Source: Zygnema cylindricum
Taxonomy: Eukaryota > Streptophyta > Zygnematophyceae > Zygnematales > Zygnemataceae
Length of the DNA stretch: 64,000 bases
Direction of reading: 5' to 3'
Assembly (NCBI GenBank): GCA_037447655.1
Contig: JBBHKE010002416.1
Location: forward strand, 151,389 to 215,388
The position numbers and the translations under genes are program-made. Within the stretch, counting starts at the first letter, position 1; each line of letters starts with the position of its first letter. Positions 1 through 64,000 of this stretch are shown piece after piece. Below the pieces are notes generated by a model, which was given only the letters and a program-made list of their open reading frames with translations, was not told where the DNA came from and searched no databases.

Positions 1-470
1 CCCAAGCTTTTTCATTTCCCTCAATCTATCAAAATGCACATACCCCAACCGCTTATGCCAAATCATCACCTTAGGAACACCAACATAATAAGCATTCTTT
101 TCATTACTCACGTTAAGCCTAAACATTCCTTAGCTACCCTTATCTGCTATGAGGTAAACTTCATTCCCATACTTAGCTGTAAAGACTCCATTTCTGGTGA
201 AAGTATCAAACTCTTTGTCATCTAACACAGATGTAGAGACAAGATTTTTAATCAGCTGAGGAATGTAAAGTACATTTGAGAATGTAATTATAGAAGTCTT
301 ACCCTCCACTAAGACTTTAAGATCTACTGATCCCACTAGATCTATAGTAACCACTCTCCCATCCCCATACTCTATCTCTACAGTAGGAATCTTTCTTAGC
401 TTAGTGAAGAGTTCTTTATCACGACACATATCCATGAATGCACCTAAGTCGATTATCCATCCTTCCTGTG
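1..470 (-). pseudogene. Copia A protease to GAG-pre-integrase (partial)
   Basis: This is the protease and GAG-pre-integrase part of copia A, cut by the window edge, so the rest of pol lies to the left. On the minus strand the protease active site reads WIIDLGAF where copies of this family should have DSGAS. The catalytic Asp is kept but the next residue is changed, and the block is out of frame with gag. Downstream it reads KIPTVEIEYGDGRVV and then the protease core, nearly identical to the same block at 33780-34180 and 15950-16500. The last bases of the window edge encode the pre-integrase motif (LGHVHFDRLRE type). Functional protein is unlikely. Confidence 0.8.
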
Positions 471-1592
471 GAGCTTCCCGAATTCCTCCAAGGGCACACT
501 TCTTCCTCCGAGGGATCTCCTTCTCCTCCTCACTCTCGTCAAGAAAAAGCTCTCATCCTCCTCAGAGGACTCATCCTCGGTTTCTCCTGTCACTTTTGTA
601 ACCACAAGTGCCTTTTTTTTCACTGCGGAAGAACCTCCTCCATGGTTCTCTTGGAGCCTCAGCTCTAATAGCTTGACAGAATCTGCAATAAAGTGTCCCG
701 ACTTTTTGCAATAATGACAAAGACCCTTTGGGGGCCTCTGTCCCCCAGAATGATCTCTTTCCCCTTTATAAGGTTTCTTCGGGTCCTTCCCCCATCGGTC
801 CCCTCCTGCTGCTATAGCTTGAATACTCTTTCCTCCTCTCCTAATCTCCATTGTGTTTTCATGCCCAATTATCATCCTGACTACTGTGTTCCATTTCCAT
901 GAACTATTAGGCATTCCTTGTACTCGGTACACTATGTTTTCGAACTCATCTGGTAATTTCATGATAAGGGTGTTAGCTTTCTTTTTCATTGTACCTGTCC
1001 ACCCGGCATTTTCCATTTCCATATACAAACAAGAAAGATCATTACAGTAATCTAACATCTTTCCTCCTTTGTAAGTGTAACTCAATAGCTTTTGCTCAGC
1101 TAACTGGAGCTCCTGAATAGTTCCACCTCTATAAATCTCCACTAAACTCTCCCACAACTCCTCGGCCTTGTAAATGTGAAGATGAAGAGTGGCCAAACCT
1201 TGAGTGAGGTGCCTCAGAATGAAGTTCTTGGCAGCCATGTTTACATCCTCCCACATTTGAGTATCGTTCTCCACGGTCTTCACGGTCGCCGCTCCCGATA
1301 CTGTGGCAATAGGAGTGAGGGGTGTCTCCTTCCCTTTCCCCTTTTCGGACACACTACTGTCCCCATCATCTGCCTCCTCCGCTGAGGCAGCCGTTGTTGC
1401 AGAAAACCTTACTCCCCCAAATCCTGGTGGAGTTCCCGAAGGTGGACGTTTCACTTGTCCACTGACGATACCCCAGTATCGTTTTTCACACAAAGCTCCC
1501 ATCATCATGGCTTCCCAAAAGATGAACCCAGATCCATTGAAGGTGGGCACCCTAGAGGGTGGGCCCATAACCTGCAATTCTGTGTCCTCCAT
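453..1592 (-). CDS. gag: Copia A gag, 379 aa, start codon inside the LTR
   Basis: Nucleocapsid/capsid precursor of a Ty1/copia element, uninterrupted for 379 residues. It has a gag-type helical core (about residues 110-250, with NFILRHLTQGLATLHLHIY and LWESLVEIYRGGT), a basic stretch, and a CCHC-type zinc knuckle at 292-305. The knuckle reads CHYCKKSGHFIADS, so the fourth ligand Cys is Ser; the copies at 33450 and 38790 keep it as Cys. An acidic tail follows. The start chosen is the Met of MEDTELQVMGPP, because it is conserved in all related copies. This ATG lies 20 bp inside the 5' LTR, and codons 7-12 overlap the primer-binding site. The C-terminal part (after about residue 345) diverges from other copies through a frameshift into an Arg-rich reading. 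Confidence 0.85.
   Translation of the reverse strand: MEDTELQVMGPPSRVPTFNGSGFIFWEAMMMGALCEKRYWGIVSGQVKRPPSGTPPGFGGVRFSATTAASAEEADDGDSSVSEKGKGKETPLTPIATVSGAATVKTVENDTQMWEDVNMAAKNFILRHLTQGLATLHLHIYKAEELWESLVEIYRGGTIQELQLAEQKLLSYTYKGGKMLDYCNDLSCLYMEMENAGWTGTMKKKANTLIMKLPDEFENIVYRVQGMPNSSWKWNTVVRMIIGHENTMEIRRGGKSIQAIAAGGDRWGKDPKKPYKGERDHSGGQRPPKGLCHYCKKSGHFIADSVKLLELRLQENHGGGSSAVKKKALVVTKVTGETEDESSEEDESFFLTRVRRRRRSLGGRSVPLEEFGKLHRKDG
1558..1572 (-). other. Primer-binding site, half-tRNA(iMet) type
   Basis: Directly after the LTR end (...TTGCA) the minus strand reads GGTTATGGGCCCACC. This is the reverse complement of the anticodon arm of plant initiator tRNA-Met (GGTGGGCCCATAACC), 15 of 15. Drosophila copia is known to prime with a 5' half of this tRNA and has the same PBS core. 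Most plant copia elements use the tRNA 3' end instead (TGGTATCAGAG), which is not seen here. Confidence 0.75.
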
Positions 1593-2620
1593 TGGACTAC
1601 ATAATACAGGAAGCCTCTAGATAGTATTTAACTAACCCACTTTAAGCCACGACCACTTCTGCCCAAGAAGGCAAACTGACAATTTGACTGCACCCCTGTG
1701 CAGCCTGGACTCCCTTGAGTCCGTAGCAAAAAGAATCACTGAAAACGGCCAACCAGCCGATAAGTTATAGGGTGGCAAAGATGCCAATTTATACAAACTC
1801 TCAAAGAGAGAGGACTATCTACCTAAATTTTCCTAAGTCCTAGTTTTTCCTAATTCCCTCTCACAGCTCCTATCTACTGCCTGTACGAACCAATCACAAA
1901 ACTGTATAGTACTAGAAAGTACTACTGCCGATGTACTTTCTGTACGGCCTCTGTACGACAAGGCCATTAAGTGGACGCATGTCCACTTTTCACTCGTCCG
2001 TACGTTCCTCGGAATTTCCGCGATCGAATGATGTCTTCCCACGTGGCGCCGGGTCATGCCACGTCACTAAATGCCAAAGTGACCACTCCGGGATTTCGGC
2101 GATGATGTGCGCCGTTGGATTTTATGCGAAACGCAATCTTGGCCGTAATAAATACTTGCGCGACATTTGTTCCGATGTAGAAATAAAATGCGTGGTATCC
2201 GTTTTGATTTAGCGTCGTACAACGTACTTTATATAACTGAATCTATGTACGCCGTAAACAGTTCTAGTTAAATGAATTTTATCCACTTGAACTAAATATA
2301 TATCTATCACATACCATAGCACTTAGCATTGGTCCTAGTCTATTAGGATAAAGCTGACCGCTACCGGTCAACTTGACGAACCGCAGGTACCCGGGATCAA
2401 ATCTCTGGTCCGTCAAGTATATTTTTAGTAACCTACTAAAAATAGCTGTCTGTTGAACTAAGGCAGCCATGGATCAACCTCTCTCTCTTTTTTTCAGTGA
2501 CTACAACAAGTATGGGGGCTAGAGAGCGGAGGTGGAGGCAGGCTGTCCGTCCTTTTCTTTTCCTTTTATAAAAACACATTTAAACCTAGAAAATACTCTA
2601 GAAATCTATAAATTTCAACA
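1573..2620 (-). mobile_element. 5' LTR of copia A
   Basis: The LTR runs on the minus strand from TGTTGAAATT (2620) to ...AATTGCA (1573), about 1048 bp. It carries a TATA box (GTATAAAT on the minus strand near 1790), a cluster of GTAC motifs at 1880-1955, an ACGTGGCGCC/CACGTG-type motif near 2040, and a tRNA-like block in antisense. It shares this layout with the LTRs at 12296, 18540, 20754 and 31596. The right end abuts gypsy element 1, so copia A probably inserted into the upstream part of that element. Confidence 0.8.
2331..2417 (+). other. tRNA-like block, antisense in LTR of copia A
   Basis: The plus strand has an A-box-like stretch (tagtctattaggataaag, from 2336), a B-box-like GGGATCAAATC (2393-2403) and a T5 run at 2422-2426. 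A complete cloverleaf is not evident, so this is tRNA-derived rather than a tRNA gene. It is opposite in sense to the LTR. Confidence 0.55.
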
Positions 2621-2709
2621 ACGTCCTACCAATTATCCGGAAAAGAAAATTTGTCTCCTTCTAATTTCAGCACGCTAATCCATGCCGATTATGGCTCACG
2701 CATCCCAAA

Positions 2710-4110
2710 ATGTCCCTGGTTATTCCGGAAATTCGGTGGGATTTGAAATTTTTCATTCTCTTTCCGCAAAGGAAATTCTGCCCGACAGTCCTTCTTTGCC
2801 TGAACTTTTTCGATAATCCAGGTTTTATTATTGATTTTTGCGAGTTTGATCACATCTACAAACACACACTTCAGATTCCTTTATCACGGGTTCCACCTCT
2901 GCCTTTTATTTCTGTAGATCCTTCCTGTTTTCTTCCCATTAATCGGAATCCAATACAAGTCAAACCTCATTAGGATGGTCTAGTCATTTTAGACCTGTTC
3001 GCAAGCATAGGTACCGTCTGTACTCTCATGCCTTCGCAACGGATTACTTATCAAGCACTACTACTCAGTTGACACTGACCCTTTAGCTCGGAAAGCCTAA
3101 ACACATCACTATAATCTTTTACACGGACAATATCCACATCTTTTCCCTAAATCTGCCTTTGCTCACATGCATACAATATTACCTCAAGATATTCGTTTGA
3201 TAGGAAACCAACACCTTCTCGATGTGGAACCAATCGATCTTCTATTTGCCGGTTGGGAGTGTCAGGGAATGTCACGAGCAGGCAAAGGTCTCGGCTTAGC
3301 TGATCCCCGCACCAAATTATTCTTTGAATTACTTCGTATCATGCATTTTTTGCAATCTTTCGATCGCCCATTGGGATATAATTTGGAAAACGTGGCAGCC
3401 TAAAACGATCCTCGACCTACAGTGTTAGCTGATTACAAGCGGATAGAGGCATTAATTGGTCCTCCTCTTATCATTGATGCCGCTCGTCACGGTTCCTTAG
3501 CTCATCGGGTTTGATCTAAATGGACGAACTTGATTGATATTGGACGCCTTAGAGAAGGAAATTTTTCTGTCAAACCTCCATTTACAGATATTCAGACTGC
3601 ACTTCTTCCTTTTCACAAAGTTCAAACGTGTGTGCAGCCTGATCACCCACTGAATTACAACATTAACGTCTCAGGCCAACCACTCAAAGTTCTCCCCACT
3701 CTAGTGTCTTATCCACACTCTCACTCTTTCTCTGGTGATGGGCCCGGCCTGCTCAGAAATATTCACACAGGCGGCCTGGATGAACCTACAGCCACAGAAC
3801 GGGAACACCTTAAGCATTTCCTTCCCAACACTACGGCTGCCCATGGTCTCACACAACGACAGCGCTACATCTTTTTAGGTTGTGTCATGGACCCTCAATC
3901 CCTCTCATTTGTCTTAGGCCTTGGATTTGCAGCTGGTCGTTACGCACAAACCCATCCATCTCAACCAGCTAGGGGGGGGAATGCACCACCAATTTCTAAA
4001 CACATTGTCACCCTTAGAGGGACACCTTCTCAATTTTTCCTCTTCCCATCCTGTATAAAACCTTCTTCTGATGTCACAATCTACGATTTTTTGAACCCTA
4101 GCCACATGTC
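2710..4110 (+). pseudogene. Cytosine-C5 DNA methyltransferase domain within gypsy 1
   Basis: A DNA methyltransferase-like domain inside a retrotransposon polyprotein. Motif I reads VILDLFASIGT (about 2983-3015; the canonical form is FAGIG). After a frameshift comes motif II-like YSVDTDPLARKA (3062-3097). Motif IV is IDLLFAGWECQGMSRAG (about 3224-3275) with the catalytic Cys kept. Then come DPRTKLFFELLRIM, motif VI as LENV (about 3389), motif VIII as IIDAARHGSLAHRV followed by KWTNL (3470-3535), and C-terminal motifs EPTATERE and QRYIFLG (about 3780-3880). From 3062 to 4318 a single frame holds with three stops (3098, 3401, 3514). The LFFEL/AAR..S.AHR/WTNL pattern resembles Dnmt3/DRM or phage Dcm-like enzymes; the exact family cannot be settled by eye. 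The segment at 2710-2975 is unrecognised lead-in sequence in the same frame as motif I. Confidence 0.85.
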
Positions 4111-4136
4111 ATGGTCTAATCTGGCATATACTGCTG

Positions 4137-4281
4137 CCCAATCTGCTCCCTCTAGTCATATGTCAACACCATCTGCTCCCTCTAGTCATATGTCAACACC
4201 TCCTCACTGGACTGCAACCTTTCTTGCTCGCAAATGGCACCATTGGACACCTTTCTTGCTCGCAAATGGCACCATTGGACA
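4137..4281 (+). repeat. Two adjacent short tandem duplications in the gypsy 1 linker
   Basis: A 30-bp unit (ctgctccctctagtcatatg...) is repeated twice at about 4140-4200. It is followed by a 32-bp unit (cctttcttgctcgcaaatgg...) repeated twice at 4217-4281. The 32-bp duplication shifts the frame just before the RT domain. Both lie between the methyltransferase domain and RT. Confidence 0.85.
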
Positions 4282-4319
4282 AATTGCTAACAGGAAACAC
4301 CGGTTGTTTACTCATTAGG

Positions 4320-5240
4320 TCAGTCACTTATCGCGTAGCTTTTGCACAAGCCATGGAAGCAATGACGATTAAAGGTTTGGAATCTCCTAAATGGAAATTT
4401 GGCTCTAATCTCTCTCAATCTGAACATGATCTACTGAACGAAGTGATTCTTCGGAATATCGACGCTTTTGCTTTCTCCATGAATGATCTTGGTCGCCATA
4501 CCACCTATAAAATGTTTATAGATCTGGAAGACGATCGTCCAACTTTGAAGCGGAAACACCGCTTATTTGAAACGGAATGGGAATTAGTGGACCAACGTTG
4601 CGCTGAATTAGAGGAAGCTGGCCCCATTTATCGGTCGGATTCTACTTTTGCAGCACCCACTGTCATGCCCAAAAAAAAAGATGTCAAAGGAAACTTTACC
4701 GATCGCAGGATGTGAGGCGATTACCGAGAACTCAATGCTAGAACGATACAAGATCGACATCCAATGCCATTGGCCGAAAAAATATTTGATCAAGTAGGAG
4801 GCGCTAAATATTTCACTATTCTGGATTTACGACAAGGCTTTAACCAGATTGAAATAGAAGAGAAAGATAGGCATAAAACCGCCTTTTGGGGTAGTGATGG
4901 TCCTAGGGAGTGGTTTGTCATGCCTTTTGGACTAAAGAACGCCCCCGCAGTTTTCCAAAAAGTAATGGATTCAGTTTTAGGTGGTTGCAAGTTTGCACGA
5001 TGTTATATTGATGATTTGATTATCGCCTCTACCACAATTGAAGATCACGCTGCTCATATCGAATGGGTCCTAACTGAACTGAAAAATGTTGGATTAAAAT
5101 GTCATCCAACTAAATGTACTTTCGGGACCGAGGGTGTGCCTTATCTTGGACATTTCATTTCCTCCGAGGGGATCACACCACTTGAAGCAAAAACCGAGGC
5201 TATCAGCAAACTGCCAACCCCCGTTGATCTCACGAATTTC
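4320..5240 (+). pseudogene. pol: Gypsy 1 reverse transcriptase
   Basis: Ty3-type RT domain. The lead-in reads KHRLFETEWELVDQRCAELE, then the core has LDLRQGFNQIEIEEKDR, the fingers/palm FGLKNAPAVFQKVMD and the catalytic YIDDLIIAS (about 5005-5030). It ends with CTFGTEGVPYLGHFISSEGI. One frame runs from 4224 to 5252 with a single TGA (about 4713). A frameshift near 5240 moves the reading to LGLANYYRRF. The catalytic YIDD is intact, but the gene as a whole is broken. Confidence 0.9.
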
Positions 5241-5939
5241 GAGCCTTCTTAGGATTAGCCAATTATTATCGCAGGTTTGTTTCGAGTTTCAGCACTATCG
5301 CTTCACCATTGAACGTTTTGCTCAAGAAAGAAGTTCCTTTTGTATGGGGGCCTGATCAGATTTTGGCTTTTCAGAAGTTGAAAGATGCCCTCTCTAGTGC
5401 TCCCATCCTCCGACCTCCTAATCACAAATTACCTTTGTGCCTACAAACAGACTTTGGAAAGCCTGGCATTGCGACCATCTTAACTCAGCGTGAACTTACA
5501 GGAGAAGAATAAGTGGTCGCTTATGCAAGCAGGAGTAATAATCGAGCGGAGTCAAATTACACTAGTTATGAAGGTGAATGTTTAGCAGCAGTTTGGGGTA
5601 TTGTACACTTTCGTCACTACCTTTAAGGAAAACCGTTTACCCTTCTAACCGACCATCAGCCTTTACATTGGCTGATGACGAACGATAAACTGTCAGGAAA
5701 ATTAGCGCGATGGGCATTAATTTTACAAGATTATGATGTGGAAATAATTCACGATCCAGGATTACTTAGTTTAAATGCAGACGGCATTTCCCGAAATCCT
5801 TTGCCAAAGACCACAGACAATGGAGTTCGGCAAGATTTCGATGACGACTTAGCTACTATGTCAGCAAGGTTTTATATCACACATTCTTTAGCCTCGCTGC
5901 CCCACTCTCGTTCTGCCCCGGATCCATGGCGAGACGGAG
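5241..5939 (+). pseudogene. pol: Gypsy 1 RNase H and connection domain
   Basis: It continues from the RT after a frameshift: LGLANYYRRF, then LQTDFGKPGIATILTQ (first RNase H Asp), [18 protein letters not shown] (Glu) and LLTDHQPLHWL (Asp), then LARWALILQDYDVEIIHDPG. Stops interrupt it at about 5510 and 5624. The reading breaks exactly at the solo LTR at 5940 and resumes after 7040. Confidence 0.85.
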
Positions 5940-7035
5940 TGTTGAAATTTATGTATTTTCTAGGTCTGTGTTGGAAAAATAAATAGAGTGTTGAAAAGAG
6001 GTGACTAATAGTTCACTTCTATATTTTAGTTAGAATGTAAAGAGAGAGAGAAAGAGAGGACCAAAGGCACGCCATGGTTGCCGCATCATTTAGAAGGAGG
6101 AAGAATGAATTAGAAAGTATTTTACTAGTTTTAGCATAATACTGCCGCTGGCCGGATTTGAACCGGGGTCTGTAGCCTACTAAATAAGACCAACGCCTTA
6201 TCCATTAAGTTACTTACGAAACGATACACGTGACGGGTTTCATAAATATATAAACATTAACAAAACAGCTAATTAACAGCAGACTAACCAAAAGGAGCAA
6301 TTTCTGCATGTACGCGAATCTGAACCGTGTAAAATATGTTTTGATCGGGCGGGCCGGCATTATAGCCGCCACGCGAAGTGAGCTTTTTGGCGGCATACGG
6401 ATATAGCGTCACGCGGTGCCACGTGGCGCCACATTATTTGATACCGGAGAAGATGGGAGGAGGAACCATGGCTTCCGATATGACAGGTGTCACCTTGTAG
6501 ACCTTGTCGTACAATGGTCGTACAATAAGTACATCGCCCATTGTACCTTCTTGTACTTTATAGTGTTCCTATTGGACTAGGGTTTAATAGTAGGTAGTCG
6601 TGAGTAGGCAGACCAAGACTTAGTGATATTTAGGTACCTCTCTCTAAGAGAGCTTGTAACTATAAAGGTCATCTTTGACCAGCCATAACTTAATGCTCGG
6701 GTGAGCAAATTCAGTGATTCTTTTTGCTGCGGACTCAGGGGGGTCTAAGCTACACAAGGGTGTAGTCGGTCAGAGTCTTTGCGTGCCAGGGTGGCACTTA
6801 TTTAGTGGGAAAGTCAAAGTGGGGAGTATTGTCCAAAACACATATTCAAGCTTTGCATTATGTGGTGGAACTGAGCACACAAAAGGTCTTCTCTTCACTG
6901 GGGTGAAGGTGTATTGGGGTTTTGATTGTCAAGGGATCATTCATTGGGGTTTATATCAACTTGGAGTCGGCACTATCTAGATTAGCTTCTTTTGGATCTG
7001 CGAATTCTGTGGGCAATGGAGCCCATAGAATTTCA
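5940..7035 (+). mobile_element. Solo LTR (type B) inserted in gypsy 1, TSD CGGAG
   Basis: It runs from TGTTGAAATTTATG to ...CATAGAATTTCA, 1096 bp, flanked by a perfect 5-bp duplication CGGAG (5935-5939 and 7036-7040). No internal region is present, so LTR-LTR recombination has removed the rest. It carries an antisense tRNA-like block, a GCCACGTGGCGCCAC motif near 6419, a GTAC cluster (6508-6553) and an ATGGAG near its 3' end like the other families. Near-identical LTRs lie at 49379-50615 and, in reverse, at 63895 to the window end. Confidence 0.92.
6143..6222 (-). other. tRNA-like block in solo LTR, antisense
   Basis: The minus strand reads an A-box-like taacttaatggataaggcg and a B-box GGTTCAAATCC (6154-6164) enclosed by a CCGG/CCGG T-stem. 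It resembles an Arg-type tRNA in its D-arm. No T4 run follows closely. This is the most tRNA-like of the series, but an acceptor stem is not clear. Confidence 0.6.
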
Positions 7036-7040
7036 CGGAG

Positions 7041-8240
7041 CACTAATTCTTTTCATCTCCTCACAAACCTTCTGACCAAGCACTACATCCGAGGAGGAAC
7101 GAGTAAAGAAAAGGGCTAAAAATTATATTTGGTTAGGTGGTTCGCTAGTTCGATTGTTAGCGGACAGTAGTCACAGACACGTGCCTCGCCCGACAACACG
7201 CTTCTCGATGATTGAACAAATTCACTCCGAGCTGGGTCACTATGGGACCAATCGCACCTTAAGCTTGCTGCAGGCACGCTATTGGTGGTCAGGGATGCAA
7301 TCTGATGTCGCAGCGGTATTGCACAAGTGTGCAATATGTGATCGTCTACGTACCTTTTTGAGTAACCGGCAGACTACCCTCCAACCATTACCCATCAAGG
7401 GGTTATTTACCGCTGGTCGTGCGATTTCGAAGGCCCCTTTCTGATATCCCGGAGGGGGAAACAATATATAATGATCATGATTGAAAATTTCAGCAAATGG
7501 GTTGAAGTAATAGCGTTACCCCACAAAACTGCTAAGCTCACCACCGCCGCTTTTAAAGAACATGTCCTTATGAGATACGGCACTCCAGCCGAAGTCCTCA
7601 CAAATCAAGGGACTGAATTCCGCGGAGAATTCTAAGAAATGCTAGATGACGCTCTCATAGACCATCGTCGAACAAGTCGCGATCATCCACACGCTGATGG
7701 ATTGGCGGAACGTGCAGTTCAGACCTTCAAGCGGGCATTACTCAAGCATTGCTTGGAAAAACAAATAACAGTGTGGGACGAGTCACTTGGCTATATTGCC
7801 ATGGGGTATCGAATGTCAGTACAGGCGAGTCTTTCCAATTTCAGTCCATATTATGTCTTGTTTTGGGCGTCAACCCTTATTGGGTAGGAATATCCAGAAA
7901 GCCGCAAGCTTTCCGCTTCCCTTAGTGTCTGACGGGGTTTTATTGGAAGAAATCACCAACCGGGCGTTGCTTTTTGCTCGAGAGATGCCTATGGCTTTTG
8001 ACAACCTGGAGATCGCCCAGCACATAGATACTTTGCGCTTCGCCACAACACGCAGCGGCAGCTACCGGCCCCAGCAGAAGCCTTACCGAGTGGGAGATTA
8101 TGTCTACTTACGTCGCCAATCCTTCGATTCCTTGGACACAAATGTTTCACCTCATATTCTCCGAATTATCGAAGTAGACACGAATGGCATGCTATGACTT
8201 TAAGAAGCAGATACACGAACCTTTCGGGAGCATTCGAAGA
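7041..8240 (+). pseudogene. pol: Gypsy 1 integrase
   Basis: Integrase with an N-terminal HHCC zinc domain (IHSELGHYG ... HKCAICDR, 7220-7345) and a DDE core. The core has FEGPFLISRRGNN (first Asp region, about 7430), LTNQGTEFRGEF (second Asp replaced by Asn, about 7597) and HADGLAERAVQTFK (Glu, about 7693). Frame changes occur near 7410 and 7870 and a stop at about 7635. The C-terminal part reads EITNRALLFAREMP and KPYRVGDYVYLRR, typical of the integrase tail. It is non-functional. Confidence 0.88.
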
Positions 8241-8289
8241 ACTGTGCTCCATATTATTTACCAGATCTCTCCAGGATATGGACCCTATG

Positions 8290-8492
8290 TGTATGCCTAT
8301 CACTGAGGCTACAGAATGCACATTTTGCAACCGAGCCGGCAGATAAACGTCAATGTTTCTATGCAACCATTCCAACCAGGGATTTCACATGGAGTGTTTG
8401 GTTTTGCCGTTAACAGCGGTTCCGGACGTTCATTGGTTTTGTCACGGTTGCCAGGAGTTACCAGTCGTGTTGGCCAGCTTTTCGGCAGGCTA
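8290..8492 (+). pseudogene. PHD finger C-terminal to gypsy 1 integrase
   Basis: In the frame TECTFCNRAGR the sequence fits a C4HC3 PHD finger. It has CTFC, an 11-residue spacer with one stop, CNHS (the fourth ligand Cys is Ser), GFHMEC, then LPLTAVPDVHWFCHGC. The HMECLxxPLTxVP..WFC layout is characteristic of histone-tail-reading PHD fingers. It occupies the position where chromoviruses carry a chromodomain. The domain ends at a TAA about 8492, just before the polypurine tract. Confidence 0.85.
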
Positions 8493-8515
8493 AAGAGATG
8501 GGGGAGGGAATAAAA
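8493..8515 (+). other. Polypurine tract of gypsy 1
   Basis: AGAGATGGGGGAGGGAA lies directly before a TG-starting LTR, as expected for the plus-strand primer. Confidence 0.6.
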
Positions 8516-9889
8516 TGAGCCTCCTAGCTTCCTTTCTCACCCTACCTTGATTTTTCTTATGATTTGTTTATTTGTTGGTTGGTGCTTGTACATAATTATT
8601 CTCACTTGTTTTCTGATATTTTAATGACTTTCTCGCTTATTTCGTTAACATTTATGTTTCAGCTGGTTGTGTTGCATGTTTATCATAATCTTTGTCACAT
8701 GCACGATAGCTGTCATGCCGCATCTCAACGACGCACCAAATTATATTTATTTACATGGTAATGGTCTTTAATATAAAGGACGCCACACTAATTTACTCAT
8801 GGGGATATTTTGGTGGCGACAGGACCGTACAGATTTTATTCCGACGCCGTGAAATCCGCGGACATTTCAGATTCTGTTCGCGAAATCGTCAGCCGCCGGA
8901 ATTTACGCGAACCGATGTGGTTTGCTGTCCGAGAATTTTGGCGAACCGACATACTTCGTCGGCCGGATTTTCCGCGACCAAGTTTGAATCGATGTACGGA
9001 CGGTCGCGAACCGAAACATCAACTCCAAATAATGTCGACGCCAGCGTGGATTTGAACGAAATCTACGGCCACGAAAGATGTAGACAAATGGACGATCCGG
9101 ATACGAACTACACCCGTCGACGCTGATTCGTCCATTTTAAGTGGTGGGCCCTTGGAGGTCGCACGCATTCACATGTAGTGTAGGAAGGGTTTTTATGCGT
9201 AGGCTGTAGATTTTGTAACGTAAGGCAGACGATTCTGGTCACCTATTGGCCAGAATCCAAACTAGGCGCAGACAACTACTTAGAATGCATGTATTTGCAG
9301 TAGGTTAGGCGCCCAGCTCTAGAATTCATACTTAGCGAATTTTAGGAGAATTATGTGCTCACAATTTCAAGAGCACAGGAATTCTCATTTTGGAAGATTT
9401 GACCTAAACTTTGAGGATTTTTCTTGTGAAATTGTCAAGATAGCTTTAGTGACTATTTTTCTGGTCATTAAGCGTTCTGCTGCTTAGCTTTTACTTTCTT
9501 TCTTCGTAAACCTGCCCTACAAATTAATCTACGCGGCTCACGCCGAAGCCTAACCGGTTTTCCTTCACTTCTTCTCGCGTCTTATCAAGTGGATTGCTGC
9601 TCGGTCTTGTTTCTCATGATGTTGCTGAACCTTGGATTGTGATTGGATAGTTTTGGGTTTGCTTGTGTGGTTTACTACGTGATAGTGGATTAGGGTTGGC
9701 TTTCCTCGTATGTTTTGTGTGTGACTAAATCTGGTTATCTCAAATTTGCTCGCAGTTTGCTACAGTTTTTGTTTGTGTGTTGTGATATTGAGTTAAATCT
9801 TTATTTATTGAACTCCTGTAAGGAATATATACTGACCAAGGAACCTAGTGGCTATCCGTTGGCTTAATATTCTTGTGCTCTTGAAATTG
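8516..9889 (+). mobile_element. Probable 3' LTR of gypsy 1
   Basis: It begins TGAGCCTCCTAGC after the polypurine tract. A TATA-like element (ttaatataaagg, about 8768) precedes a GC-richer stretch (8800-9130). The right boundary is uncertain; I end it where its first 190 bp begin again at 9890. No protein domain was recognised in it; the reading frame at 8755-9126 has no family features. Confidence 0.5.
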
Positions 9890-10078
9890 TGCCTGCTAGC
9901 TTCCTTTCTCACCCTATCTTGATTTTTCTTATGATATGTTTATTTGCTGCTTTGCTTCTACATAATTATTCTCACTTGTTATCTGAGATTTTAATGACTT
10001 TCTCCCTTATTTCGTTATCATTTATCATTCAGCTGGTTGTGTTGCATGTTTATCATAATCTTTATCATATGCACGACA
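9890..10078 (+). repeat. Second copy of the gypsy 1 LTR start
   Basis: This block repeats 8518-8708 at high identity (shared ctagcttcctttctcaccct and gttgtgttgcatgtttatca). It is cut off at 10078, where copia C sequence begins. It could be a tandem LTR, or an internal LTR duplication. Confidence 0.75.
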
Positions 10079-10733
10079 TCAAACTCATCGGGTAACTTCA
10101 TCAGTAAACAGTTAACCTTTTCCTTTTCACTAAATAATTTTCCAGCACTCTATAGTTCCATGAAAAGTGTAGCAAGCTCATTGCAAAAATCCAACATCTT
10201 CCCCCCTTTGTATACATACTCTTTAATTTCTGATCAGCCAATTGTTGTTGCCAAATCGTACCACTTCGGTACATCTCTATGAGAGCCACCCAAAGATCGG
10301 ATGCCGTTTCTATCTGCAAATGAAGAGATGCAAGCCCTTGAGTAAGATGGCGGAGGATGAAGTGCTTAGCCGCCATATTGTTGTAGTCCCAGGTATCAAT
10401 ATCATTCTCCTCATTCGTCGAAATAGGTGATATGAATGCCAAACCGGTTGCTATTGGTGTGACCGTCTCCTTCTCCTTTCCTTTGTCCACCACCTCCCTT
10501 TCCTTTATCTCCTCTGTTGAAGATGGATCTGCATCTCTAGTGAATCTGCCTCATTTAAACCCTGGAGGTATCCCAAGACTTGATGGACCCCTCACCCGTG
10601 CAGTCACTACTCCTCAAAACCGTTTCTCACATTGAGCTCCTGTCATCATACTTTCCCAGTATATGAAGCCAGCTCCATTGAATATGGGCACCGTAGAGGG
10701 TGGTCCCATAATCTGCAACTCTGAGACCACCAT
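10079..10733 (-). pseudogene. gag: Copia C gag, truncated
   Basis: Minus-strand gag start MVVSELQIMGPPSTVP at 10733, diverged from copia A (MEDTELQVMGPP). The readable core (NNMAAKHFILRHLTQGLASLHLQI, ALIEMYRSGTIWQQQLADQK) is interrupted by frameshifts. It is cut at 10079 by the junction with the gypsy 1 LTR copy, so the knuckle and pol are missing. The ATG is again inside the LTR. Confidence 0.8.
10699..10713 (-). other. Primer-binding site of copia C
   Basis: GATTATGGGACCACC, 13 of 15 matching the half-tRNA(iMet) PBS of copia A, directly after ...GTTGCA. Confidence 0.55.
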
Positions 10734-11747
10734 AGGTCCTCAAATTAGGCAGCTCACATGAATCCTCTAGGATAACCCTGACGCTTTTGTGTTTCATTAA
10801 GAATAACTGCCACCGTGGCAGACAAAAACTCTGACCACCTTCACCCATGTAAAGGTAAGACTCCCTTGAGTCGATATCAAAAAGAATCTCTAAATTTGCT
10901 CCTTTGAGCAGTAAGTTATGAAGGGTCAAAGTTGACCTTTTGTGCAGAAGCTCCCTGGGAGAGAGTGTCCAATCTATCAAATTTTTTTAAGTCCTATCTC
11001 TCTCTAAAACTCTATCTACTAAAGTACGGCACCAATCATTATTTTGTATCTTACATAAAGGTACAAGTGGCGGTGTACTTTTTGTACGGCCATTGTACGA
11101 CATGGCCAACAAATCGACACGTGTCACTTTTGGGTTCGTTTCTGTAATCCCCGGAGATGCCGTAATCCAATGTGATTCTGCCACGTGGCAATTGATGTGA
11201 CGTCGACCGCAAACCACCAAAAACCCATTCCGTGATCTCAGCATGCTTCGTGGATGTCCGATTAAGCCGGATTACAATCGTGGTCGTCATAAATACTTGC
11301 GCAATATTTATTTCGTCTTCGAAACAAGATGTCTGGTATCAGTTTAGGATTTTCTGTACGCCGTACTTTACAAACTGTATCTATGTCTAAATATCCCATT
11401 AAATGAAATAACCTACGTGTTATCATTTAAATAGCTACCAAACCATATATACTATAACCTTAATTTTAGACTAATTGGCTAAAGTAACCGCCTACCGGCC
11501 ACCCTGACTGACGGCAGGTACCAGGTTCAAATCCTGGGTTCGTCAAGATCTATTTAGGTAAATCTACCAACCTAATGTCTGTCCCCGTCGGGATAGCATA
11601 GGCGGCCATGGTTCTATCTCCCTCTCCAACTTTTAGTGACTGCGACAAGTGTGGAAGTTGAAGAGAGGAGTTAGAGTCAAACTGCCTCTGCTTCTTTTCT
11701 GCATTTTACAAACCTAGAAAATACTAAAATAACCTTTAATTTCTACA
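10714..11747 (-). mobile_element. 5' LTR of copia C
   Basis: About 1034 bp on the minus strand, from TGTAGAAATT (11747) to ...GTTGCA (10714). It holds the same ordered motifs as other LTRs: GTAC cluster (11025-11100), GCCACGTGGC (11180), antisense tRNA-like block, and CCATGG near 11609. Confidence 0.75.
11467..11547 (+). other. tRNA-like block in LTR of copia C, antisense
   Basis: A-box-like taattggctaaagtaac (from 11472) and B-box GGTTCAAATCC (11524-11534) with flanking CAGG/CCTG T-stem. Confidence 0.6.
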
Positions 11748-12295
11748 CCCCACTTTGACTTTCCCTTAAAAATGCAGCCACTCTGGCAGGCAAACACTCT
11801 TACCGACTACACTTGTGTGTAGTATTGACCCCCCTGAGTCAGCAACAAAAAAAATCACTAAATTTGGAAAATTGAGTTGATAGTTATGGCTGCTCAAAAT
11901 GAGGCTTTTATAGAAAGGGTGCTCTCAAAGAGAGACGGCTACCTACCAAAAATTCTAAGTCCTAAAATCCCTTGTAGCCCCTCTAGACCAATCACATTAT
12001 CGCACACTACATAATGTACATCTAAAGTAAGGTAGCCGTCGTACTTTATGAACGGAATTACGCGGCACCACTCTCGGTCTGCCACGTGGCGAAAAAGTCG
12101 TCGTTGTTCTGTCTTTTTCTTCTCAAACATCCTATAGGATGATGCCACGTGTCATTTTAACTTGCCAAATTAATCTTTGTTGATCGTTGAATTTCAGCGG
12201 TCGTCGTTCCGTGTTGACCGTTGAAATTCTACGTCAACACGGAACAAATCATACGATTGTACCGTACAAGAAAGTACAAGTGTCGGAGTACTTTT
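11748..12295 (-). mobile_element. Copia-type LTR fragment
   Basis: A diverged, truncated LTR of the same superfamily. The order is a G/C-poor 3' part, TATA-like cttttatag (11907), aagtcct, GTAC motifs, and GCCACGTGGCG (12080). The tRNA-like end is missing and it runs into the next LTR at 12296. Confidence 0.6.
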
Positions 12296-13297
12296 TTCAA
12301 TTCTGTGTCCTCCATTTGACTACAGAATTCAAGAAGCCTCTAGATAGCTTTTAACTAACCCACTTCAAGCCACAACCACTACTGATCAAGAGGAAAAAAT
12401 GATAGTGTGACTGCACCCTTGTGCAACCTAGACTCCCTTGAGTCGCTAGCAAAAATAATCACTGAAAACGGCCAACCGGCCGATAAGTTGTGAGGTGAAA
12501 ATGATGCCAATTTATACAAAGCTCCCAAAAGAGAGGTAAATGTCTAAAAATATGCTAAGTCCTATTTCCCTCTCACAACCCCTGTCTACTAATCTACGAC
12601 CCATCACATAATTGTAAAGTACAGAAAGGTACTACGGCCAAAGTCCTTTCTATACGGCCTGTGTACGACAAGGCCGCCGAGTGGACGCGTGTCAACCTTT
12701 CACACGTTCGTACGCTCCCCGGAATTCATACGACCAAATATTATCCCTCTACGTGGCGCCAGGTCATGCCACGTCCAATAACGCTAAAGTGACCATTCCG
12801 GGATCTCGACAACAATGTATGTCGTAGGAGTAAATCTATCATTGAATTTTAGTCGTCGAAACAAATGTCCGATTCATTTGTTTCTAGCAAAATGACGTCT
12901 GCACTAATCTTTAACTAGTTCTATGTTCCTTCATTCATATTTTAGTTAATCGGTTTCAGGACCGTACACACGTTTAAATAGATATCAAACCCTATGTATT
13001 TAAACGGACTTCCACGACAGACTGGTTAGAGCTAACGGCTACCCCGCGCTCTACCAGTCAGAGGTTTGAGTCTTGCCAGACTCAACCTTTTGTTGAGAGT
13101 GACATAAGTCACTCGTTAGTCCTGCCTATTGAGTTGAGGCAGCCATGGCTCCATCACCCTCTCTCTCTCTTTCAGTGACTACAACAACTGTGGGGGCTAA
13201 AGAGAAGTGCAGGAGGCAGGCTGCCTGCACCTTTTTGTCTTTTTCCGCTAATCTATTTAGACCTACAAAATACCAGATAAAACTAGTTATATCAATA
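12296..13297 (-). mobile_element. 3' LTR of copia D
   Basis: About 1 kb on the minus strand, from TATTGATATAAC (13297) to ...GAATTGAA (12296, with a terminal mutation). It is preceded on the minus strand by a polypurine tract AAAATAAGCGGAG (13298-13310). It pairs with the LTR at 18540-19519 by similarity of motifs and unique sequence. Confidence 0.8.
13014..13091 (+). other. tRNA-like block in 3' LTR of copia D, antisense
   Basis: The plus strand reads gactggttagagctaacgg (A-box-like TGGTTAGAGC), then AGGTTTGAGTCT (B-box, 13063-13073), and a T4 run at 13088-13091. The D-arm resembles common plant tRNAs; the acceptor stem is weak. Confidence 0.65.
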
Positions 13298-14990
13298 CTC
13301 CGCTTATTTTCTAGTCTAACTTCAACTTCAGTTTTAGTCCACACTTTTCTCTGCAATATTTTAACATGGGAGATAACAGTGGTTTTGTCATCATATCAGC
13401 CACCATTTCCCCATCAAATCTATATAGAAGATTCACAATCTTATTCTCAGCTTTTTCTCTCACAAAACTCAATCTTATCTCCATATGCTTAGCCTTGAAA
13501 TGATGTTTTGGATTAGCTGGAATTGCAATGGCAGCTTATATCACAAATCACATCATGCACTCCCTTCTTCATATACCCCAGTTCTTCCAACAAGGACTTG
13601 ACCCACATAAACTCTTTTACATCAGAACAAGAGGCCATGTACTCAGCCTCCACAGTAGACTGAGCAACCACCTTATGTTGTTTTTGCTGCTCCAACAACA
13701 AGCACCTTCCCCCACATAGAACACATACCCAGAAGTGCATCTTCTCATAGGTGCATCCCCATAACTGGCATCACTCCATGTAGTGATAGCAATGTGCTCC
13801 CCTCCTAAATGCAACCATAACTCTCTGGTTCCTACCAGATATCTCATGACTCTCTTAGTTGCCTCCCAATCTCTTTTCCTAGGATCGTTAAGACTCCTAC
13901 TGAGGACTCCTACTGTTGCCACTATGTCTGGCCTGGTACAGTTTATAAAGTAGATCAAACTTCCTTTGACCTTTCTATAAGGAATAAACTTCATAAACTC
14001 GCTCTCCTCTGGACTCAAAGATCATCTAAGATCCGGTCATCTAAGATTATCACTCCTCCTTCTACACTCCCATCACTTACTTTCTTTAAGTCCATGGGAG
14101 TGGCAAAACTGTTTGCCTTATCTATCTGGAATTTCTTAAGCATATTACCTATTGCTTCTTTCTGAGTAAGTCTGATAATCCTTTTCCCCCTATCTCTCTC
14201 CATTTGGATATCCAAAATATATCTTGCCTCCCTTAAATCCTTCACATCAAATCTGCTTCTAAGATCTTTCTTTAACTTATTGATCTTTTCCAAAGACTTA
14301 ACAGAAGCGGATCATTCACATAAATTGCAAAAAATTCACACCATTCTCATCTTCAAATATATAGATAGAATGGTCAGAGCTGATCCGGATATATCCCAAA
14401 CAAGTGAGAAACTCATATAGTTTCTTATTCCACTGTCATGGAGCCTGCTTAAGTCCATATAAGGACTTTATCAGCGTGCAGATTTTGCTCTCTTCCCCAT
14501 TCTCCATGAATCCTTTTGGTTGGCGCAAGAAGATTTCTTCCTCTAACTCACCATTGAGAAATGTGATTTTAATATCGATGTGATGAATTTCTATGTCTCC
14601 CGCTGCAGCTAGACTGAGGAGAATCCTTACTAATGGGAACCAAACAACTGCAGACAACGTCTTCTCATAGTCAATCACCTCTTTTTGGGTGAACCCTTTT
14701 GCTACCAAAGGAGCTTTATATCTTTCAATGGTACTATCTAGGTTAAGTTTTAGTTTAAATACTCATTCACAGCCATTTGGTTTTTTGTTTGGAGGAGAAT
14801 CCGCTCGTACCCAAGTATTTGCTTAATGATAGAAGCCATCTCATCATTTATGGCTCTAATCTGTCTGCCTTTTTCTGGGCTATTCAGTGCCTCCAAGTAT
14901 GACTGAGGCTCATCAGGATGAGATAGCTTACTTACCTTATGAGTAGGCTATTTCTCTTGTATTCTTTTGCTGCTATTTCGCCTTCCCTCA
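13298..14990 (-). pseudogene. pol: Copia D reverse transcriptase and RNase H
   Basis: Minus-strand copia pol remnant in several frames. RT pieces are ARLVAKGFTQKE-like (14690), IDIKITFLNGELEEEIFLRQ, and IKSLYGLKQAP (14440). The YVDD region near 14330 is damaged. The later part reads EKINKLKKDLRSRFDVKDL and TQKEAIGNML. RNase H pieces are FINCTRPDIVATVGVLSR, WSDASYGDAPMRRCTSGYV and STVEAEYMASCSDVKEFMWV (13560-14018). It carries frameshifts and stops throughout. It is the same family as the tandem copia at 31596-43209. Confidence 0.85.
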
Positions 14991-16512
14991 AATTCTGAAG
15001 CTAGAATGGAAGGAAGTCTCAGGTTTCTCCTTATTATCTCATCGGCTCCCATATTCATGGAAGCCGCTTCCAGTTCCTTCTCTTCTATCTCCTCGAAGTC
15101 CATAGGAATATGTGAGGTGTCCAGTATATCTCTTGTGTCTTAGATCTTCCTTGAATTTGCAATCACTGTTTCACTCGTGTCTTTTTCGAAAAAGGGTTGA
15201 ATCTCCTCGCTTTCACACTCAAAACGGATTTTTATCTTCTTGGTATATTTGAAGGGGTCAAATGATTTCCCTTTATCCATGACAACTAGGTGTTTGACCA
15301 AAATAATATCTTGCTTTGCTAAGTCATAGACTCTATATCCCTTGACATCCTCATCATATCCTACAAAGTATCAAGGTTTATCCTTAGCAACTAGTTTCCA
15401 ATTTTTCTTATCCGTATCAAGACGGTATACTTCGCTACCAAATACTTTAAGGTGTGACATATATGGTTTCCTTCCAACCAATCTCTCATAAGGTGTCATT
15501 TCCTTTACGGTTGAGGTATGGACTCTATTCTTAATGTAGTTGGCACAGTTCATGGCTTGTGCCCAAAATCGCTTTCCTATTTTCTTGTCAGCCAACATAC
15601 TACATACACTATCTCCTACTGTTCGGTTGAATCTTTCAGCTACCCCATTTGGTTCCGAGTTATATGGTACAATTTCTCGTGTTGGACTCCCTCATCTCTC
15701 ACGTATTCCTCAAAGGGTTAGAGGTATATTCTCCCCCATTATCAGTCTTTATTCTCTTAATGGGGGTTCCACGCAACTTCTCACTCCAAGCTTTATATTT
15801 TTTGAAGTAAGTTGGTTTTTCAGACTCTGTTTTTAGGAACTAGACTCTAGAGTACCTTAACCAGTTATCGGTTATTGTTAACATAAACCTCTTCCCTCTA
15901 ACCGTAGGAACTCTTGCAGGTCCCCAGATATTTGTGTGGACTAGATTTAGTACCTTTTCACCCTATATATGGCGACTTTGGAAAAAGGAAGTCTGTGAGT
16001 TTTTCCTTGAGCACATCCACTATAATCATCCACCGTTTCATAATCACCTAATTGGATGCCTTCTACTACACCAAGCTTCTTTATTTCCCTCAACCTATCA
16101 AAATGCACATGCCCCAATCGCTTATTCCAAATCATCAATTTTGGAACACCAACATAATAAGCATTCTTCTTTTCATTACTCAAGTTAAGCCTAAACATGC
16201 CTTGGCTACCCTTATCTGCCGTGAAGTAGACTTTTTCCCCATACTTAGATGTGGAGAATCCCTTTGTAGTGAAGGTATCAAACTCTTTGTCATCTAACAA
16301 AGATGTAGAGACAAGATTTTTACTCAGCTGACGAATGTAGAGTACATCTGAGAATGTGAGTATAGAAGTCTTCCCCTCCACTAAGACTTTCAGATCTACT
16401 GACCCCACTAGATTTGTAGTAACCACTCTCCCATCCCCATACTCTATCTCTACAGTAGGGATCTTTCTTAGCTTAGTGAAGAGTTGCTTATCACGACACA
16501 TATGCATGGATG
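14991..16512 (-). pseudogene. pol: Copia D protease end and integrase
   Basis: The minus strand reads MHMCRDKQLFTKLRK, then the protease core (IPTVEIEYGDGRVV, TFSDVLYIRQLSKN), pre-integrase LGHVHFDRLREIKKLG and CAQGKTHRLPFSKVA (15947-16512). The integrase core is degraded, with the NGGEY and VAERFNRT regions near 15630-15740. KKIGKRFWAQAMNCANYIKN follows (15371-15598). The protease active site is separated from gag by the solo LTR at 16513. Confidence 0.82.
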
Positions 16513-17616
16513 TGTTGTTCATAGCCATTTTCAGCCATGAATGTACCCTCGGAAGCACCAGAGACTACCCCAAAACAACCTACTTTGATTCCACTCAGAA
16601 TTCTACAGAATTAACAAACCAAGCTGAAACTACACAAACTGATAGTTTCTAAGCCATTAAATATTCTCACAAATTCTCATATAAATATACCAACGAGAGT
16701 TCCCACATCACCCAGTCAAAGTTGCAGAAAAACAGCCTGCCAGAACTTTGATAAATCTGACCAACTTCTTAATGAAGTCCCAAGCAAACCAGACACACAA
16801 TAGGTCTACAAATTTTCCGCAATATTTCAAATTCAAAGAGGAACACACATGTAAAATTTCAGATTAATCTGCCAATACAACTGAGAGCAATTCTCAGATG
16901 AAATTACCAAAAAGGAGCAGAAACTGTTTCTGTCCAAAAAGTTCCTAAGTCCAAAAATGACTAAGTCCTATTTATACAAAGTGAACCTACACCTGATCTA
17001 CACCGTACCAAAACTACCATGGTGTGTCAGTACACCAAAAATTAATCAAACTAATCCCCGCCATCTACCGTACAAGTATTTACATCAATTCTTAACCCTA
17101 GCCGCTGCTAAAGTACCTAGTCAAAGTTATTCCACTGAAATGACGGTTCGGTCAATATTTTTCTTCCAAAAATGACGGCGAACTGTGTCCGCCGTCCGCG
17201 TATTCATTCATCACCGAAGATGAACCTCCACGTGTAAATCTGGTTCTTCATGTAAATATATACTTTGTCAACCAACTCAATCAAGCTTGACTTCCCCACG
17301 GACCGACACGTGTATATAGAGTGTACCAAATCTGTGAACTCCCTTTTGAGTTACATACCACAACACATCTTGTCTACGTCAACTCGGTTTGTACACAAAA
17401 CCGGCTAAGTCTAGACTCTCTTTCTCACACACGAGATATAGAGAGGACTAAAGGTATCCAAAACCAACATTATTACTTCCCCCCAATTCATAAATCTATT
17501 GGAACCTCCACAGTAAATTCAAATAGCATACGCATTAAACTCACGTCCTGTACTCACGAACCATTGTGTACAAATGAAACTACACACACGCACGAAACTA
17601 TCTTTTCAAACCAACA
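16513..17616 (-). mobile_element. Solo LTR inside copia D protease, TSD GGATG/AGATG
   Basis: An 1104-bp insertion with termini TGTTG...CAACA, flanked by GGATG (16508-16512) and AGATG (17617-17621), one mismatch. It splits the protease active-site codons. A minus-strand TATA (TTTGTATAAATAGG, about 16967-16980) suggests minus orientation. No coding capacity was recognised. It is a different LTR family from its host; I see no tRNA-like block in it. Confidence 0.8.
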
Positions 17617-17621
17617 AGATG

Positions 17622-18559
17622 CACCTCAGTCGATGATCCACCCTTCTTGTGAAGCTTCCCGAATTGCTCTAATGGCACACATTTATCTCTCATGGATCTC
17701 CTTCTCCTCCAGACTCTCGTCAAAAAGAAGCTCCCCATCCTCATCAGACGACTCGTCCTGGGTTTCTCTTGTCACTTTTGTGACCACAAGTGCATTTTCT
17801 TCCTTCCGAAAGAACACCCTCCACGGTTCTCTTGGAGCCTGAACTCTGACAGCTTGACACAATCTACGATAAAGTGTCCCGACTTTTTGAAAAAACGACA
17901 AATGCCCTTTGAGAGCCTCGGTCTTCCAGGGTGATCTCTCTCTCCTTTGAATGGTTTCTTTGGATCCCTCCCCCATCGATTTCCTCTTGCAGCTAGAGCT
18001 TAGATGCTCTTCCCCCCCTCCTAATCTCAATTGTGTTCTCCTGCACAAGTATTATCCGGACCACTGTATTCCACTTCCATGAAGTGTCAGTCATTTCGTG
18101 TACTTGGTACACTATGTTTTCATACTCGTCGGGTAACTTCATGATGAGAGTGTTAACTTTTACCTTCATTGTACCTGTCCACCAAGCACTCTCGATCTCC
18201 ATATACAAACAAGAGAGATCATTACAATAGTTTAACTTCTTTCCCCCTTTGTAAGTATAATTCCCCAATAGGAGCAATTGGAGTAAGAGGCGTCTCCTTC
18301 TCCTTCCCCTTTTCGTACACACTGGTGTCCCTGTCATCTGCCTCTTCTGCTGCAACAGAGGTTGCTGCAGCAAACTTTATTCCACCAAACCCCGGTGGAT
18401 TTCCCTGAGGTGGACGTTTCACTTGTCCACTAACAATACCCTAGTATGGTTTTTCGCACAAGCCCCCATCATCGTGGCTTCCCAATAGATGAACCCTAAT
18501 CCATTGAAGGTGGGCACCCTAGAGGGTGGGCCCATAACTTGCAATTATTTGCCCTCCAT
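17622..18559 (-). pseudogene. gag: Copia D gag with internal deletion
   Basis: Gag of the copia A family, starting MEGK at 18559. The reading goes from PLTPIAP straight to NYTYKGGKKLNYCNDLSCLY, so about 75 residues present in copia A (about 97-171) are deleted. The knuckle region (about 17860-17900) reads as HRRFF/KK variants in broken frames. The acidic tail (TQDESSDEDGELLFDESLEEKE) remains. It is followed by WIIDxGAS-like sequence and the solo LTR. Confidence 0.8.
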
Positions 18560-19519
18560 TGGACTACAGAATTTAGGAAGCCTCTAAATAGCTTTTAACT
18601 AACCCACTTCAAGCCACAACCACTGCTGATCAAGAGGATAAAATGATAGTATGACTGCACCTATGTGCAGTATGGAATCCTTTGAGTCCGTAGCAAAAAG
18701 AATCACTAAAAACGGCCAACCACCCGATAAGTTATGAGGTGGCAAAGATGCCAATTTATACAAAGCTCCCAGGGGAGAGGTAACTGTCTAAAAATATGCT
18801 AAGTCCTATTTCCCTCTCACAACCCCTATCTACTAATGTACGGCCCAATCACATAACTGTAAAGTACAGAAAGGTACAACGACCAAAGTCGTTTTTGTAC
18901 GGCCTGTGTACGACAATGTCGCTGATCGGACGCGTGTCAACCTTTCACTCGTCCGTACGCTCCTCAGAATTCCTACGACCAAATATTATCCCTCCACGTG
19001 GCGCCAAGCCATGCCACGTCCATAAACTCCAAAGTGACTATTTGAGGATCCCGGCAGCGATGTGTGCTGTAGGATTAAATCTAACATTGAATTTTAGTCG
19101 TCGAAACAAGTGTCTGATTCATTTGTTTCGTGCGAAATGACATCCGCACTAAACTTTAACAAGTTATATGCTTCTTCGTTCATATTTTAGTTGATCGGTT
19201 TCAGGACCGTACTCAAGTTTAAATTGATATCAAACCCTATGTATTTTAACGGACTTCCACGACATACTGGTTAAAACTAACGGCTACGCCACGCTTTACC
19301 GGTCGGAGGTTTGAGTTCTGGTGGACCCAACCTTTTGTTGAGAGTGACCTAAGTCACTCTTTAGTTATGCCTATGGAGCTGAGGCAGCCATGGCTCTATC
19401 ACTCTCTCTCTTTTAGTGACTATAACAAGTGGTGGGGCTAGAGAGAAAAGAGGAAGGCAGGCTGCCTCCATCGTTTTGTCTTTTTGCACTTATCTATTTA
19501 GACCTATAAAATACCACGT
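18540..19519 (-). mobile_element. 5' LTR of copia D, 5' end lost
   Basis: It begins at TGCA (18540) and keeps TATA (18755), the GTAC cluster (18835-18910), CCACGTGGCGCCA (18996) and a tRNA-like block. The outer end should read to TGTTG but stops near 19515 at GTGGTATTTTATAGG, where the minisatellite begins. PBS AGTTATGGGCCCACC precedes it at 18525-18539. Confidence 0.75.
19259..19336 (+). other. tRNA-like block in 5' LTR of copia D, antisense
   Basis: A-box-like actggttaaaactaacgg, B-box-like GGTTTGAGTTC (19308-19318), T4 run at 19332-19335. It is the counterpart of 13014-13091. Confidence 0.55.
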
Positions 19520-19529
19520 TCTTTTATAA

Positions 19530-19815
19530 AGACATAACGAATAAGTTAATAGATCTACAGAATAATTTTACAACGTACAAAATAAGTTTAGAGACGTATA
19601 TAATAAGTTTACAGGCGTACATAGTAAGTTTACATACATACATAGTAAGTCTGCAAACATACTAAAGAAATGTACATACGTAAATAATATGTTTATAGAC
19701 ATACAAAATCGGTTTGCAAACTTACACAAGTCAAAAATAAATTTTGCATACGTACAAAATAAATAGTTTTACAGGCATACAAAATAGCTTTACAGACACA
19801 AAATAAGTGATAGAT
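19530..19815. repeat. Degenerate minisatellite, about 21-bp unit
   Basis: About ten or eleven imperfect units of AAAATAAGTTTACAGACGTAC, with length variation. It begins exactly where the 5' LTR of copia D is truncated. Confidence 0.8.
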
Positions 19816-20753
19816 AAAAGCGTCCACACTATGAATTGAACGCGTCGCCACTTAAAAGCGCACTAAGTTTGATTATTGGTCATAAACACAAAGGAAAATA
19901 TAAAGCCCTTGTTCTCACATGTTCAAGCGTCGAGTATATGAACATCGATTATCGCGGCTACAATATAGGGATGTGTATCCAAATTAATGTTGTATGTACA
20001 AATTAGCCCTAGTTTTTGTTGGTGTTAGGCGTTTGAACCTAAAAATATAGCTATAACACTAATTGCTTCTTTACATTAATTATTTTTTTAGCTTTAATAA
20101 TGATTCACGGTGTACTCTATTATTACGTATGTTTCCTTACATTTCTCGTTCATTTTTCGTACATTTTATCCCTACACGAAAAGCATACCAATTTTACGAA
20201 AAGTTAAAAACTAAAAAAAATGTTGTTGTTCCAATCGCGCGATTTTTTCATTTTTTCTGACTAAGGATAACATTCCATTAGGCGGTCCCAATAATTATAC
20301 GGACAAGTCTACTAACAGCGTTTACTGGAAGTCCGCTCCATTTTCTCGGCCAGTAACGAACATTCCTCAATTATGATTGGCACCACATAGGCTAAAGTTC
20401 AGATTTTGACAATATCAAAACAATATACAAACGGAAAGTTTGAACGAAATATTTGTACGACCTGAGGTAGTTAATGATTCCTACGTCAAGTTTGGGGCCA
20501 AATTTTAATTTTGAAAATGGAAATCAAAATTTCGAAACGGAATGGCAAAAAGAGACGGCAAACTTTGACGATCGCGACAAACTTTGAATGTCGGTGGATG
20601 TCAAACGAAGCGTGCGAGGATATTTTCGGATGACCTACATCCAGCGTGGCAGGAGGCACATGGCATTTACGACGTGTAGGCCCGTGATCGCTTGTTCAAA
20701 GTATATATATGTTTTTGCCTTTTCACGTGTACCAATGGTAATCATAAGGGGAG
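19816..20753. other. No gene recognised
   Basis: AT-rich sequence with no open frame showing family features. Its last bases, ATAAGGGGAG, look like a copia polypurine tract directly before the LTR at 20754, so the right edge may be the remnant of a deleted copia. Confidence 0.5.
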
Positions 20754-21791
20754 TGTTGAAATTAATAGATTTCTAGAGTATTTTCTAGGTTTAAATATGT
20801 TAGTATAAAAGGAAAAGAAAAGGAAACAACCTGCCTCCACCTCCTCTCTCTAGCCCCCATACTTCTTATAGTCACTGAAAGATAGAGAGGAAGGTTGATC
20901 CATGGTTGCCTTAGTTCAATAGGCAGTTATTTTTAGTAGGTTACTAAAAATATACCTGACAGACTCAGGATTTGATCTCGGTACCTGCCGTTCATCAAGT
21001 TGGCCGATAGCGGTCAGCTTTATCCTATTAGACTAGGACCAATGCTAAATGATATAGTATGTGATAGATATATATTTATTTAGGAGGGAACAAATTCATT
21101 TAACTGAAACTCTATACGGCATGCATAGATACAGTTTTATAAAGTATGAAGTACGATACTACTTTGAAACGGATACCGCGCATTTTGTTTCGATAGCGAA
21201 ACAAATATCGCGCAAGTATTTATAACGGCTGAGATTGCATTTTGAGTCAAATCCAACGGCGCACATCATCGCCGAAATCGCGGAATAGTCACTTTGGCAT
21301 TTAGTGACGTGGCATAACCTAGCGCCACGTGGAGAGATGACATTCGGTCACGTGAATTCTGAGGAACGTACGGACAAGTAGAGAATGGACACGCGTCCGC
21401 TTAATGGCCTTGTCGTACAAATGTTGTACAAAAAGTACATCGGCAGTAGTACTTTTATGCACTGTACAGTATTCTGATAGGTTCGTACAGTTAGTAGATA
21501 GGGGTTGTGAGAGGGAGCTATGACTTAAAAAAAATCTGGTAGATGGTCTTCTGTCTCTTTGAGAGGTTGTATAAAATTGGCATTTTTGCCGGCTTTTAAC
21601 TTATCGCCTAGTTGGGCGTTTTCAGAGATTCTTTTTTCTACGAACTCTGGGGAGTCCAGGCTGCACAAGGGTGCACTCAGATTGTTTGTTTGTCTGCTTG
21701 GGTAGCAGTGGTTGCCATTAAAAGTGGGTTAGTTAATAACTATCTAGAAGCTTTTTGTACTTTGTAGTCCAATGGAGGACACAAAGTTTCA
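20754..21791 (+). mobile_element. Copia-type LTR (solo or 3' LTR remnant)
   Basis: From TGTTGAAATTAATAG to ...ACACAAAGTTTCA, 1038 bp. It contains the antisense tRNA-like block, the ACGTGGCATAACCTAGCGCCACGTGG pair (21303-21330; shown here in parts ACGTGGC and CACGTGG), the GTAC cluster (21412-21490), and an ATGGAGGACACA end matching gag starts. A PPT-like AAGGGGAG precedes it and no duplication is visible, so this is probably a 3' LTR with its internal region deleted. Confidence 0.8.
20952..21040 (-). other. tRNA-like block in LTR 20754, antisense
   Basis: B-box-like complement of ggatttgatct (20968-20978), A-box-like region at 21017-21036, and an A5 run at 20946-20950, which is T5 on the minus strand. 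Confidence 0.55.
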
Positions 21792-23140
21792 TACACTACT
21801 CTCCTCGCGACGAGAGTTGTGTCCCACAGGGTGATTTGCGCGATTGCTTCGCAGATCTCAAAAAGTGAAATATCCAATGATCAATGATTACGCTTAAATC
21901 ATTAAAGCATCGTGGCAGCTTTCTAGTAACGATGTTTCGTCTAACGAAAAAAAAAATGGTACGGCTCTGTACGACGCTATACGAAAACGTACCGCGTCCA
22001 CTAACAAACCCCACTTTTCATCTAATGGAATAGTACCCTAAGGGTGAAGTTCTATTAAAAAATTTTGTAATTGTAGGGCCAACATTCCAGAATGCTACAA
22101 TTTGAACAAAGTTTTATTGCGCAGAGTTTGTAATCCACGTGTTAGCACAAGAGTGGTGTCACGGAACTGTAAATTTTTTATTAAAATTGTAGTTGTAATA
22201 GTGGATCGAACTTGGTTGAAAATGGGTATTGAAGGGTTAGGAATATAAAGTTATGAATTTGGTAGACGTCCGCGAAATAATCGCGCGATTTGGAGTTTTA
22301 ATTCAAAAGATATAGCGATAGGTGTATTTAGGTGACAGCGCAGGGTGAAACTAACAAGTGGGTATCGTTGAAACGGGTTAAGGGTCAAATTATTACCGAA
22401 ATTCGCGTGTACGTTTCATAAAGTACTAATGAAACAATTAGTCGTTTAATTCGCATGATGGTTCGTTTCGTACAATTTTTAGTACGAAACGTCACTTTCA
22501 CTTAATGGAACTTCGTAGGTAATTTCAGGTGCGAAATTTGCGACGCACGTTCTTGCGAAGTCACGTTTCGTTTGGCGCGCACTTTTGCACGTAAAATTTA
22601 TGTATTGAAACGTAGCGTTTAATTGGTTGGTAAATGCTACGTAGTTAGTAAGAGATTTCGCACGTTTTTGCATTGGGTAATCTGAGTCCTTGTTGATCAA
22701 TGATTAGCCCAAGTAAAACCTGCTGAACAGAGCGTTGACTCTGGCTTGGCTAGTCCATGGCGATGATGGATAAATAGTGAAGTTGAAGAGAAGAGTAGAC
22801 ATCTTTTCCTTTGGAAAAGTTTGTGGAAATTCTGACTGATCTTGGTCTTGAGCGATTACAACCAAATTGGAGCAATGGCATTTTTGCACGAAATCTCTTA
22901 CAAACTAAGTAGTGTTTTAGTAGTTAAGAGATATAATTATTAAGAGTGGAGAGTAGTGGAAAACACCATAAAAAAAAGGGTTGAGCCACAAGGGCAAGAG
23001 ACCAAGCTAATGTTATGTGGACAAAAGCTTCTTCTAGTTTAAAGTTTATCTTTATGTGAGTGCTTTCCAATGTGGATGTGTATTTTCAAATGTGTGGAAT
23101 GTGTGGTTGAAATTGCCTGTAGTAATGGGATTTTTTGAGA
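21792..23140. other. No gene; contains a dispersed-repeat copy
   Basis: 22035-22160 (ctaagggtgaagttctatta, cgcagagtttgtaatccac) matches 60030-60140. Nothing coding is recognised in the remainder. The short frames at 22479-22889 have no family features. Confidence 0.55.
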
Positions 23141-23149
23141 GGAATGAGA

Positions 23150-23480
23150 TCTTGTTACAAAAATCGTCAATGATTTTAAAACTGACCAACAATCTTCATT
23201 TGCGTACCATGGACGTGCGTACCAAGTCATAGTTCAACACACCTTTTGTACTCTTTGCAGACGCTTTGTCACATACCACCTCTCTTTTTAGGGTTCCTAT
23301 ATTTACGCGTGACGAATGAGCGTTGCCAAAATTAGTGTGACGAGCGAGTGCTAACAAAAATAGCGTGACAAAAGTGCGTTACGAAATTTCGTTTGTATTT
23401 TCTGTTGGATTTTTGAACGCGTATATCGTGTGCAAATTTTATGATTTCCATTAGTTGTCATCTTGACACGTATGCTCATT
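23150..23480 (+). repeat. Dispersed repeat R1, copy 1
   Basis: It shares aaaatcgtcaatgatttt, ttgtactctttgcagacgc and gacaaaagtgcgttacga with 60175-60505, and most of it with 25180-25425. Internally three units of about 27 bp begin gtgacgaa/gtgtgacg/gtgacaaa. No coding capacity. The family is unclassified. Confidence 0.8.
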
Positions 23481-23561
23481 ATCCAACTTGTTGCGGCTCA
23501 ATTTTTTATGTAATTGGTGTTGTACCTCGCGAGGTACATCACCAATAACATAAAATTTCAA

Positions 23562-23589
23562 AGCGAATGCTTCGCGAAAAAAAAATATC
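23562..23589 (+). repeat. Dispersed repeat R2, left part (split by solo LTR)
   Basis: gcgaatgcttcgcgaaaa is shared with 55143-55165. The repeat resumes at 24476 after the LTR and runs to about 24660 (tcccagacttttggagtata, ttggcaagattctct). The uninterrupted copy is at 55143-55320. Confidence 0.8.
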
Positions 23590-24475
23590 TGAAATTATGT
23601 TGTCTCCATTGACCCACAGAATGAGCAGCCTATGTAAAGCCTCTAGGATAATATTTTCCCCTTCCACTTTCCCACTGAATAAGCGCAGCCAAGGCACAAA
23701 AATATCCTGACCACCCTCACCCCTGTAAGGACAAGACTCCCTTGAGTCAAACGCAAAAAGAATCACTGAATTTGCTCCCCTTAGCAGTAAGTTATGGCTG
23801 GTCAAATATGACCTTTATAGTTACAAGCTCTCTTACAGAGAGTTCCCTAAATATCACTAAGTCTTGGTCTGCCTACTCACGACTACCTACTACTAAACCC
23901 TAGTCGAATAGGAACACTATATAGTACAAGAAGGTACAATGGGCGATGTACTTATTGTACAACCATTGTACGACATGGTCTACAATGTGACACTTGTCAA
24001 ATCACGAGCCATGGTTCCTTCTCCCATCTTCTCCAGTATCAAGTAATGTGGCGCCAAGTGGCACCGCGTGACGCTATCTCCGTATGCCGCCAAAAGCTCA
24101 CTTCGCGTGGCGGCTATAATGCCGGCCGTTCGATCAAAACATATTTTACATGGTTCAGATTTGCGTACATGCATGAATTGTTCCTCTTCGTTATTCCGGT
24201 GTTAATTAGCTATTGCGTAAATATTTATATATCTTTGAAACCCATGACGTGTATTGTTTCGATAACGACGTAGTGGATAAGATGTACGACTATATAGTGG
24301 TCCGCAGACCTAGGTTCAAATCTAGACCAAGGTACTATTTTGGTAAAATATCCTGTACTTCTAAATCTACCAGTTTCTAAATATCGTGGCAGCCGTGGCG
24401 TGCCTTTGATCCTCATTCTCTCTTTTAAGTGGAAATAAATTAGAGAAGTGAAATATTAATTACCTTTTTTCAACA
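23590..24475 (-). mobile_element. Solo LTR with perfect TSD ATATC
   Basis: 886 bp, minus strand, from TGTTG (24475) to ...ACATAATTTCA (23590), flanked by ATATC at 23585-23589 and 24476-24480. The repeat copy at 55143 represents the empty site. It carries the GTAC cluster (23920-23970), GTGGCGCCAAGTGG (24049) and a tRNA-like block, and is shorter than other LTRs. Confidence 0.92.
24263..24332 (+). other. tRNA-like block in solo LTR 23590, antisense
   Basis: A-box-like tagtggataagatg (24271-24284), B-box GGTTCAAATCT (24313-24323) with CTAG/CTAG T-stem, T4 at 24338-24341. Confidence 0.6.
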
Positions 24476-24834
24476 ATATCCAATGGTCATTGTTAACTCC
24501 CAGACTTTTGGAGTATATTGGCAAGATTCTCTGTAATGTTGTTTTCTGAATAAAAACAAAATAAAAGGTACGACGTAGTACGCAAAGGTTCAAATTTTTG
24601 TAGACAACCTCACTTTTTCATATAATAAAACTCCACTTTTAGTCCGAAATGTATATATTTTTCAATTTTGCGACGGCGTACGATTCCTATCGTTTTTTAC
24701 GGTTACATATATTAATGTATACAACTGTAAGGCGATTATTCTTTTTTTTTAGAACTCCCTAAATTAGCATTAACACCGAAATTAAAATGCACTTTAGAAA
24801 AAAATCAAATTACTAATTAGAAGTGTTGTGTATC

Positions 24835-25025
24835 GGTAAGAATTGGTCGATAACCAATATGGGCCTTTTTTTTGATAGCCGATAATTGATATATTTGTGC
24901 GATATATCGTTATCGGTGTTATCGCCGATAAATAGCCGACATTTATCGGTTATTACAATCAATATTTATCGGTTATTATTGGCGATAACACTGATATCGA
25001 TAACTATCAACGATATCGGTGCAGG
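24835..25025. repeat. Cluster of TTATCGG / CCGATAA motifs
   Basis: In about 190 bp the motif TATCGGT/ACCGATA and close variants recur more than ten times in both orientations (tatcggtaag, gccgataatt, ttatcggtgt, gccgataaat, ttatcggtta, ggcgataaca, gatatcggtg). They could form several hairpins. No repeat family was recognised. Confidence 0.75.
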
Positions 25026-25179
25026 CAGTACACTCAATTGTAGGTGTTATTCCCCGGAAGCGTTGCGGACCCCCTTCACCCTGATTTCGGTAAAAAATCA
25101 AGATATTTCCTTCATTGTCTATAATTTATGGGGGTTTTACTAGGTTTTACACCCTTTATACCCGTCCATAGTGTCCTTT

Positions 25180-25425
25180 TAACTGATAGTTTTTTTCATG
25201 TGCGTACCATGTACGTGCGTAACAGTTCATTATGCAACACAACTTTTGTACTCTTTGCAGAGGACTTGTCAATGAACCAACTCATCTTTTTAGTGTTCCT
25301 ATGTTTTAGCCTGACGAATGAGTGCTTCCGTAAATAGTGTGACGAATGGGCGCCAACAAAAGTAGTGTGACAAAGTGCGTTTTGAGATTTCTATTGGTGT
25401 TTTTAGTTAGATTTTTGAATGCATA
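25180..25425 (+). repeat. Dispersed repeat R1, copy 2, interrupted by Helitron
   Basis: It matches 23200-23430 and 60225-60460 up to gaatgcata, then stops exactly at the Helitron terminus at 25426. Confidence 0.85.
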
Positions 25426-26400
25426 CTAGTAAATCAATGCCCGTTACACGGACATGGACTGATTTGTATGTTATCACTTTTTTTGTGCCTTAAATATCAA
25501 AGTTTATCACCATTGTACATTTAAGTTTTTAATGATTAAATTTACAATATGTTTTGTGTCTACACAATCTCTTTACACTTTTTCCTGTTGACATCAACCA
25601 TGGGTGATTTGATCGGTAACATAAATGCATTTTTTACAATTTCACATTGCACGATTAACCCAATGAAAGTGTGGTTTTTTTTTTTAGGTCTATAAACCTA
25701 TGTAGCCTACTTTTGAATATAGAAAACCTACTTGTGAATAAACCAAAGGAATTTGGGTCCACCATTCATCTACTAAAAGCATTAAAGGGTACAACGTTTA
25801 AGATACGTATACATGTAACTGCAATAAAACTAAATTTATTTTTTAACCTTTTTTTTTGCATATTTTCATGTTTTTTTTCACGACCTGCATCTAATATCGA
25901 ATTACAATCATATTTAGCATGTGTGTAGCCTATGTATAAACCTATACATCCTATGCCGTTATGATGCTTTTGTAGAAAACATTATTGCTATATGTTCTTG
26001 TTTAATTATCAAGTAGCGGTTCTTCAATCAACAATTATACATTAGCTCAAGATGTGGCTCGTGACAGTGCGACATATAGTTGTCCGTGTGCGAACAATGA
26101 TAGTGGGAGATACAAACCCAAGTGGTGAATTGATTGTTCTTGAGCGTTGTTGATCGCCATTGCAAATCCTACTTGCACCAGAAAGTGGTGACGTATAATT
26201 TGGAAAGGTAATGATTTTTCGTAGCTAATCATTGGAATACGCGGAATAAATATGTCGCTGTTTTTAGCAACTCCTGTGAGTATCTTATCGTGAATGTAAT
26301 TTTTTGGTAAGACGCACCACCCACAGTTTGGTTCCATTGCACATTCCCCTTCCACCATTGATATTACGCAACAAAAGTATTCGTTTTTTTAGCGAAAAAA
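25426..26400 (-). mobile_element. Helitron 3' fragment
   Basis: On the minus strand the element ends with hairpin GTCCGT-GTA-ACGGGC, 10-11 nt, then CTAG|T, fitting the Helitron 3' rule (hairpin then CTRR, insertion before T). A helicase C-terminal remnant lies about 620 bp upstream. The 5' end was not found. The downstream flank is repeat R1, which confirms the terminus. Confidence 0.8.
26047..26358 (-). pseudogene. Helitron helicase (PIF1-like) C-terminal remnant
   Basis: The Helitron Rep-helicase unwinds DNA for rolling-circle transposition. Only the last about 100 residues remain: NCGWCVLPKNYIHDKILTG-like, IPRIPMIS, LPFQIIRHHFLVQVGFAMAI, then NNAQEQSIHHLGLYLP and HGQLYVALSRATS. The latter correspond to helicase motifs V and VI (AMTINKSQGQS and GQLYVALSR in the family). 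The motif V Lys-Ser-Gln is changed to Asn-Ala-Gln. The Rep nuclease domain and the ATPase Walker motifs are absent. Confidence 0.88.
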
Positions 26401-27739
26401 GACGGATCACATACCTGAGAGTTGAGTAGGTATTTCCTTTTGTGTGCTTGCTGGCTCGCTCAGTTATAAGTTTACTCTCATGGTATTATTGTTGTGGATT
26501 ATGCTATTGTAATTTAATTTCCATTCCGCTAAACTAATCTAATGTGTGCTTCTCATATCTTTGTCGTTTGAGCCACTTTCAATCACCGGGCCTACTACAA
26601 AACGGGACATGTACACACTTTTGCTCCATTTTTGGCGTACTTGTATTTTTTTTGAAGGTTCCCAATCGTTGAGGTCGCCCGTTTGTAACTATAGTATCGG
26701 TTCTTAGGTTGTCGGTTTATGGCTACGGTTGACTCTCAATGTCGGTGTTCCCTGCAGCTTCGAAACGTGGCATTTTCATTAACTAGACCTACAGTGAAAC
26801 GAGAAATGTACACAGCTTGCGCCACTTTTGGCGTACCGGGCTTTCTAAATGGCAAATAAAGTGGCATTCTTGCGGTGGTGCGACAAATTATTTCGTTTAG
26901 CAGCCGAGATCTGACGGTGAGAAACGGTTGCCAAGGGGGTACTTTGTTAGATATATTACCCGGTAAGTGACGGGATGGAGCAGCCAAGTTTTGCTTGTTA
27001 GAAACGATTGCCGAGGGGGTACAATAAAGTATTGTACTTTGAAAGTTACCCGGTCGCTGACGTGGGCCGAGGGGCAACGATTCCCGTTTTTTGACGTCGG
27101 TCAGGGGCCACGCCGTTTACGGGCGCAGACGAACAAAACGTCTACCTATTCAAAGGTTTTCAAATGGACAACCAACAGTCTATGAGGCATTTTCTCCATT
27201 AGAGGCCGAGAGTTATCGTACGTATACATTTACTGGTAGTAATATTTCATTTTCTTCTTCATCATGTTGTGTTAGCAAAGAATCTATCGCGTAAGTGTTT
27301 TCTTTCGATTGGATGCACGTAGGTTCTTGTTCTAACGGCAATCATGTCAAAGATTTCAAAAGCACAATATTTGAATTTGTATCCATACATCCAACCGCAA
27401 AATTAATTATGGGAATGAATAATTTGTACGTTTGTGTTCTGTCTTTTTATCGTTGTTTTGTTGTTCGTATTTCGTCGTGGTGCTGCAAAATTTGGATGTC
27501 AACGGATGGTGGAGGATGCAGAATGTAAGATCATGGAGGGAGAAAGAGAGAAAAGTTGGAGAAAGACATCAAAGATGAAATATAATAGAATCATGGCAAC
27601 AAGAATATGAAAGCAAATGATAGAAGACAAAAGAGACAAAAAAAATACAAAAAGAGAAACACAGGCGAGAGAGAATGACTTCTCATTATAATCAGTAAAT
27701 TTGATGTACAAAATGAATGGATTAAGTACTAAGTCTAAC
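26401..27739. other. No gene; short internal repeats
   Basis: Two similar blocks at 26588-26645 and 26783-26840 (cctac...cgggacatgtacacac / gaaatgtacacagc ... tttggcgtac). Two more lie at 26915-26960 and 27000-27060 (gaaacggttgccaagggggt / gaaacgattgccgagggggt, then acccggt). A purine-rich stretch follows at 27500-27670. Nothing coding was recognised. Confidence 0.5.
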
Positions 27740-27879
27740 TATACATTTAGAGTGGACCGGTTGCACGACGTCCACAAAAGAATTGAAGCCGCAAGGTACC
27801 AAAAGGTATAAGTGGTGGCGGCTAATGACAAAGTCGGTGGATGACAAAGTTGAGGACAAAAAAAATATTTCGTACAGTG

Positions 27880-28165
27880 TCGAGCGTGCCTGAGTAATGT
27901 GAGGGAAGGGCCCACATCCCGGATTTTCCAGCACCGAAGTCCTGCAAAAAAAGCCCCAAATGCGAATGCTCCCTCATTGATGATCATGCCCACTGCTGCC
28001 CACATTCCTCTCATCGATATGCATGCAAAACAGGAGAGAAACTCGGTCTGGGAAAAAAGAAGAGTGTAGGGGAAGGCAAAAGTTACCCCCTCCCCCTTCC
28101 TTCCCCCCCCCCGGGCCGGGGGAAGGGATTTGGGTCTCGGTAATCGAACTGATATCCCAATTTTG
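27880..28165 (-). mobile_element. Gypsy-2 LTR start, truncated
   Basis: On the minus strand from 28165 it reads AAATTGGGATATCAG... and stays similar to the LTR at 29197-29674 until about 27880 (CAGGCACGCTCGACA), then diverges. It abuts the leader block 28166-28957, so an internal region appears deleted. Confidence 0.6.
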
Positions 28166-28957
28166 TGCTTCCTCCAGGTGAAGCCTATCGCACTTGTTCC
28201 CTCAAAACCCACTGCCCCGATTCGGGGGATTACAGTGTACTCCGGAAGGGTCCTTCCAAAGCAAAAGAGAACTCCAGATGAAGACACAAATGGACTACCA
28301 CGTAGATATATATATAAATAAAAATGATTGGCTTTCCAGATTTAACAATATCACCTTTCCCTAGAAAAGAGAATGAAAGATAGAAAATGAGAGGTAAAGC
28401 GAAACAAACTGAACATACCCCAACAATTAACGATGACAATTAGGGAACGGCGACCCCCATCCTCCGATAGTATCGTGAATAGGTATGGTACTCCCACAAC
28501 CTTTGGTGACCGCAACCCGAAATCCACCAGACTGTTCTCGGTTCAAAACAGCAAAATGTCCAAAATCACCCAAAAGGAAGGTAGTGCCAACTAACCGCCC
28601 GGACTGAGATTTCCACAAAAGACAAATCCAAAACCAAGATGGCAATAGAGTCGAGAACAAAACAAAGATTCTTCCAAAAGAAGGTTTGTTGGAATTTTTG
28701 AGGGTTTTCACAGGAAACAGTACTAAAAAGCAACCTGCCTCCTTCGACCCCAAGTGCATTATACATCAAAGTTTGTCAAATGGCAGGTCCAAAAGTTAAA
28801 GCTATGCTATTAACCAATGAGCGGCAAGCAAGTGTAAGGGAATTGACACAAGGCAAAATAATCTGTACTACACTCGGGGCAAAACGTTTTGCTCCGGACT
28901 GCGGCTAGATCCACGGCCAGAAGTTATTACTTGATCCACTATTACAAGACAAAGTCC
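28166..28957 (-). mobile_element. Gypsy-2 leader block, copy 1
   Basis: It is about 90% similar to 53696-54490, which lies directly upstream of gag of gypsy 2b. It is probably the long untranslated leader between LTR and gag rather than coding DNA, although it could instead be an LTR of its own. Open frames in it have no family match. Confidence 0.6.
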
Positions 28958-29196
28958 TGAAAAGGACACTAACTTGCAAGACTTTGACCTAATGTAATTA
29001 ATGGACCAAAAGCCAGTTGTACCAGAACTAAATTGCTACAGACAGGTAATAGCATAATGTAAACTGCAATCCGAAAGTTTAAGTGGCAATCCCCAATGTA
29101 CCCCCCACTAGGGCTAGCGGAAGCTGGTACTATTTAACTGAATTGCAATCTTTGAGACGATAGAACTTTGTCTTCCGGCCTCTGTAGGCGCCAAAT
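28958..29196 (-). mobile_element. Gypsy-2 leader start with PBS
   Basis: The minus strand begins TTTGGCGCCTACAGAGGCCGG (TGGCGCC at 29187-29193), a PBS-like motif common in plant Ty3/gypsy elements, then runs into the leader block. This supports reading 29197-29674 as an LTR followed by an internal 5' end. Confidence 0.55.
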
Positions 29197-29674
29197 AAAG
29201 TGCGTTCCGCTCAGTTTAGGGAATACAAGGATCTGGTCCGGCTCGGTGCACTTATTCCTTCGTACTGTGAGGACCGTACAAGGGAGAAAGAGTCCGGAAA
29301 TCCTTATGGGTATAAAAGTGTGCCTGAAAAGCACACGAGCTTGAGAGCTGTCGAGCGTGCCTGAGTAACATAAGCGAAGGTGTCGAACGTGCCCGAGAAT
29401 CCCAAGGGAAGGACCCACAGCCCGGAGTGGTTGGCCTCGGATTCTTGCAAAGAACCTCCCCAAATGCGAAAGGCTTCCCAGAATAATGATCATGCCCACT
29501 GCTGAACCCCCATCCTTCCCATAGATATGCATGCAAAGATAGGAGAGACACATGAACCAAGAGTAAGAGTAAGTGCATGGGAAGGCGAAAAGATCTTACC
29601 TCCCCCTTCCTTTCCCATTTGGCTGGGGAAAGGGATTTGGGTTCTCGGTAATCGGGTCGGTGCCCTAATTTCCC
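29197..29674 (-). mobile_element. Gypsy-2 LTR (about 480 bp)
   Basis: It follows the PPT CTAAGAGGGGG (29675-29685) downstream of integrase-PHD 2a, starts GGGAAATTAGGG, contains a TATA-like TTTTATACCC (about 29305-29315), and ends near 29197 before a TGGCGCC PBS. It therefore acts as the 3' LTR of 2a and the 5' LTR of the deleted element to its left. Confidence 0.6.
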
Positions 29675-29711
29675 CCCCTCTTAGTCAGCCGTAACTAAGA
29701 AAAAGAAATAA

Positions 29712-31239
29712 TTACGCGCCCAATTCACAGTTCTCGCAGAACCATGGATTAGGGGATGGAGAGCGTGATTCCCACGAGGAGGGGAGACAAGCTGGATAGT
29801 AACACTGACCGCACTGATTGCAGGCCAAGATGTCGTGCTGCGTGGAGGACAGGTTGCATGATGAAAAACAAGAAGGAGGGTCGGTAAAGTAAGTCAAGTG
29901 GAAAGTGGGTTCGTCTTCCAATTCTTGAAGATGGCAAGGAGCCACATTGATGTGATTCTCTTTAATTCTTCGACCATCTTTCCCCTCCAAAGTCAGAACT
30001 CCTTTGTTTGAGACTTCCACCACTTTCAAAATCACCCGCCCGGCAGAAATGTCAAGCGTGTCTTTTTTCTGTTGCATTCAATATACAAAATCTCCCGGCA
30101 TAAACCGTCGCTGTCTGGGCACATAATCCCTGTTCCGACGCTGGGAATACCACAATTGTTCCGGTGTTGTGCCGCCTGTAAATTCCCCATGGCGAGAGGC
30201 ATCTCTCGGTGGAAGATCTTGGCACGATCGGCTATCAGTTTTTCGACAGTCCCTTTGTGATCCATTTCTGGGAGGACCACAGCTTGGGCCGAGGCAGCCC
30301 CGGGCAGAATGGGATGCCGTCCGAATAAGATGAAGTAAGGACTATAGGAGTGGAGGGAAGCTTCTCTGCTGAATCTGTATCCCATGGCAATTGAAGGAAC
30401 CCTTTTGTCCCATTCTCCCAAGTCCTCTTCCACGGCATATTTCCGTAGGGACCGCTTCACTGTTTGTACGCACCTTTCGGCCAAACCGTCGGCTTGAGGG
30501 TGGTCGCGACTGGTAAGTCGATGGTCGATGAGGCATTTCTCCAAAAGATTTGTAAATTCTCCGGCGAATTCCGATCCCTGGTCTGTCAGAACCTCTGCTG
30601 GCGCTCCAAATTGGGACAGGATCCTCTGCAAGAAAGCGTCGGCGATGGACTTGGACTCCTTTCGGGGCAGAACCACAAGCTCTATCCATTTGGAGAAATG
30701 TTCAATCATGACCAGGACGAAACGATTCCCACGTCTGCTAATCGGAAGAGGTCCCAAAAGATCCAAAGACCACCGATAAAACATCCCCCGGATAGGGAGA
30801 GAATGCAGCTTAGTCCCGCCCTTTTTGTCAAAGGAGGCCTTAACTCGATTGTAGGAAGAGCAAGTTTGTACGATTCGGTTGACTTGGGCCCGCAACCCGT
30901 GCCACCAATACGAGCTTGTAACTAGGGAAGTGGTCCGCTTCTGCCCGAAGTGTCCTCATTGCTTGTGGAGATTAGTAATCAGAGTTTCTCGATCTGATGG
31001 GGGAGGAACCACTTTCCTCGTACCGTCTGACCATTTGTGGAGGAGAACACATCGGTCCCATTCATACGCCGCCATCCAGGTCTGCACTTGGGACAATTGA
31101 ACTCCAGCCAAATGGGGAAGAGGCGATGCATGCTGGATGGATTGGAGAGCCTGGGAGTCGTTCCAGATGTCTTTCCGTCCGGCTCCAATGGGTACCTGCC
31201 CCTCAACATCTGCTGCAAAGGTGGACAGTGCCCCCCCAG
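29712..31239 (-). pseudogene. pol: Gypsy 2a integrase plus PHD finger
   Basis: The best-preserved integrase of the window. A linker and HHCC region lie at 30895-31239 (DVFSSTNGQTVRGKW, then VQTCSSYNRVKASFDKK). The DDE core includes LDLLGPLPISRRGNRFVLV (Asp), LTDQGSEFAGEF (Asp) and HPQADGLAERCVQTVKR (Glu), 30300-30800. A long frame covers 30032-30895; a frameshift near 30070 leads to DISAGRVILKVVEVSNKGVL and then a PHD finger. The PHD has CFSSC, ILACNQCGQCYYPAC (His ligand replaced by Tyr) and PWFCENC, and ends at ELGA (29712). RT and upstream domains are absent; at 31240 it joins the truncated LTR of 2b. Confidence 0.88.
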
Positions 31240-31435
31240 ATGGAGGAATCATGCCTACTGCTACCTGCATTCTTCCCATCGATATGCATGCAAAATAGGA
31301 GAGACGCTCGGTCAGGGAATAAGGAAGAGTGCAGGGGAAGGCGAAAGTTACCCCCTCCCCTTTCTTTCCCCCCCCCCCCCCCGGCCGGGGGAAGGGATTT
31401 GAGTCTCGCTAATCTGGCTGATATCCCAATTTCCA
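31240..31435 (-). mobile_element. Gypsy 2b 3' LTR, truncated
   Basis: After PPT AACAAAAAGGGGG (31436-31448) the minus strand starts TGGAAATTGGGATATCAG and continues as in 29674 downward until 31240, where 2a integrase sequence begins. It includes a C/G homopolymer-rich stretch at 31365-31390. Confidence 0.65.
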
Positions 31436-31448
31436 CCCCCTTTTTGTT

Positions 31449-31595
31449 AGTAGTGACTAAGACATCAAAACAATTACCCGCTTCATTCTCAGTTCCAATA
31501 GAACCACGTTTTGGAGGGTAGAAGGGGTGGCTCCTAAGAGGAGGGGAGACATGGTGAATGCCAACACTGACCACACTGATTGCAGACCAACATGT
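31449..31595 (-). pseudogene. Gypsy 2b PHD finger, C-terminal part
   Basis: The minus strand reads MLVCNQCGQCWHSPC and then a tail with a stop and PSKTWFYWN, so the last CxxC is degraded. Unlike 2a the His ligand is present. The finger is cut at 31595 by the tandem copia and continues at 43210. Confidence 0.8.
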
Positions 31596-32592
31596 TGTTG
31601 AAAAAAATAGTTTTTGTTATTTTCTAAGTCTTAATATTAGCGGAAATGGGGAACATGCAGGTAGCTTGTTTTCATCTCTTCTCTCTTACCCCCATACTTG
31701 TTGTAGTCACTGAAGGAGAGAGAGAGTGATGGAGCCATGGCTGCCTCCGCTCCATAAACAAGGATAGAGAGTGACTTGAAGTCACTCTCTACAAAAAGGT
31801 TGAGTCCAACAAGACTCGAACCCCCGACAGGTAGATCTTGGCGTAGCCGTCCGCTCTTACCAGTCTGTCGTAGATGTTCGCAAAAATACATAGGGTGTGA
31901 TTTGTATTTAAAGTATGTTACATCCCATAATCCGATTAACAGAAATGTAAATGTTACATCATAGAACGGGTTAAATTCAGTGCGGACTGGATCCCGCACG
32001 AAACAAATAAATTTGACATTTGTTTCGACAGACAACATTTAATGCCGGTTCGTATCCAACGGCATACGTCTTCGCCGAGATTCCGAAAAGGTCACTTTGG
32101 CGTTTTATGACGTGGCATGACCTGGAGCCACGTGGAGAGATGACATTTGGTCATGGGAATTCCGAGGAACGTATGGACGATTGAAAATCTGACACGCGTC
32201 AGCATTTTAGCCTTGTCGTACATATGCCGTACAAATGGTACACCGGCACAAGTACTTTTTGGTACGGTACACTAATCTGATTGGTCCGTACTTTAGTAGA
32301 TAGAAGTTATTAGAGGGAATCAGGACTTTGAAAATTTTGGTAGGTAGTCACCTCTCCCTTTGAGAGTTTGTACAAATTGGCATTTTTACTGCCTCATAAC
32401 TTATTGGCTGGTTGGCCGTTTTCAGTGATTTTTTTTGCTACAGACTCAAGGGAGTCCAAACTGCAGAGGGGTGCATTCAAACTGTCAGTTTGCCATTTTT
32501 GGACAGCAATTGTTGTGGCTTAAAGTGGGTTAGTTAAATACTATCCAGAGGCTTCCTGTATTCTGTGGTTTAATGGAGAACACGGAATTGCA
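31596..32592 (+). mobile_element. Tandem copia LTR1
   Basis: 997 bp, TGTTGAAAAAAATAG to GGAATTGCA. It has GTAC sites (seven in 32218-32292), ACGTGGC and CCACGTGG (32109-32133), and a tRNA-like block. PBS AGTTATGGGCCCACC follows at 32593-32607. Confidence 0.9.
31798..31873 (-). other. tRNA-like block in LTR1, antisense
   Basis: The minus strand reads gactggtaagagcggacggc (A-box-like), GGGTTCGAGTCT (B-box, 31812-31823) and then T5 at 31793-31797, two bases after ACTCAACC. This is the clearest Pol III-like layout of the series. Confidence 0.65.
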
Positions 32593-33765
32593 AGTTATGG
32601 GCCCACCCTCTAGTGTGCCCACCTTCAATGGATCTGGGTTCATCTATTGGGAAGCCAAGATGATGGGAGCTTTGTGTGAAAAACGATACTGGGGTATCAT
32701 CGATGGACAAGTGAAACGTCCACATTTGGGAACTCCACCAAGGTTTGGAGGAGTAAGGTTTCCTGCACCATCGGCTCTCTCAGCGGAGGAGGCAGATGAT
32801 GGGGACTGCAGTGTGTCCGAAAAGGTGAAAGGGAAGGAGACACCCCTTACTCCTATTGCCACAGTACAGGGAGCGCCGACTGTGAAGACTGCGGAGAACG
32901 ATACTCAAATGTGGGAGAATGTTAACATGGCTGCAAAGAACTTCATTCTGAGGTACCTCACTCAAGCTTTCGCCACCCCTCATCATCACATTTACAAGGT
33001 TGAGGAGTTGTGGGTGATTATGGTGGAGGTTTATAGAGCTGGAACTATTCAGGAGCTCCAGCTGGCTGAGCAAAAGCTATTGAGCTACACTTACAAAGGA
33101 GGAAATATGTTAGATTACTGTAATGATCTTTCTTGTTTGTATATGGAGATGGAAAGTGCCCGGTGGAAAGGAACAATGAAAATGAAAGTTAACACTCTTA
33201 TCATGAAGTTACCAAATTAGTTCGAGAACATTTTGTACCGAGTACAGGAAATGCCTGATAGTTCATGTAAATGGAACAGTGGTGAGGATGATACTTGTGC
33301 AAGAAAACACAATGGAGATTAGGAGAGGAGGAAAGAGCATTCAAGCTCTAGCAGCAGGAGGGGACCGATGGGTGAAGGACCCGAAGAAACCTTACAGAGG
33401 GGAATGAGATCATACTTGGGGACCGAGGCCCCCAAAGGGTCTTTGTCATTTTTGCGAAGAGCCGAGACACTTCATCGCAGATTGTGTCAAGCTTTCAGAG
33501 TTGAGGCTCCAAGGGAACTGTGGAGGGGGTTCTTCCGAAGGGAAGAAAAAGGCACTTGTGGTTACAAAAGTGACAAGAGAAACCGAGGATGAGTCCTCTG
33601 AGGAGGATGGGGAGCTTCTTCTTGACGAGAGTCTGGAGGAGAAGGAGATCCCCGGAGACACAAGTGTGCCCTTGGAGCAATTCGGGAAGCTCCAAAGGAA
33701 GGATGGATTATCAACTCAGGTGCATCCATGCATATGTGTCGTGATAAATAACTCTTCACTAAGCT
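32573..33765 (+). pseudogene. gag: Tandem copia gag, copy 1
   Basis: MENTELQVMGPPSSVP start, 20 bp inside LTR1. The frame is open to a stop at 33218 (KLPN*). The knuckle reads CHFCEEPRHFIADC at about 33445-33490 (all four ligands present) in another frame, followed by the acidic tail ETEDESSEEDGELLLDESLE and LQRKDG. Protease follows. Confidence 0.88.
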
Positions 33766-36700
33766 AAGAAAGATCCCTACCGTAGAGATAGAGTATGGGG
33801 ATGGGAGAGTGGCAACTACAGATCTAGTGGGATCAGTAGATCTGAAAGTCTTAGCAGAGGGTAAGACATCTATACTTACATTCTCAGATGTACTCTACAT
33901 TCCTCAGCTAAGTAAAGATCTTGTCTCTACGTCTGTGTTAGATGACAAAGAGTTTGATACCTTCACTAGAAAGGGAGTCTTTAGAGCTAAGTATGGGGAT
34001 GAAGTCTACTTTACGGTAGATAAGGGTAGCCAAGGAATCTTTAGGCTTAACCTGAGTAATGAAAAGAAGAATGCTTACTATGTTGGTGTTCCTAAGTTGA
34101 TGATTTGGCATAAGCGGTTGGGGCATGTGCATTGTGATAGGTTGAGGGAAATGAAAAAGCTTGGGGTAGTAGATGGCATTTAGTTTGGGGATAATGAAGT
34201 GATGGATGATTGTAGTGGTTGTGCTCAAGGTAAGGCTCACAAACTTCCCTTTCCCAAAGCCGCCACATATAGAGGTGCAAAATTGTTAGATTAGGTACAC
34301 ACGGATATTTGGAGACTTGCAAAAGTACCCTCGGTTGGAGGAAAGAGGTTTATGATGACAATAACTGATGACTGGTCTAGATACTCTAGAGTCTACTTTC
34401 TTAAAACAAATATTGAAGCATCAATTTACGTCAAAGAACATAAAGCCTGGAGTGAGAAGTTGCATGAAACCCCCATTAAGAGGATAAGAATTGATAATGG
34501 GGGGGAATATACCTCTAATTAGTTTGAGGAATATCTGAGTGATGAGGGAGTGCAGCACCAGAAAAATGTACCATATAACCTGGAACAAAATGGGGTAGCT
34601 GAGAGGTTGAATCAAACACTAGGAGATAGTGCATGCACTATGTTCGCCGACAAAAAAATAGGAAAGAGATTTTGGGTAGAAATTATGAACTGTAAGAATT
34701 ACATTATGAATATAGTCCTTACCTGAGCTGTAAAGGGAGTGACACCTCATGAGAGATGGGTTGGAAGGAAACCATATATCTCAAAGCTTAAAGTATTCGG
34801 TAGCCAAGTTTACAGTCTTGACACGGATAGGAAAAACAGGAAACTAGATGCTAAGGAAAAACCTAGATACTTTGTGGGATATGATGAGGATGTTAAGGGA
34901 TATAGAGTCTATAACTAGCCAAAGAAAGATATCATTCTCGTCAAACACTTAGTTGTCATGAATGAAGGGAAGTCATTTGACCCCTTCAAATATACAAAGA
35001 AGAAAAAAATCAGATTCGAGTCTGAATGTGAGGACAACTCGATCGTTCTCAAAAGAGACATGAGTGAAACTGTGATAGCAGATTCAGGGGAGATCCGAGA
35101 TACAGAAGACTCACTACAAACCTCACATACTCCTATGGACCTCGAGGAGATAGAAGAAGTGGGACCATAAACCAGCTTCCGTGGACAGGGGAGGCGATGA
35201 GACAGTGAGGAGAAATCCAAGACTTCTATCCATTCGCGCTTCGGATGTTGAGGGAGGGAGAAGGAGCAGCAAAAAGATACAGGAAAAAGATGCCACTCAT
35301 AAGATAACTAAGCTATCTCACCCAGATGAGCCTCAGTCTTACTCGGAGGCAGTGAATAGTCTAGAGAAAGAAAGATGGATTAGAGTGATAAATGATGAGA
35401 TGGCCTCCATCATGGAAGCAAATACTAAGGAGCTAGCGGATTGTCCTCCAGATAGAAAACCTATTGGGTGTAAATGGGTATTTAAACTAAAACTGAACCC
35501 AAATAATACAATTGAAAGATATAAGGCTCGATTGGTAGCGAAGGGGTTCACCCAGAAGGAGGGAATTGACTATGAGGAGACCTTAGCTCCAGTTGTTCGG
35601 TTCCCATTAGTAAGGATTCTCCTCAGTGTGGCACCTGCGGAAGACATGGAAATACACCAGATGGACATTAAGATTGCTTTTCTTAATGTTGAGATTGAAG
35701 AAGAAATTTTCATGAGGCAACCCGAGGGGTTCGTGGAGGAAGGAGAAGAGAGCAAAGTTTGCAGGCTCATAAAGTCCTTATATGGACTTAAGTAGGCTCC
35801 CGATAGTGGAATAAGAAACTAGATGAGTTTCTTACTGGTCTAGGATATATTAGGATTAGTTTTGACCATTGTATCTATATGTTTGAAGATGAGGATGGTG
35901 TGATCTTTATTGCAATTTATGTGGATGATCTGCTGGTGTTAAGTAAGTCTTTGGAAAAGATCAATAAGGTTAAAAAAGATCTTAGAAGCAGATTTGACAT
36001 GAAAGAATTAGGGGAGGCAAGATATATTTTGGGAATTCAAATGGAAAGAGATAAGGGGAAAATGATCATAAGACTCACTCAGAAAGAAGCAATAGGAAAT
36101 ATGATTGAGAAATTTCAAATGGAGAAAGCTTACAGTTGTACCACTCCCATGGACTTGAAAAAAGTAAATGATGGGAGTGTAGAAGGAGGAGTGATAATCG
36201 TAAATGATCAGATGAGTCCAAAGGAGAGAGAGTTTATCAAGTCTATTCCTTATAGACAGGTTGTACGAAGTTTAATCTACTTTATCAACTGTACAAGGCC
36301 GGACATAGCGGCAATAGTAGGAGTCCTCAGTAGGAGTCTTAACGATGGTAGAAAGAGAGATTGGGAGGCAGCCAAGAGAGTCATGAGATATCAAGTTGGA
36401 ACTAGAGAATTATGGTTGCATTTGGGAGGGGAGCACACTGATATCACCACTTGGAGTGATGCTAGCTATAGGGATGCATCTATTAGAAGATGCACTTTTG
36501 GATATGTTTTGTATGTGGGGGAAGGTGCTTGCTGTTGCAGCAGTAAGCAACAAAAGGTGGTTGCTCAGTCTACTATGGAGGCTGAGTGTATGGCGTCCTA
36601 TTCTGCTGTAAAAAAACTAATATGGGTGATTTCATTGTTGCAAGAACAAGGATATATGAAGGAGGGAGTGCATTAAGTATTTTGTGATAATCAACCTGCA

Positions 36701-36895
36701 ATTGTAATTGCAACAAATCGAAAACACCATTTCAAAGCAAAACACATGGGCATAAGATTAAGCTTTGTGAGAACTAAAGTTGAAAATAAAATTTTAAATC
36801 TTGTGTATAGACCTGATGAAGAAATGGTGGCTGACATGATGACAAAACCTGTGCCCTCTCCTAAATTAAAATTTTGTCGGGAAAATGCGGGTTGA
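33696..36895 (+). pseudogene. pol: Tandem copia pol, copy 1
   Basis: Order protease, integrase, RT, RNase H. The protease active site reads WIINSGASMHMC (about 33705), so the catalytic Asp is Asn. Pre-integrase is LGHVHCDRLREMKKLG. The integrase core has VHTDIW, RIDNGGEYTS and NGVAERLNQT. RT has WVFKLKLNPNNTIERYKARL, ARLVAKGFTQKEGIDYEETL and YVDDLLVLSKS (about 35916). RNase H has WSDASYRDASIRRCTFGYV, FCDNQPAIVIATNRKHHFKA and MVADMMTKPV. It ends at 36895. About eight in-frame stops are spread along it. PPT GAAAATAAGGGGAG precedes LTR2. Confidence 0.9.
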
Positions 36896-36931
36896 AAGGA
36901 AAATTAAAATTAGACTAGAAAATAAGGGGAG

Positions 36932-37932
36932 TGTTGAAATAAATAGTTTTTGTTATTTTCTAGGTCTTAATATTAGCGGAAAAGGGGAACATGCAGGCAG
37001 CTTGTCTTCATCTCTTCTCTCTTACCCCCATACTTGTCGTAGTCATTGAAAGAGAGAGAGAGAGAGTGATGGAGCCATGGCTGCCTCTGCTCCATAGACA
37101 AGGTTAGAGAGTGACCTTAAGTCACTCTCTACAAAAAGGTTGAGTCCAACAAGACTCGAACCCCCGACAGGTAGATCTTGGCGTAGCCGTCCGCTCTTAC
37201 CAGTCTGTCGTAGATGTTCGCTAGAATACATAGGGTGTGATTTGTATTTAAAGTATGTTACATCCCATAATCCGATTAACAGAAATGTAAATGTTACATC
37301 ATAGAACGGGTTAAATTCAGTGCGGACTGGATCCCGCACGAAACAAATAAATTTGACATTTGTTTCGACAGACAACATTTAATGCCGGTTCGTATCCAAC
37401 GGCATACGTCTTCGCCAAGATTCTGAAAAGGTCACTTTGGCGTTTTATGACGTGGCATGACCTGGAGCCACGTGGAGAGATGACATTTGGTCATGGGAAT
37501 TCCGAGGAACGTATGGACGATTGAAAATCTGACACGCGTCAGCATTTTAGCCTTGTCGTACATATGCCGTACAAATGGTACACCGGCACAAGTACTTTTT
37601 GGTACGGTACACTAATCTGATTGGTCCGTACTTTAGTAGATAGAAGTTATTAGAGGGAATCAGGACTTTGAAAATTTTGGTAGGTAGTCACCTCTCCCTT
37701 TGAGAGTTTGTACAAATTGGCATTTTTACTGCCTCATAACTTATTGGCTGGTTGGCCGTTTTCAGTGATTTTTTTTGCTACAGACTCAAGGGAGTCCAAA
37801 CTGCAGAGGGGTGCATTCAAACTGTCAGTTTGCCATTTTTGGACAGCAATTGTTGTGGCTTAAAGTGGGTTAGTTAAATACTATCCAGAGGCTTCCTGTA
37901 TTCTGTGGTTTAATGGAGAACACGGAATTGCA
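36932..37932 (+). mobile_element. Tandem copia LTR2 (chimeric)
   Basis: 1001 bp. The first about 190 bp are identical to LTR3, with differences from LTR1. The remainder follows LTR1 with only a few changes (for example near 37220, 37416 and 37423). It is shared as 3' LTR of copy 1 and 5' LTR of copy 2. Confidence 0.9.
37138..37213 (-). other. tRNA-like block in LTR2, antisense
   Basis: Same sequence as 31798-31873, including the T5 run. Confidence 0.65.
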
Positions 37933-39105
37933 AGTTATGGGCCCACCCTCTAGTGTGCCCACCTTCAATGGATCTGGGTTCATCTATTGGGAAGCCAAGA
38001 TGATGGGAGCTTTGTGTGAAAAACGATACTGGGGTATCATCGATGGACAAGTGAAACGTCCACATTTGGGAACTCCACCAAGGTTTGGAGGAGTAAGGTT
38101 TCCTGCACCATCGGCTCTCTCAGCGGAGGAGGCAGATGATGGGGACTGCAGTGTGTCCGAAAAGGTGAAAGGGAAGGAGACACCCCTTACTCCTATTGCC
38201 ACAGTACAGGGAGCGCCGACTGTGAAGACTGCGGAGAACGATACTCAAATGTGGGAGAATGTTAACATGGCTGCAAAGAACTTCATTCTGAGGTACCTCA
38301 CTCAAGCTTTCGCCACCCCTCATCATCACATTTACAAGGTTGAGGAGTTGTGGGTGATTATGGTGGAGGTTTATAGAGCTGGAACTATTCAGGAGCTCCA
38401 GCTGGCTGAGCAAAAGCTATTGAGCTACACTTACAAAGGAGGAAATATGTTAGATTACTGTAATGATCTTTCTTGTTTGTATATGGAGATGGAAAGTGCC
38501 CGGTGGAAAGGAACAATGAAAATGAAAGTTAACACTCTTATCATGAAGTTACCAAATTAGTTCGAGAACATTTTGTACCGAGTACAGGAAATGCCTGATA
38601 GTTCATGTAAATGGAACAGTGGTGAGGATGATACTTGTGCAAGAAAACACAATGGAGATTAGGAGAGGAGGAAAGAGCATTCAAGCTCTAGCAGCAGGAG
38701 GGGACCGATGGGTGAAGGACCCGAAGAAACCTTACAGAGGGGAATGAGATCATACTTGGGGACCGAGGCCCCCAAAGGGTCTTTGTCATTTTTGCGAAGA
38801 GCCGAGACACTTCATCGCAGATTGTGTCAAGCTTTCAGAGTTGAGGCTCCAAGGGAACTGTGGAGGGGGTTCTTCCGAAGGGAAGAAAAAGGCACTTGTG
38901 GTTACAAAAGTGACAAGAGAAACCGAGGATGAGTCCTCTGAGGAGGATGGGGAGCTTCTTCTTGACGAGAGTCTGGAGGAGAAGGAGATCCCCGGAGACA
39001 CAAGTGTGCCCTTGGAGCAATTCGGGAAGCTCCAAAGGAAGGATGGATTATCAACTCAGGTGCATCCATGCATATGTGTCGTGATAAATAACTCTTCACT
39101 AAGCT
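37913..39105 (+). pseudogene. gag: Tandem copia gag, copy 2
   Basis: Identical by eye to 32573-33765, including the stop after KLPN and the intact CCHC knuckle in a shifted frame. Confidence 0.88.
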
Positions 39106-42100
39106 AAGAAAGATCCCTACCGTAGAGATAGAGTATGGGGATGGGAGAGTGGCAACTACAGATCTAGTGGGATCAGTAGATCTGAAAGTCTTAGCAGAGG
39201 GTAAGACATCTATACTTACATTCTCAGATGTACTCTACATTCCTCAGCTAAGTAAAGATCTTGTCTCTACGTCTGTGTTAGATGACAAAGAGTTTGATAC
39301 CTTCACTAGAAAGGGAGTCTTTAGAGCTAAGTATGGGGATGAAGTCTACTTTACGGTAGATAAGGGTAGCCAAGGAATCTTTAGGCTTAACCTGAGTAAT
39401 GAAAAGAAGAATGCTTACTATGTTGGTGTTCCTAAGTTGATGATTTGGCATAAGCGGTTGGGGCATGTGCATTGTGATAGGTTGAGGGAAATGAAAAAGC
39501 TTGGGGTAGTAGATGGCATTTAGTTTGGGGATAATGAAGTGATGGATGATTGTAGTGGTTGTGCTCAAGGTAAGGCTCACAAACTTCCCTTTCCCAAAGC
39601 CGCCACATATAGAGGTGCAAAATTGTTAGATTAGGTACACACGGATATTTGGAGACTTGCAAAAGTACCCTCGGTTGGAGGAAAGAGGTTTATGATGACA
39701 ATAACTGATGACTGGTCTAGATACTCTAGAGTCTACTTTCTTAAAACAAATATTGAAGCATCAATTTACTTCAAAGAACATAAAGCCTGGAGTGAGAAGT
39801 TGCATGAAACCCCCATTAAGAGGATAAGAATTGATAATGGGGGGGAATATACCTCTAATTAGTTTGAGGAATATCTGAGTGATGAGGGAGTGCAGCACCA
39901 GAAAAATGTACCATATAACCTGGAACAAAATGGGGTAGCTGAGAGGTTGAATCAAACACTAGGAGATAGTGCATGCACTATGTTCGCCGACAAAAAAATA
40001 GGAAAGAGATTTTGGGTAGAAATTATGAACTGTAAGAATTACATTATGAATATAGTCCTTACCTGAGCTGTAAAGGGAGTGACACCTCATGAGAGATGGG
40101 TTGGAAGGAAACCATATATCTCAAAGCTTAAAGTATTCGGTAGCCAAGTTTACAGTCTTGACACGGATAGGAAAAACAGGAAACTAGATGCTAAGGAAAA
40201 ACCTAGATACTTTGTGGGATATGATGAGGATGTTAAGGGATATAGAGTCTATAACTAGCCAAAGAAAGATATCATTCTCGTCAAACACTTAGTTGTCATG
40301 AATGAAGGGAAGTCATTTGACCCCTTCAAATATACAAAGAAGAAAAAAATCAGATTCGAGTCTGAATGTGAGGACAACTCGATCGTTCTCAAAAGAGACA
40401 TGAGTGAAACTGTGATAGCAGATTCAGGGGAGATCCGAGATACAGAAGACTCACTACAAACCTCACATACTCCTATGGACCTCGAGGAGATAGAAGAAGT
40501 GGGACCATAAACCAGCTTCCGTGGACAGGGGAGGCGATGAGACAGTGAGGAGAAATCCAAGACTTCTATCCATTCGCGCTTCGGATGTTGAGGGAGGGAG
40601 AAGGAGCAGCAAAAAGATACAGGAAAAAGATGCCACTCATAAGATAACTAAGCTATCTCACCCAGATGAGCCTCAGTCTTACTCGGAGGCAGTGAATAGT
40701 CTAGAGAAAGAAAGATGGATTAGAGTGATAAATGATGAGATGGCCTCCATCATGGAAGCAAATACTAAGGAGCTAGCGGATTGTCCTCCAGATAGAAAAC
40801 CTATTGGGTGTAAATGGGTATTTAAACTAAAACTGAACCCAAATAATACAATTGAAAGATATAAGGCTCGATTGGTAGCGAAGGGGTTCACCCAGAAGGA
40901 GGGAATTGACTATGAGGAGACCTTAGCTCCAGTTGTTCGGTTCCCATTAGTAAGGATTCTCCTCAGTGTGGCACCTGCGGAAGACATGGAAATACACCAG
41001 ATGGACATTAAGATTGCTTTTCTTAATGTTGAGATTGAAGAAGAAATTTTCATGAGGCAACCCGAGGGGTTCGTGGAGGAAGGAGAAGAGAGCAAAGTTT
41101 GCAGGCTCATAAAGTCCTTATATGGACTTAAGTAGGCTCCCGATAGTGGAATAAGAAACTAGATGAGTTTCTTACTGGTCTAGGATATATTAGGATTAGT
41201 TTTGACCATTGTATCTATATGTTTGAAGATGAGGATGGTGTGATCTTTATTGCAATTTATGTGGATGATCTGCTGGTGTTAAGTAAGTCTTTGGAAAAGA
41301 TCAATAAGGTTAAAAAAGATCTTAGAAGCAGATTTGACATGAAAGAATTAGGGGAGGCAAGATATATTTTGGGAATTCAAATGGAAAGAGATAAGGGGAA
41401 AATGATCATAAGACTCACTCAGAAAGAAGCAATAGGAAATATGATTGAGAAATTTCAAATGGAGAAAGCTTACAGTTGTACCACTCCCATGGACTTGAAA
41501 AAAGTAAATGATGGGAGTGTAGAAGGAGGAGTGATAATCGTAAATGATCAGATGAGTCCAAAGGAGAGAGAGTTTATCAAGTCTATTCCTTATAGACAGG
41601 TTGTACGAAGTTTAATCTACTTTATCAACTGTACAAGGCCGGACATAGCGGCAATAGTAGGAGTCCTCAGTAGGAGTCTTAACGATGGTAGAAAGAGAGA
41701 TTGGGAGGCAGCCAAGAGAGTCATGAGATATCAAGTTGGAACTAGAGAATTATGGTTGCATTTGGGAGGGGAGCACACTGATATCACCACTTGGAGTGAT
41801 GCTAGCTATAGGGATGCATCTATTAGAAGATGCACTTTTGGATATGTTTTGTATGTGGGGGAAGGTGCTTGCTGTTGCAGCAGTAAGCAACAAAAGGTGG
41901 TTGCTCAGTCTACTATGGAGGCTGAGTGTATGGCGTCCTATTCTGCTGTAAAAAAACTAATATGGGTGATTTCATTGTTGCAAGAACAAGGATATATGAA
42001 GGAGGGAGTGCATTAAGTATTTTGTGATAATCAACCTGCAATTGTAATTGCAACAAATCGAAAACACCATTTCAAAGCAAAACACATGGGCATAAGATTA

Positions 42101-42235
42101 AGCTTTGTGAGAACTAAAGTTGAAAATAAAATTTTAAATCTTGTGTATAGACCTGATGAAGAAATGGTGGCTGACATGATGACAAAACCTGTGCCCTCTC
42201 CTAAATTAAAATTTTGTCGGGAAAATGCGGGTTGA
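39036..42235 (+). pseudogene. pol: Tandem copia pol, copy 2
   Basis: Same domains and same lesions as copy 1 (NSGA protease, intact YVDD). One substitution was seen at about 39770. It ends at 42235, followed by the PPT and LTR3. Confidence 0.9.
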
Positions 42236-42271
42236 AAGGAAAATTAAAATTAGACTAGAAAATAAGGGGAG

Positions 42272-43209
42272 TGTTGAAATAAATAGTTTTTGTTATTTTC
42301 TAGGTCTTAATATTAGCGGAAAAGGGGAACATGCAGGCAGCTTGTCTTCATCTCTTCTCTCTTACCCCCATACTTGTCGTAGTCATTGAAAGAGAGAGAG
42401 AGAGAGTGATGGAGCCATGGCTGCCTCTGCTCCATAGACAAGGTTAGAGAGTGACCTTAAGTTTAGCTCTAACCAGTCTGTCGTAGAAGTCCGTTAGATA
42501 ATATAGGGTTTCATTCATATATAAACTGTTGTATAGTACCGAAATGATCTAACTGGAATATGAAACGAAACGAACATAGAACTTGTTAAAGGTTTAGTGC
42601 GAAACGTCATTTCGCACGAAACAAATGAAACAGACACTTTGAACGGTCGACATTTAATGTCGGATTTAATCCGACGGCGCACGTCGTCGCCGAGATCGCG
42701 GAATGGTCACTTTGGATTTTATGGACGTGGCATGACGTGGCGCCGCGTGGAAGGATGACATTCGGTCGCGAGAATTCTGGAGAATATACGAACGAGTGAA
42801 AAAGTGACACGCGTCCACTCAGCAGCCTTGTCGTACACCAGCCGTACAGAAAGGACATCGGCCGTAATACCTTTATGTACTTTACAGTAATATGATTGGT
42901 TCGTACTTCAGTAGATAGGTGTTATGAGAGAGGTTTAGGACTTAGGAAATTTTGGTAGATAGTTACCTCTCTCTAAAGAGAGCTTTGTATAAAATTGGCA
43001 TTTTTGCCGGCTCATAACTAATCGGCCGGTTGGCCGTTTTCAGTGATTCTTTTTGCTACGGACTCAAGGGAGTCTAGGCTGCATAAGGGTGCAGTCAAAT
43101 TGTCATTTTGCCTTTCTGGACAGTAGTGGTTGTGGCTTGAAGTGGGTTAGTTAAATACTATCTAGAGGCTTCATGTATTCTGTGGTCCAATGGAGGACAC
43201 ATAATTGCA
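42272..43209 (+). mobile_element. Tandem copia LTR3 (divergent body)
   Basis: 938 bp. 42272-42462 is identical to LTR2. Beyond that it is clearly diverged from LTR1 and LTR2, lacks about 75 bp spanning the B-box half of the tRNA-like block, and ends ATGGAGGACACATAATTGCA. It keeps ACGTGGC, GTAC and TATA (ttgtataaaattgg, 42986) motifs. Confidence 0.9.
42463..42488 (-). other. Remnant of tRNA-like block in LTR3
   Basis: Only the A-box half (complement of tagctctaaccagtctgtcg) is left. The B-box and T-run are deleted. Confidence 0.6.
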
Positions 43210-44510
43210 TATGTTGTGTAGCTGCAAGGACTGGTTGCAAGTTTGTTATCAGGAAGGAGCATGAGCAAAGTAAGTTAAGTGAAAAGTTGGTTCGTCTTCC
43301 AATCCCCAAAGATGGCAAGGGGCCACATTGATATGATTCTCTTTAATTCTTCGACCATCCTTTCCCTCCATTGTTACAACCTATTTGTTGGAAACTTCGA
43401 CCACTTTCAAAATTGCTCTCCGGCAGAAAAATCTAGCGTGTCTTTCTTTTGTTGTATCCGATATACAAAGTCCCTCGGCGTAAATCGTCGCTGCCGAGCA
43501 CCTATCTCCCGCTTCGGCGATGAGAATACCACAACTGATCTCAGTGTTAAGCCGCCTGCAAATTCCCCATGGCGATTGGCATCTCTCGATGGAATATCTT
43601 AGCTCTGTCGGCGATTAGGTTTTTGATTGTTCCCTTGTCATCCATCTCCGGAAGGACCACCGCTTGGGCCGATGCACCTTCGAGCAAGAAAAGATGTTGT
43701 CCAAAAAAAATGAAATAAGGGTTGTTGGAGTGGAGAGAAGTTTGCCTGTTGAACTTGTATCCCATAGCAATCCAAGGCACCATTCTTTCCCACTCCCGCA
43801 AATCTTCTTCAACGGCATATTTGCGAAGTGAACGCTTCACTGTCTGTAAGCATCTTTCGGCCAAGCCGTCAGCTTGCGGGTGGTCGTGGCTTGTCAGCCG
43901 ATGGTCGACTAGACATTTTCCAAGAGGTTTGAAAATTCTCCGGCAAATTCGGAGCCTTGGTCGGTAAGAACTTTCGCAGGCGCCCTGAATTGGGCTAGGA
44001 TCCTCTGCAAAAAGAAATCTGCAATTGCCTTGGACTCCTTCCGGGGAAAAACCACCAATTTGATCCACTTAGAAAAATGTTCTGTCATGAATAGCACGAA
44101 GCGATTCCCCCGTTTGTTGGTTAGGAGAGCCCCCAAAAGATCCAGCAACCAGGGATAAAACATCCCGCGGATAGGATGTAAATGAAGCTCAGTCCCACCC
44201 TTTTTGTCAAAAGCTGCCTTGACTCGATCCCACGAGGAGCACGTCTGCACAATTCAATTGACGTGGGTCTGCAACCCATGCCACCAATAAGAGCCCGTAA
44301 CCAAGGAAGTGGTTCGCTTTTGCCCGAAGTGTCCACATTGCTGGTGGAGATTGGAAATCCGAGTTTCTCGGTCTGAAGGGGGAGGAACCACATTCCTCGT
44401 GCCGTCTAACCATTTCTGAAGGAGAACACCTCTGTCCCAATCATAAGTAGCCATCCGCGTCTGCACTCGGGATAATTGAATTCTAGTCAAGTGGGGGAGT
44501 GGCGACCCCT
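43210..44510 (-). pseudogene. pol: Gypsy 2b integrase and PHD N-terminal part
   Basis: Minus strand. Zinc domain NLHQQCGHFGQKRTT ... VQTCSSW (44220-44370), then GMFYPWLLDLLGALL (Asp), AKVLTDQGSEFAGEFSNLL (Asp) and HPQADGLAERCLQTVKRSL (Glu, about 43860). The tail has MPIAMGNLQAA and GRRTNFSLNLLCSC (about 43270-43310). It runs into the first half of a PHD finger and is cut by the copia at 43210. Two frames and several stops occur. It is similar to 2a (29712-31239) but clearly diverged. Confidence 0.88.
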
Positions 44511-44563
44511 GCTAGATATATGGAGAGCATTGCGGTCGTTCCAGATGTCTTGCCGTCCGGCCC

Positions 44564-46000
44564 CTATGGGCGCTTGCCCCTCCACGCCGACCGAGAAAGT
44601 TGACGGTTCTCCCCTAGTGTGGGGAAGCCAGATGAAAGCGGAGGAGGCTCGAATGAGTCCCAGAGTGATCTCCGGGTCCTCATCATGCCGAGCCTCGGTA
44701 GAATCAATTTCGGATTCGGGCTAAGTCTGTCGGCATTCCCATGGATTTCCCCTGCCCTATAAACAATGTCAAAATCATATTCCTGTAGGCTGAGAACCCA
44801 TCTGGCGAGTTTGTTGGTTAACTTACTATTTTCTATGATCCACTTCAGGGGTTGGTGATCAGTAATCAGGGTGAAATGGACCCCGTACAAATAGGGCCGG
44901 AAATGCTGGATTGCCCACAGTGCCGCGAGTAGCTCTCCGTGGTAGCTACTATAATTCTCCTCGGCTATGTTGTTGCTGCGGTTGGCGTAGGCCACCACAT
45001 ATTCAGCTCCGGCATCATCGACTTGAGCCAAAATCGCTCCCAATCGAAACCGGCTCCAATCAGTATAAAGGAGGAAAGGCCATTGGTGATCAGGCATCCG
45101 GAACACGGGGTGTTGTTTTAGAGCATCCTTCAAGAAATGCAAGGAGATTTGTTGTTCTTCGGCCCACTTCCATTTTTGGTCCTTCAGTAAGAGCTGATTA
45201 AGGGGCTGAGCGTGACTACTAAACTCGGGAATAAACCGCCGATAGTAGTTGGCACGACCCAGAAAGGTGCGAAGGGCCGAGTTGTCATGTGCGGGGGGAA
45301 GAGCCTCAAGGGCTACCACCTTGACCATATGGGGACCCGCAGTCCGGGAGTCACCTCGTGTCCGAGGTTAATGATTTTTTGTACACCAAAGATACCTTTG
45401 CCTGGGTGACATTTCAAGCCACTTGCTTGGAGTGCCCGGAGAACGATCTGTAAATGCTCCAAATGTTCCTCAAAAGTCTTTGAGAAGATGATAACATCAT
45501 CAATATAGCATCGGGCACTGTCGATTCCTCGGAGCGCTTCGTCCATTGCCCGTTGGAATTTTGCCGGAGAATTCTTAAGCTCGAACGTCATGTAAATCCA
45601 TTCATAAAGTCTGGAACCGGCCCATAATGCAGCTCTCCCCTTTGCTTCGGTTCCATGGCAATCTGGTGGAACCCATTCTTCATGTCCAGAGTAGAGTAGA
45701 TACTAGAGCGTGCAAGAGAGTCGAATATCTCTTCCGGGGTTGGCATCGGATACCGATCAGAGATGGTGGCCATGTTCAGCATGCGATAATCTCCATACAT
45801 CCGGAAATCTACAGTCTTCTCGGACGAGTTCTTCTTGGGAGGAAAAACTGTAGGGGAAGCGAACCCATGGAGTCCTGTACTTTCTTGAAACAATCTGGCT
45901 TCCACCAAAGTTAGGACTTTTGCGGTGAAGTATTCTGCCAAACAGTAGCCTTCTCCTCGATCAAATCTATTCGGAAAGGTGTTCGTTTGTAAATATCGAC
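44564..46000 (-). pseudogene. pol: Gypsy 2b reverse transcriptase and RNase H
   Basis: RT pieces are FASPTVFPPKKNSSEKTVDF, DYRMLNMATISDRYPMPTPE, IYSTLDMKNGFHQIAM and CYIDDVIIFSKTFEEH (catalytic YIDD, about 45500). RNase H and connection (254 codons open, 44564-45328): ALRTFLGRANYYRRFIPEFS, LYTDWSRFRLGAILAQ (Asp), YHGELLAALWAIQHFRPYL (Glu), LITDHQPLKWI (Asp), LARWVLSLQEYDFDIVYRAG. The RNase H frame is the longest intact one of this element. Frameshifts separate the pieces. Confidence 0.9.
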
Positions 46001-46123
46001 ATATGTTTCCGACTATGAGAACATCTGCTGGTTTTCAGCTAATAGCTCGGAGAGCCGCGCCTTCTGTTGAGGATCCTACTGTTCCACTAAGGTCCAATCC
46101 ATTTTTTTGGGCTCTACAGCAGT

Positions 46124-47480
46124 CTAGGCCTCCAGCTGTCTACCCCAAAGGTTAATGTCGAATTCCAATCCTACCAATGGATATGCCTCTCCTCCTCCGG
46201 CTAGGACACTAATGCTGACAACTTCCGCTAAGTTGTCGCCATTTGAGCCGCCCCCCCCCCTCTCCACTGGTAAAACTTGCGGTGATGAAATGTGAATTTT
46301 TCTCCTTTCTCTCCCCCGCTCAAGCTGCAAAGTTGCCTGCATTGCTAACAACTGAGGAGCTTGAAGGTAAATCGCCCTGGCTTTTGGGGACTTGAGATTG
46401 GAAAAGGCGAGTGCATGCTTGAGCACCCATGTGATTGAATTTAAATCCAAATTTTGTCGAATTAGGCTACACCTCTTAAGGTCTAAAATACTTGGTGCTG
46501 CCGTGGTTCCTCTTTGAAATCCCATGGCTTCTTCCCGTTCCGCAATCGTCGGTGTTGTCCAGAATCCCGCTTTACTGTCAAAAATCATTCCCGCCGCTCC
46601 TTTCGGATAAGCATGACTGTGAGTGAAGGAAACCAAAGTCGAGAGTGCTTTCCGTGGTAATCTCGGTTTGTTGCACTAGAAGAAAGGGGGCCGGTCGGGT
46701 CTTGTCACGAGGTGGCCATCCTGCCTTCCCCAAGAATTTGCTACACAAAATTCTTTGGATCGGGCATATGCTTGTCCAACAGTAGCCGGAGGATTGGAAG
46801 TGGGATCCTATTGGTCCAATATGTCGTTACTTGATGGGCCCGGGATCCCATTTGTGCAGCGTCAAAAACCAAAGGAGCTCCTAAAATCCGCGTTACGTGA
46901 TTCTAACTGTTCGCCACCTGTTTTCTTTTATCGTCTCCTGGGTGGACATTTTCCAAAACGTACCCTACCAGTGTGTTCTGGAGCTGTTGAATCCATGTGA
47001 TTAATTCTATCATTCGGTAAAATGTTCCACTTCTGCGGTCCTGATGCCCTTTCCCTTATCCCGCGAGGGAGTATCCTTGATAAGGCCAGCCTGCTATCAC
47101 GAAATCCACCCTCCCCAAATTCGCCAAAAAGGGCGCCATGATGTTTTCTACATTTTGGGGAAGACTTCGGTGAGCTTTGGAAAAGGCAGTCACTGGAAGC
47201 TGTTGAGGATATAGGTGATGAAGTTGGTGGAGTCGGTGTTTGCTGACAGTCCGCGCCTCGGGTGATATTTCCACTGCTGCGTTTGACTCTACCATACATC
47301 CTGTTTTAAAAATTGCTTCCATATCGGAACTAATTCTCGAAAAAAGAGTGATAAAATACGCAGTCTGGAATCGGGGACTACCAATGACACCACTTGTCGA
47401 TCGAACTTTTTGTCACTAGCCATGGGTTTGGAAGCCACTGATACTGGTGTAGGAACAACTTCCTTTTAGGTTAAGGCCGA
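46124..47480 (-). pseudogene. Cytosine-C5 DNA methyltransferase domain within gypsy 2b
   Basis: The domain sits between protease and RT. Reading on the minus strand: motif I region RILSLF + SRISSDMEAIFKTG (a T-run frameshift splits it, about 47320-47380; canonical FSGI is FSRI). Motif II-like AAVEISPEARTVSKHRL. Motif IV VDFVIAGWPYQGYSLAG (about 47056-47105), where the catalytic PCQ is PYQ. Then DRRSGTFYRMIEL, motif VI VGYVLENV (about 46950), motif VIII LVFDAAQMGSRAHQV with YWTNRI (about 46790-46860), and C-terminal STLVSFTHSHAY, TPTIAEREEAMGFQRGTTAA (46480-46640). Stops at 47056, about 46905 and about 46740. The Cys to Tyr change makes this copy catalytically dead even if read through. Confidence 0.87.
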
Positions 47481-47491
47481 GAAGGTTTTAT

Positions 47492-48315
47492 TTACTCCCC
47501 GCTGGATTTTTGCCACCTGTAACAATATGTCTTTGTATTCCTCTTCCCACCGCTTGGAAATGGGGAATTGCTAGATTTCTTTGGTAATATCTGTGGAACT
47601 GCCAAACAGTTCGTCGGAGTGGATGTAGTATACACTGGGTAGCAACCAGCTACCAGGACATTAGTCTTTCCACGGTTCCATAAATCCTTAGGAACCACCA
47701 CTTTGGTTCTTTCAGGGATTCCGAGGTCCCGAACTGTACATTGATCCTTCCACACACTCAAACTCATATTAAGCCGGGTCCATATGGCCATTCCCAACAG
47801 AATTTCGAATTGAGTCCCTTCCACCACTAAGAATGGAAGCCCAATCTTCACTCGTTGGCCTCCATCATCAGAGAATTTGATATTCATGGCCTTGATTATT
47901 CCATAGACTGGCTGAATGCCGCTGCTTATAGTACTTAAGCAGATATTGCTTGGGCAGATTTCGGACCGGAGCTCTTTGGGCATTTTATTCAACGCGGAGG
48001 TGGTGATTAGGTTAGGAGCCCTCTAGTGTCGACCATAGCGTCTTGGTATCCCTCTTACCCGTTTAGCTTGAAATTTCCGGTTCGGTTCAGTATAAGAGCA
48101 ACTGATAAGGCTTTGTAGTCCCTATCCACTATAGGGGTCTTCGGATCGGCGGACAAAAAAACTGCGGTTGGCGGAGCAGTCCTGTTGACTTTCCTTTTTC
48201 CAGAGTGGATCTCCTCTCCCAATGCCTGAAAGAGGATTTCTTCGGGCACGTTGTGGGAGGAGGCTAGGGTCTTCACGTGGGTGAAGGCGTATGGCATGAG
48301 ATGCCGGACCAAGAT
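47492..48315 (-). pseudogene. pol: Gypsy 2b aspartic protease
   Basis: Retropepsin-like domain. QDAMVDT + GAPNLITTSALNKMPKEL gives a D-T-G-A active site split by a frameshift (about 48015-48035). Further on are VYGIIKAMNIKFSDDGGQRV and FLVVEGTQFEILLGMAIWTR, where the ILLGM segment matches the flap/C-terminal hydrophobic motif. Upstream (48055-48312) lies a helical lead-in ending NRTGNFKLNG. A low-complexity tail follows toward the methyltransferase. Confidence 0.8.
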
Positions 48316-48393
48316 GACAGCCGGTTTGGAGGAAGGAAGGGTGGCTTTCGGTGAGGATGGGGGTGAATCTGGTGGTGGTGGATCTTGATCTGG

Positions 48394-49378
48394 TCATTTT
48401 TCCTTATTCTTAGAGCCGGAATCTGGGATTGGAGGTGTTTGGGGAGTGTCATTCTCCGGGCGTTCTGCCATGAATCTCTCAAACCAGTCCTGATTGTCAT
48501 TCTTCTCTTGTTCCAGTGACTCCTTCTCTGGCCGTTGTCTCTCGTTTTGGTAGTTCTCGAAACCGAGAGGCAATCTAGGTTTTAGAAGGAGAGAGGAAGG
48601 GTTATTGGATTTTATTCCGAGGGCTACGTCGCCGTTCAACATCAGTGTTTGGGGAGTAAATGATAAAGGGCCTGTAGCTTTCCGATTGTGGTCCCTCGGA
48701 CCCATTTTTTGCTTGTCCTCTCTCTGCTGCGAGGTAGAATTGTGGAGTTGGCGACGATTGTCTCCCACCCCAACATTCTAAGCTCCGGACAGGGAGGTTC
48801 GGGCATAGTGGGCATTTAGGGGTTCCAAATCCCAACCTAATAAGTCGTCATCATTGGCACCCTTTGTGCCTTGAAGCTCAAGCTTTGCGAGTTTTTGTAA
48901 CAATTCATGTTTTTGCTTTTGAAGTCGTTGTGTTGTCGTGAGAGGAGCAAGCCGGGCAAAAGATTCCAAACGGAGGGCAGCCAGTTCGGCAGCCATTGCG
49001 GCTAGTTGCTGACTCTACTGCTGTATGATTATTTCTGGCGTAAGCCTGGCCGGAGCAGCCGGTGCTGGCTCAGGCCTCTTCGGCGTGGACAGAACTTGGC
49101 GTCCCCAAGGGTAAAGTAGTTGAAGTTGGAGAGGGTTAACGACCATTTCTCCTTCTCCAGTAAAGAAAGCAAATTGCATCATCTCCTTGGGAACTCCGTT
49201 CTTCCAAAAACACTGCCCTTCCTTGTGCCCCAGAAATCCACAAGCTTCGCACTTGTCACCTTCGGTGGTATATTTACTCCGGATCTCGTTGGAGATTTGG
49301 GCGTCATCAAACTTTGAAAGTTTGATTTGCCGCAAATGAGATTGGGACATCTTAGAGCTCTCGTTCCGGGGAGTAGGA
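48394..49378 (-). pseudogene. gag: Gypsy 2b gag, C-terminal part with second CCHC knuckle
   Basis: The minus strand has MSQSHLRQIKLSKFDDAQIS and a knuckle CEACGFLGHKEGQC (about 49220-49262), all ligands present. A helical segment LESFARLAPLTTTQRLQKQK follows (48778-48996), then a Pro/Asn-rich tail (PENDTPQTPPIPDSGSKNKE). The N-terminal side is interrupted by the solo LTR at 49379. Confidence 0.78.
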
Positions 49379-49567
49379 TATTCAAATGTATGTATTTTCT
49401 AGGTCTGTATTGCAAAAAATAAATAGAGTAAGTCAACAAAGGCTGCCTGCTTCTTGTTCAAATCTCTCCGGTCCCCATACTTGTTGCAGTCACTGAAGAC
49501 CACAGAGAGAGCTAGAGCCATGGCCGTCTAAAGAGGATAGGCTAATTCGTCGTTTGTACCAAAATGA

Positions 49568-49642
49568 TTGTGCCGGGGTCAGGATTTGATCCTGGTACCC
49601 CCACACTATATTAGACGTTAGCTTTAGCCAATAGCTTAGAGT
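49568..49642 (-). other. tRNA-like block 1 in solo LTR 49379
   Basis: B-box-like complement of ggatttgatcc (49582-49592) with CAGG/CCTG stem; A-box-like complement at 49622-49640 (tattggctaaagctaacg on the minus strand). Confidence 0.55.
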
Positions 49643-49730
49643 AAACGATGGCATATGTGGGGTACAATAGGTATTTATAAGTGTAGAAGTAGAGAGTTCT
49701 AACAAACTAACAAATAACCAAAGACTGTTC

Positions 49731-49802
49731 TTGACCAGATTTGAACCATGGTCTATGGTTATATTTGTAGAGGTAAGCCTTAACCAATAAGGCGTTATCG
49801 AA
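49731..49802 (-). other. tRNA-like block 2 in solo LTR 49379
   Basis: Minus strand: tattggttaaggcttacc (A-box-like, 49774-49792) and GGTTCAAATCT (B-box, 49737-49747). It corresponds in position to 6143-6222. Confidence 0.55.
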
Positions 49803-50615
49803 ACAATACACGTGACGGGTTTTATAAATATATAAACATTAACGCAACAACTAATTAACAGCAGACTAACCAAAAGGAGCAATTCCTCAATGTACGCGAA
49901 TCTGAACCGTGTAAAATATGTTTTGATCGGACGGCCGGTATTATAGCCGCCACACGAAATGAGATTTTGGCGGCATACGGAGATAGCGTCACGCGGTGCC
50001 ACGTGGCGCCACATTATTTGATACCGGAGAAGATGGGAGGAGGAACCATGGCTTCCGATTTGACAGGTGTCACCTTATAGACCTTGTCGTACAATGGTCG
50101 TACAATAAGTACATCGCCCATTGTACCTTCTTGTACTATATAGTGTTCCTATTGGACTAGGGTTTAGTAGTAGGTAGTCGTAAGTAGGCAGACCAAGACT
50201 TAGTGTTATTTCGGTACCTCTCTCTAAGAGAGCTTGTAACTATAAAGGTCATCTTTGACCAGCCATAACTTACTGCTCGGGTGAGCAAATTCAGTGATTC
50301 TTTTTGCTGCGTACTCAAGGGAGTCCAAGCTACACAAAGGTGTAGTCGATCAGAGTCTTTGCGTGCCAGGGTGGCGCTTATTCAGTGGGAAAGTCAAAGT
50401 GTGGAATATTATCCAAAACACATATTGAAGCTTTGCATTTTATGGTGGAACTGAGCACAAAGAAGGTCTTCTCTTCACAGGGGTGAAGGTATATTGGGGT
50501 TCTTATTGTCAAGGGATCATTTATTTGGGTTTATATCAACTTGGAGTCGGCACTATCTAGATTAGCTTCTTTTGGATCTGCGAATTCTGTGGGCAATGGA
50601 GCCCATAGAATTTCA

Positions 50616-53569
50616 AAGTGTCCCTAGTTACCGGTGTCTTGTTCTCTCCTTCTTTTCCCTTAAGTTTTTCTTGCTGCCTTCGAGACCTGTCTGCATGTTT
50701 TTTCTCCCATTCCTTTAGCTTCAATGCCAACTTTGGTTTAAATTTCCGAGAGCAGTTCTTGCACCCATGGCCAGTTTGTTGACAATTCAGGCAATTGTAA
50801 AGAAAAACTAGATCGTCTGCTCCCATTGCCGGTTCTGACACGATGTTTGCCACTTGTTTACCCTTAAGCTTCCTCAAAGGTTGAAATTCAGCCTGTTCCT
50901 CTTGACTCAAGGAGGTCTCCTTGGTGAATCTTGCAAAATTTGCGCGGTTTTTGCCGGTCACGGCCTTCTCCCTTACCTCACTGTGGAAAAAATGGTCGTA
51001 CAATTTCATAGCTACCAGTGAAATGTCCTTGGAAAAGAAATTTATGTCCTGGTTTGCCTGTCCGGCAATCAAATTGTCCAGAGTAGTCTGCCTTGTTGGC
51101 TCGAAAGAATTACGGACGAAGATGAAATATTTGGTGGCCATAATCGGGAGATCAATAGTGGACAACTTGGTCTTCTGGCAAAGACTGGAAAGTCGGTTGA
51201 AGAGAGTATGGGTAATCTCATTCTTCAAGCATCGGAATTCCGTGAATTCCTTGATTTGTGACTCGTTCCTAACAATGTAAATGAGTCTTTAGATGTTCAG
51301 CAGAGTGGTACAAAGGTTGGGATTAGTAACCATACGAGTTGTTGCTTGGGTTGCCTGAATGGCTTGCAGCTGGTTAACATAGGCACTTCCCTGTAACTCT
51401 AGTTTCATGTCCTTCAAAGGGGTTGCAGCCGTGGCTGCCAAGTCAGCCTATGCTTGTATTACAACAGCATCAAGGGCGGGATCCAAAATATTGATGTTGG
51501 GGGCCATCAAAAGAGGTTGACGCTCCTTCTAATCCACCAACGCCCCTCTAGAAAGGTAGTTCACCATCATGGGGAAAAGAGTTGTCTCGTAGTCATCAAG
51601 AATGGCTCCTCCCCTCTGTTTATTCATTTTGGATTATGTGAAAGATTTCCACAACAACTGGAAATCCGAGAATGCGATCCCCGAGCTATCTCCCATAAAG
51701 ATCCGGACATCCCCCATTTCTTATTCTTCCTCTGCAAAATTGGTGAAATGGGAAGAGGAAGGCCCGAAGGGCTGACAAACTTAGCCGGTGAGATGACTCC
51801 TGTATCCTCTTCTTCAAGACCAGAACCGTGTACTCTTCCAGTAGAAGGTGCTGCTCTGATATGTGTGGATCCCCCTCCCGCAGAGGAAGTACTAGCACTT
51901 GAAATTATTGTGAGAGGAAGGAGATTCCCCACTACTTCGCTATATCCTGGGAGGTATTGTTCTTCTTGGAGGACTTGCTCCACCGAGGGGATGTGGAGGC
52001 GAGTTTGAGGTCCTTGTGGAAGGGATAGTGGCGAAAAAAGGGAAGACTGAGGGCTTTGAGGAGAAGGTTCCTGTCTTCCGAAAGGTGTCTCTCTCCCTTA
52101 TCGCCTTCAGGAGATCTCGAGAGGCGGAGTTCCTGAGCGGGAGGATGGGGAGCGCCAGTGAGATGGTGAGTAGGCGGGGACGTGCTTGTAAGGTTATACT
52201 GGTGGCTTCGGAGACCCACAGACTGCGACGGCGGGGAAAGCGGATGGCGAAGGGCAGTCTCGGGGCTTTGAGGTATGACTCGGGGAGGGAGATGAATGAG
52301 AAGGAGGATAAGAAAGATTGAAGAAGCTCTAGGAGATGGGGAAGGGGGTGTTGAAGGCCTCAAAGGAATGTGAATCCTATCATCCGGTCATAACTCCAAC
52401 AAAGCCTCCACAGTCGAAGACACCTCCACCGAGACCAAAGTTGGCTCTTCTTAGGAAATAACAGCAGACTCAGTAGGGATATCTGCACCCAAACCCTAAT
52501 GTTAGGTCTTGTGGTTTCCCACCCTTCGCGTTGAAGAGGAGGCTATAGGATTGGATCTGAGGAAGGAACGCCGGTCTGAGTGTTTGGAGGAGGAATCTAC
52601 CCACGGAGAATCCCACTGGTCCTACGCTAAGCTTCGCGAATAAGCATCAATTCTTGTTCCCATACCTTTCGCCTTTCTACCTCTAAGGCCTTCCAATCTA
52701 CAGTGGCACGTCCGGCCCCCGCCGTAGCCAGTCACTAGAACTTTATGACCTCCACTAGTTCCTTTGCCTTTTCGACAACTTTAGTGAGATCTGCTATCCC
52801 CGTCCTCGGAATTTGGCGATCATTGGGTCTGGTCCGCCACCATCCCTCGGACAAATCTTCGGGTCCTGTCACCGGGACTTCTGGGTCAGTTGGTTCAGAT
52901 TCAGTTGGTTCGGATCGCCATAGCCCTCCGGTAGGGTGGACAAGAGGAGTTGTAGTAGAAGTTCTCCCGATTGAGGTTGACACAAGGGTTGGGGACGTCT
53001 CCTCCTTTGGAAGAGGAGCAAATCTCCCCTTGTTGTCCTTATGGTCAAACCGCTTTCCTCTCCATGGATCTCGAGCTTCCCTCTCGCTACCCCTCTCTCC
53101 CCGGTGAGGCCGCGAAAGGATGCGTCCGCGGGAAGGGCTGCTAGATGTGGGGTCCTGAGAGGAAAATGGAGGAGGGCGAGAATAGGGAGCCCTTTGGGAT
53201 CGGTATGGCACCGACTGTCAAGAGCCACTATGCGAAGAACTGCTCAAAATCTCCACTACCCCTCCCACGGGTCTAACCACTCTCTCTTGATCGGTCCGAG
53301 CCACTCTGTGGACCAACTCCTTCTTCACCTGCAACTCGTGAAGGTCTTGGAGGGCCAGGAGTTCCTTTCGACCTGGGCGTCGAGGGTTCTGGAGTTAGGT
53401 TGGGAGGGGATGGAGGAGAAAGAGCTCCAGCTGGCTCCTTGGTCGGAGACACAAAGATAGACTCCATAGGTACCGACTCCTCTAACATCAATGACTTCTC
53501 CTCCTGTACGGGCCTCTCTTGCCGACCCGACTCTCCAGATCCATAATCCGGGTTCTCTCCTCCCCCCAT
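50616..53569 (-). pseudogene. gag: Gypsy 2b gag, N-terminal and capsid parts
   Basis: Start MGGGENPDYGSGESGRQERP at 53569, the first Met after the leader. A Pro/Ser/Arg-rich N-terminal region follows (SPPSPPNLTPEPSTPRSKGT; RPHRGERGSEREARDPWRGK). A capsid-like helical region lies at 50560-51630 (NKQRGGAILDDYETTLFPMM; NEITHTLFNRLSSLCQKTKL; LIAGQANQDINFFSKDISLV), ending in a knuckle CLNCQQTGHGCKNC (about 50735-50776, CX2CX4HX4C intact). Frameshifts occur near 53230, 52370, 51970 and 51540. The second knuckle is beyond the solo LTR. I do not recognise the N-terminal extension. Confidence 0.78.
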
Positions 53570-54490
53570 GAGGACAAAGGTAACGAGAGAAATAGAAATG
53601 AAGGTAACTAAAGCTCACTTCCAAAAAGAGAGCTGATAATGTCAAAGCTCCTATCCCCACTAATCCGAGCGGACAGGGTGGCTTTTTCCGTACCGTGCTT
53701 CCTTCACGTGAAGTTTATCGCACTTGTTCCCTCAAAACCCATGGTACCGATCCGGGAGATTCCAGTTTACTCCGGAAGGGTCCCTCTAAAGCAAAAGAGA
53801 ACTCTAGACGAAGACACAAATGCACTACCACGTAGATATATATGTAAATAAAAATGATTGGCTTTCTAGATTTAACAATATCTCTTTGCTCCAGAAAAAG
53901 AGAATGAAAGATAGAAAATGAGAGGTATAGCGAAACAACTTAACATACCCCAGCAATTAACGATGACAATTAGGGAAAGGCGACCCCCTTCCTCCGATAG
54001 TATCGTGAATAGGTATGGTACTTCCACAACCTTTGGTGTCCGCAGCCCGAAACCGACCAGACTCTTCTCGGTTCCAAACAACAAAAAGTTCAAAATCACC
54101 GAAAAGGAAGGTAGTGCCAACTAATCGCCCGGATTGTGATTTCCACAAAAGACAAATCCAAAACCAAGATGACAATAGAGTCGCAAACAAAACAAAGATT
54201 CTTCCAGAAGAAGGTTTGTTGGAATTTCTGAGGGTTTTCACAAGAGACAGTACTGAAAAGCAACCTGTCTCTTTCGACCCGTAGTGCCTTATTTATCAAA
54301 GTTTGTCAAATTGTAGGTCCAAAAGTCAAAGCTACGCTATTAACCAATGAGCGGCAGGCAAGTGTAATTGAATTGACATCAGACAAAATAATCCGTTCTA
54401 CACTCGAGGCAAAAAGTTATGCTCCAGACTGCGGCTAGATCCGCAGCCGATAGTAATTATTTGTTCCACAATTATTAGACAAAGTCCTGA
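53570..54490 (-). mobile_element. Gypsy 2b leader (5' untranslated)
   Basis: 53696-54490 matches the block at 28166-28957 in the same orientation. 53570-53695 links it to gag. At 54490 the similarity ends and no LTR like 29197-29674 follows, so the 5' LTR of 2b seems lost. The alternative is that the block itself is an LTR; its 3' end on the minus strand is ...GGAAGCA. Confidence 0.55.
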
Positions 54491-55142
54491 AACTTTTGAA
54501 GCATAGTTAAAAAGTAGGTTAAAGTAGGCCCATACAATATGCCTATTGTACGCAAAACATAAAATATGCCCTTAAGACTTATAGTGTATTTGTCGAAAAA
54601 TGAAAAAAAGGGTAACAAGGTTGAGCTGCACATCGATCGATAGAGAATTAAACGTCATGTCTAAATTTTTTAAAACATTCGGACAAAAAATATATTTACT
54701 GTGAGTTTTGAGGTGCTTTTAATTTAAACCGTCAGATTTGGACGATCGGACGGTCGATGATCAAAGTAGCGATCTTAAGAAGATCACATGAAAAGCCCAT
54801 AACACAACTTACGATAGGACTATCTGTCATATTAGCGTCTGCAATTTTGAAGGCCACACTAAATAAAGCCTCAAATTGACCAACCAGGGTTGCCCGTCCG
54901 CTTTTTTTTTTTTCCGGGTTTTCTTTCCCGCGGAATGTCATCCTACGCCGTGTCAGTTTGCTAAAAAAAATCGTCAGGTGGCGTGCGCTGTACTTTGATC
55001 ATACGTCATATTAGTACGATCGTACAGGAGTGTCCACAATGCACACCCATACAATATGCCTACTCTACACGAGGTTAGTGCCAAGTTTTGTGCGCCTACA
55101 AATGGCCTATCATAAAAACGCCTACTTTTGAACTATATTTTG
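54491..55142. other. No gene recognised
   Basis: AT-rich sequence with two related lines containing cccatacaatatgcctat (54530) and cccatacaatatgcctac (55044), about 515 bp apart. No coding or LTR features seen. Confidence 0.5.
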
Positions 55143-55322
55143 AAGCGAATGCTTCGCGAAAAAATATCCAACGTTCTGTTAGCTCCCAGACCTTTTGAGA
55201 ATATTGGCAAGATTCTCTGGAATGTTGTTTTACAATAAAAATAGAATAGGAGGTACGTTTTAGTACGGAGAAGTTCGAATTCTGTCTTTTAGTCTAATGG
55301 AGCTTCACCCTAAGTTACGGCT
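55143..55322 (+). repeat. Dispersed repeat R2, uninterrupted copy
   Basis: It shares gcgaatgcttcgcgaaaa, ttggcaagattctct and gaatgttgtttt with 23562-23589 + 24476-24660 and so shows the pre-insertion site of the solo LTR there. It ends with taatggagcttcaccctaag, inverted relative to gggtgaagttccat at 60036. Confidence 0.8.
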
Positions 55323-55779
55323 ACATGGAAACATACCCTCGAATCACCTAATATCTTTTGTCCTCCGCAAATTTCATTTTTGTCCACATTTCGCCGCGTG
55401 GCACTCTCGCAGTGAGGTTCACAGGTGGCGGCAGGCATGATTTTCCGGCGGCAGTCAATTCTAGGGCGGCAGTCAATCCTGTGGGCGAATCTGCTTCTGT
55501 AGCTGTTCTATTCCAGGTTTTGTCCGCCAGGCAGCGTGCCAGGTTGGAATGCTGAGCTGGCAGATTGTGCTCCCATTGTGTCCGTACGCATCCTACACGG
55601 GACGACGAAATTTTCCGAGTTCTCGGCAAAGACTCTCCGCGTCGCCAGAGGTTAATTTTTCTTTTGGAATATCCAAGTCCCTCGGCATGCATTGGTGGAT
55701 CCAAGTGCTGGATAATATGATAAAACTATCCCACTCGGATCGCACGTGCGAGGATGCTTCTTCGAAGACTGTCTCGACT

Positions 55780-55790
55780 GCTTATATTTC
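55780..55790 (+). promoter_or_regulatory. TATA-like element upstream of expansin
   Basis: gcttatatttcc about 95 bp before the chosen ATG, followed by a pyrimidine-rich CTTCTCC leader. It supports the shorter start and speaks against the in-frame ATG at 55754. Confidence 0.4.
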
Positions 55791-55879
55791 CACTCTTCTC
55801 CTTCAGACTTTGCGCCATCTTTACCTCCCCATTCTTGCCCTTCCCCTTCTCCACACTTCCCCTTCGCTGTCTCTCCAGC

Positions 55880-56644
55880 ATGGAGCTCCGACTCCTTCTG
55901 TTAAGCACTGTCGCGTTGGCGCTTCTTTCCTGTCGGCCGTCCGAGGCCGCGTCCTGGGTGGCCGCCAACGCGACGTACTACGGCGGAGCCAACGGCTCGC
56001 TGGCCGACGCCGGCGCCTGCGGATACACCAAACTGCTCACGACAGCCGGATACGGGCTCAACACGGCGTCAGTTTCGGCAGCTCTGTGGAACGGCGGCGG
56101 CAGTTGCGGCGCCTGTTACCAAGTTCAGTGCGACAAAAATAAAACAAAATACTGCATCTCCAACAAGACCGTGTCTGTCACCGTGACGAATTTCTGTCCT
56201 AACAGTGCTGACAAATTCTGTACGGCGCCGAGAGCCGCACTGTCACTGACACAGAAGGTATTTTTCACAATCGCGAGTGCCGGCGCGATTCCAGTCAATA
56301 TTCGACGCGTGGCGTGTTCTAAGACGGGGTTCATCAAATTTTCGGTGGACAAGGCGACCAATAAATGGTTCGTCATGGTTTTGGTGTCCAACGTGGCTGG
56401 TCCTGGTGACGTCAGCTTGGTCGAAATTAGTCTGGACAGCGGCAAAAAGTGGCTGCGCATGACGCGCAACTGGGGCGCCAACTGGTCGATCACCAACGGC
56501 ATGGATTTCTCGAACAAAAAACTCAGCTTTCGGCTGACTGCGATGGTGACAAAAGAAGTAATCATTGCGAAAGATGTCACCCCTACAGCGTGGGCGGCGA
56601 ACGCAACTTATTTATCGGCCGTCAACTTTAAGACAAGCCCATAA
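55880..56644 (+). CDS. Expansin (alpha-like), secreted, intronless, HFD absent
   Basis: Expansins loosen plant cell walls without hydrolysis. The 254-residue frame starts with a signal peptide (1 to about 24, LRLLLLSTVALALLSC). The six-stranded double-psi barrel domain (about 26-150) has ATYYGGANG, DAGACGYTKL and GSCGACYQVQC. All eight expected Cys are present (47, 76, 79, 84, 92, 106, 114, 146). The C-terminal CBM63-like domain (about 155-254) has VLVSNVAGPGDV and MTRNWGANW. The HFD motif expected near 119-121 reads AAL, so the conserved Asp is missing, and the loop before it is short (TNFCPNSADKFC). There are several N-glycosylation sequons (30, 38, 87, 95, 201, 241). An upstream in-frame ATG at 55754 would add 42 residues, but a TATA-like element lies between the two. 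Codon use is much more GC-rich than in the surrounding elements. No stops or frameshifts: probably an active host gene, possibly a divergent or non-canonical expansin. Confidence 0.9.
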   Translation: MELRLLLLSTVALALLSCRPSEAASWVAANATYYGGANGSLADAGACGYTKLLTTAGYGLNTASVSAALWNGGGSCGACYQVQCDKNKTKYCISNKTVSVTVTNFCPNSADKFCTAPRAALSLTQKVFFTIASAGAIPVNIRRVACSKTGFIKFSVDKATNKWFVMVLVSNVAGPGDVSLVEISLDSGKKWLRMTRNWGANWSITNGMDFSNKKLSFRLTAMVTKEVIIAKDVTPTAWAANATYLSAVNFKTSP

Positions 56645-56984
56645 AAAAAGGGCCGGAATTTAGGAGGTCATAAGATGTTTTCTGTTTCTTTAGATTTACT
56701 TTTTTTCTTTTCCGGGAATGGGGGCACTTCAGTGAAGGTTCAGGTGTGCAAGGGGAAAAATAGCATATGAAAACGATTTTATTTTTGATTACTTTTGTTG
56801 ATTGGACCCATTTTTTTAATTTGATTTTAAGCTTAAACTCGTCTGGCATGTGATCCTTCTCCCTTTTTACGCACTGCCTCTCTTTTCTGTCTTTCTTTCT
56901 TCCTTCCTTTTATATATATTATTTTTTTTCAGTGTTTCATTGTGTCACACATAATGAAACTGTTTTTGTTTTTTTGTGTTTGTG
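56645..56984. other. 3' flank of expansin
   Basis: AT-rich sequence with T-runs. It probably holds the 3' untranslated region. No canonical AATAAA was seen in the first 200 bp. Confidence 0.4.
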
Positions 56985-57345
56985 TGGGAAGAGGGGATGT
57001 TGGGGGGGCGGTGGTGGTGAGGGTGGATAGGGGGAAGAGAGGAAGAGAGAGAAGGGGAAGGGAGGAGAAATGGACAGGTGAGAGGGAAGGAAGGGGCTTG
57101 AGAGAGAGGGACAGGACCGGGAGATGAAGGGAGGGACAGCAGAGGAGAATAGGATAGACGAGGGGAGAGGGAGAGGCTTGGATGGAGGGAGAAAGGAGAG
57201 AGGGACATAGAGAGAGAGAGGGCAAGGAATGTGTTGTTGATGTGAAAATGACGAGCAAATACATCTGTTGCGGGGAGGAGGGGGGAGGGAGAAGGAGGGG
57301 AAGGGAGAGGGAGAGGGGGCGAGGGGGGGGGGTGGGTAAAGCATG
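56985..57345 (+). repeat. G/A-rich low-complexity tract
   Basis: Almost pure purine on the plus strand, with many GGG runs (for example gaggaggggggagggagaag at about 57276 and cgagggggggggtgggta at about 57321). It has strong G-quadruplex potential. Long open frames on both strands here are composition artefacts. Confidence 0.85.
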
Positions 57346-60020
57346 CATGAACTACAGATCGCACAAGCGACATAGCAAAAGAAGAAAAAGAGAAGAAAAG
57401 ACAGATGAATCCTGTTACGACACAACAAGGCCTGGCGATGAATACATAACTACTATTCCAGCGATTGCGGTACAAATGCCAAAATTTCGTACAAAACTCA
57501 CCCAACCAGCAAAAGTGTACCGTTAGGTGGAGGCACGGCTCGGGATGCAGCCAAGCGGACCAATCAGCAGTGAGGTACAAGTCTAGGAGTGAAGGGAAAC
57601 TGCAGCGGCAAAGGATGATAAAAATGAACAAGCCAGAAAAGGGTGAAATAACCCAACACAAAAATAGAACCCAAAAGAAGGCACGAGAAAGTTTCAGCTA
57701 CTCTCACCCATGGCAAGGACAAACTATGGATTAAATATAAAAACAGCAAGCGAAATCACAAACTCTTGAAAGCTCAGATCCTATTTTGGATTATTTCAAG
57801 TTTGCCTTACTTCCAAACTTTTGTGATGGGGGTAACCCTGGCCAATTACATTTCAAGGTTATATGTCCAATGCCTTAAACTATGTAACAGTAATACCCAC
57901 CCTTGCAGAAACTCTTACTACGCTACAATATAACGCACCAATACAAGGGAAAAAAAAAAGTGTGAATATTTTAAGACCTTTCTTTTGATACCGAACTTGT
58001 CATGTTCAATTCGCTTTAAGCACGCCAAACTGATCCGCAAGTTTGAATTGGTTTCGCCTCCTGCTTTTAGTTTTTCAGTTTCTGCCATGCCACCCCTTTT
58101 GTACCCCTGGACTCAAATGGTTTACCATCGTGCTTTTAATTTAATGTGACTGAATTTTTACCACAAATCCCAGTGTGGATATTGACGGTCTCAACCACAC
58201 ACGCAAGTTTGCAAAGAAACATCAAGGCAGCAAATATTGGTGATCTCAATGCTGAGAATGGCACACTTGTGTGAATCTTCAACCTTTCACAACACAGATG
58301 GCACACAAAAATTGTGAGTGCAACAACACGAAGTAGGTTAGCAGCAAACTGAACAAAGTATGTAAGAACAAAATGAATCAAAATTTGGATTTGCAAAGCA
58401 TGACAAGACCGCCGCAAAACGATCGTACATCACAAACTCTGACAAGGGTAGTGCCCTTTTTTTTGGGCGAGTTAAGAAAAGTATTGTGGTTTATTTTATC
58501 CTTTTTCAACCTTTTACAAATTCCTATGGCCCCTAAAAACCGACAAAGGTCGCGATCCCCTTCCTTATCCTCTTCGACGCATCCACGGTCGTCTAACACC
58601 TTCTCATAGCCGTCCCACCACTCTCAAGTCATCTTTTGAACCAATCATAACCGAGCCCCGAACCGTTGTCAAAGACGCTCCACATGAACCTCGCCACAAA
58701 CTCCGTAAGACTATGCCTTATCTACGTCTTCACCTCGGGGTTGTCCCCCTCATAGTCGAGGGCATTCCCAAACTTTATTTTCGACTTTTACATCAAACCC
58801 TCCTCTTGATTAACCGCCTAATCCAACCCCTATTCCGTCCAGCCTTAGTTCCCCCACCTAAGGTAGTTCTTTGGCTACATGGCACTCATATCCCTTGAAA
58901 CGTAACACATGCCTCAAGAGTCCCTACTTCTAAGCCTCCATATTTGAATTCTCATCCAATGTAAACCATTCTGCAACACTTGTATTTGTAGTTATATTTG
59001 GAGTCCCTTGTCCATATTATGAGAAACATTATGTTTTACCTGTCAAGTTAAAAAGACACGTCAAAGCATGTCCAAACACTTGTTTCGTTACGTACAACTT
59101 ACAAGTCGGGAATCCACACCAAATACCCGTAATGAACCAGATACGATTGGGAAATTGTGTGCAAATTTAGTTTGTACAGGTGCTACCACTTCATTGACTT
59201 CAGACTATTACTCTACTCTCAAACTCCATATCATCAAAGCTTTCTTTTATTGTTTGAAGCCCAAAACCATCATTTTGCATCTTGTTCCCAAATTACACAG
59301 AGTCCTTCTGAAGTGCAACAACTTGTCGGTAATCATGTAACTGTCACTAGTTTTAAGGACATTCTTGAGGAGCTTCTTTCGGAAGAAGCATTTGCTCAAC
59401 TTCCGCCTCGCTCTCTAATCTAACCACGTTGCATTTTTGGTGAACCTATAGGTGAGAAGGGCATCCATTTGCTTGTTTGCTGACACGATGTGGGGAAACT
59501 GACAACACACCACTTGGTTCGATATGTAATGACTACATTAAGACGAGAAGCAAGGTACAAAGTCAAACTCAAAGTGCTTTATATACTCCAACCATTTTCT
59601 TAATTTAGGGGTATTTCCCGACACTTTTTCTTTTTGCACTTTGAGTAAATGAGATCGGGTTTTGTATTTTTGTTAGTTCTTACGACCTTGTATTTTTTTT
59701 TATATGTTGCTTTGCATACGAGCGTGCATTTTCAAATACAACTGCCGCCAATGAAGGAGACCATGTGTATTGAGACTAGGATGACAACTTCACACCATTT
59801 GCTTCGAAGATCTCGAAAACTTCATATCGTATAAGAGTAGCTTATTCACATGATTTTGCTTAACAATTACAAGGGAGGGAGGGAGGGAGGGAGGGAGGGA
59901 GGGAGAGGGAGAGGGAGAGGGAGAGAGCGGGAGAACGAAGAGCGGGAGATTCATCGCAATGTCTCTCGAAATTTTCAAAGGCAATTCACGTGAATCCGGT
60001 TTCTGTTTCTCGCCGATAAA
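57346..60020. other. No gene confirmed; possible decayed ORF remnants
   Basis: Between 58526 and 59430 there are short frames starting MAPKNRQRSRSPSLSSSTHP (58526) and later VTVTSFKDILEELLSEEAFA (about 59337-59396). They are not recognised as any family and are broken by stops. Elsewhere only AT-rich sequence. Confidence 0.4.
59872..59935 (+). repeat. GGGA / GAGGGA microsatellite
   Basis: About eight GGGA units followed by AGAGGG units. Confidence 0.95.
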
Positions 60021-60021
60021 A

Positions 60022-60505
60022 TGTAGGCGTAACTAAGGGTGAAGTTCCATCAAGAAATGTTGTAGTTTTAAGGCCATCATTACAAGATGCTACATTGTGA
60101 GTGATGTTCTATCGCGCAGAGTTTGTAATCCACTTATTTGAAACTGAGTGGGACCACGTAATTTAAAATCGGATATTGAAAATCGTCAATGATTTTTACA
60201 CTGACCAATTTTAACTTAAAATCTTCATTTGCATACCGTGTACATGCGTACTAGGTCATCGTAAAACACAACTTTTGTACTCTTTGCAGACGCATTGTCA
60301 GGCACCAGCTCATGTTTTTAGGGTTTTTTTTTACGTGACGAATGAGCGCTGCTAGAAATAGTGTGACAAATGGGCTTTAACAAAGACAACATGACAAAAG
60401 TGCGTTACGAGTTACATTTGTGATTCCAATTGGATTATTGAATTTATACATCATGTGCGAATTTTTTTGATTTTCGTTGGTGGCCATCCTGACACGTATG
60501 TTCCG
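60022..60505 (+). repeat. Dispersed repeats, incl. R1 copy 3
   Basis: 60030-60140 matches 22035-22160. 60175-60505 matches R1 (23150-23480; 25180-25425), with ttgtactctttgcagacgc and the gtgacgaatgagcg subunits. In this copy the two blocks are adjacent, so at 22035-23480 about 1 kb has been inserted between them. Confidence 0.8.
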
Positions 60506-60962
60506 TTGTTCCTTGGTGTAAAATAGACGGCGGAAAACACCCAAACTATTGCATCCTCAACAATGAGTAATATAGTCTACCATAAATAATGACATTCACT
60601 TCTTACATGTACTTATTAATCTTGTGACACATCAAGATCTACACCTTATGACTTACGTAACAATGATCTTAACACACATAAAAGAATACATAACACACGA
60701 ACCAAATACACAAGCACTAAACAACTTCAATAAACATGTTATCTCCGAAAAAATGTTATGTTATCTTAAGGCGACAAAGCAACGCTATCAACCATGTTTC
60801 TTATCTACGTTTCCTACACTCGACAACTTTAATTAACTACATCTTAGGTTCATACTTTCCTTAACACATTGATATTTGTTCTACAAAGCTCTCATGAATA
60901 TATACAATTGTGAGCCACCTACATCTGACAAAACAACAAAAGAAATAAATGCGCATGTTAAG
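60506..60962. other. No gene recognised
   Basis: AT-rich; no domain features. Confidence 0.5.
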
Positions 60963-62096
60963 TAATAGGTCTAATTGGGACCCCCCGCGGTGATTGTTGT
61001 TACACTAAAAACTCTGAGAATTAGCTTAGATCACTCTGTATATGTCTTACAAAGGGCGGATGGGATACTATACATTTCTGTATATGTGGATGACTTATTA
61101 TTAATAAGTAAGTCAATAGATAAAATAAACCGCATTAAAGGAACTTTAAGGTCTAGGTTTCAATGAAGGACCGCGGTGAGGCCAATTATATCTTCGGTAT
61201 ACGGGTAGAAAGAGACAAAACTAAAAAGCTGATTATGTCAACTCAGAAAGAAGCAATAGGTAACATGCTAGAAATATTGGAAATGAATGATGTAAAGGGT
61301 TTTATAACTCCCATGAAATTTAGACAGAAATTGGAAGGAAGCGAGTCAAATTCAAACATTATGGTGTGTGAGAGTCTAGACACAGGGAAGGAAGAGTTTA
61401 TGGCCTCAAAACCATATAGACGAGTAGTTGGAAGTTTTATATATTTTATGAATTGTACGAGACCTCATGTTGCAGCAGCTGTGGGAGTCTTGAGTAGAAT
61501 TCTGCAAAATCCTAAATAGGCAGCAAAATCCTAAATAGGCAGACAGGGAAGCAACAAAAAGGGTGTTGAGATATCTTGCATGTACTCAAAATCTTAAGCT
61601 TGTACTCAAAGGAGGAGAAATGAAAAAACAAACATGGAGCGACGCTAGCTATGGGGACATGCCAAGTCGGAAATCTACAACTAGTTTTGTTCTTAAAATT
61701 GGAGATGGAACTTGTTGTTGGAGCAGCAAATTACAAAAGGTTACAGCTGAATCCACAATGGAGTCAGAATACATGGCAGCAACTTTTGCTCTCAAGGAGC
61801 TCCTATGGGTCAAGTCTATTTTACAAGAACTTGGGTATATGCAAACAGGTCCTCAAGCTATCTGGTGTGACAACCAGACAGCCATTGCAATTGCCTCTAA
61901 CCCCAGCCATCATTTTAAAAGCAAACACATGGATGTTAGACTTCACTTTGTAAGAGAAAAAATGCTTGCAAAAGTCATTAAATTGTGTTATTTACCGAAT
62001 GAGAAGATGGTGGCCGACATGTTAACTAAAGCCCTTCTTGCTCCTAAGATGCAGTTTTGTAGAGAGGCTATTGGACTAAGTGAGCAACTGAGTTAA
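60963..62096 (+). pseudogene. pol: Copia E pol, 3' half (RT palm to RNase H)
   Basis: It begins abruptly within RT. The frame has SLDHSVYVLQRADG, then ISVYVDDLLLISKSIDKINR (catalytic YVDD, about 61078-61095), a frameshift, and EANYIFGIRVERDK. Then come TQKEAIGNMLEI and FIYFMNCTRPHVAAAVGVLS with a stop at 61517 (a small duplication ...aatcctaaataggcag occurs here). A 177-codon frame (61563-62096) follows: WSDASYGDMPSRKSTTSFVL, STMESEYMAATFALKELLWV, WCDNQTAIAIASNPSHHFKS and MVADMLTKALLAPK. Upstream gag, protease and integrase are absent. It is a different, better-preserved family than the tandem copia. Confidence 0.9.
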
Positions 62097-62109
62097 AAAT
62101 TTAGGGGAA

Positions 62110-63100
62110 TGTTGAGATTTGAAATCTTTAAATTTTGTAAATAGATTTATGAGAGGAGAATGAGGACTTAGAATATTTTTGTCTAGGTTAGAAATAGTAC
62201 TTCTCCTAGTTTTGATAGTGTGACAATAGTAGATGCGCAGTAGAGTGTACCGTACTTTTGAAAGGACACTCGTCGACATTTGAAGATGATGCACGCATTC
62301 TGAAATGGCGACCGACACCCACATACGCGTGTCGAAAATCGTACGGACGGGTTCAGTGAATCGGACGGACGCAGACTAAGCCCAACATTTGGGAGAGAAT
62401 TGTGCTAGAGCGATAGCAGATCGTCGATACGAACCAATTTAACGAACGTGATTAAAGTGGGGACCACAATGACTAAGAGCGTCGTACGCACTCAGGATAT
62501 TCGTACCACTAATCAACATTTATCTGGAATGTTGTAATTAATGATCGGCAACATAAATTGTACGGACACTATTTGTGAACATTTGGAAAACACATGATTG
62601 GCGTTTAGCATAATAGAAATTAGTTTTATACTGTTCATTTTGCGGCAGGTAGTAATTAGGGTTTAAGAAGTACTTGCGGTACAGTAACGTACAGGTTGTA
62701 TACTTTGTCGTAAGTCAAGATAGTACTATAGTAAAGTCACCTGATTTAGTGTGACCAGTAGATACTCACTATGAGTATATAGTTTAGGACTTAGGCATTT
62801 TTGAACTATCAAGTTTTGGGATAATGATAATTTAAGGCAGTTTTTTGGGAAACCTCCAGGCGTCATTTCTTATGGTTTACTCAGTCATTTGGGCTTCAAT
62901 TTTGGGAATTATTACTCTGTTGTTTATCACTGTGGAAAATTTGAGGTATATCAACCTTTTGAGTATTTTTTTGTGTAAGCTGAAAGTTGGTTGTTGAGTA
63001 GGTGCTTGATAGATTCTGTTGTTTTTCACGTCTACTTCCACTTCTACTGCTGGTCCTCCGCCTGCAGCGGTGGTAGTAGAACAACAAATAGTACAATTTA
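62110..63100 (+). mobile_element. 3' LTR of copia E (right end uncertain)
   Basis: PPT AAATTTAGGGGAA then TGTTGAGATTTGAAATC at 62110. TATA-like gagtatatag (about 62775) then aggacttaggc as in other LTRs, with scattered GTAC sites. The right end was not determined; about 63100 is a guess. I see no tRNA-like block. Confidence 0.6.
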
Positions 63101-63894
63101 TGGTCAAATGGTACATAAATTTACCCAAAATCTTATACCAACAAGACGATTTGCACTCAAAAAGAGGATATATCTTCGATTGTGTATTGCCCTAAGCCCC
63201 ATTTAGGACTCCTAATGGGCCGAAACCCTTCGAACTTTCTAGAATTTCGCATATTTTTTGGGTATTTCCGGATTACAAACGGTTTAAGTTGTTTGTGCTC
63301 GGTTTGGTGGAATCCAACGGTCAGATTTGGTTGGTGTTTAGCAAACCAAATTTGAATGCCTATAGATAAGTTTAAACAAAATTAGACAGAACCTCACCGA
63401 ACACAACAACGCACACTGATTCTTCATGTGTTAGAAGCAGTATGTCTGCGCGCTTAAATTACATTTCATGAATCTAAGGGTAAGGTTGCAATAGGGAAAA
63501 AATATCGTTGTTTACGAAAGCCGTACTACTTCGTACAATGTTGTACAAAAAAAAATGTCAGAAAACAAGGCTACTGAATGACTTATTTGATTCTCCATGT
63601 TTATGGGAGTACACCTGGACCGTTGGATGCAAAATCAGATACGCCATCGGTAGAACCTTGCAGTTTGCAACAAGTGACCTGAACTAGGTCAATTTTAAAA
63701 GCTTGGACGAATAACACTTTGCCGTGCGTAAAAGTTAAAAATATCTACAATGAACGCGAGATCAGGTGGCTACACGTCACATAGGCCATGTGCCTTACGC
63801 CAAGGTGGACGGGAAGCCACAGGAAGACGTGAGAAAATCTTTGACAAATGATATTATTTCACGCTCTTGTTGCCATCCACTAACCGGGCAACAG
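63101..63894. other. No gene recognised
   Basis: Non-coding; possibly includes the end of the copia E LTR. Confidence 0.4.
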
Positions 63895-64000
63895 TGAAAT
63901 TCTATGGGCTCTTTTGCCCACAGAATTTGAAGATCCAAAAGAAGCTAATCTAGATAGTGCCAACTTCAAGTTTATATAAACCCAAATGAATGATCCCTTG
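63895..64000 (-). mobile_element. Type B LTR, 3' end, cut by window edge
   Basis: TGAAATTCTATGGGC and the following 100 bp are the reverse complement of 6930-7035 (catagaatttca, gatccaaaagaagctaatct). The element continues to the right. Confidence 0.9.

Follow-up and report, generated by a model that had tools for sequence, protein, structure and literature searches.

The window, that is, the whole 64-kb stretch of DNA analyzed, has a GC content of 43% and contains many nested repeats, some of which are Copia-like by eye. It carries two Gypsy elements with a DNMT, element 1 on the plus strand and element 2, deeply diverged from element 1, on the minus strand, together with an integrase–PHD finger fragment (copy 3) (Table 1). 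An expansin-like ORF (55724-56644; PF01357, E 9.7e-21, and DPBB_1) was the only clear cellular gene noticed, and Rfam and tRNA scans of the 64-kb window returned no matches. Together with the GC content and the repeats, it suggests a streptophyte host, which, going by the GC content and genome size of Klebsormidium nitens, is probably not that alga. Two tandem Copia-like units (31596-42462) are 99.6% identical over 5.5 kb and have a repeat of approximately 190 bp in common; they either came to lie in tandem recently or were duplicated by the assembly. A short AGGG/AGAG microsatellite lies at 59872-59949.

Table 1. Coordinates of the Gypsy features in the window
Feature	Position	Strand	Basis or remark
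Element 1, motif I block (DGLVILDLFASIGT)	2974..3015	+	resembles VELFAGIGTGL of L002
Element 1, body of the C5-cytosine methyltransferase domain, with three stops in frame	3023..3982	+	Pfam, PDB, and L002 alignment
Element 1, TAG, first in-frame stop past the C-terminal DNMT part, before the RT region	4316..4318	+	
Element 1, RT region (Ty3/Gypsy), broken	4398..5252	+	PF00078 8.5e-30 (4716-5252); L002 ORF2 match 4398-5243
Element 1, fragmented RNase H region	5228..5944	+	PF17919 2.4e-11, PF17917 6.7e-9; L002 match
Repeat inserted in element 1, after RNase H and before the integrase	5989..7035	+	82% to 24475-23646, 94% to 49777-50615
Element 1, integrase pieces (H2C2 zinc site, rve core, C-terminal part)	7076..8263	+	PF17921 3.3e-16, PF00665 1.4e-8; L002 match
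Element 1, PHD finger at integrase C-terminus	8299..8469	+	PF00628 1.3e-7
Element 1, purine run, polypurine-tract-like, just 5' of repeat B1	8500..8510	+	
Element 1, repeat B1	8512..8706	+	90.8% identical to 9884-10076
Element 1, putative repeat A2	8707..9883	+	from position alone; window without a second A copy
Element 1, repeat B2	9884..10076	+	self-comparison with B1
Element 2, repeat A1, 5' side	53695..54492	-	89.1% to 28165-28962 over 799 bp
Element 2, gag region, two CCHC zinc knuckles by eye, interrupted by repeat 49777-50615	49015..51288	-	ORFs
Element 2, protease-like ORF, by eye	47492..48022	-	no significant Pfam match
Element 2, C5-cytosine methyltransferase domain, broken	46380..47379	-	PF00145 8.7e-5 (22.5 bits, cut-off 22)
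Element 2, TAG, first in-frame stop past the C-terminal DNMT part, before the RT	46124..46126	-	
Element 2, reverse transcriptase	45265..45908	-	PF00078 2.9e-5 for one piece, below family cut-off; element 1 and L002 matches
Element 2, RNase H region	44711..45274	-	PF17917 2.5e-32, PF17919 8.8e-29; L002 match
Element 2, integrase	43508..44508	-	matches to element 1 pieces and L002
Element 2, integrase C-terminus, as far as the Copia-like insertion	43210..43490	-	74% identity to copy 3, 70 aa
Element 2, PHD finger, decayed second half, past the Copia-like insertion	31486..31599	-	
Element 2, repeat B copy	31248..31432	-	86% to 27983-28163
Copy 3, integrase and PHD finger fragment	29727..31171	-	PF00665 1.1e-13, PF00628 6.4e-5; L002 match
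Repeat B copy adjoining copy 3	29380..29654	-	73.8% to 27877-28146
Repeat A2, 3' side	28165..28962	-	self-comparison
Repeat B2, directly after A2	27877..28163	-	self-comparison

Methyltransferase domains of elements 1 and 2

The original prediction had placed a C5-cytosine methyltransferase-like domain in element 1, and the Pfam search bore this out. A lone frame piece (3101-3403) matched PF00145 with an E value of 9.6e-10 without any joining of frames, and the domain body (3023-3982), with X placed at its three stops, matched at 6.2e-9. Better limits for the domain than the proposed 2975-3940 are approximately 2974-3985, and the reading frame continues to the TAG. In the PDB, the body matched DNMT3A (1.5e-7) ahead of HhaI (3.5e-3) and DNMT2 (0.21). 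The profile match spans motifs I or IV to VI, and the later motifs were placed by alignment; the C-terminal piece (3515-4318) had no Pfam match by itself. The claimed motif order held, with motif VI (LENV), a VIII-like motif (IDAARHGSLAHR...KWTN), and, at the C-terminus, the ERE...QRYIFLG block, all of which are found in L002, the open-frame relative described below, and partly in element 2. Motif IV is present and, as proposed, reads GWECQG, with Glu at the position of Pro in L002 (GWPCQG). Motif I lies in a frame different from that of the body, indicating at least one frameshift, and the body has three in-frame stops (TAA, TAA, and TGA); thus, the element 1 DNMT is a dead copy. The mean pLDDT of its AlphaFold model was 33. 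As claimed, the domain lies upstream of a Ty3-type RT on the same strand, and the RT is read in a different frame from the DNMT. In the linker between them, short stretches of 30 and 32 nt are each perfectly duplicated in tandem, at neighboring sites (4141-4281).

Element 2 has the order DNMT, RT, RNase H, and integrase, with the DNMT placed as in element 1. Its gag region gave weak zinc-knuckle matches alone in Pfam (E 0.085 and 0.13), and its motif IV is GWPYQG, with Tyr for Cys. Both DNMT copies in the window are dead. A Copia-like insertion cuts the PHD finger of element 2, of which one side ends at 43210 and the decayed other side resumes at 31599. The DNMTs of elements 1 and 2 were 34% identical over 169 aa in a single comparison (E 1e-34) and matched at 1.7e-36 in a tblastn search of the whole window. 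The pieces of element 1 matched element 2 colinearly, with identities of 37% and 33% for the DNMT, 40% and 50% for the RT, 44% and 55% for RNase H, and 36-49% for the integrase. In the nucleotide self-comparison (E 1e-10), the coding regions of the two elements had no match, and hence their lineages separated long ago. The element 2 DNMT alone retrieved no DNMT3 chain from the PDB (an unrelated protein ranked best, at 0.039, and HhaI reached 0.28), and a two-sequence profile of the element 1 and element 2 DNMTs placed DNMT3C first (2.4e-7).

The open-frame relative and the shared architecture

A scan of genome contigs with the two-sequence DNMT profile returned six loci. One of them, L002 (CADCWO010000201.1), matched the profile over residues 2-312 and is catalogued under an uncultured Synechococcales MAG (AVDCRST_MAG81). 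Its gag, protease, and DNMT regions share one frame (3-3491), which ends in a single stop and is followed in the same frame by RT, RNase H, integrase, and a PHD finger (ORF2, 3492-6635). The apparent gag start lies at the opposite end of the contig, and the contig ends have 66 identical bases in common. Pfam matches were obtained for DNA_methylase (6.8e-12), RVT_1 (4.3e-31), RT_RNaseH (1.8e-38), rve (1.2e-13), and PHD (4.3e-10), and the protease match was weak (7.8e-4, below the cut-off). The open DNMT frame retains GWPCQG, FENV, and the motif I glycines. It was 38% identical to the DNMT of element 1 (307 aa, E 4.9e-53) and 38% identical to that of element 2 (182 aa). ORF2 of L002 matched both window elements colinearly, and its gag–protease part had no tblastn match in the window. 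Among the other loci, L003, L004, and L006 (Streptomyces) matched around motif IV only, L005 is an ordinary bacterial C5 methyltransferase, and L007 is from Streptomyces. Scans of viral contigs with the element 1 DNMT, the element 1 RT, and L002 ORF2 yielded no confirmed relative; the viral scans as a whole retrieved two loci, L001, an ordinary C5 methyltransferase by its ORF, and L008.

The PHD finger is a eukaryotic chromatin domain. PF00628 matched the integrase tail of element 1 (1.3e-7) and that of L002, and the copy 3 PHD (29712-30077, minus strand) gave 23.3 bits against a cut-off of 24 (6.4e-5). The C4HC3 ligands are present in L002, and some have been lost in the window copies. The copy 3 PHD piece alone retrieved nothing below 0.016 from the PDB. 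A relaxed C4HC3 pattern, which was relaxed after inspection of element 1, had one match in the six-frame window (element 1; copy 3 was missed) and none in 20 shuffles preserving neighbor pairs.

In all three elements, the first in-frame stop past the C-terminal DNMT block is a TAG situated before the RT (3489-3491 in L002, 4316-4318 in element 1, and 46126-46124 in element 2). The distance from the end of DNMT homology to the TAG was 310 nt in L002 versus 298 nt in element 2 (from query residue 323), and 283 nt in L002 versus 376 nt in element 1 (from query residue 332); the tandem duplications in the linker (30 and 32 nt) can explain 62 nt of the element 1 excess. The L002 stop stands between two in-frame ORFs in the context UAG CAA UCA, which is of the CAR-YYA type reported to be essential for readthrough in TMV (PMC2754532; also PMC2194720). 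In elements 1 and 2, the UAG is not followed by CAR-YYA, and both elements contain further stops. The chance expectation of the 9-mer in L002 was 0.27, and two were seen, a number reached in 7 of 200 shuffles; the second TAGCAATCA, on the minus strand of L002, indicates that the motif can arise by chance. The L002 UAG is possibly a leaky stop of the TMV type. If so, the DNMT would be made with Gag, and the RT–integrase–PHD part would be made by readthrough only.

The order of RT, RNase H, and integrase, with a DDE integrase, assigns elements 1 and 2 and L002 to Ty3/Gypsy. The repeats seen with elements 1 and 2 would be of a split A/B type rather than plain LTRs. Element 1 has B...B only (91% identical), with the purine run before B1. 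The element 2 region, read in the minus sense, has the order A1, B, B, A2, and B2, in which A1 and A2 are 89% identical and the B pairs 86%, 74%, and 72%. No clear primer-binding site was seen by eye after A1. These repeats fit the split A-coding-B-A-B plan printed for KnitGypsy-Dnmt3, and they fall short of proving it because Copia-like insertions (43210/31599) and copy 3 lie between them. In the region 27877-31598, the integrase–PHD fragment of copy 3 sits between the B copies of element 2. As identity is higher within the A pair (89%) and one B pair (86%) than for the third B (72-74%), two elements may be mixed here. No such repeat was found in the non-coding part of L002, as expected if the assembly collapsed it.

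Family, origin, and role of the methyltransferase

The motif order of the DNMT, I-IV-VI-VIII-X, is the unrearranged order of Dnmt3. DNMT3 ranked first in the PDB profile searches, including ahead of DNMT2, with element 2 alone as the exception. For the L002 DNMT model, all 50 Foldseek rows listed (of 109 at E <= 0.001) were DNMT3-family enzymes or complexes, which we count as support and not as proof because the model is weak (mean AlphaFold pLDDT 48.6, better only in residues 1-167, loops excepted; query-normalized TM-score 0.31-0.37). Since motif IV of L002 has PCQ where DNMT3A/C have PCN, the domain is labeled Dnmt3-like and not Dnmt3. As judged from the motifs and the model, motif order and fold are Dnmt3-like, not DRM-like. 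A DRM origin was rejected, as the motif order is not rearranged (VI-X before I-V in DRM); DRM chains matched L002 weakly (E 0.006-0.028) over query residues 5-128, up to motif IV. The three DNMTs scored 113-176 bits against one another in pairwise BLAST and thus form one group.

The DNMT sequences were compared by codon position, with codons aligned via protein similarity, which lowers the differences at positions 1 and 2, and with overlapping matches that may be counted twice (integrase). Under this procedure, differences at positions 1/2/3 were 0.49/0.42/0.73 between L002 and element 1 (302 codons) and 0.51/0.40/0.69 between L002 and element 2 (274 codons); the corresponding values for the RT were 0.41/0.31/0.69 and 0.41/0.31/0.61. 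Owing to the protein-guided alignment and the double counting, these values are not a dN/dS test, and they lend support to purifying selection on the DNMT. Identity was lowest in the DNMT (39%), followed by the RT (50-52%) and RNase H (61-65%). Within the DNMT elements, four stretches gave CpG observed/expected ratios of 0.69-0.90 (that of element 2 includes an inserted repeat), as against 0.46-0.65 for the same number of Copia-like stretches and 0.73 for the window; CpG loss, sought as a mark of self-methylation, was weaker in the DNMT-element stretches than in the Copia-like ones. Of the original prediction of a self-methylating element, the capture of a DNMT by a Gypsy element stands, while self-methylation gains no support from the CpG content, and both window copies are broken. 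Of the two outcomes named as able to overturn the prediction, neither was obtained, as the DNMT match is significant and the domain recurs at the same place in element 2 and L002. The prediction had overlooked element 2, the PHD finger, the split repeats, and the stop separating DNMT and RT. The sequences give hints that the element may once have marked its own copies or landing sites.

Several other explanations were weighed. A host gene that had landed in or beside one Gypsy copy as a nested insertion would suit a window rich in nested repeats, in which element 1 itself is interrupted by another repeat. The DNMT, however, occupies the same place in the domain order of all three elements (1, 2, and L002); in L002, it shares one open frame with the gag-like and protease regions, and the codon comparisons show a third-position excess. 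We therefore rejected this explanation as hardly credible. It is also very improbable that L002 is truly cyanobacterial and hence uninformative on eukaryotic elements, as its catalogue entry under a Synechococcales MAG would have it, since it encodes a Gypsy RT and RNase H, a DDE integrase, and a PHD finger and is colinear with two elements of a plant-like window. From these features, we take L002 to be a retroelement of eukaryotic origin that was binned with bacterial contigs, and our guess is that its host was a streptophyte alga. Its presence in a cyanobacterial MAG is probably a contamination of a public genome. More weight is due to an origin of the DNMT from a phage- or bacterium-type C5 methyltransferase, with the Dnmt3 likeness reflecting shared ancestry or convergence, although we regard this as rather unlikely. 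The PCQG of motif IV recurs in the bacterial enzymes and in several phage enzymes of the comparison, whereas DNMT3A/C have PCN. In pairwise BLAST against five phage enzymes and one plasmid enzyme, the Streptomyces frames of L003, L004, and L006, and a 123-residue DNMT3A fragment, phage enzymes outscored the DNMT3A fragment for L002 (five at 51-62 bits vs. 43.5) and for element 2 (best 50.1 vs. 21.6). For element 1, however, the DNMT3A fragment, short as it is, was level with the best phage enzyme (49.7 vs. 50.1). The phage and plasmid enzymes compared were drawn from 452 phage and 109 plasmid records with a match, with 24-34% identity among the 20 matches listed. Against such an origin stand the first rank of DNMT3 by PDB profile and fold and the position of the KnitGypsy DNMTs inside Dnmt3 in a published tree (PMC5890265).

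The domain might instead serve the element without DNA self-methylation, by acting on an RNA target or by binding nucleic acids as a scaffold of the particle. This would agree with the altered motif IV of elements 1 and 2 (Pro replaced by Glu and Cys by Tyr, respectively), with the lack of extra CpG decay in the DNMT elements, and with the published yeast assays, in which the KnitGypsy and LINE DNMTs gave no methylation, the test being called inconclusive and an RNA target being raised for the LINE (PMC5890265). However, elements 1 and 2 are dead, and thus their motif IV changes can be decay; L002 has kept GWPCQG, ENV, and the motif I glycines, and DNMT3 chains precede DNMT2 in the PDB ranking. 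We consider this explanation unlikely.

Proposed mechanism and known systems

Taken jointly, the data probably describe a decayed Ty3/Gypsy lineage with a captured Dnmt3-like DNMT and a PHD finger, which would have worked as a writer and a reader through a leaky UAG. The order is gag, protease, DNMT, the UAG, RT, RNase H, integrase, and PHD. The main translation product would be Gag–protease–DNMT, and some ribosomes would pass the leaky UAG to add the RT–integrase–PHD extension, such that the DNMT would be packaged at a Gag-like and not an RT-like dose. Prior to integration or during it, the packaged DNMT could then methylate the new cDNA or the chromatin of the landing site. Carried on the integrase tail, the PHD finger may bind a state of the histone H3 tail and thereby steer or hold the integration complex, a role likened to that supposed for the chromodomain of chromoviruses. 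Chromoviruses are not known to carry a DNMT. With both a writer and a reader, the element would direct a new copy to selected chromatin and mark it there, which the window copies no longer do. More tentatively, and with less confidence than in the architecture itself, we suggest that these elements may belong to an old streptophyte Gypsy lineage extending beyond Klebsormidium, in which the writer, on the Gag side of a leaky stop, made for DNMT-rich particles that marked the cDNA or the landing site, and the PHD reader selected the chromatin. If this is true, the capture of the DNMT predates the split of these element lineages and is not confined to the K. nitens lineage.

Few retroelements with a DNA methyltransferase are known to us, and they pose the puzzle of a parasite carrying the very enzyme that silences it. 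A second host context, an open-frame relative in which the catalytic Cys is kept, an integrase with a PHD finger, and a possibly leaky stop by which the enzyme dose would be set make it testable whether the cDNA, the target site, or nothing is methylated. How long ago the DNMT was captured is also relevant to whether elements of this kind helped shape de novo methylation in plants.

A DNMT-carrying Gypsy element is already known. The precedent given with the original prediction (de Mendoza 2018, PMC5890265) was rightly named and covers KnitGypsy-Dnmt3 of Klebsormidium nitens, an LTR Gypsy with an unrearranged Dnmt3-type DNMT under purifying selection and a DIRS-like repeat structure; the A-coding-B-A-B plan is given there for DIRS-type elements and is said to hold in K. 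nitens. Among the passages listed from another paper (PMC12344493), retrotransposon DNMT3s are cited solely from the de Mendoza study, and the LTR element is called Copia. Neither the combination of writer and reader nor the leaky stop turned up in the literature searched: among the matches listed, we recognized no report of a PHD finger on the integrase tail of a Gypsy element or of a leaky stop behind a retroelement DNMT.

Compared by description, KnitGypsy-Dnmt3 and the present elements have in common a DNMT inside the Gypsy polyprotein. The DNMT is described in the Pol polyprotein for KnitGypsy-Dnmt3, whereas in L002, it lies in the gag–protease frame, upstream of the stop, and the PHD finger found here has no counterpart in the main text of that paper, in which the term "PHD" does not occur (PMC5890265). 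SymbioDIRS-Dnmt3 and SymbioLINE-Dnmt of dinoflagellates are also retroelements with a captured DNMT, which in SymbioDIRS is a Dnmt3 in Pol, but they use a DIRS tyrosine recombinase or LINE machinery in place of the Gypsy RT and DDE integrase. CG methylation in yeast was reported for the SymbioDIRS DNMTs, whereas the test of the KnitGypsy DNMT was inconclusive (PMC5890265). Chromoviruses are Ty3/Gypsy elements with a chromodomain at the integrase C-terminus (PMC3350952), where the present elements have a PHD finger as the reader. PAT and DIRS elements have similar split direct repeats (A1-B1-A2-B2; PMC4157794), with a tyrosine recombinase instead of the DDE integrase. In orchids, a plant Gypsy has likewise captured an enzyme modifying nucleic acids, AlkB, which, unlike the DNMT described here, is an RNA demethylase encoded in an additional ORF (PMC9289625).
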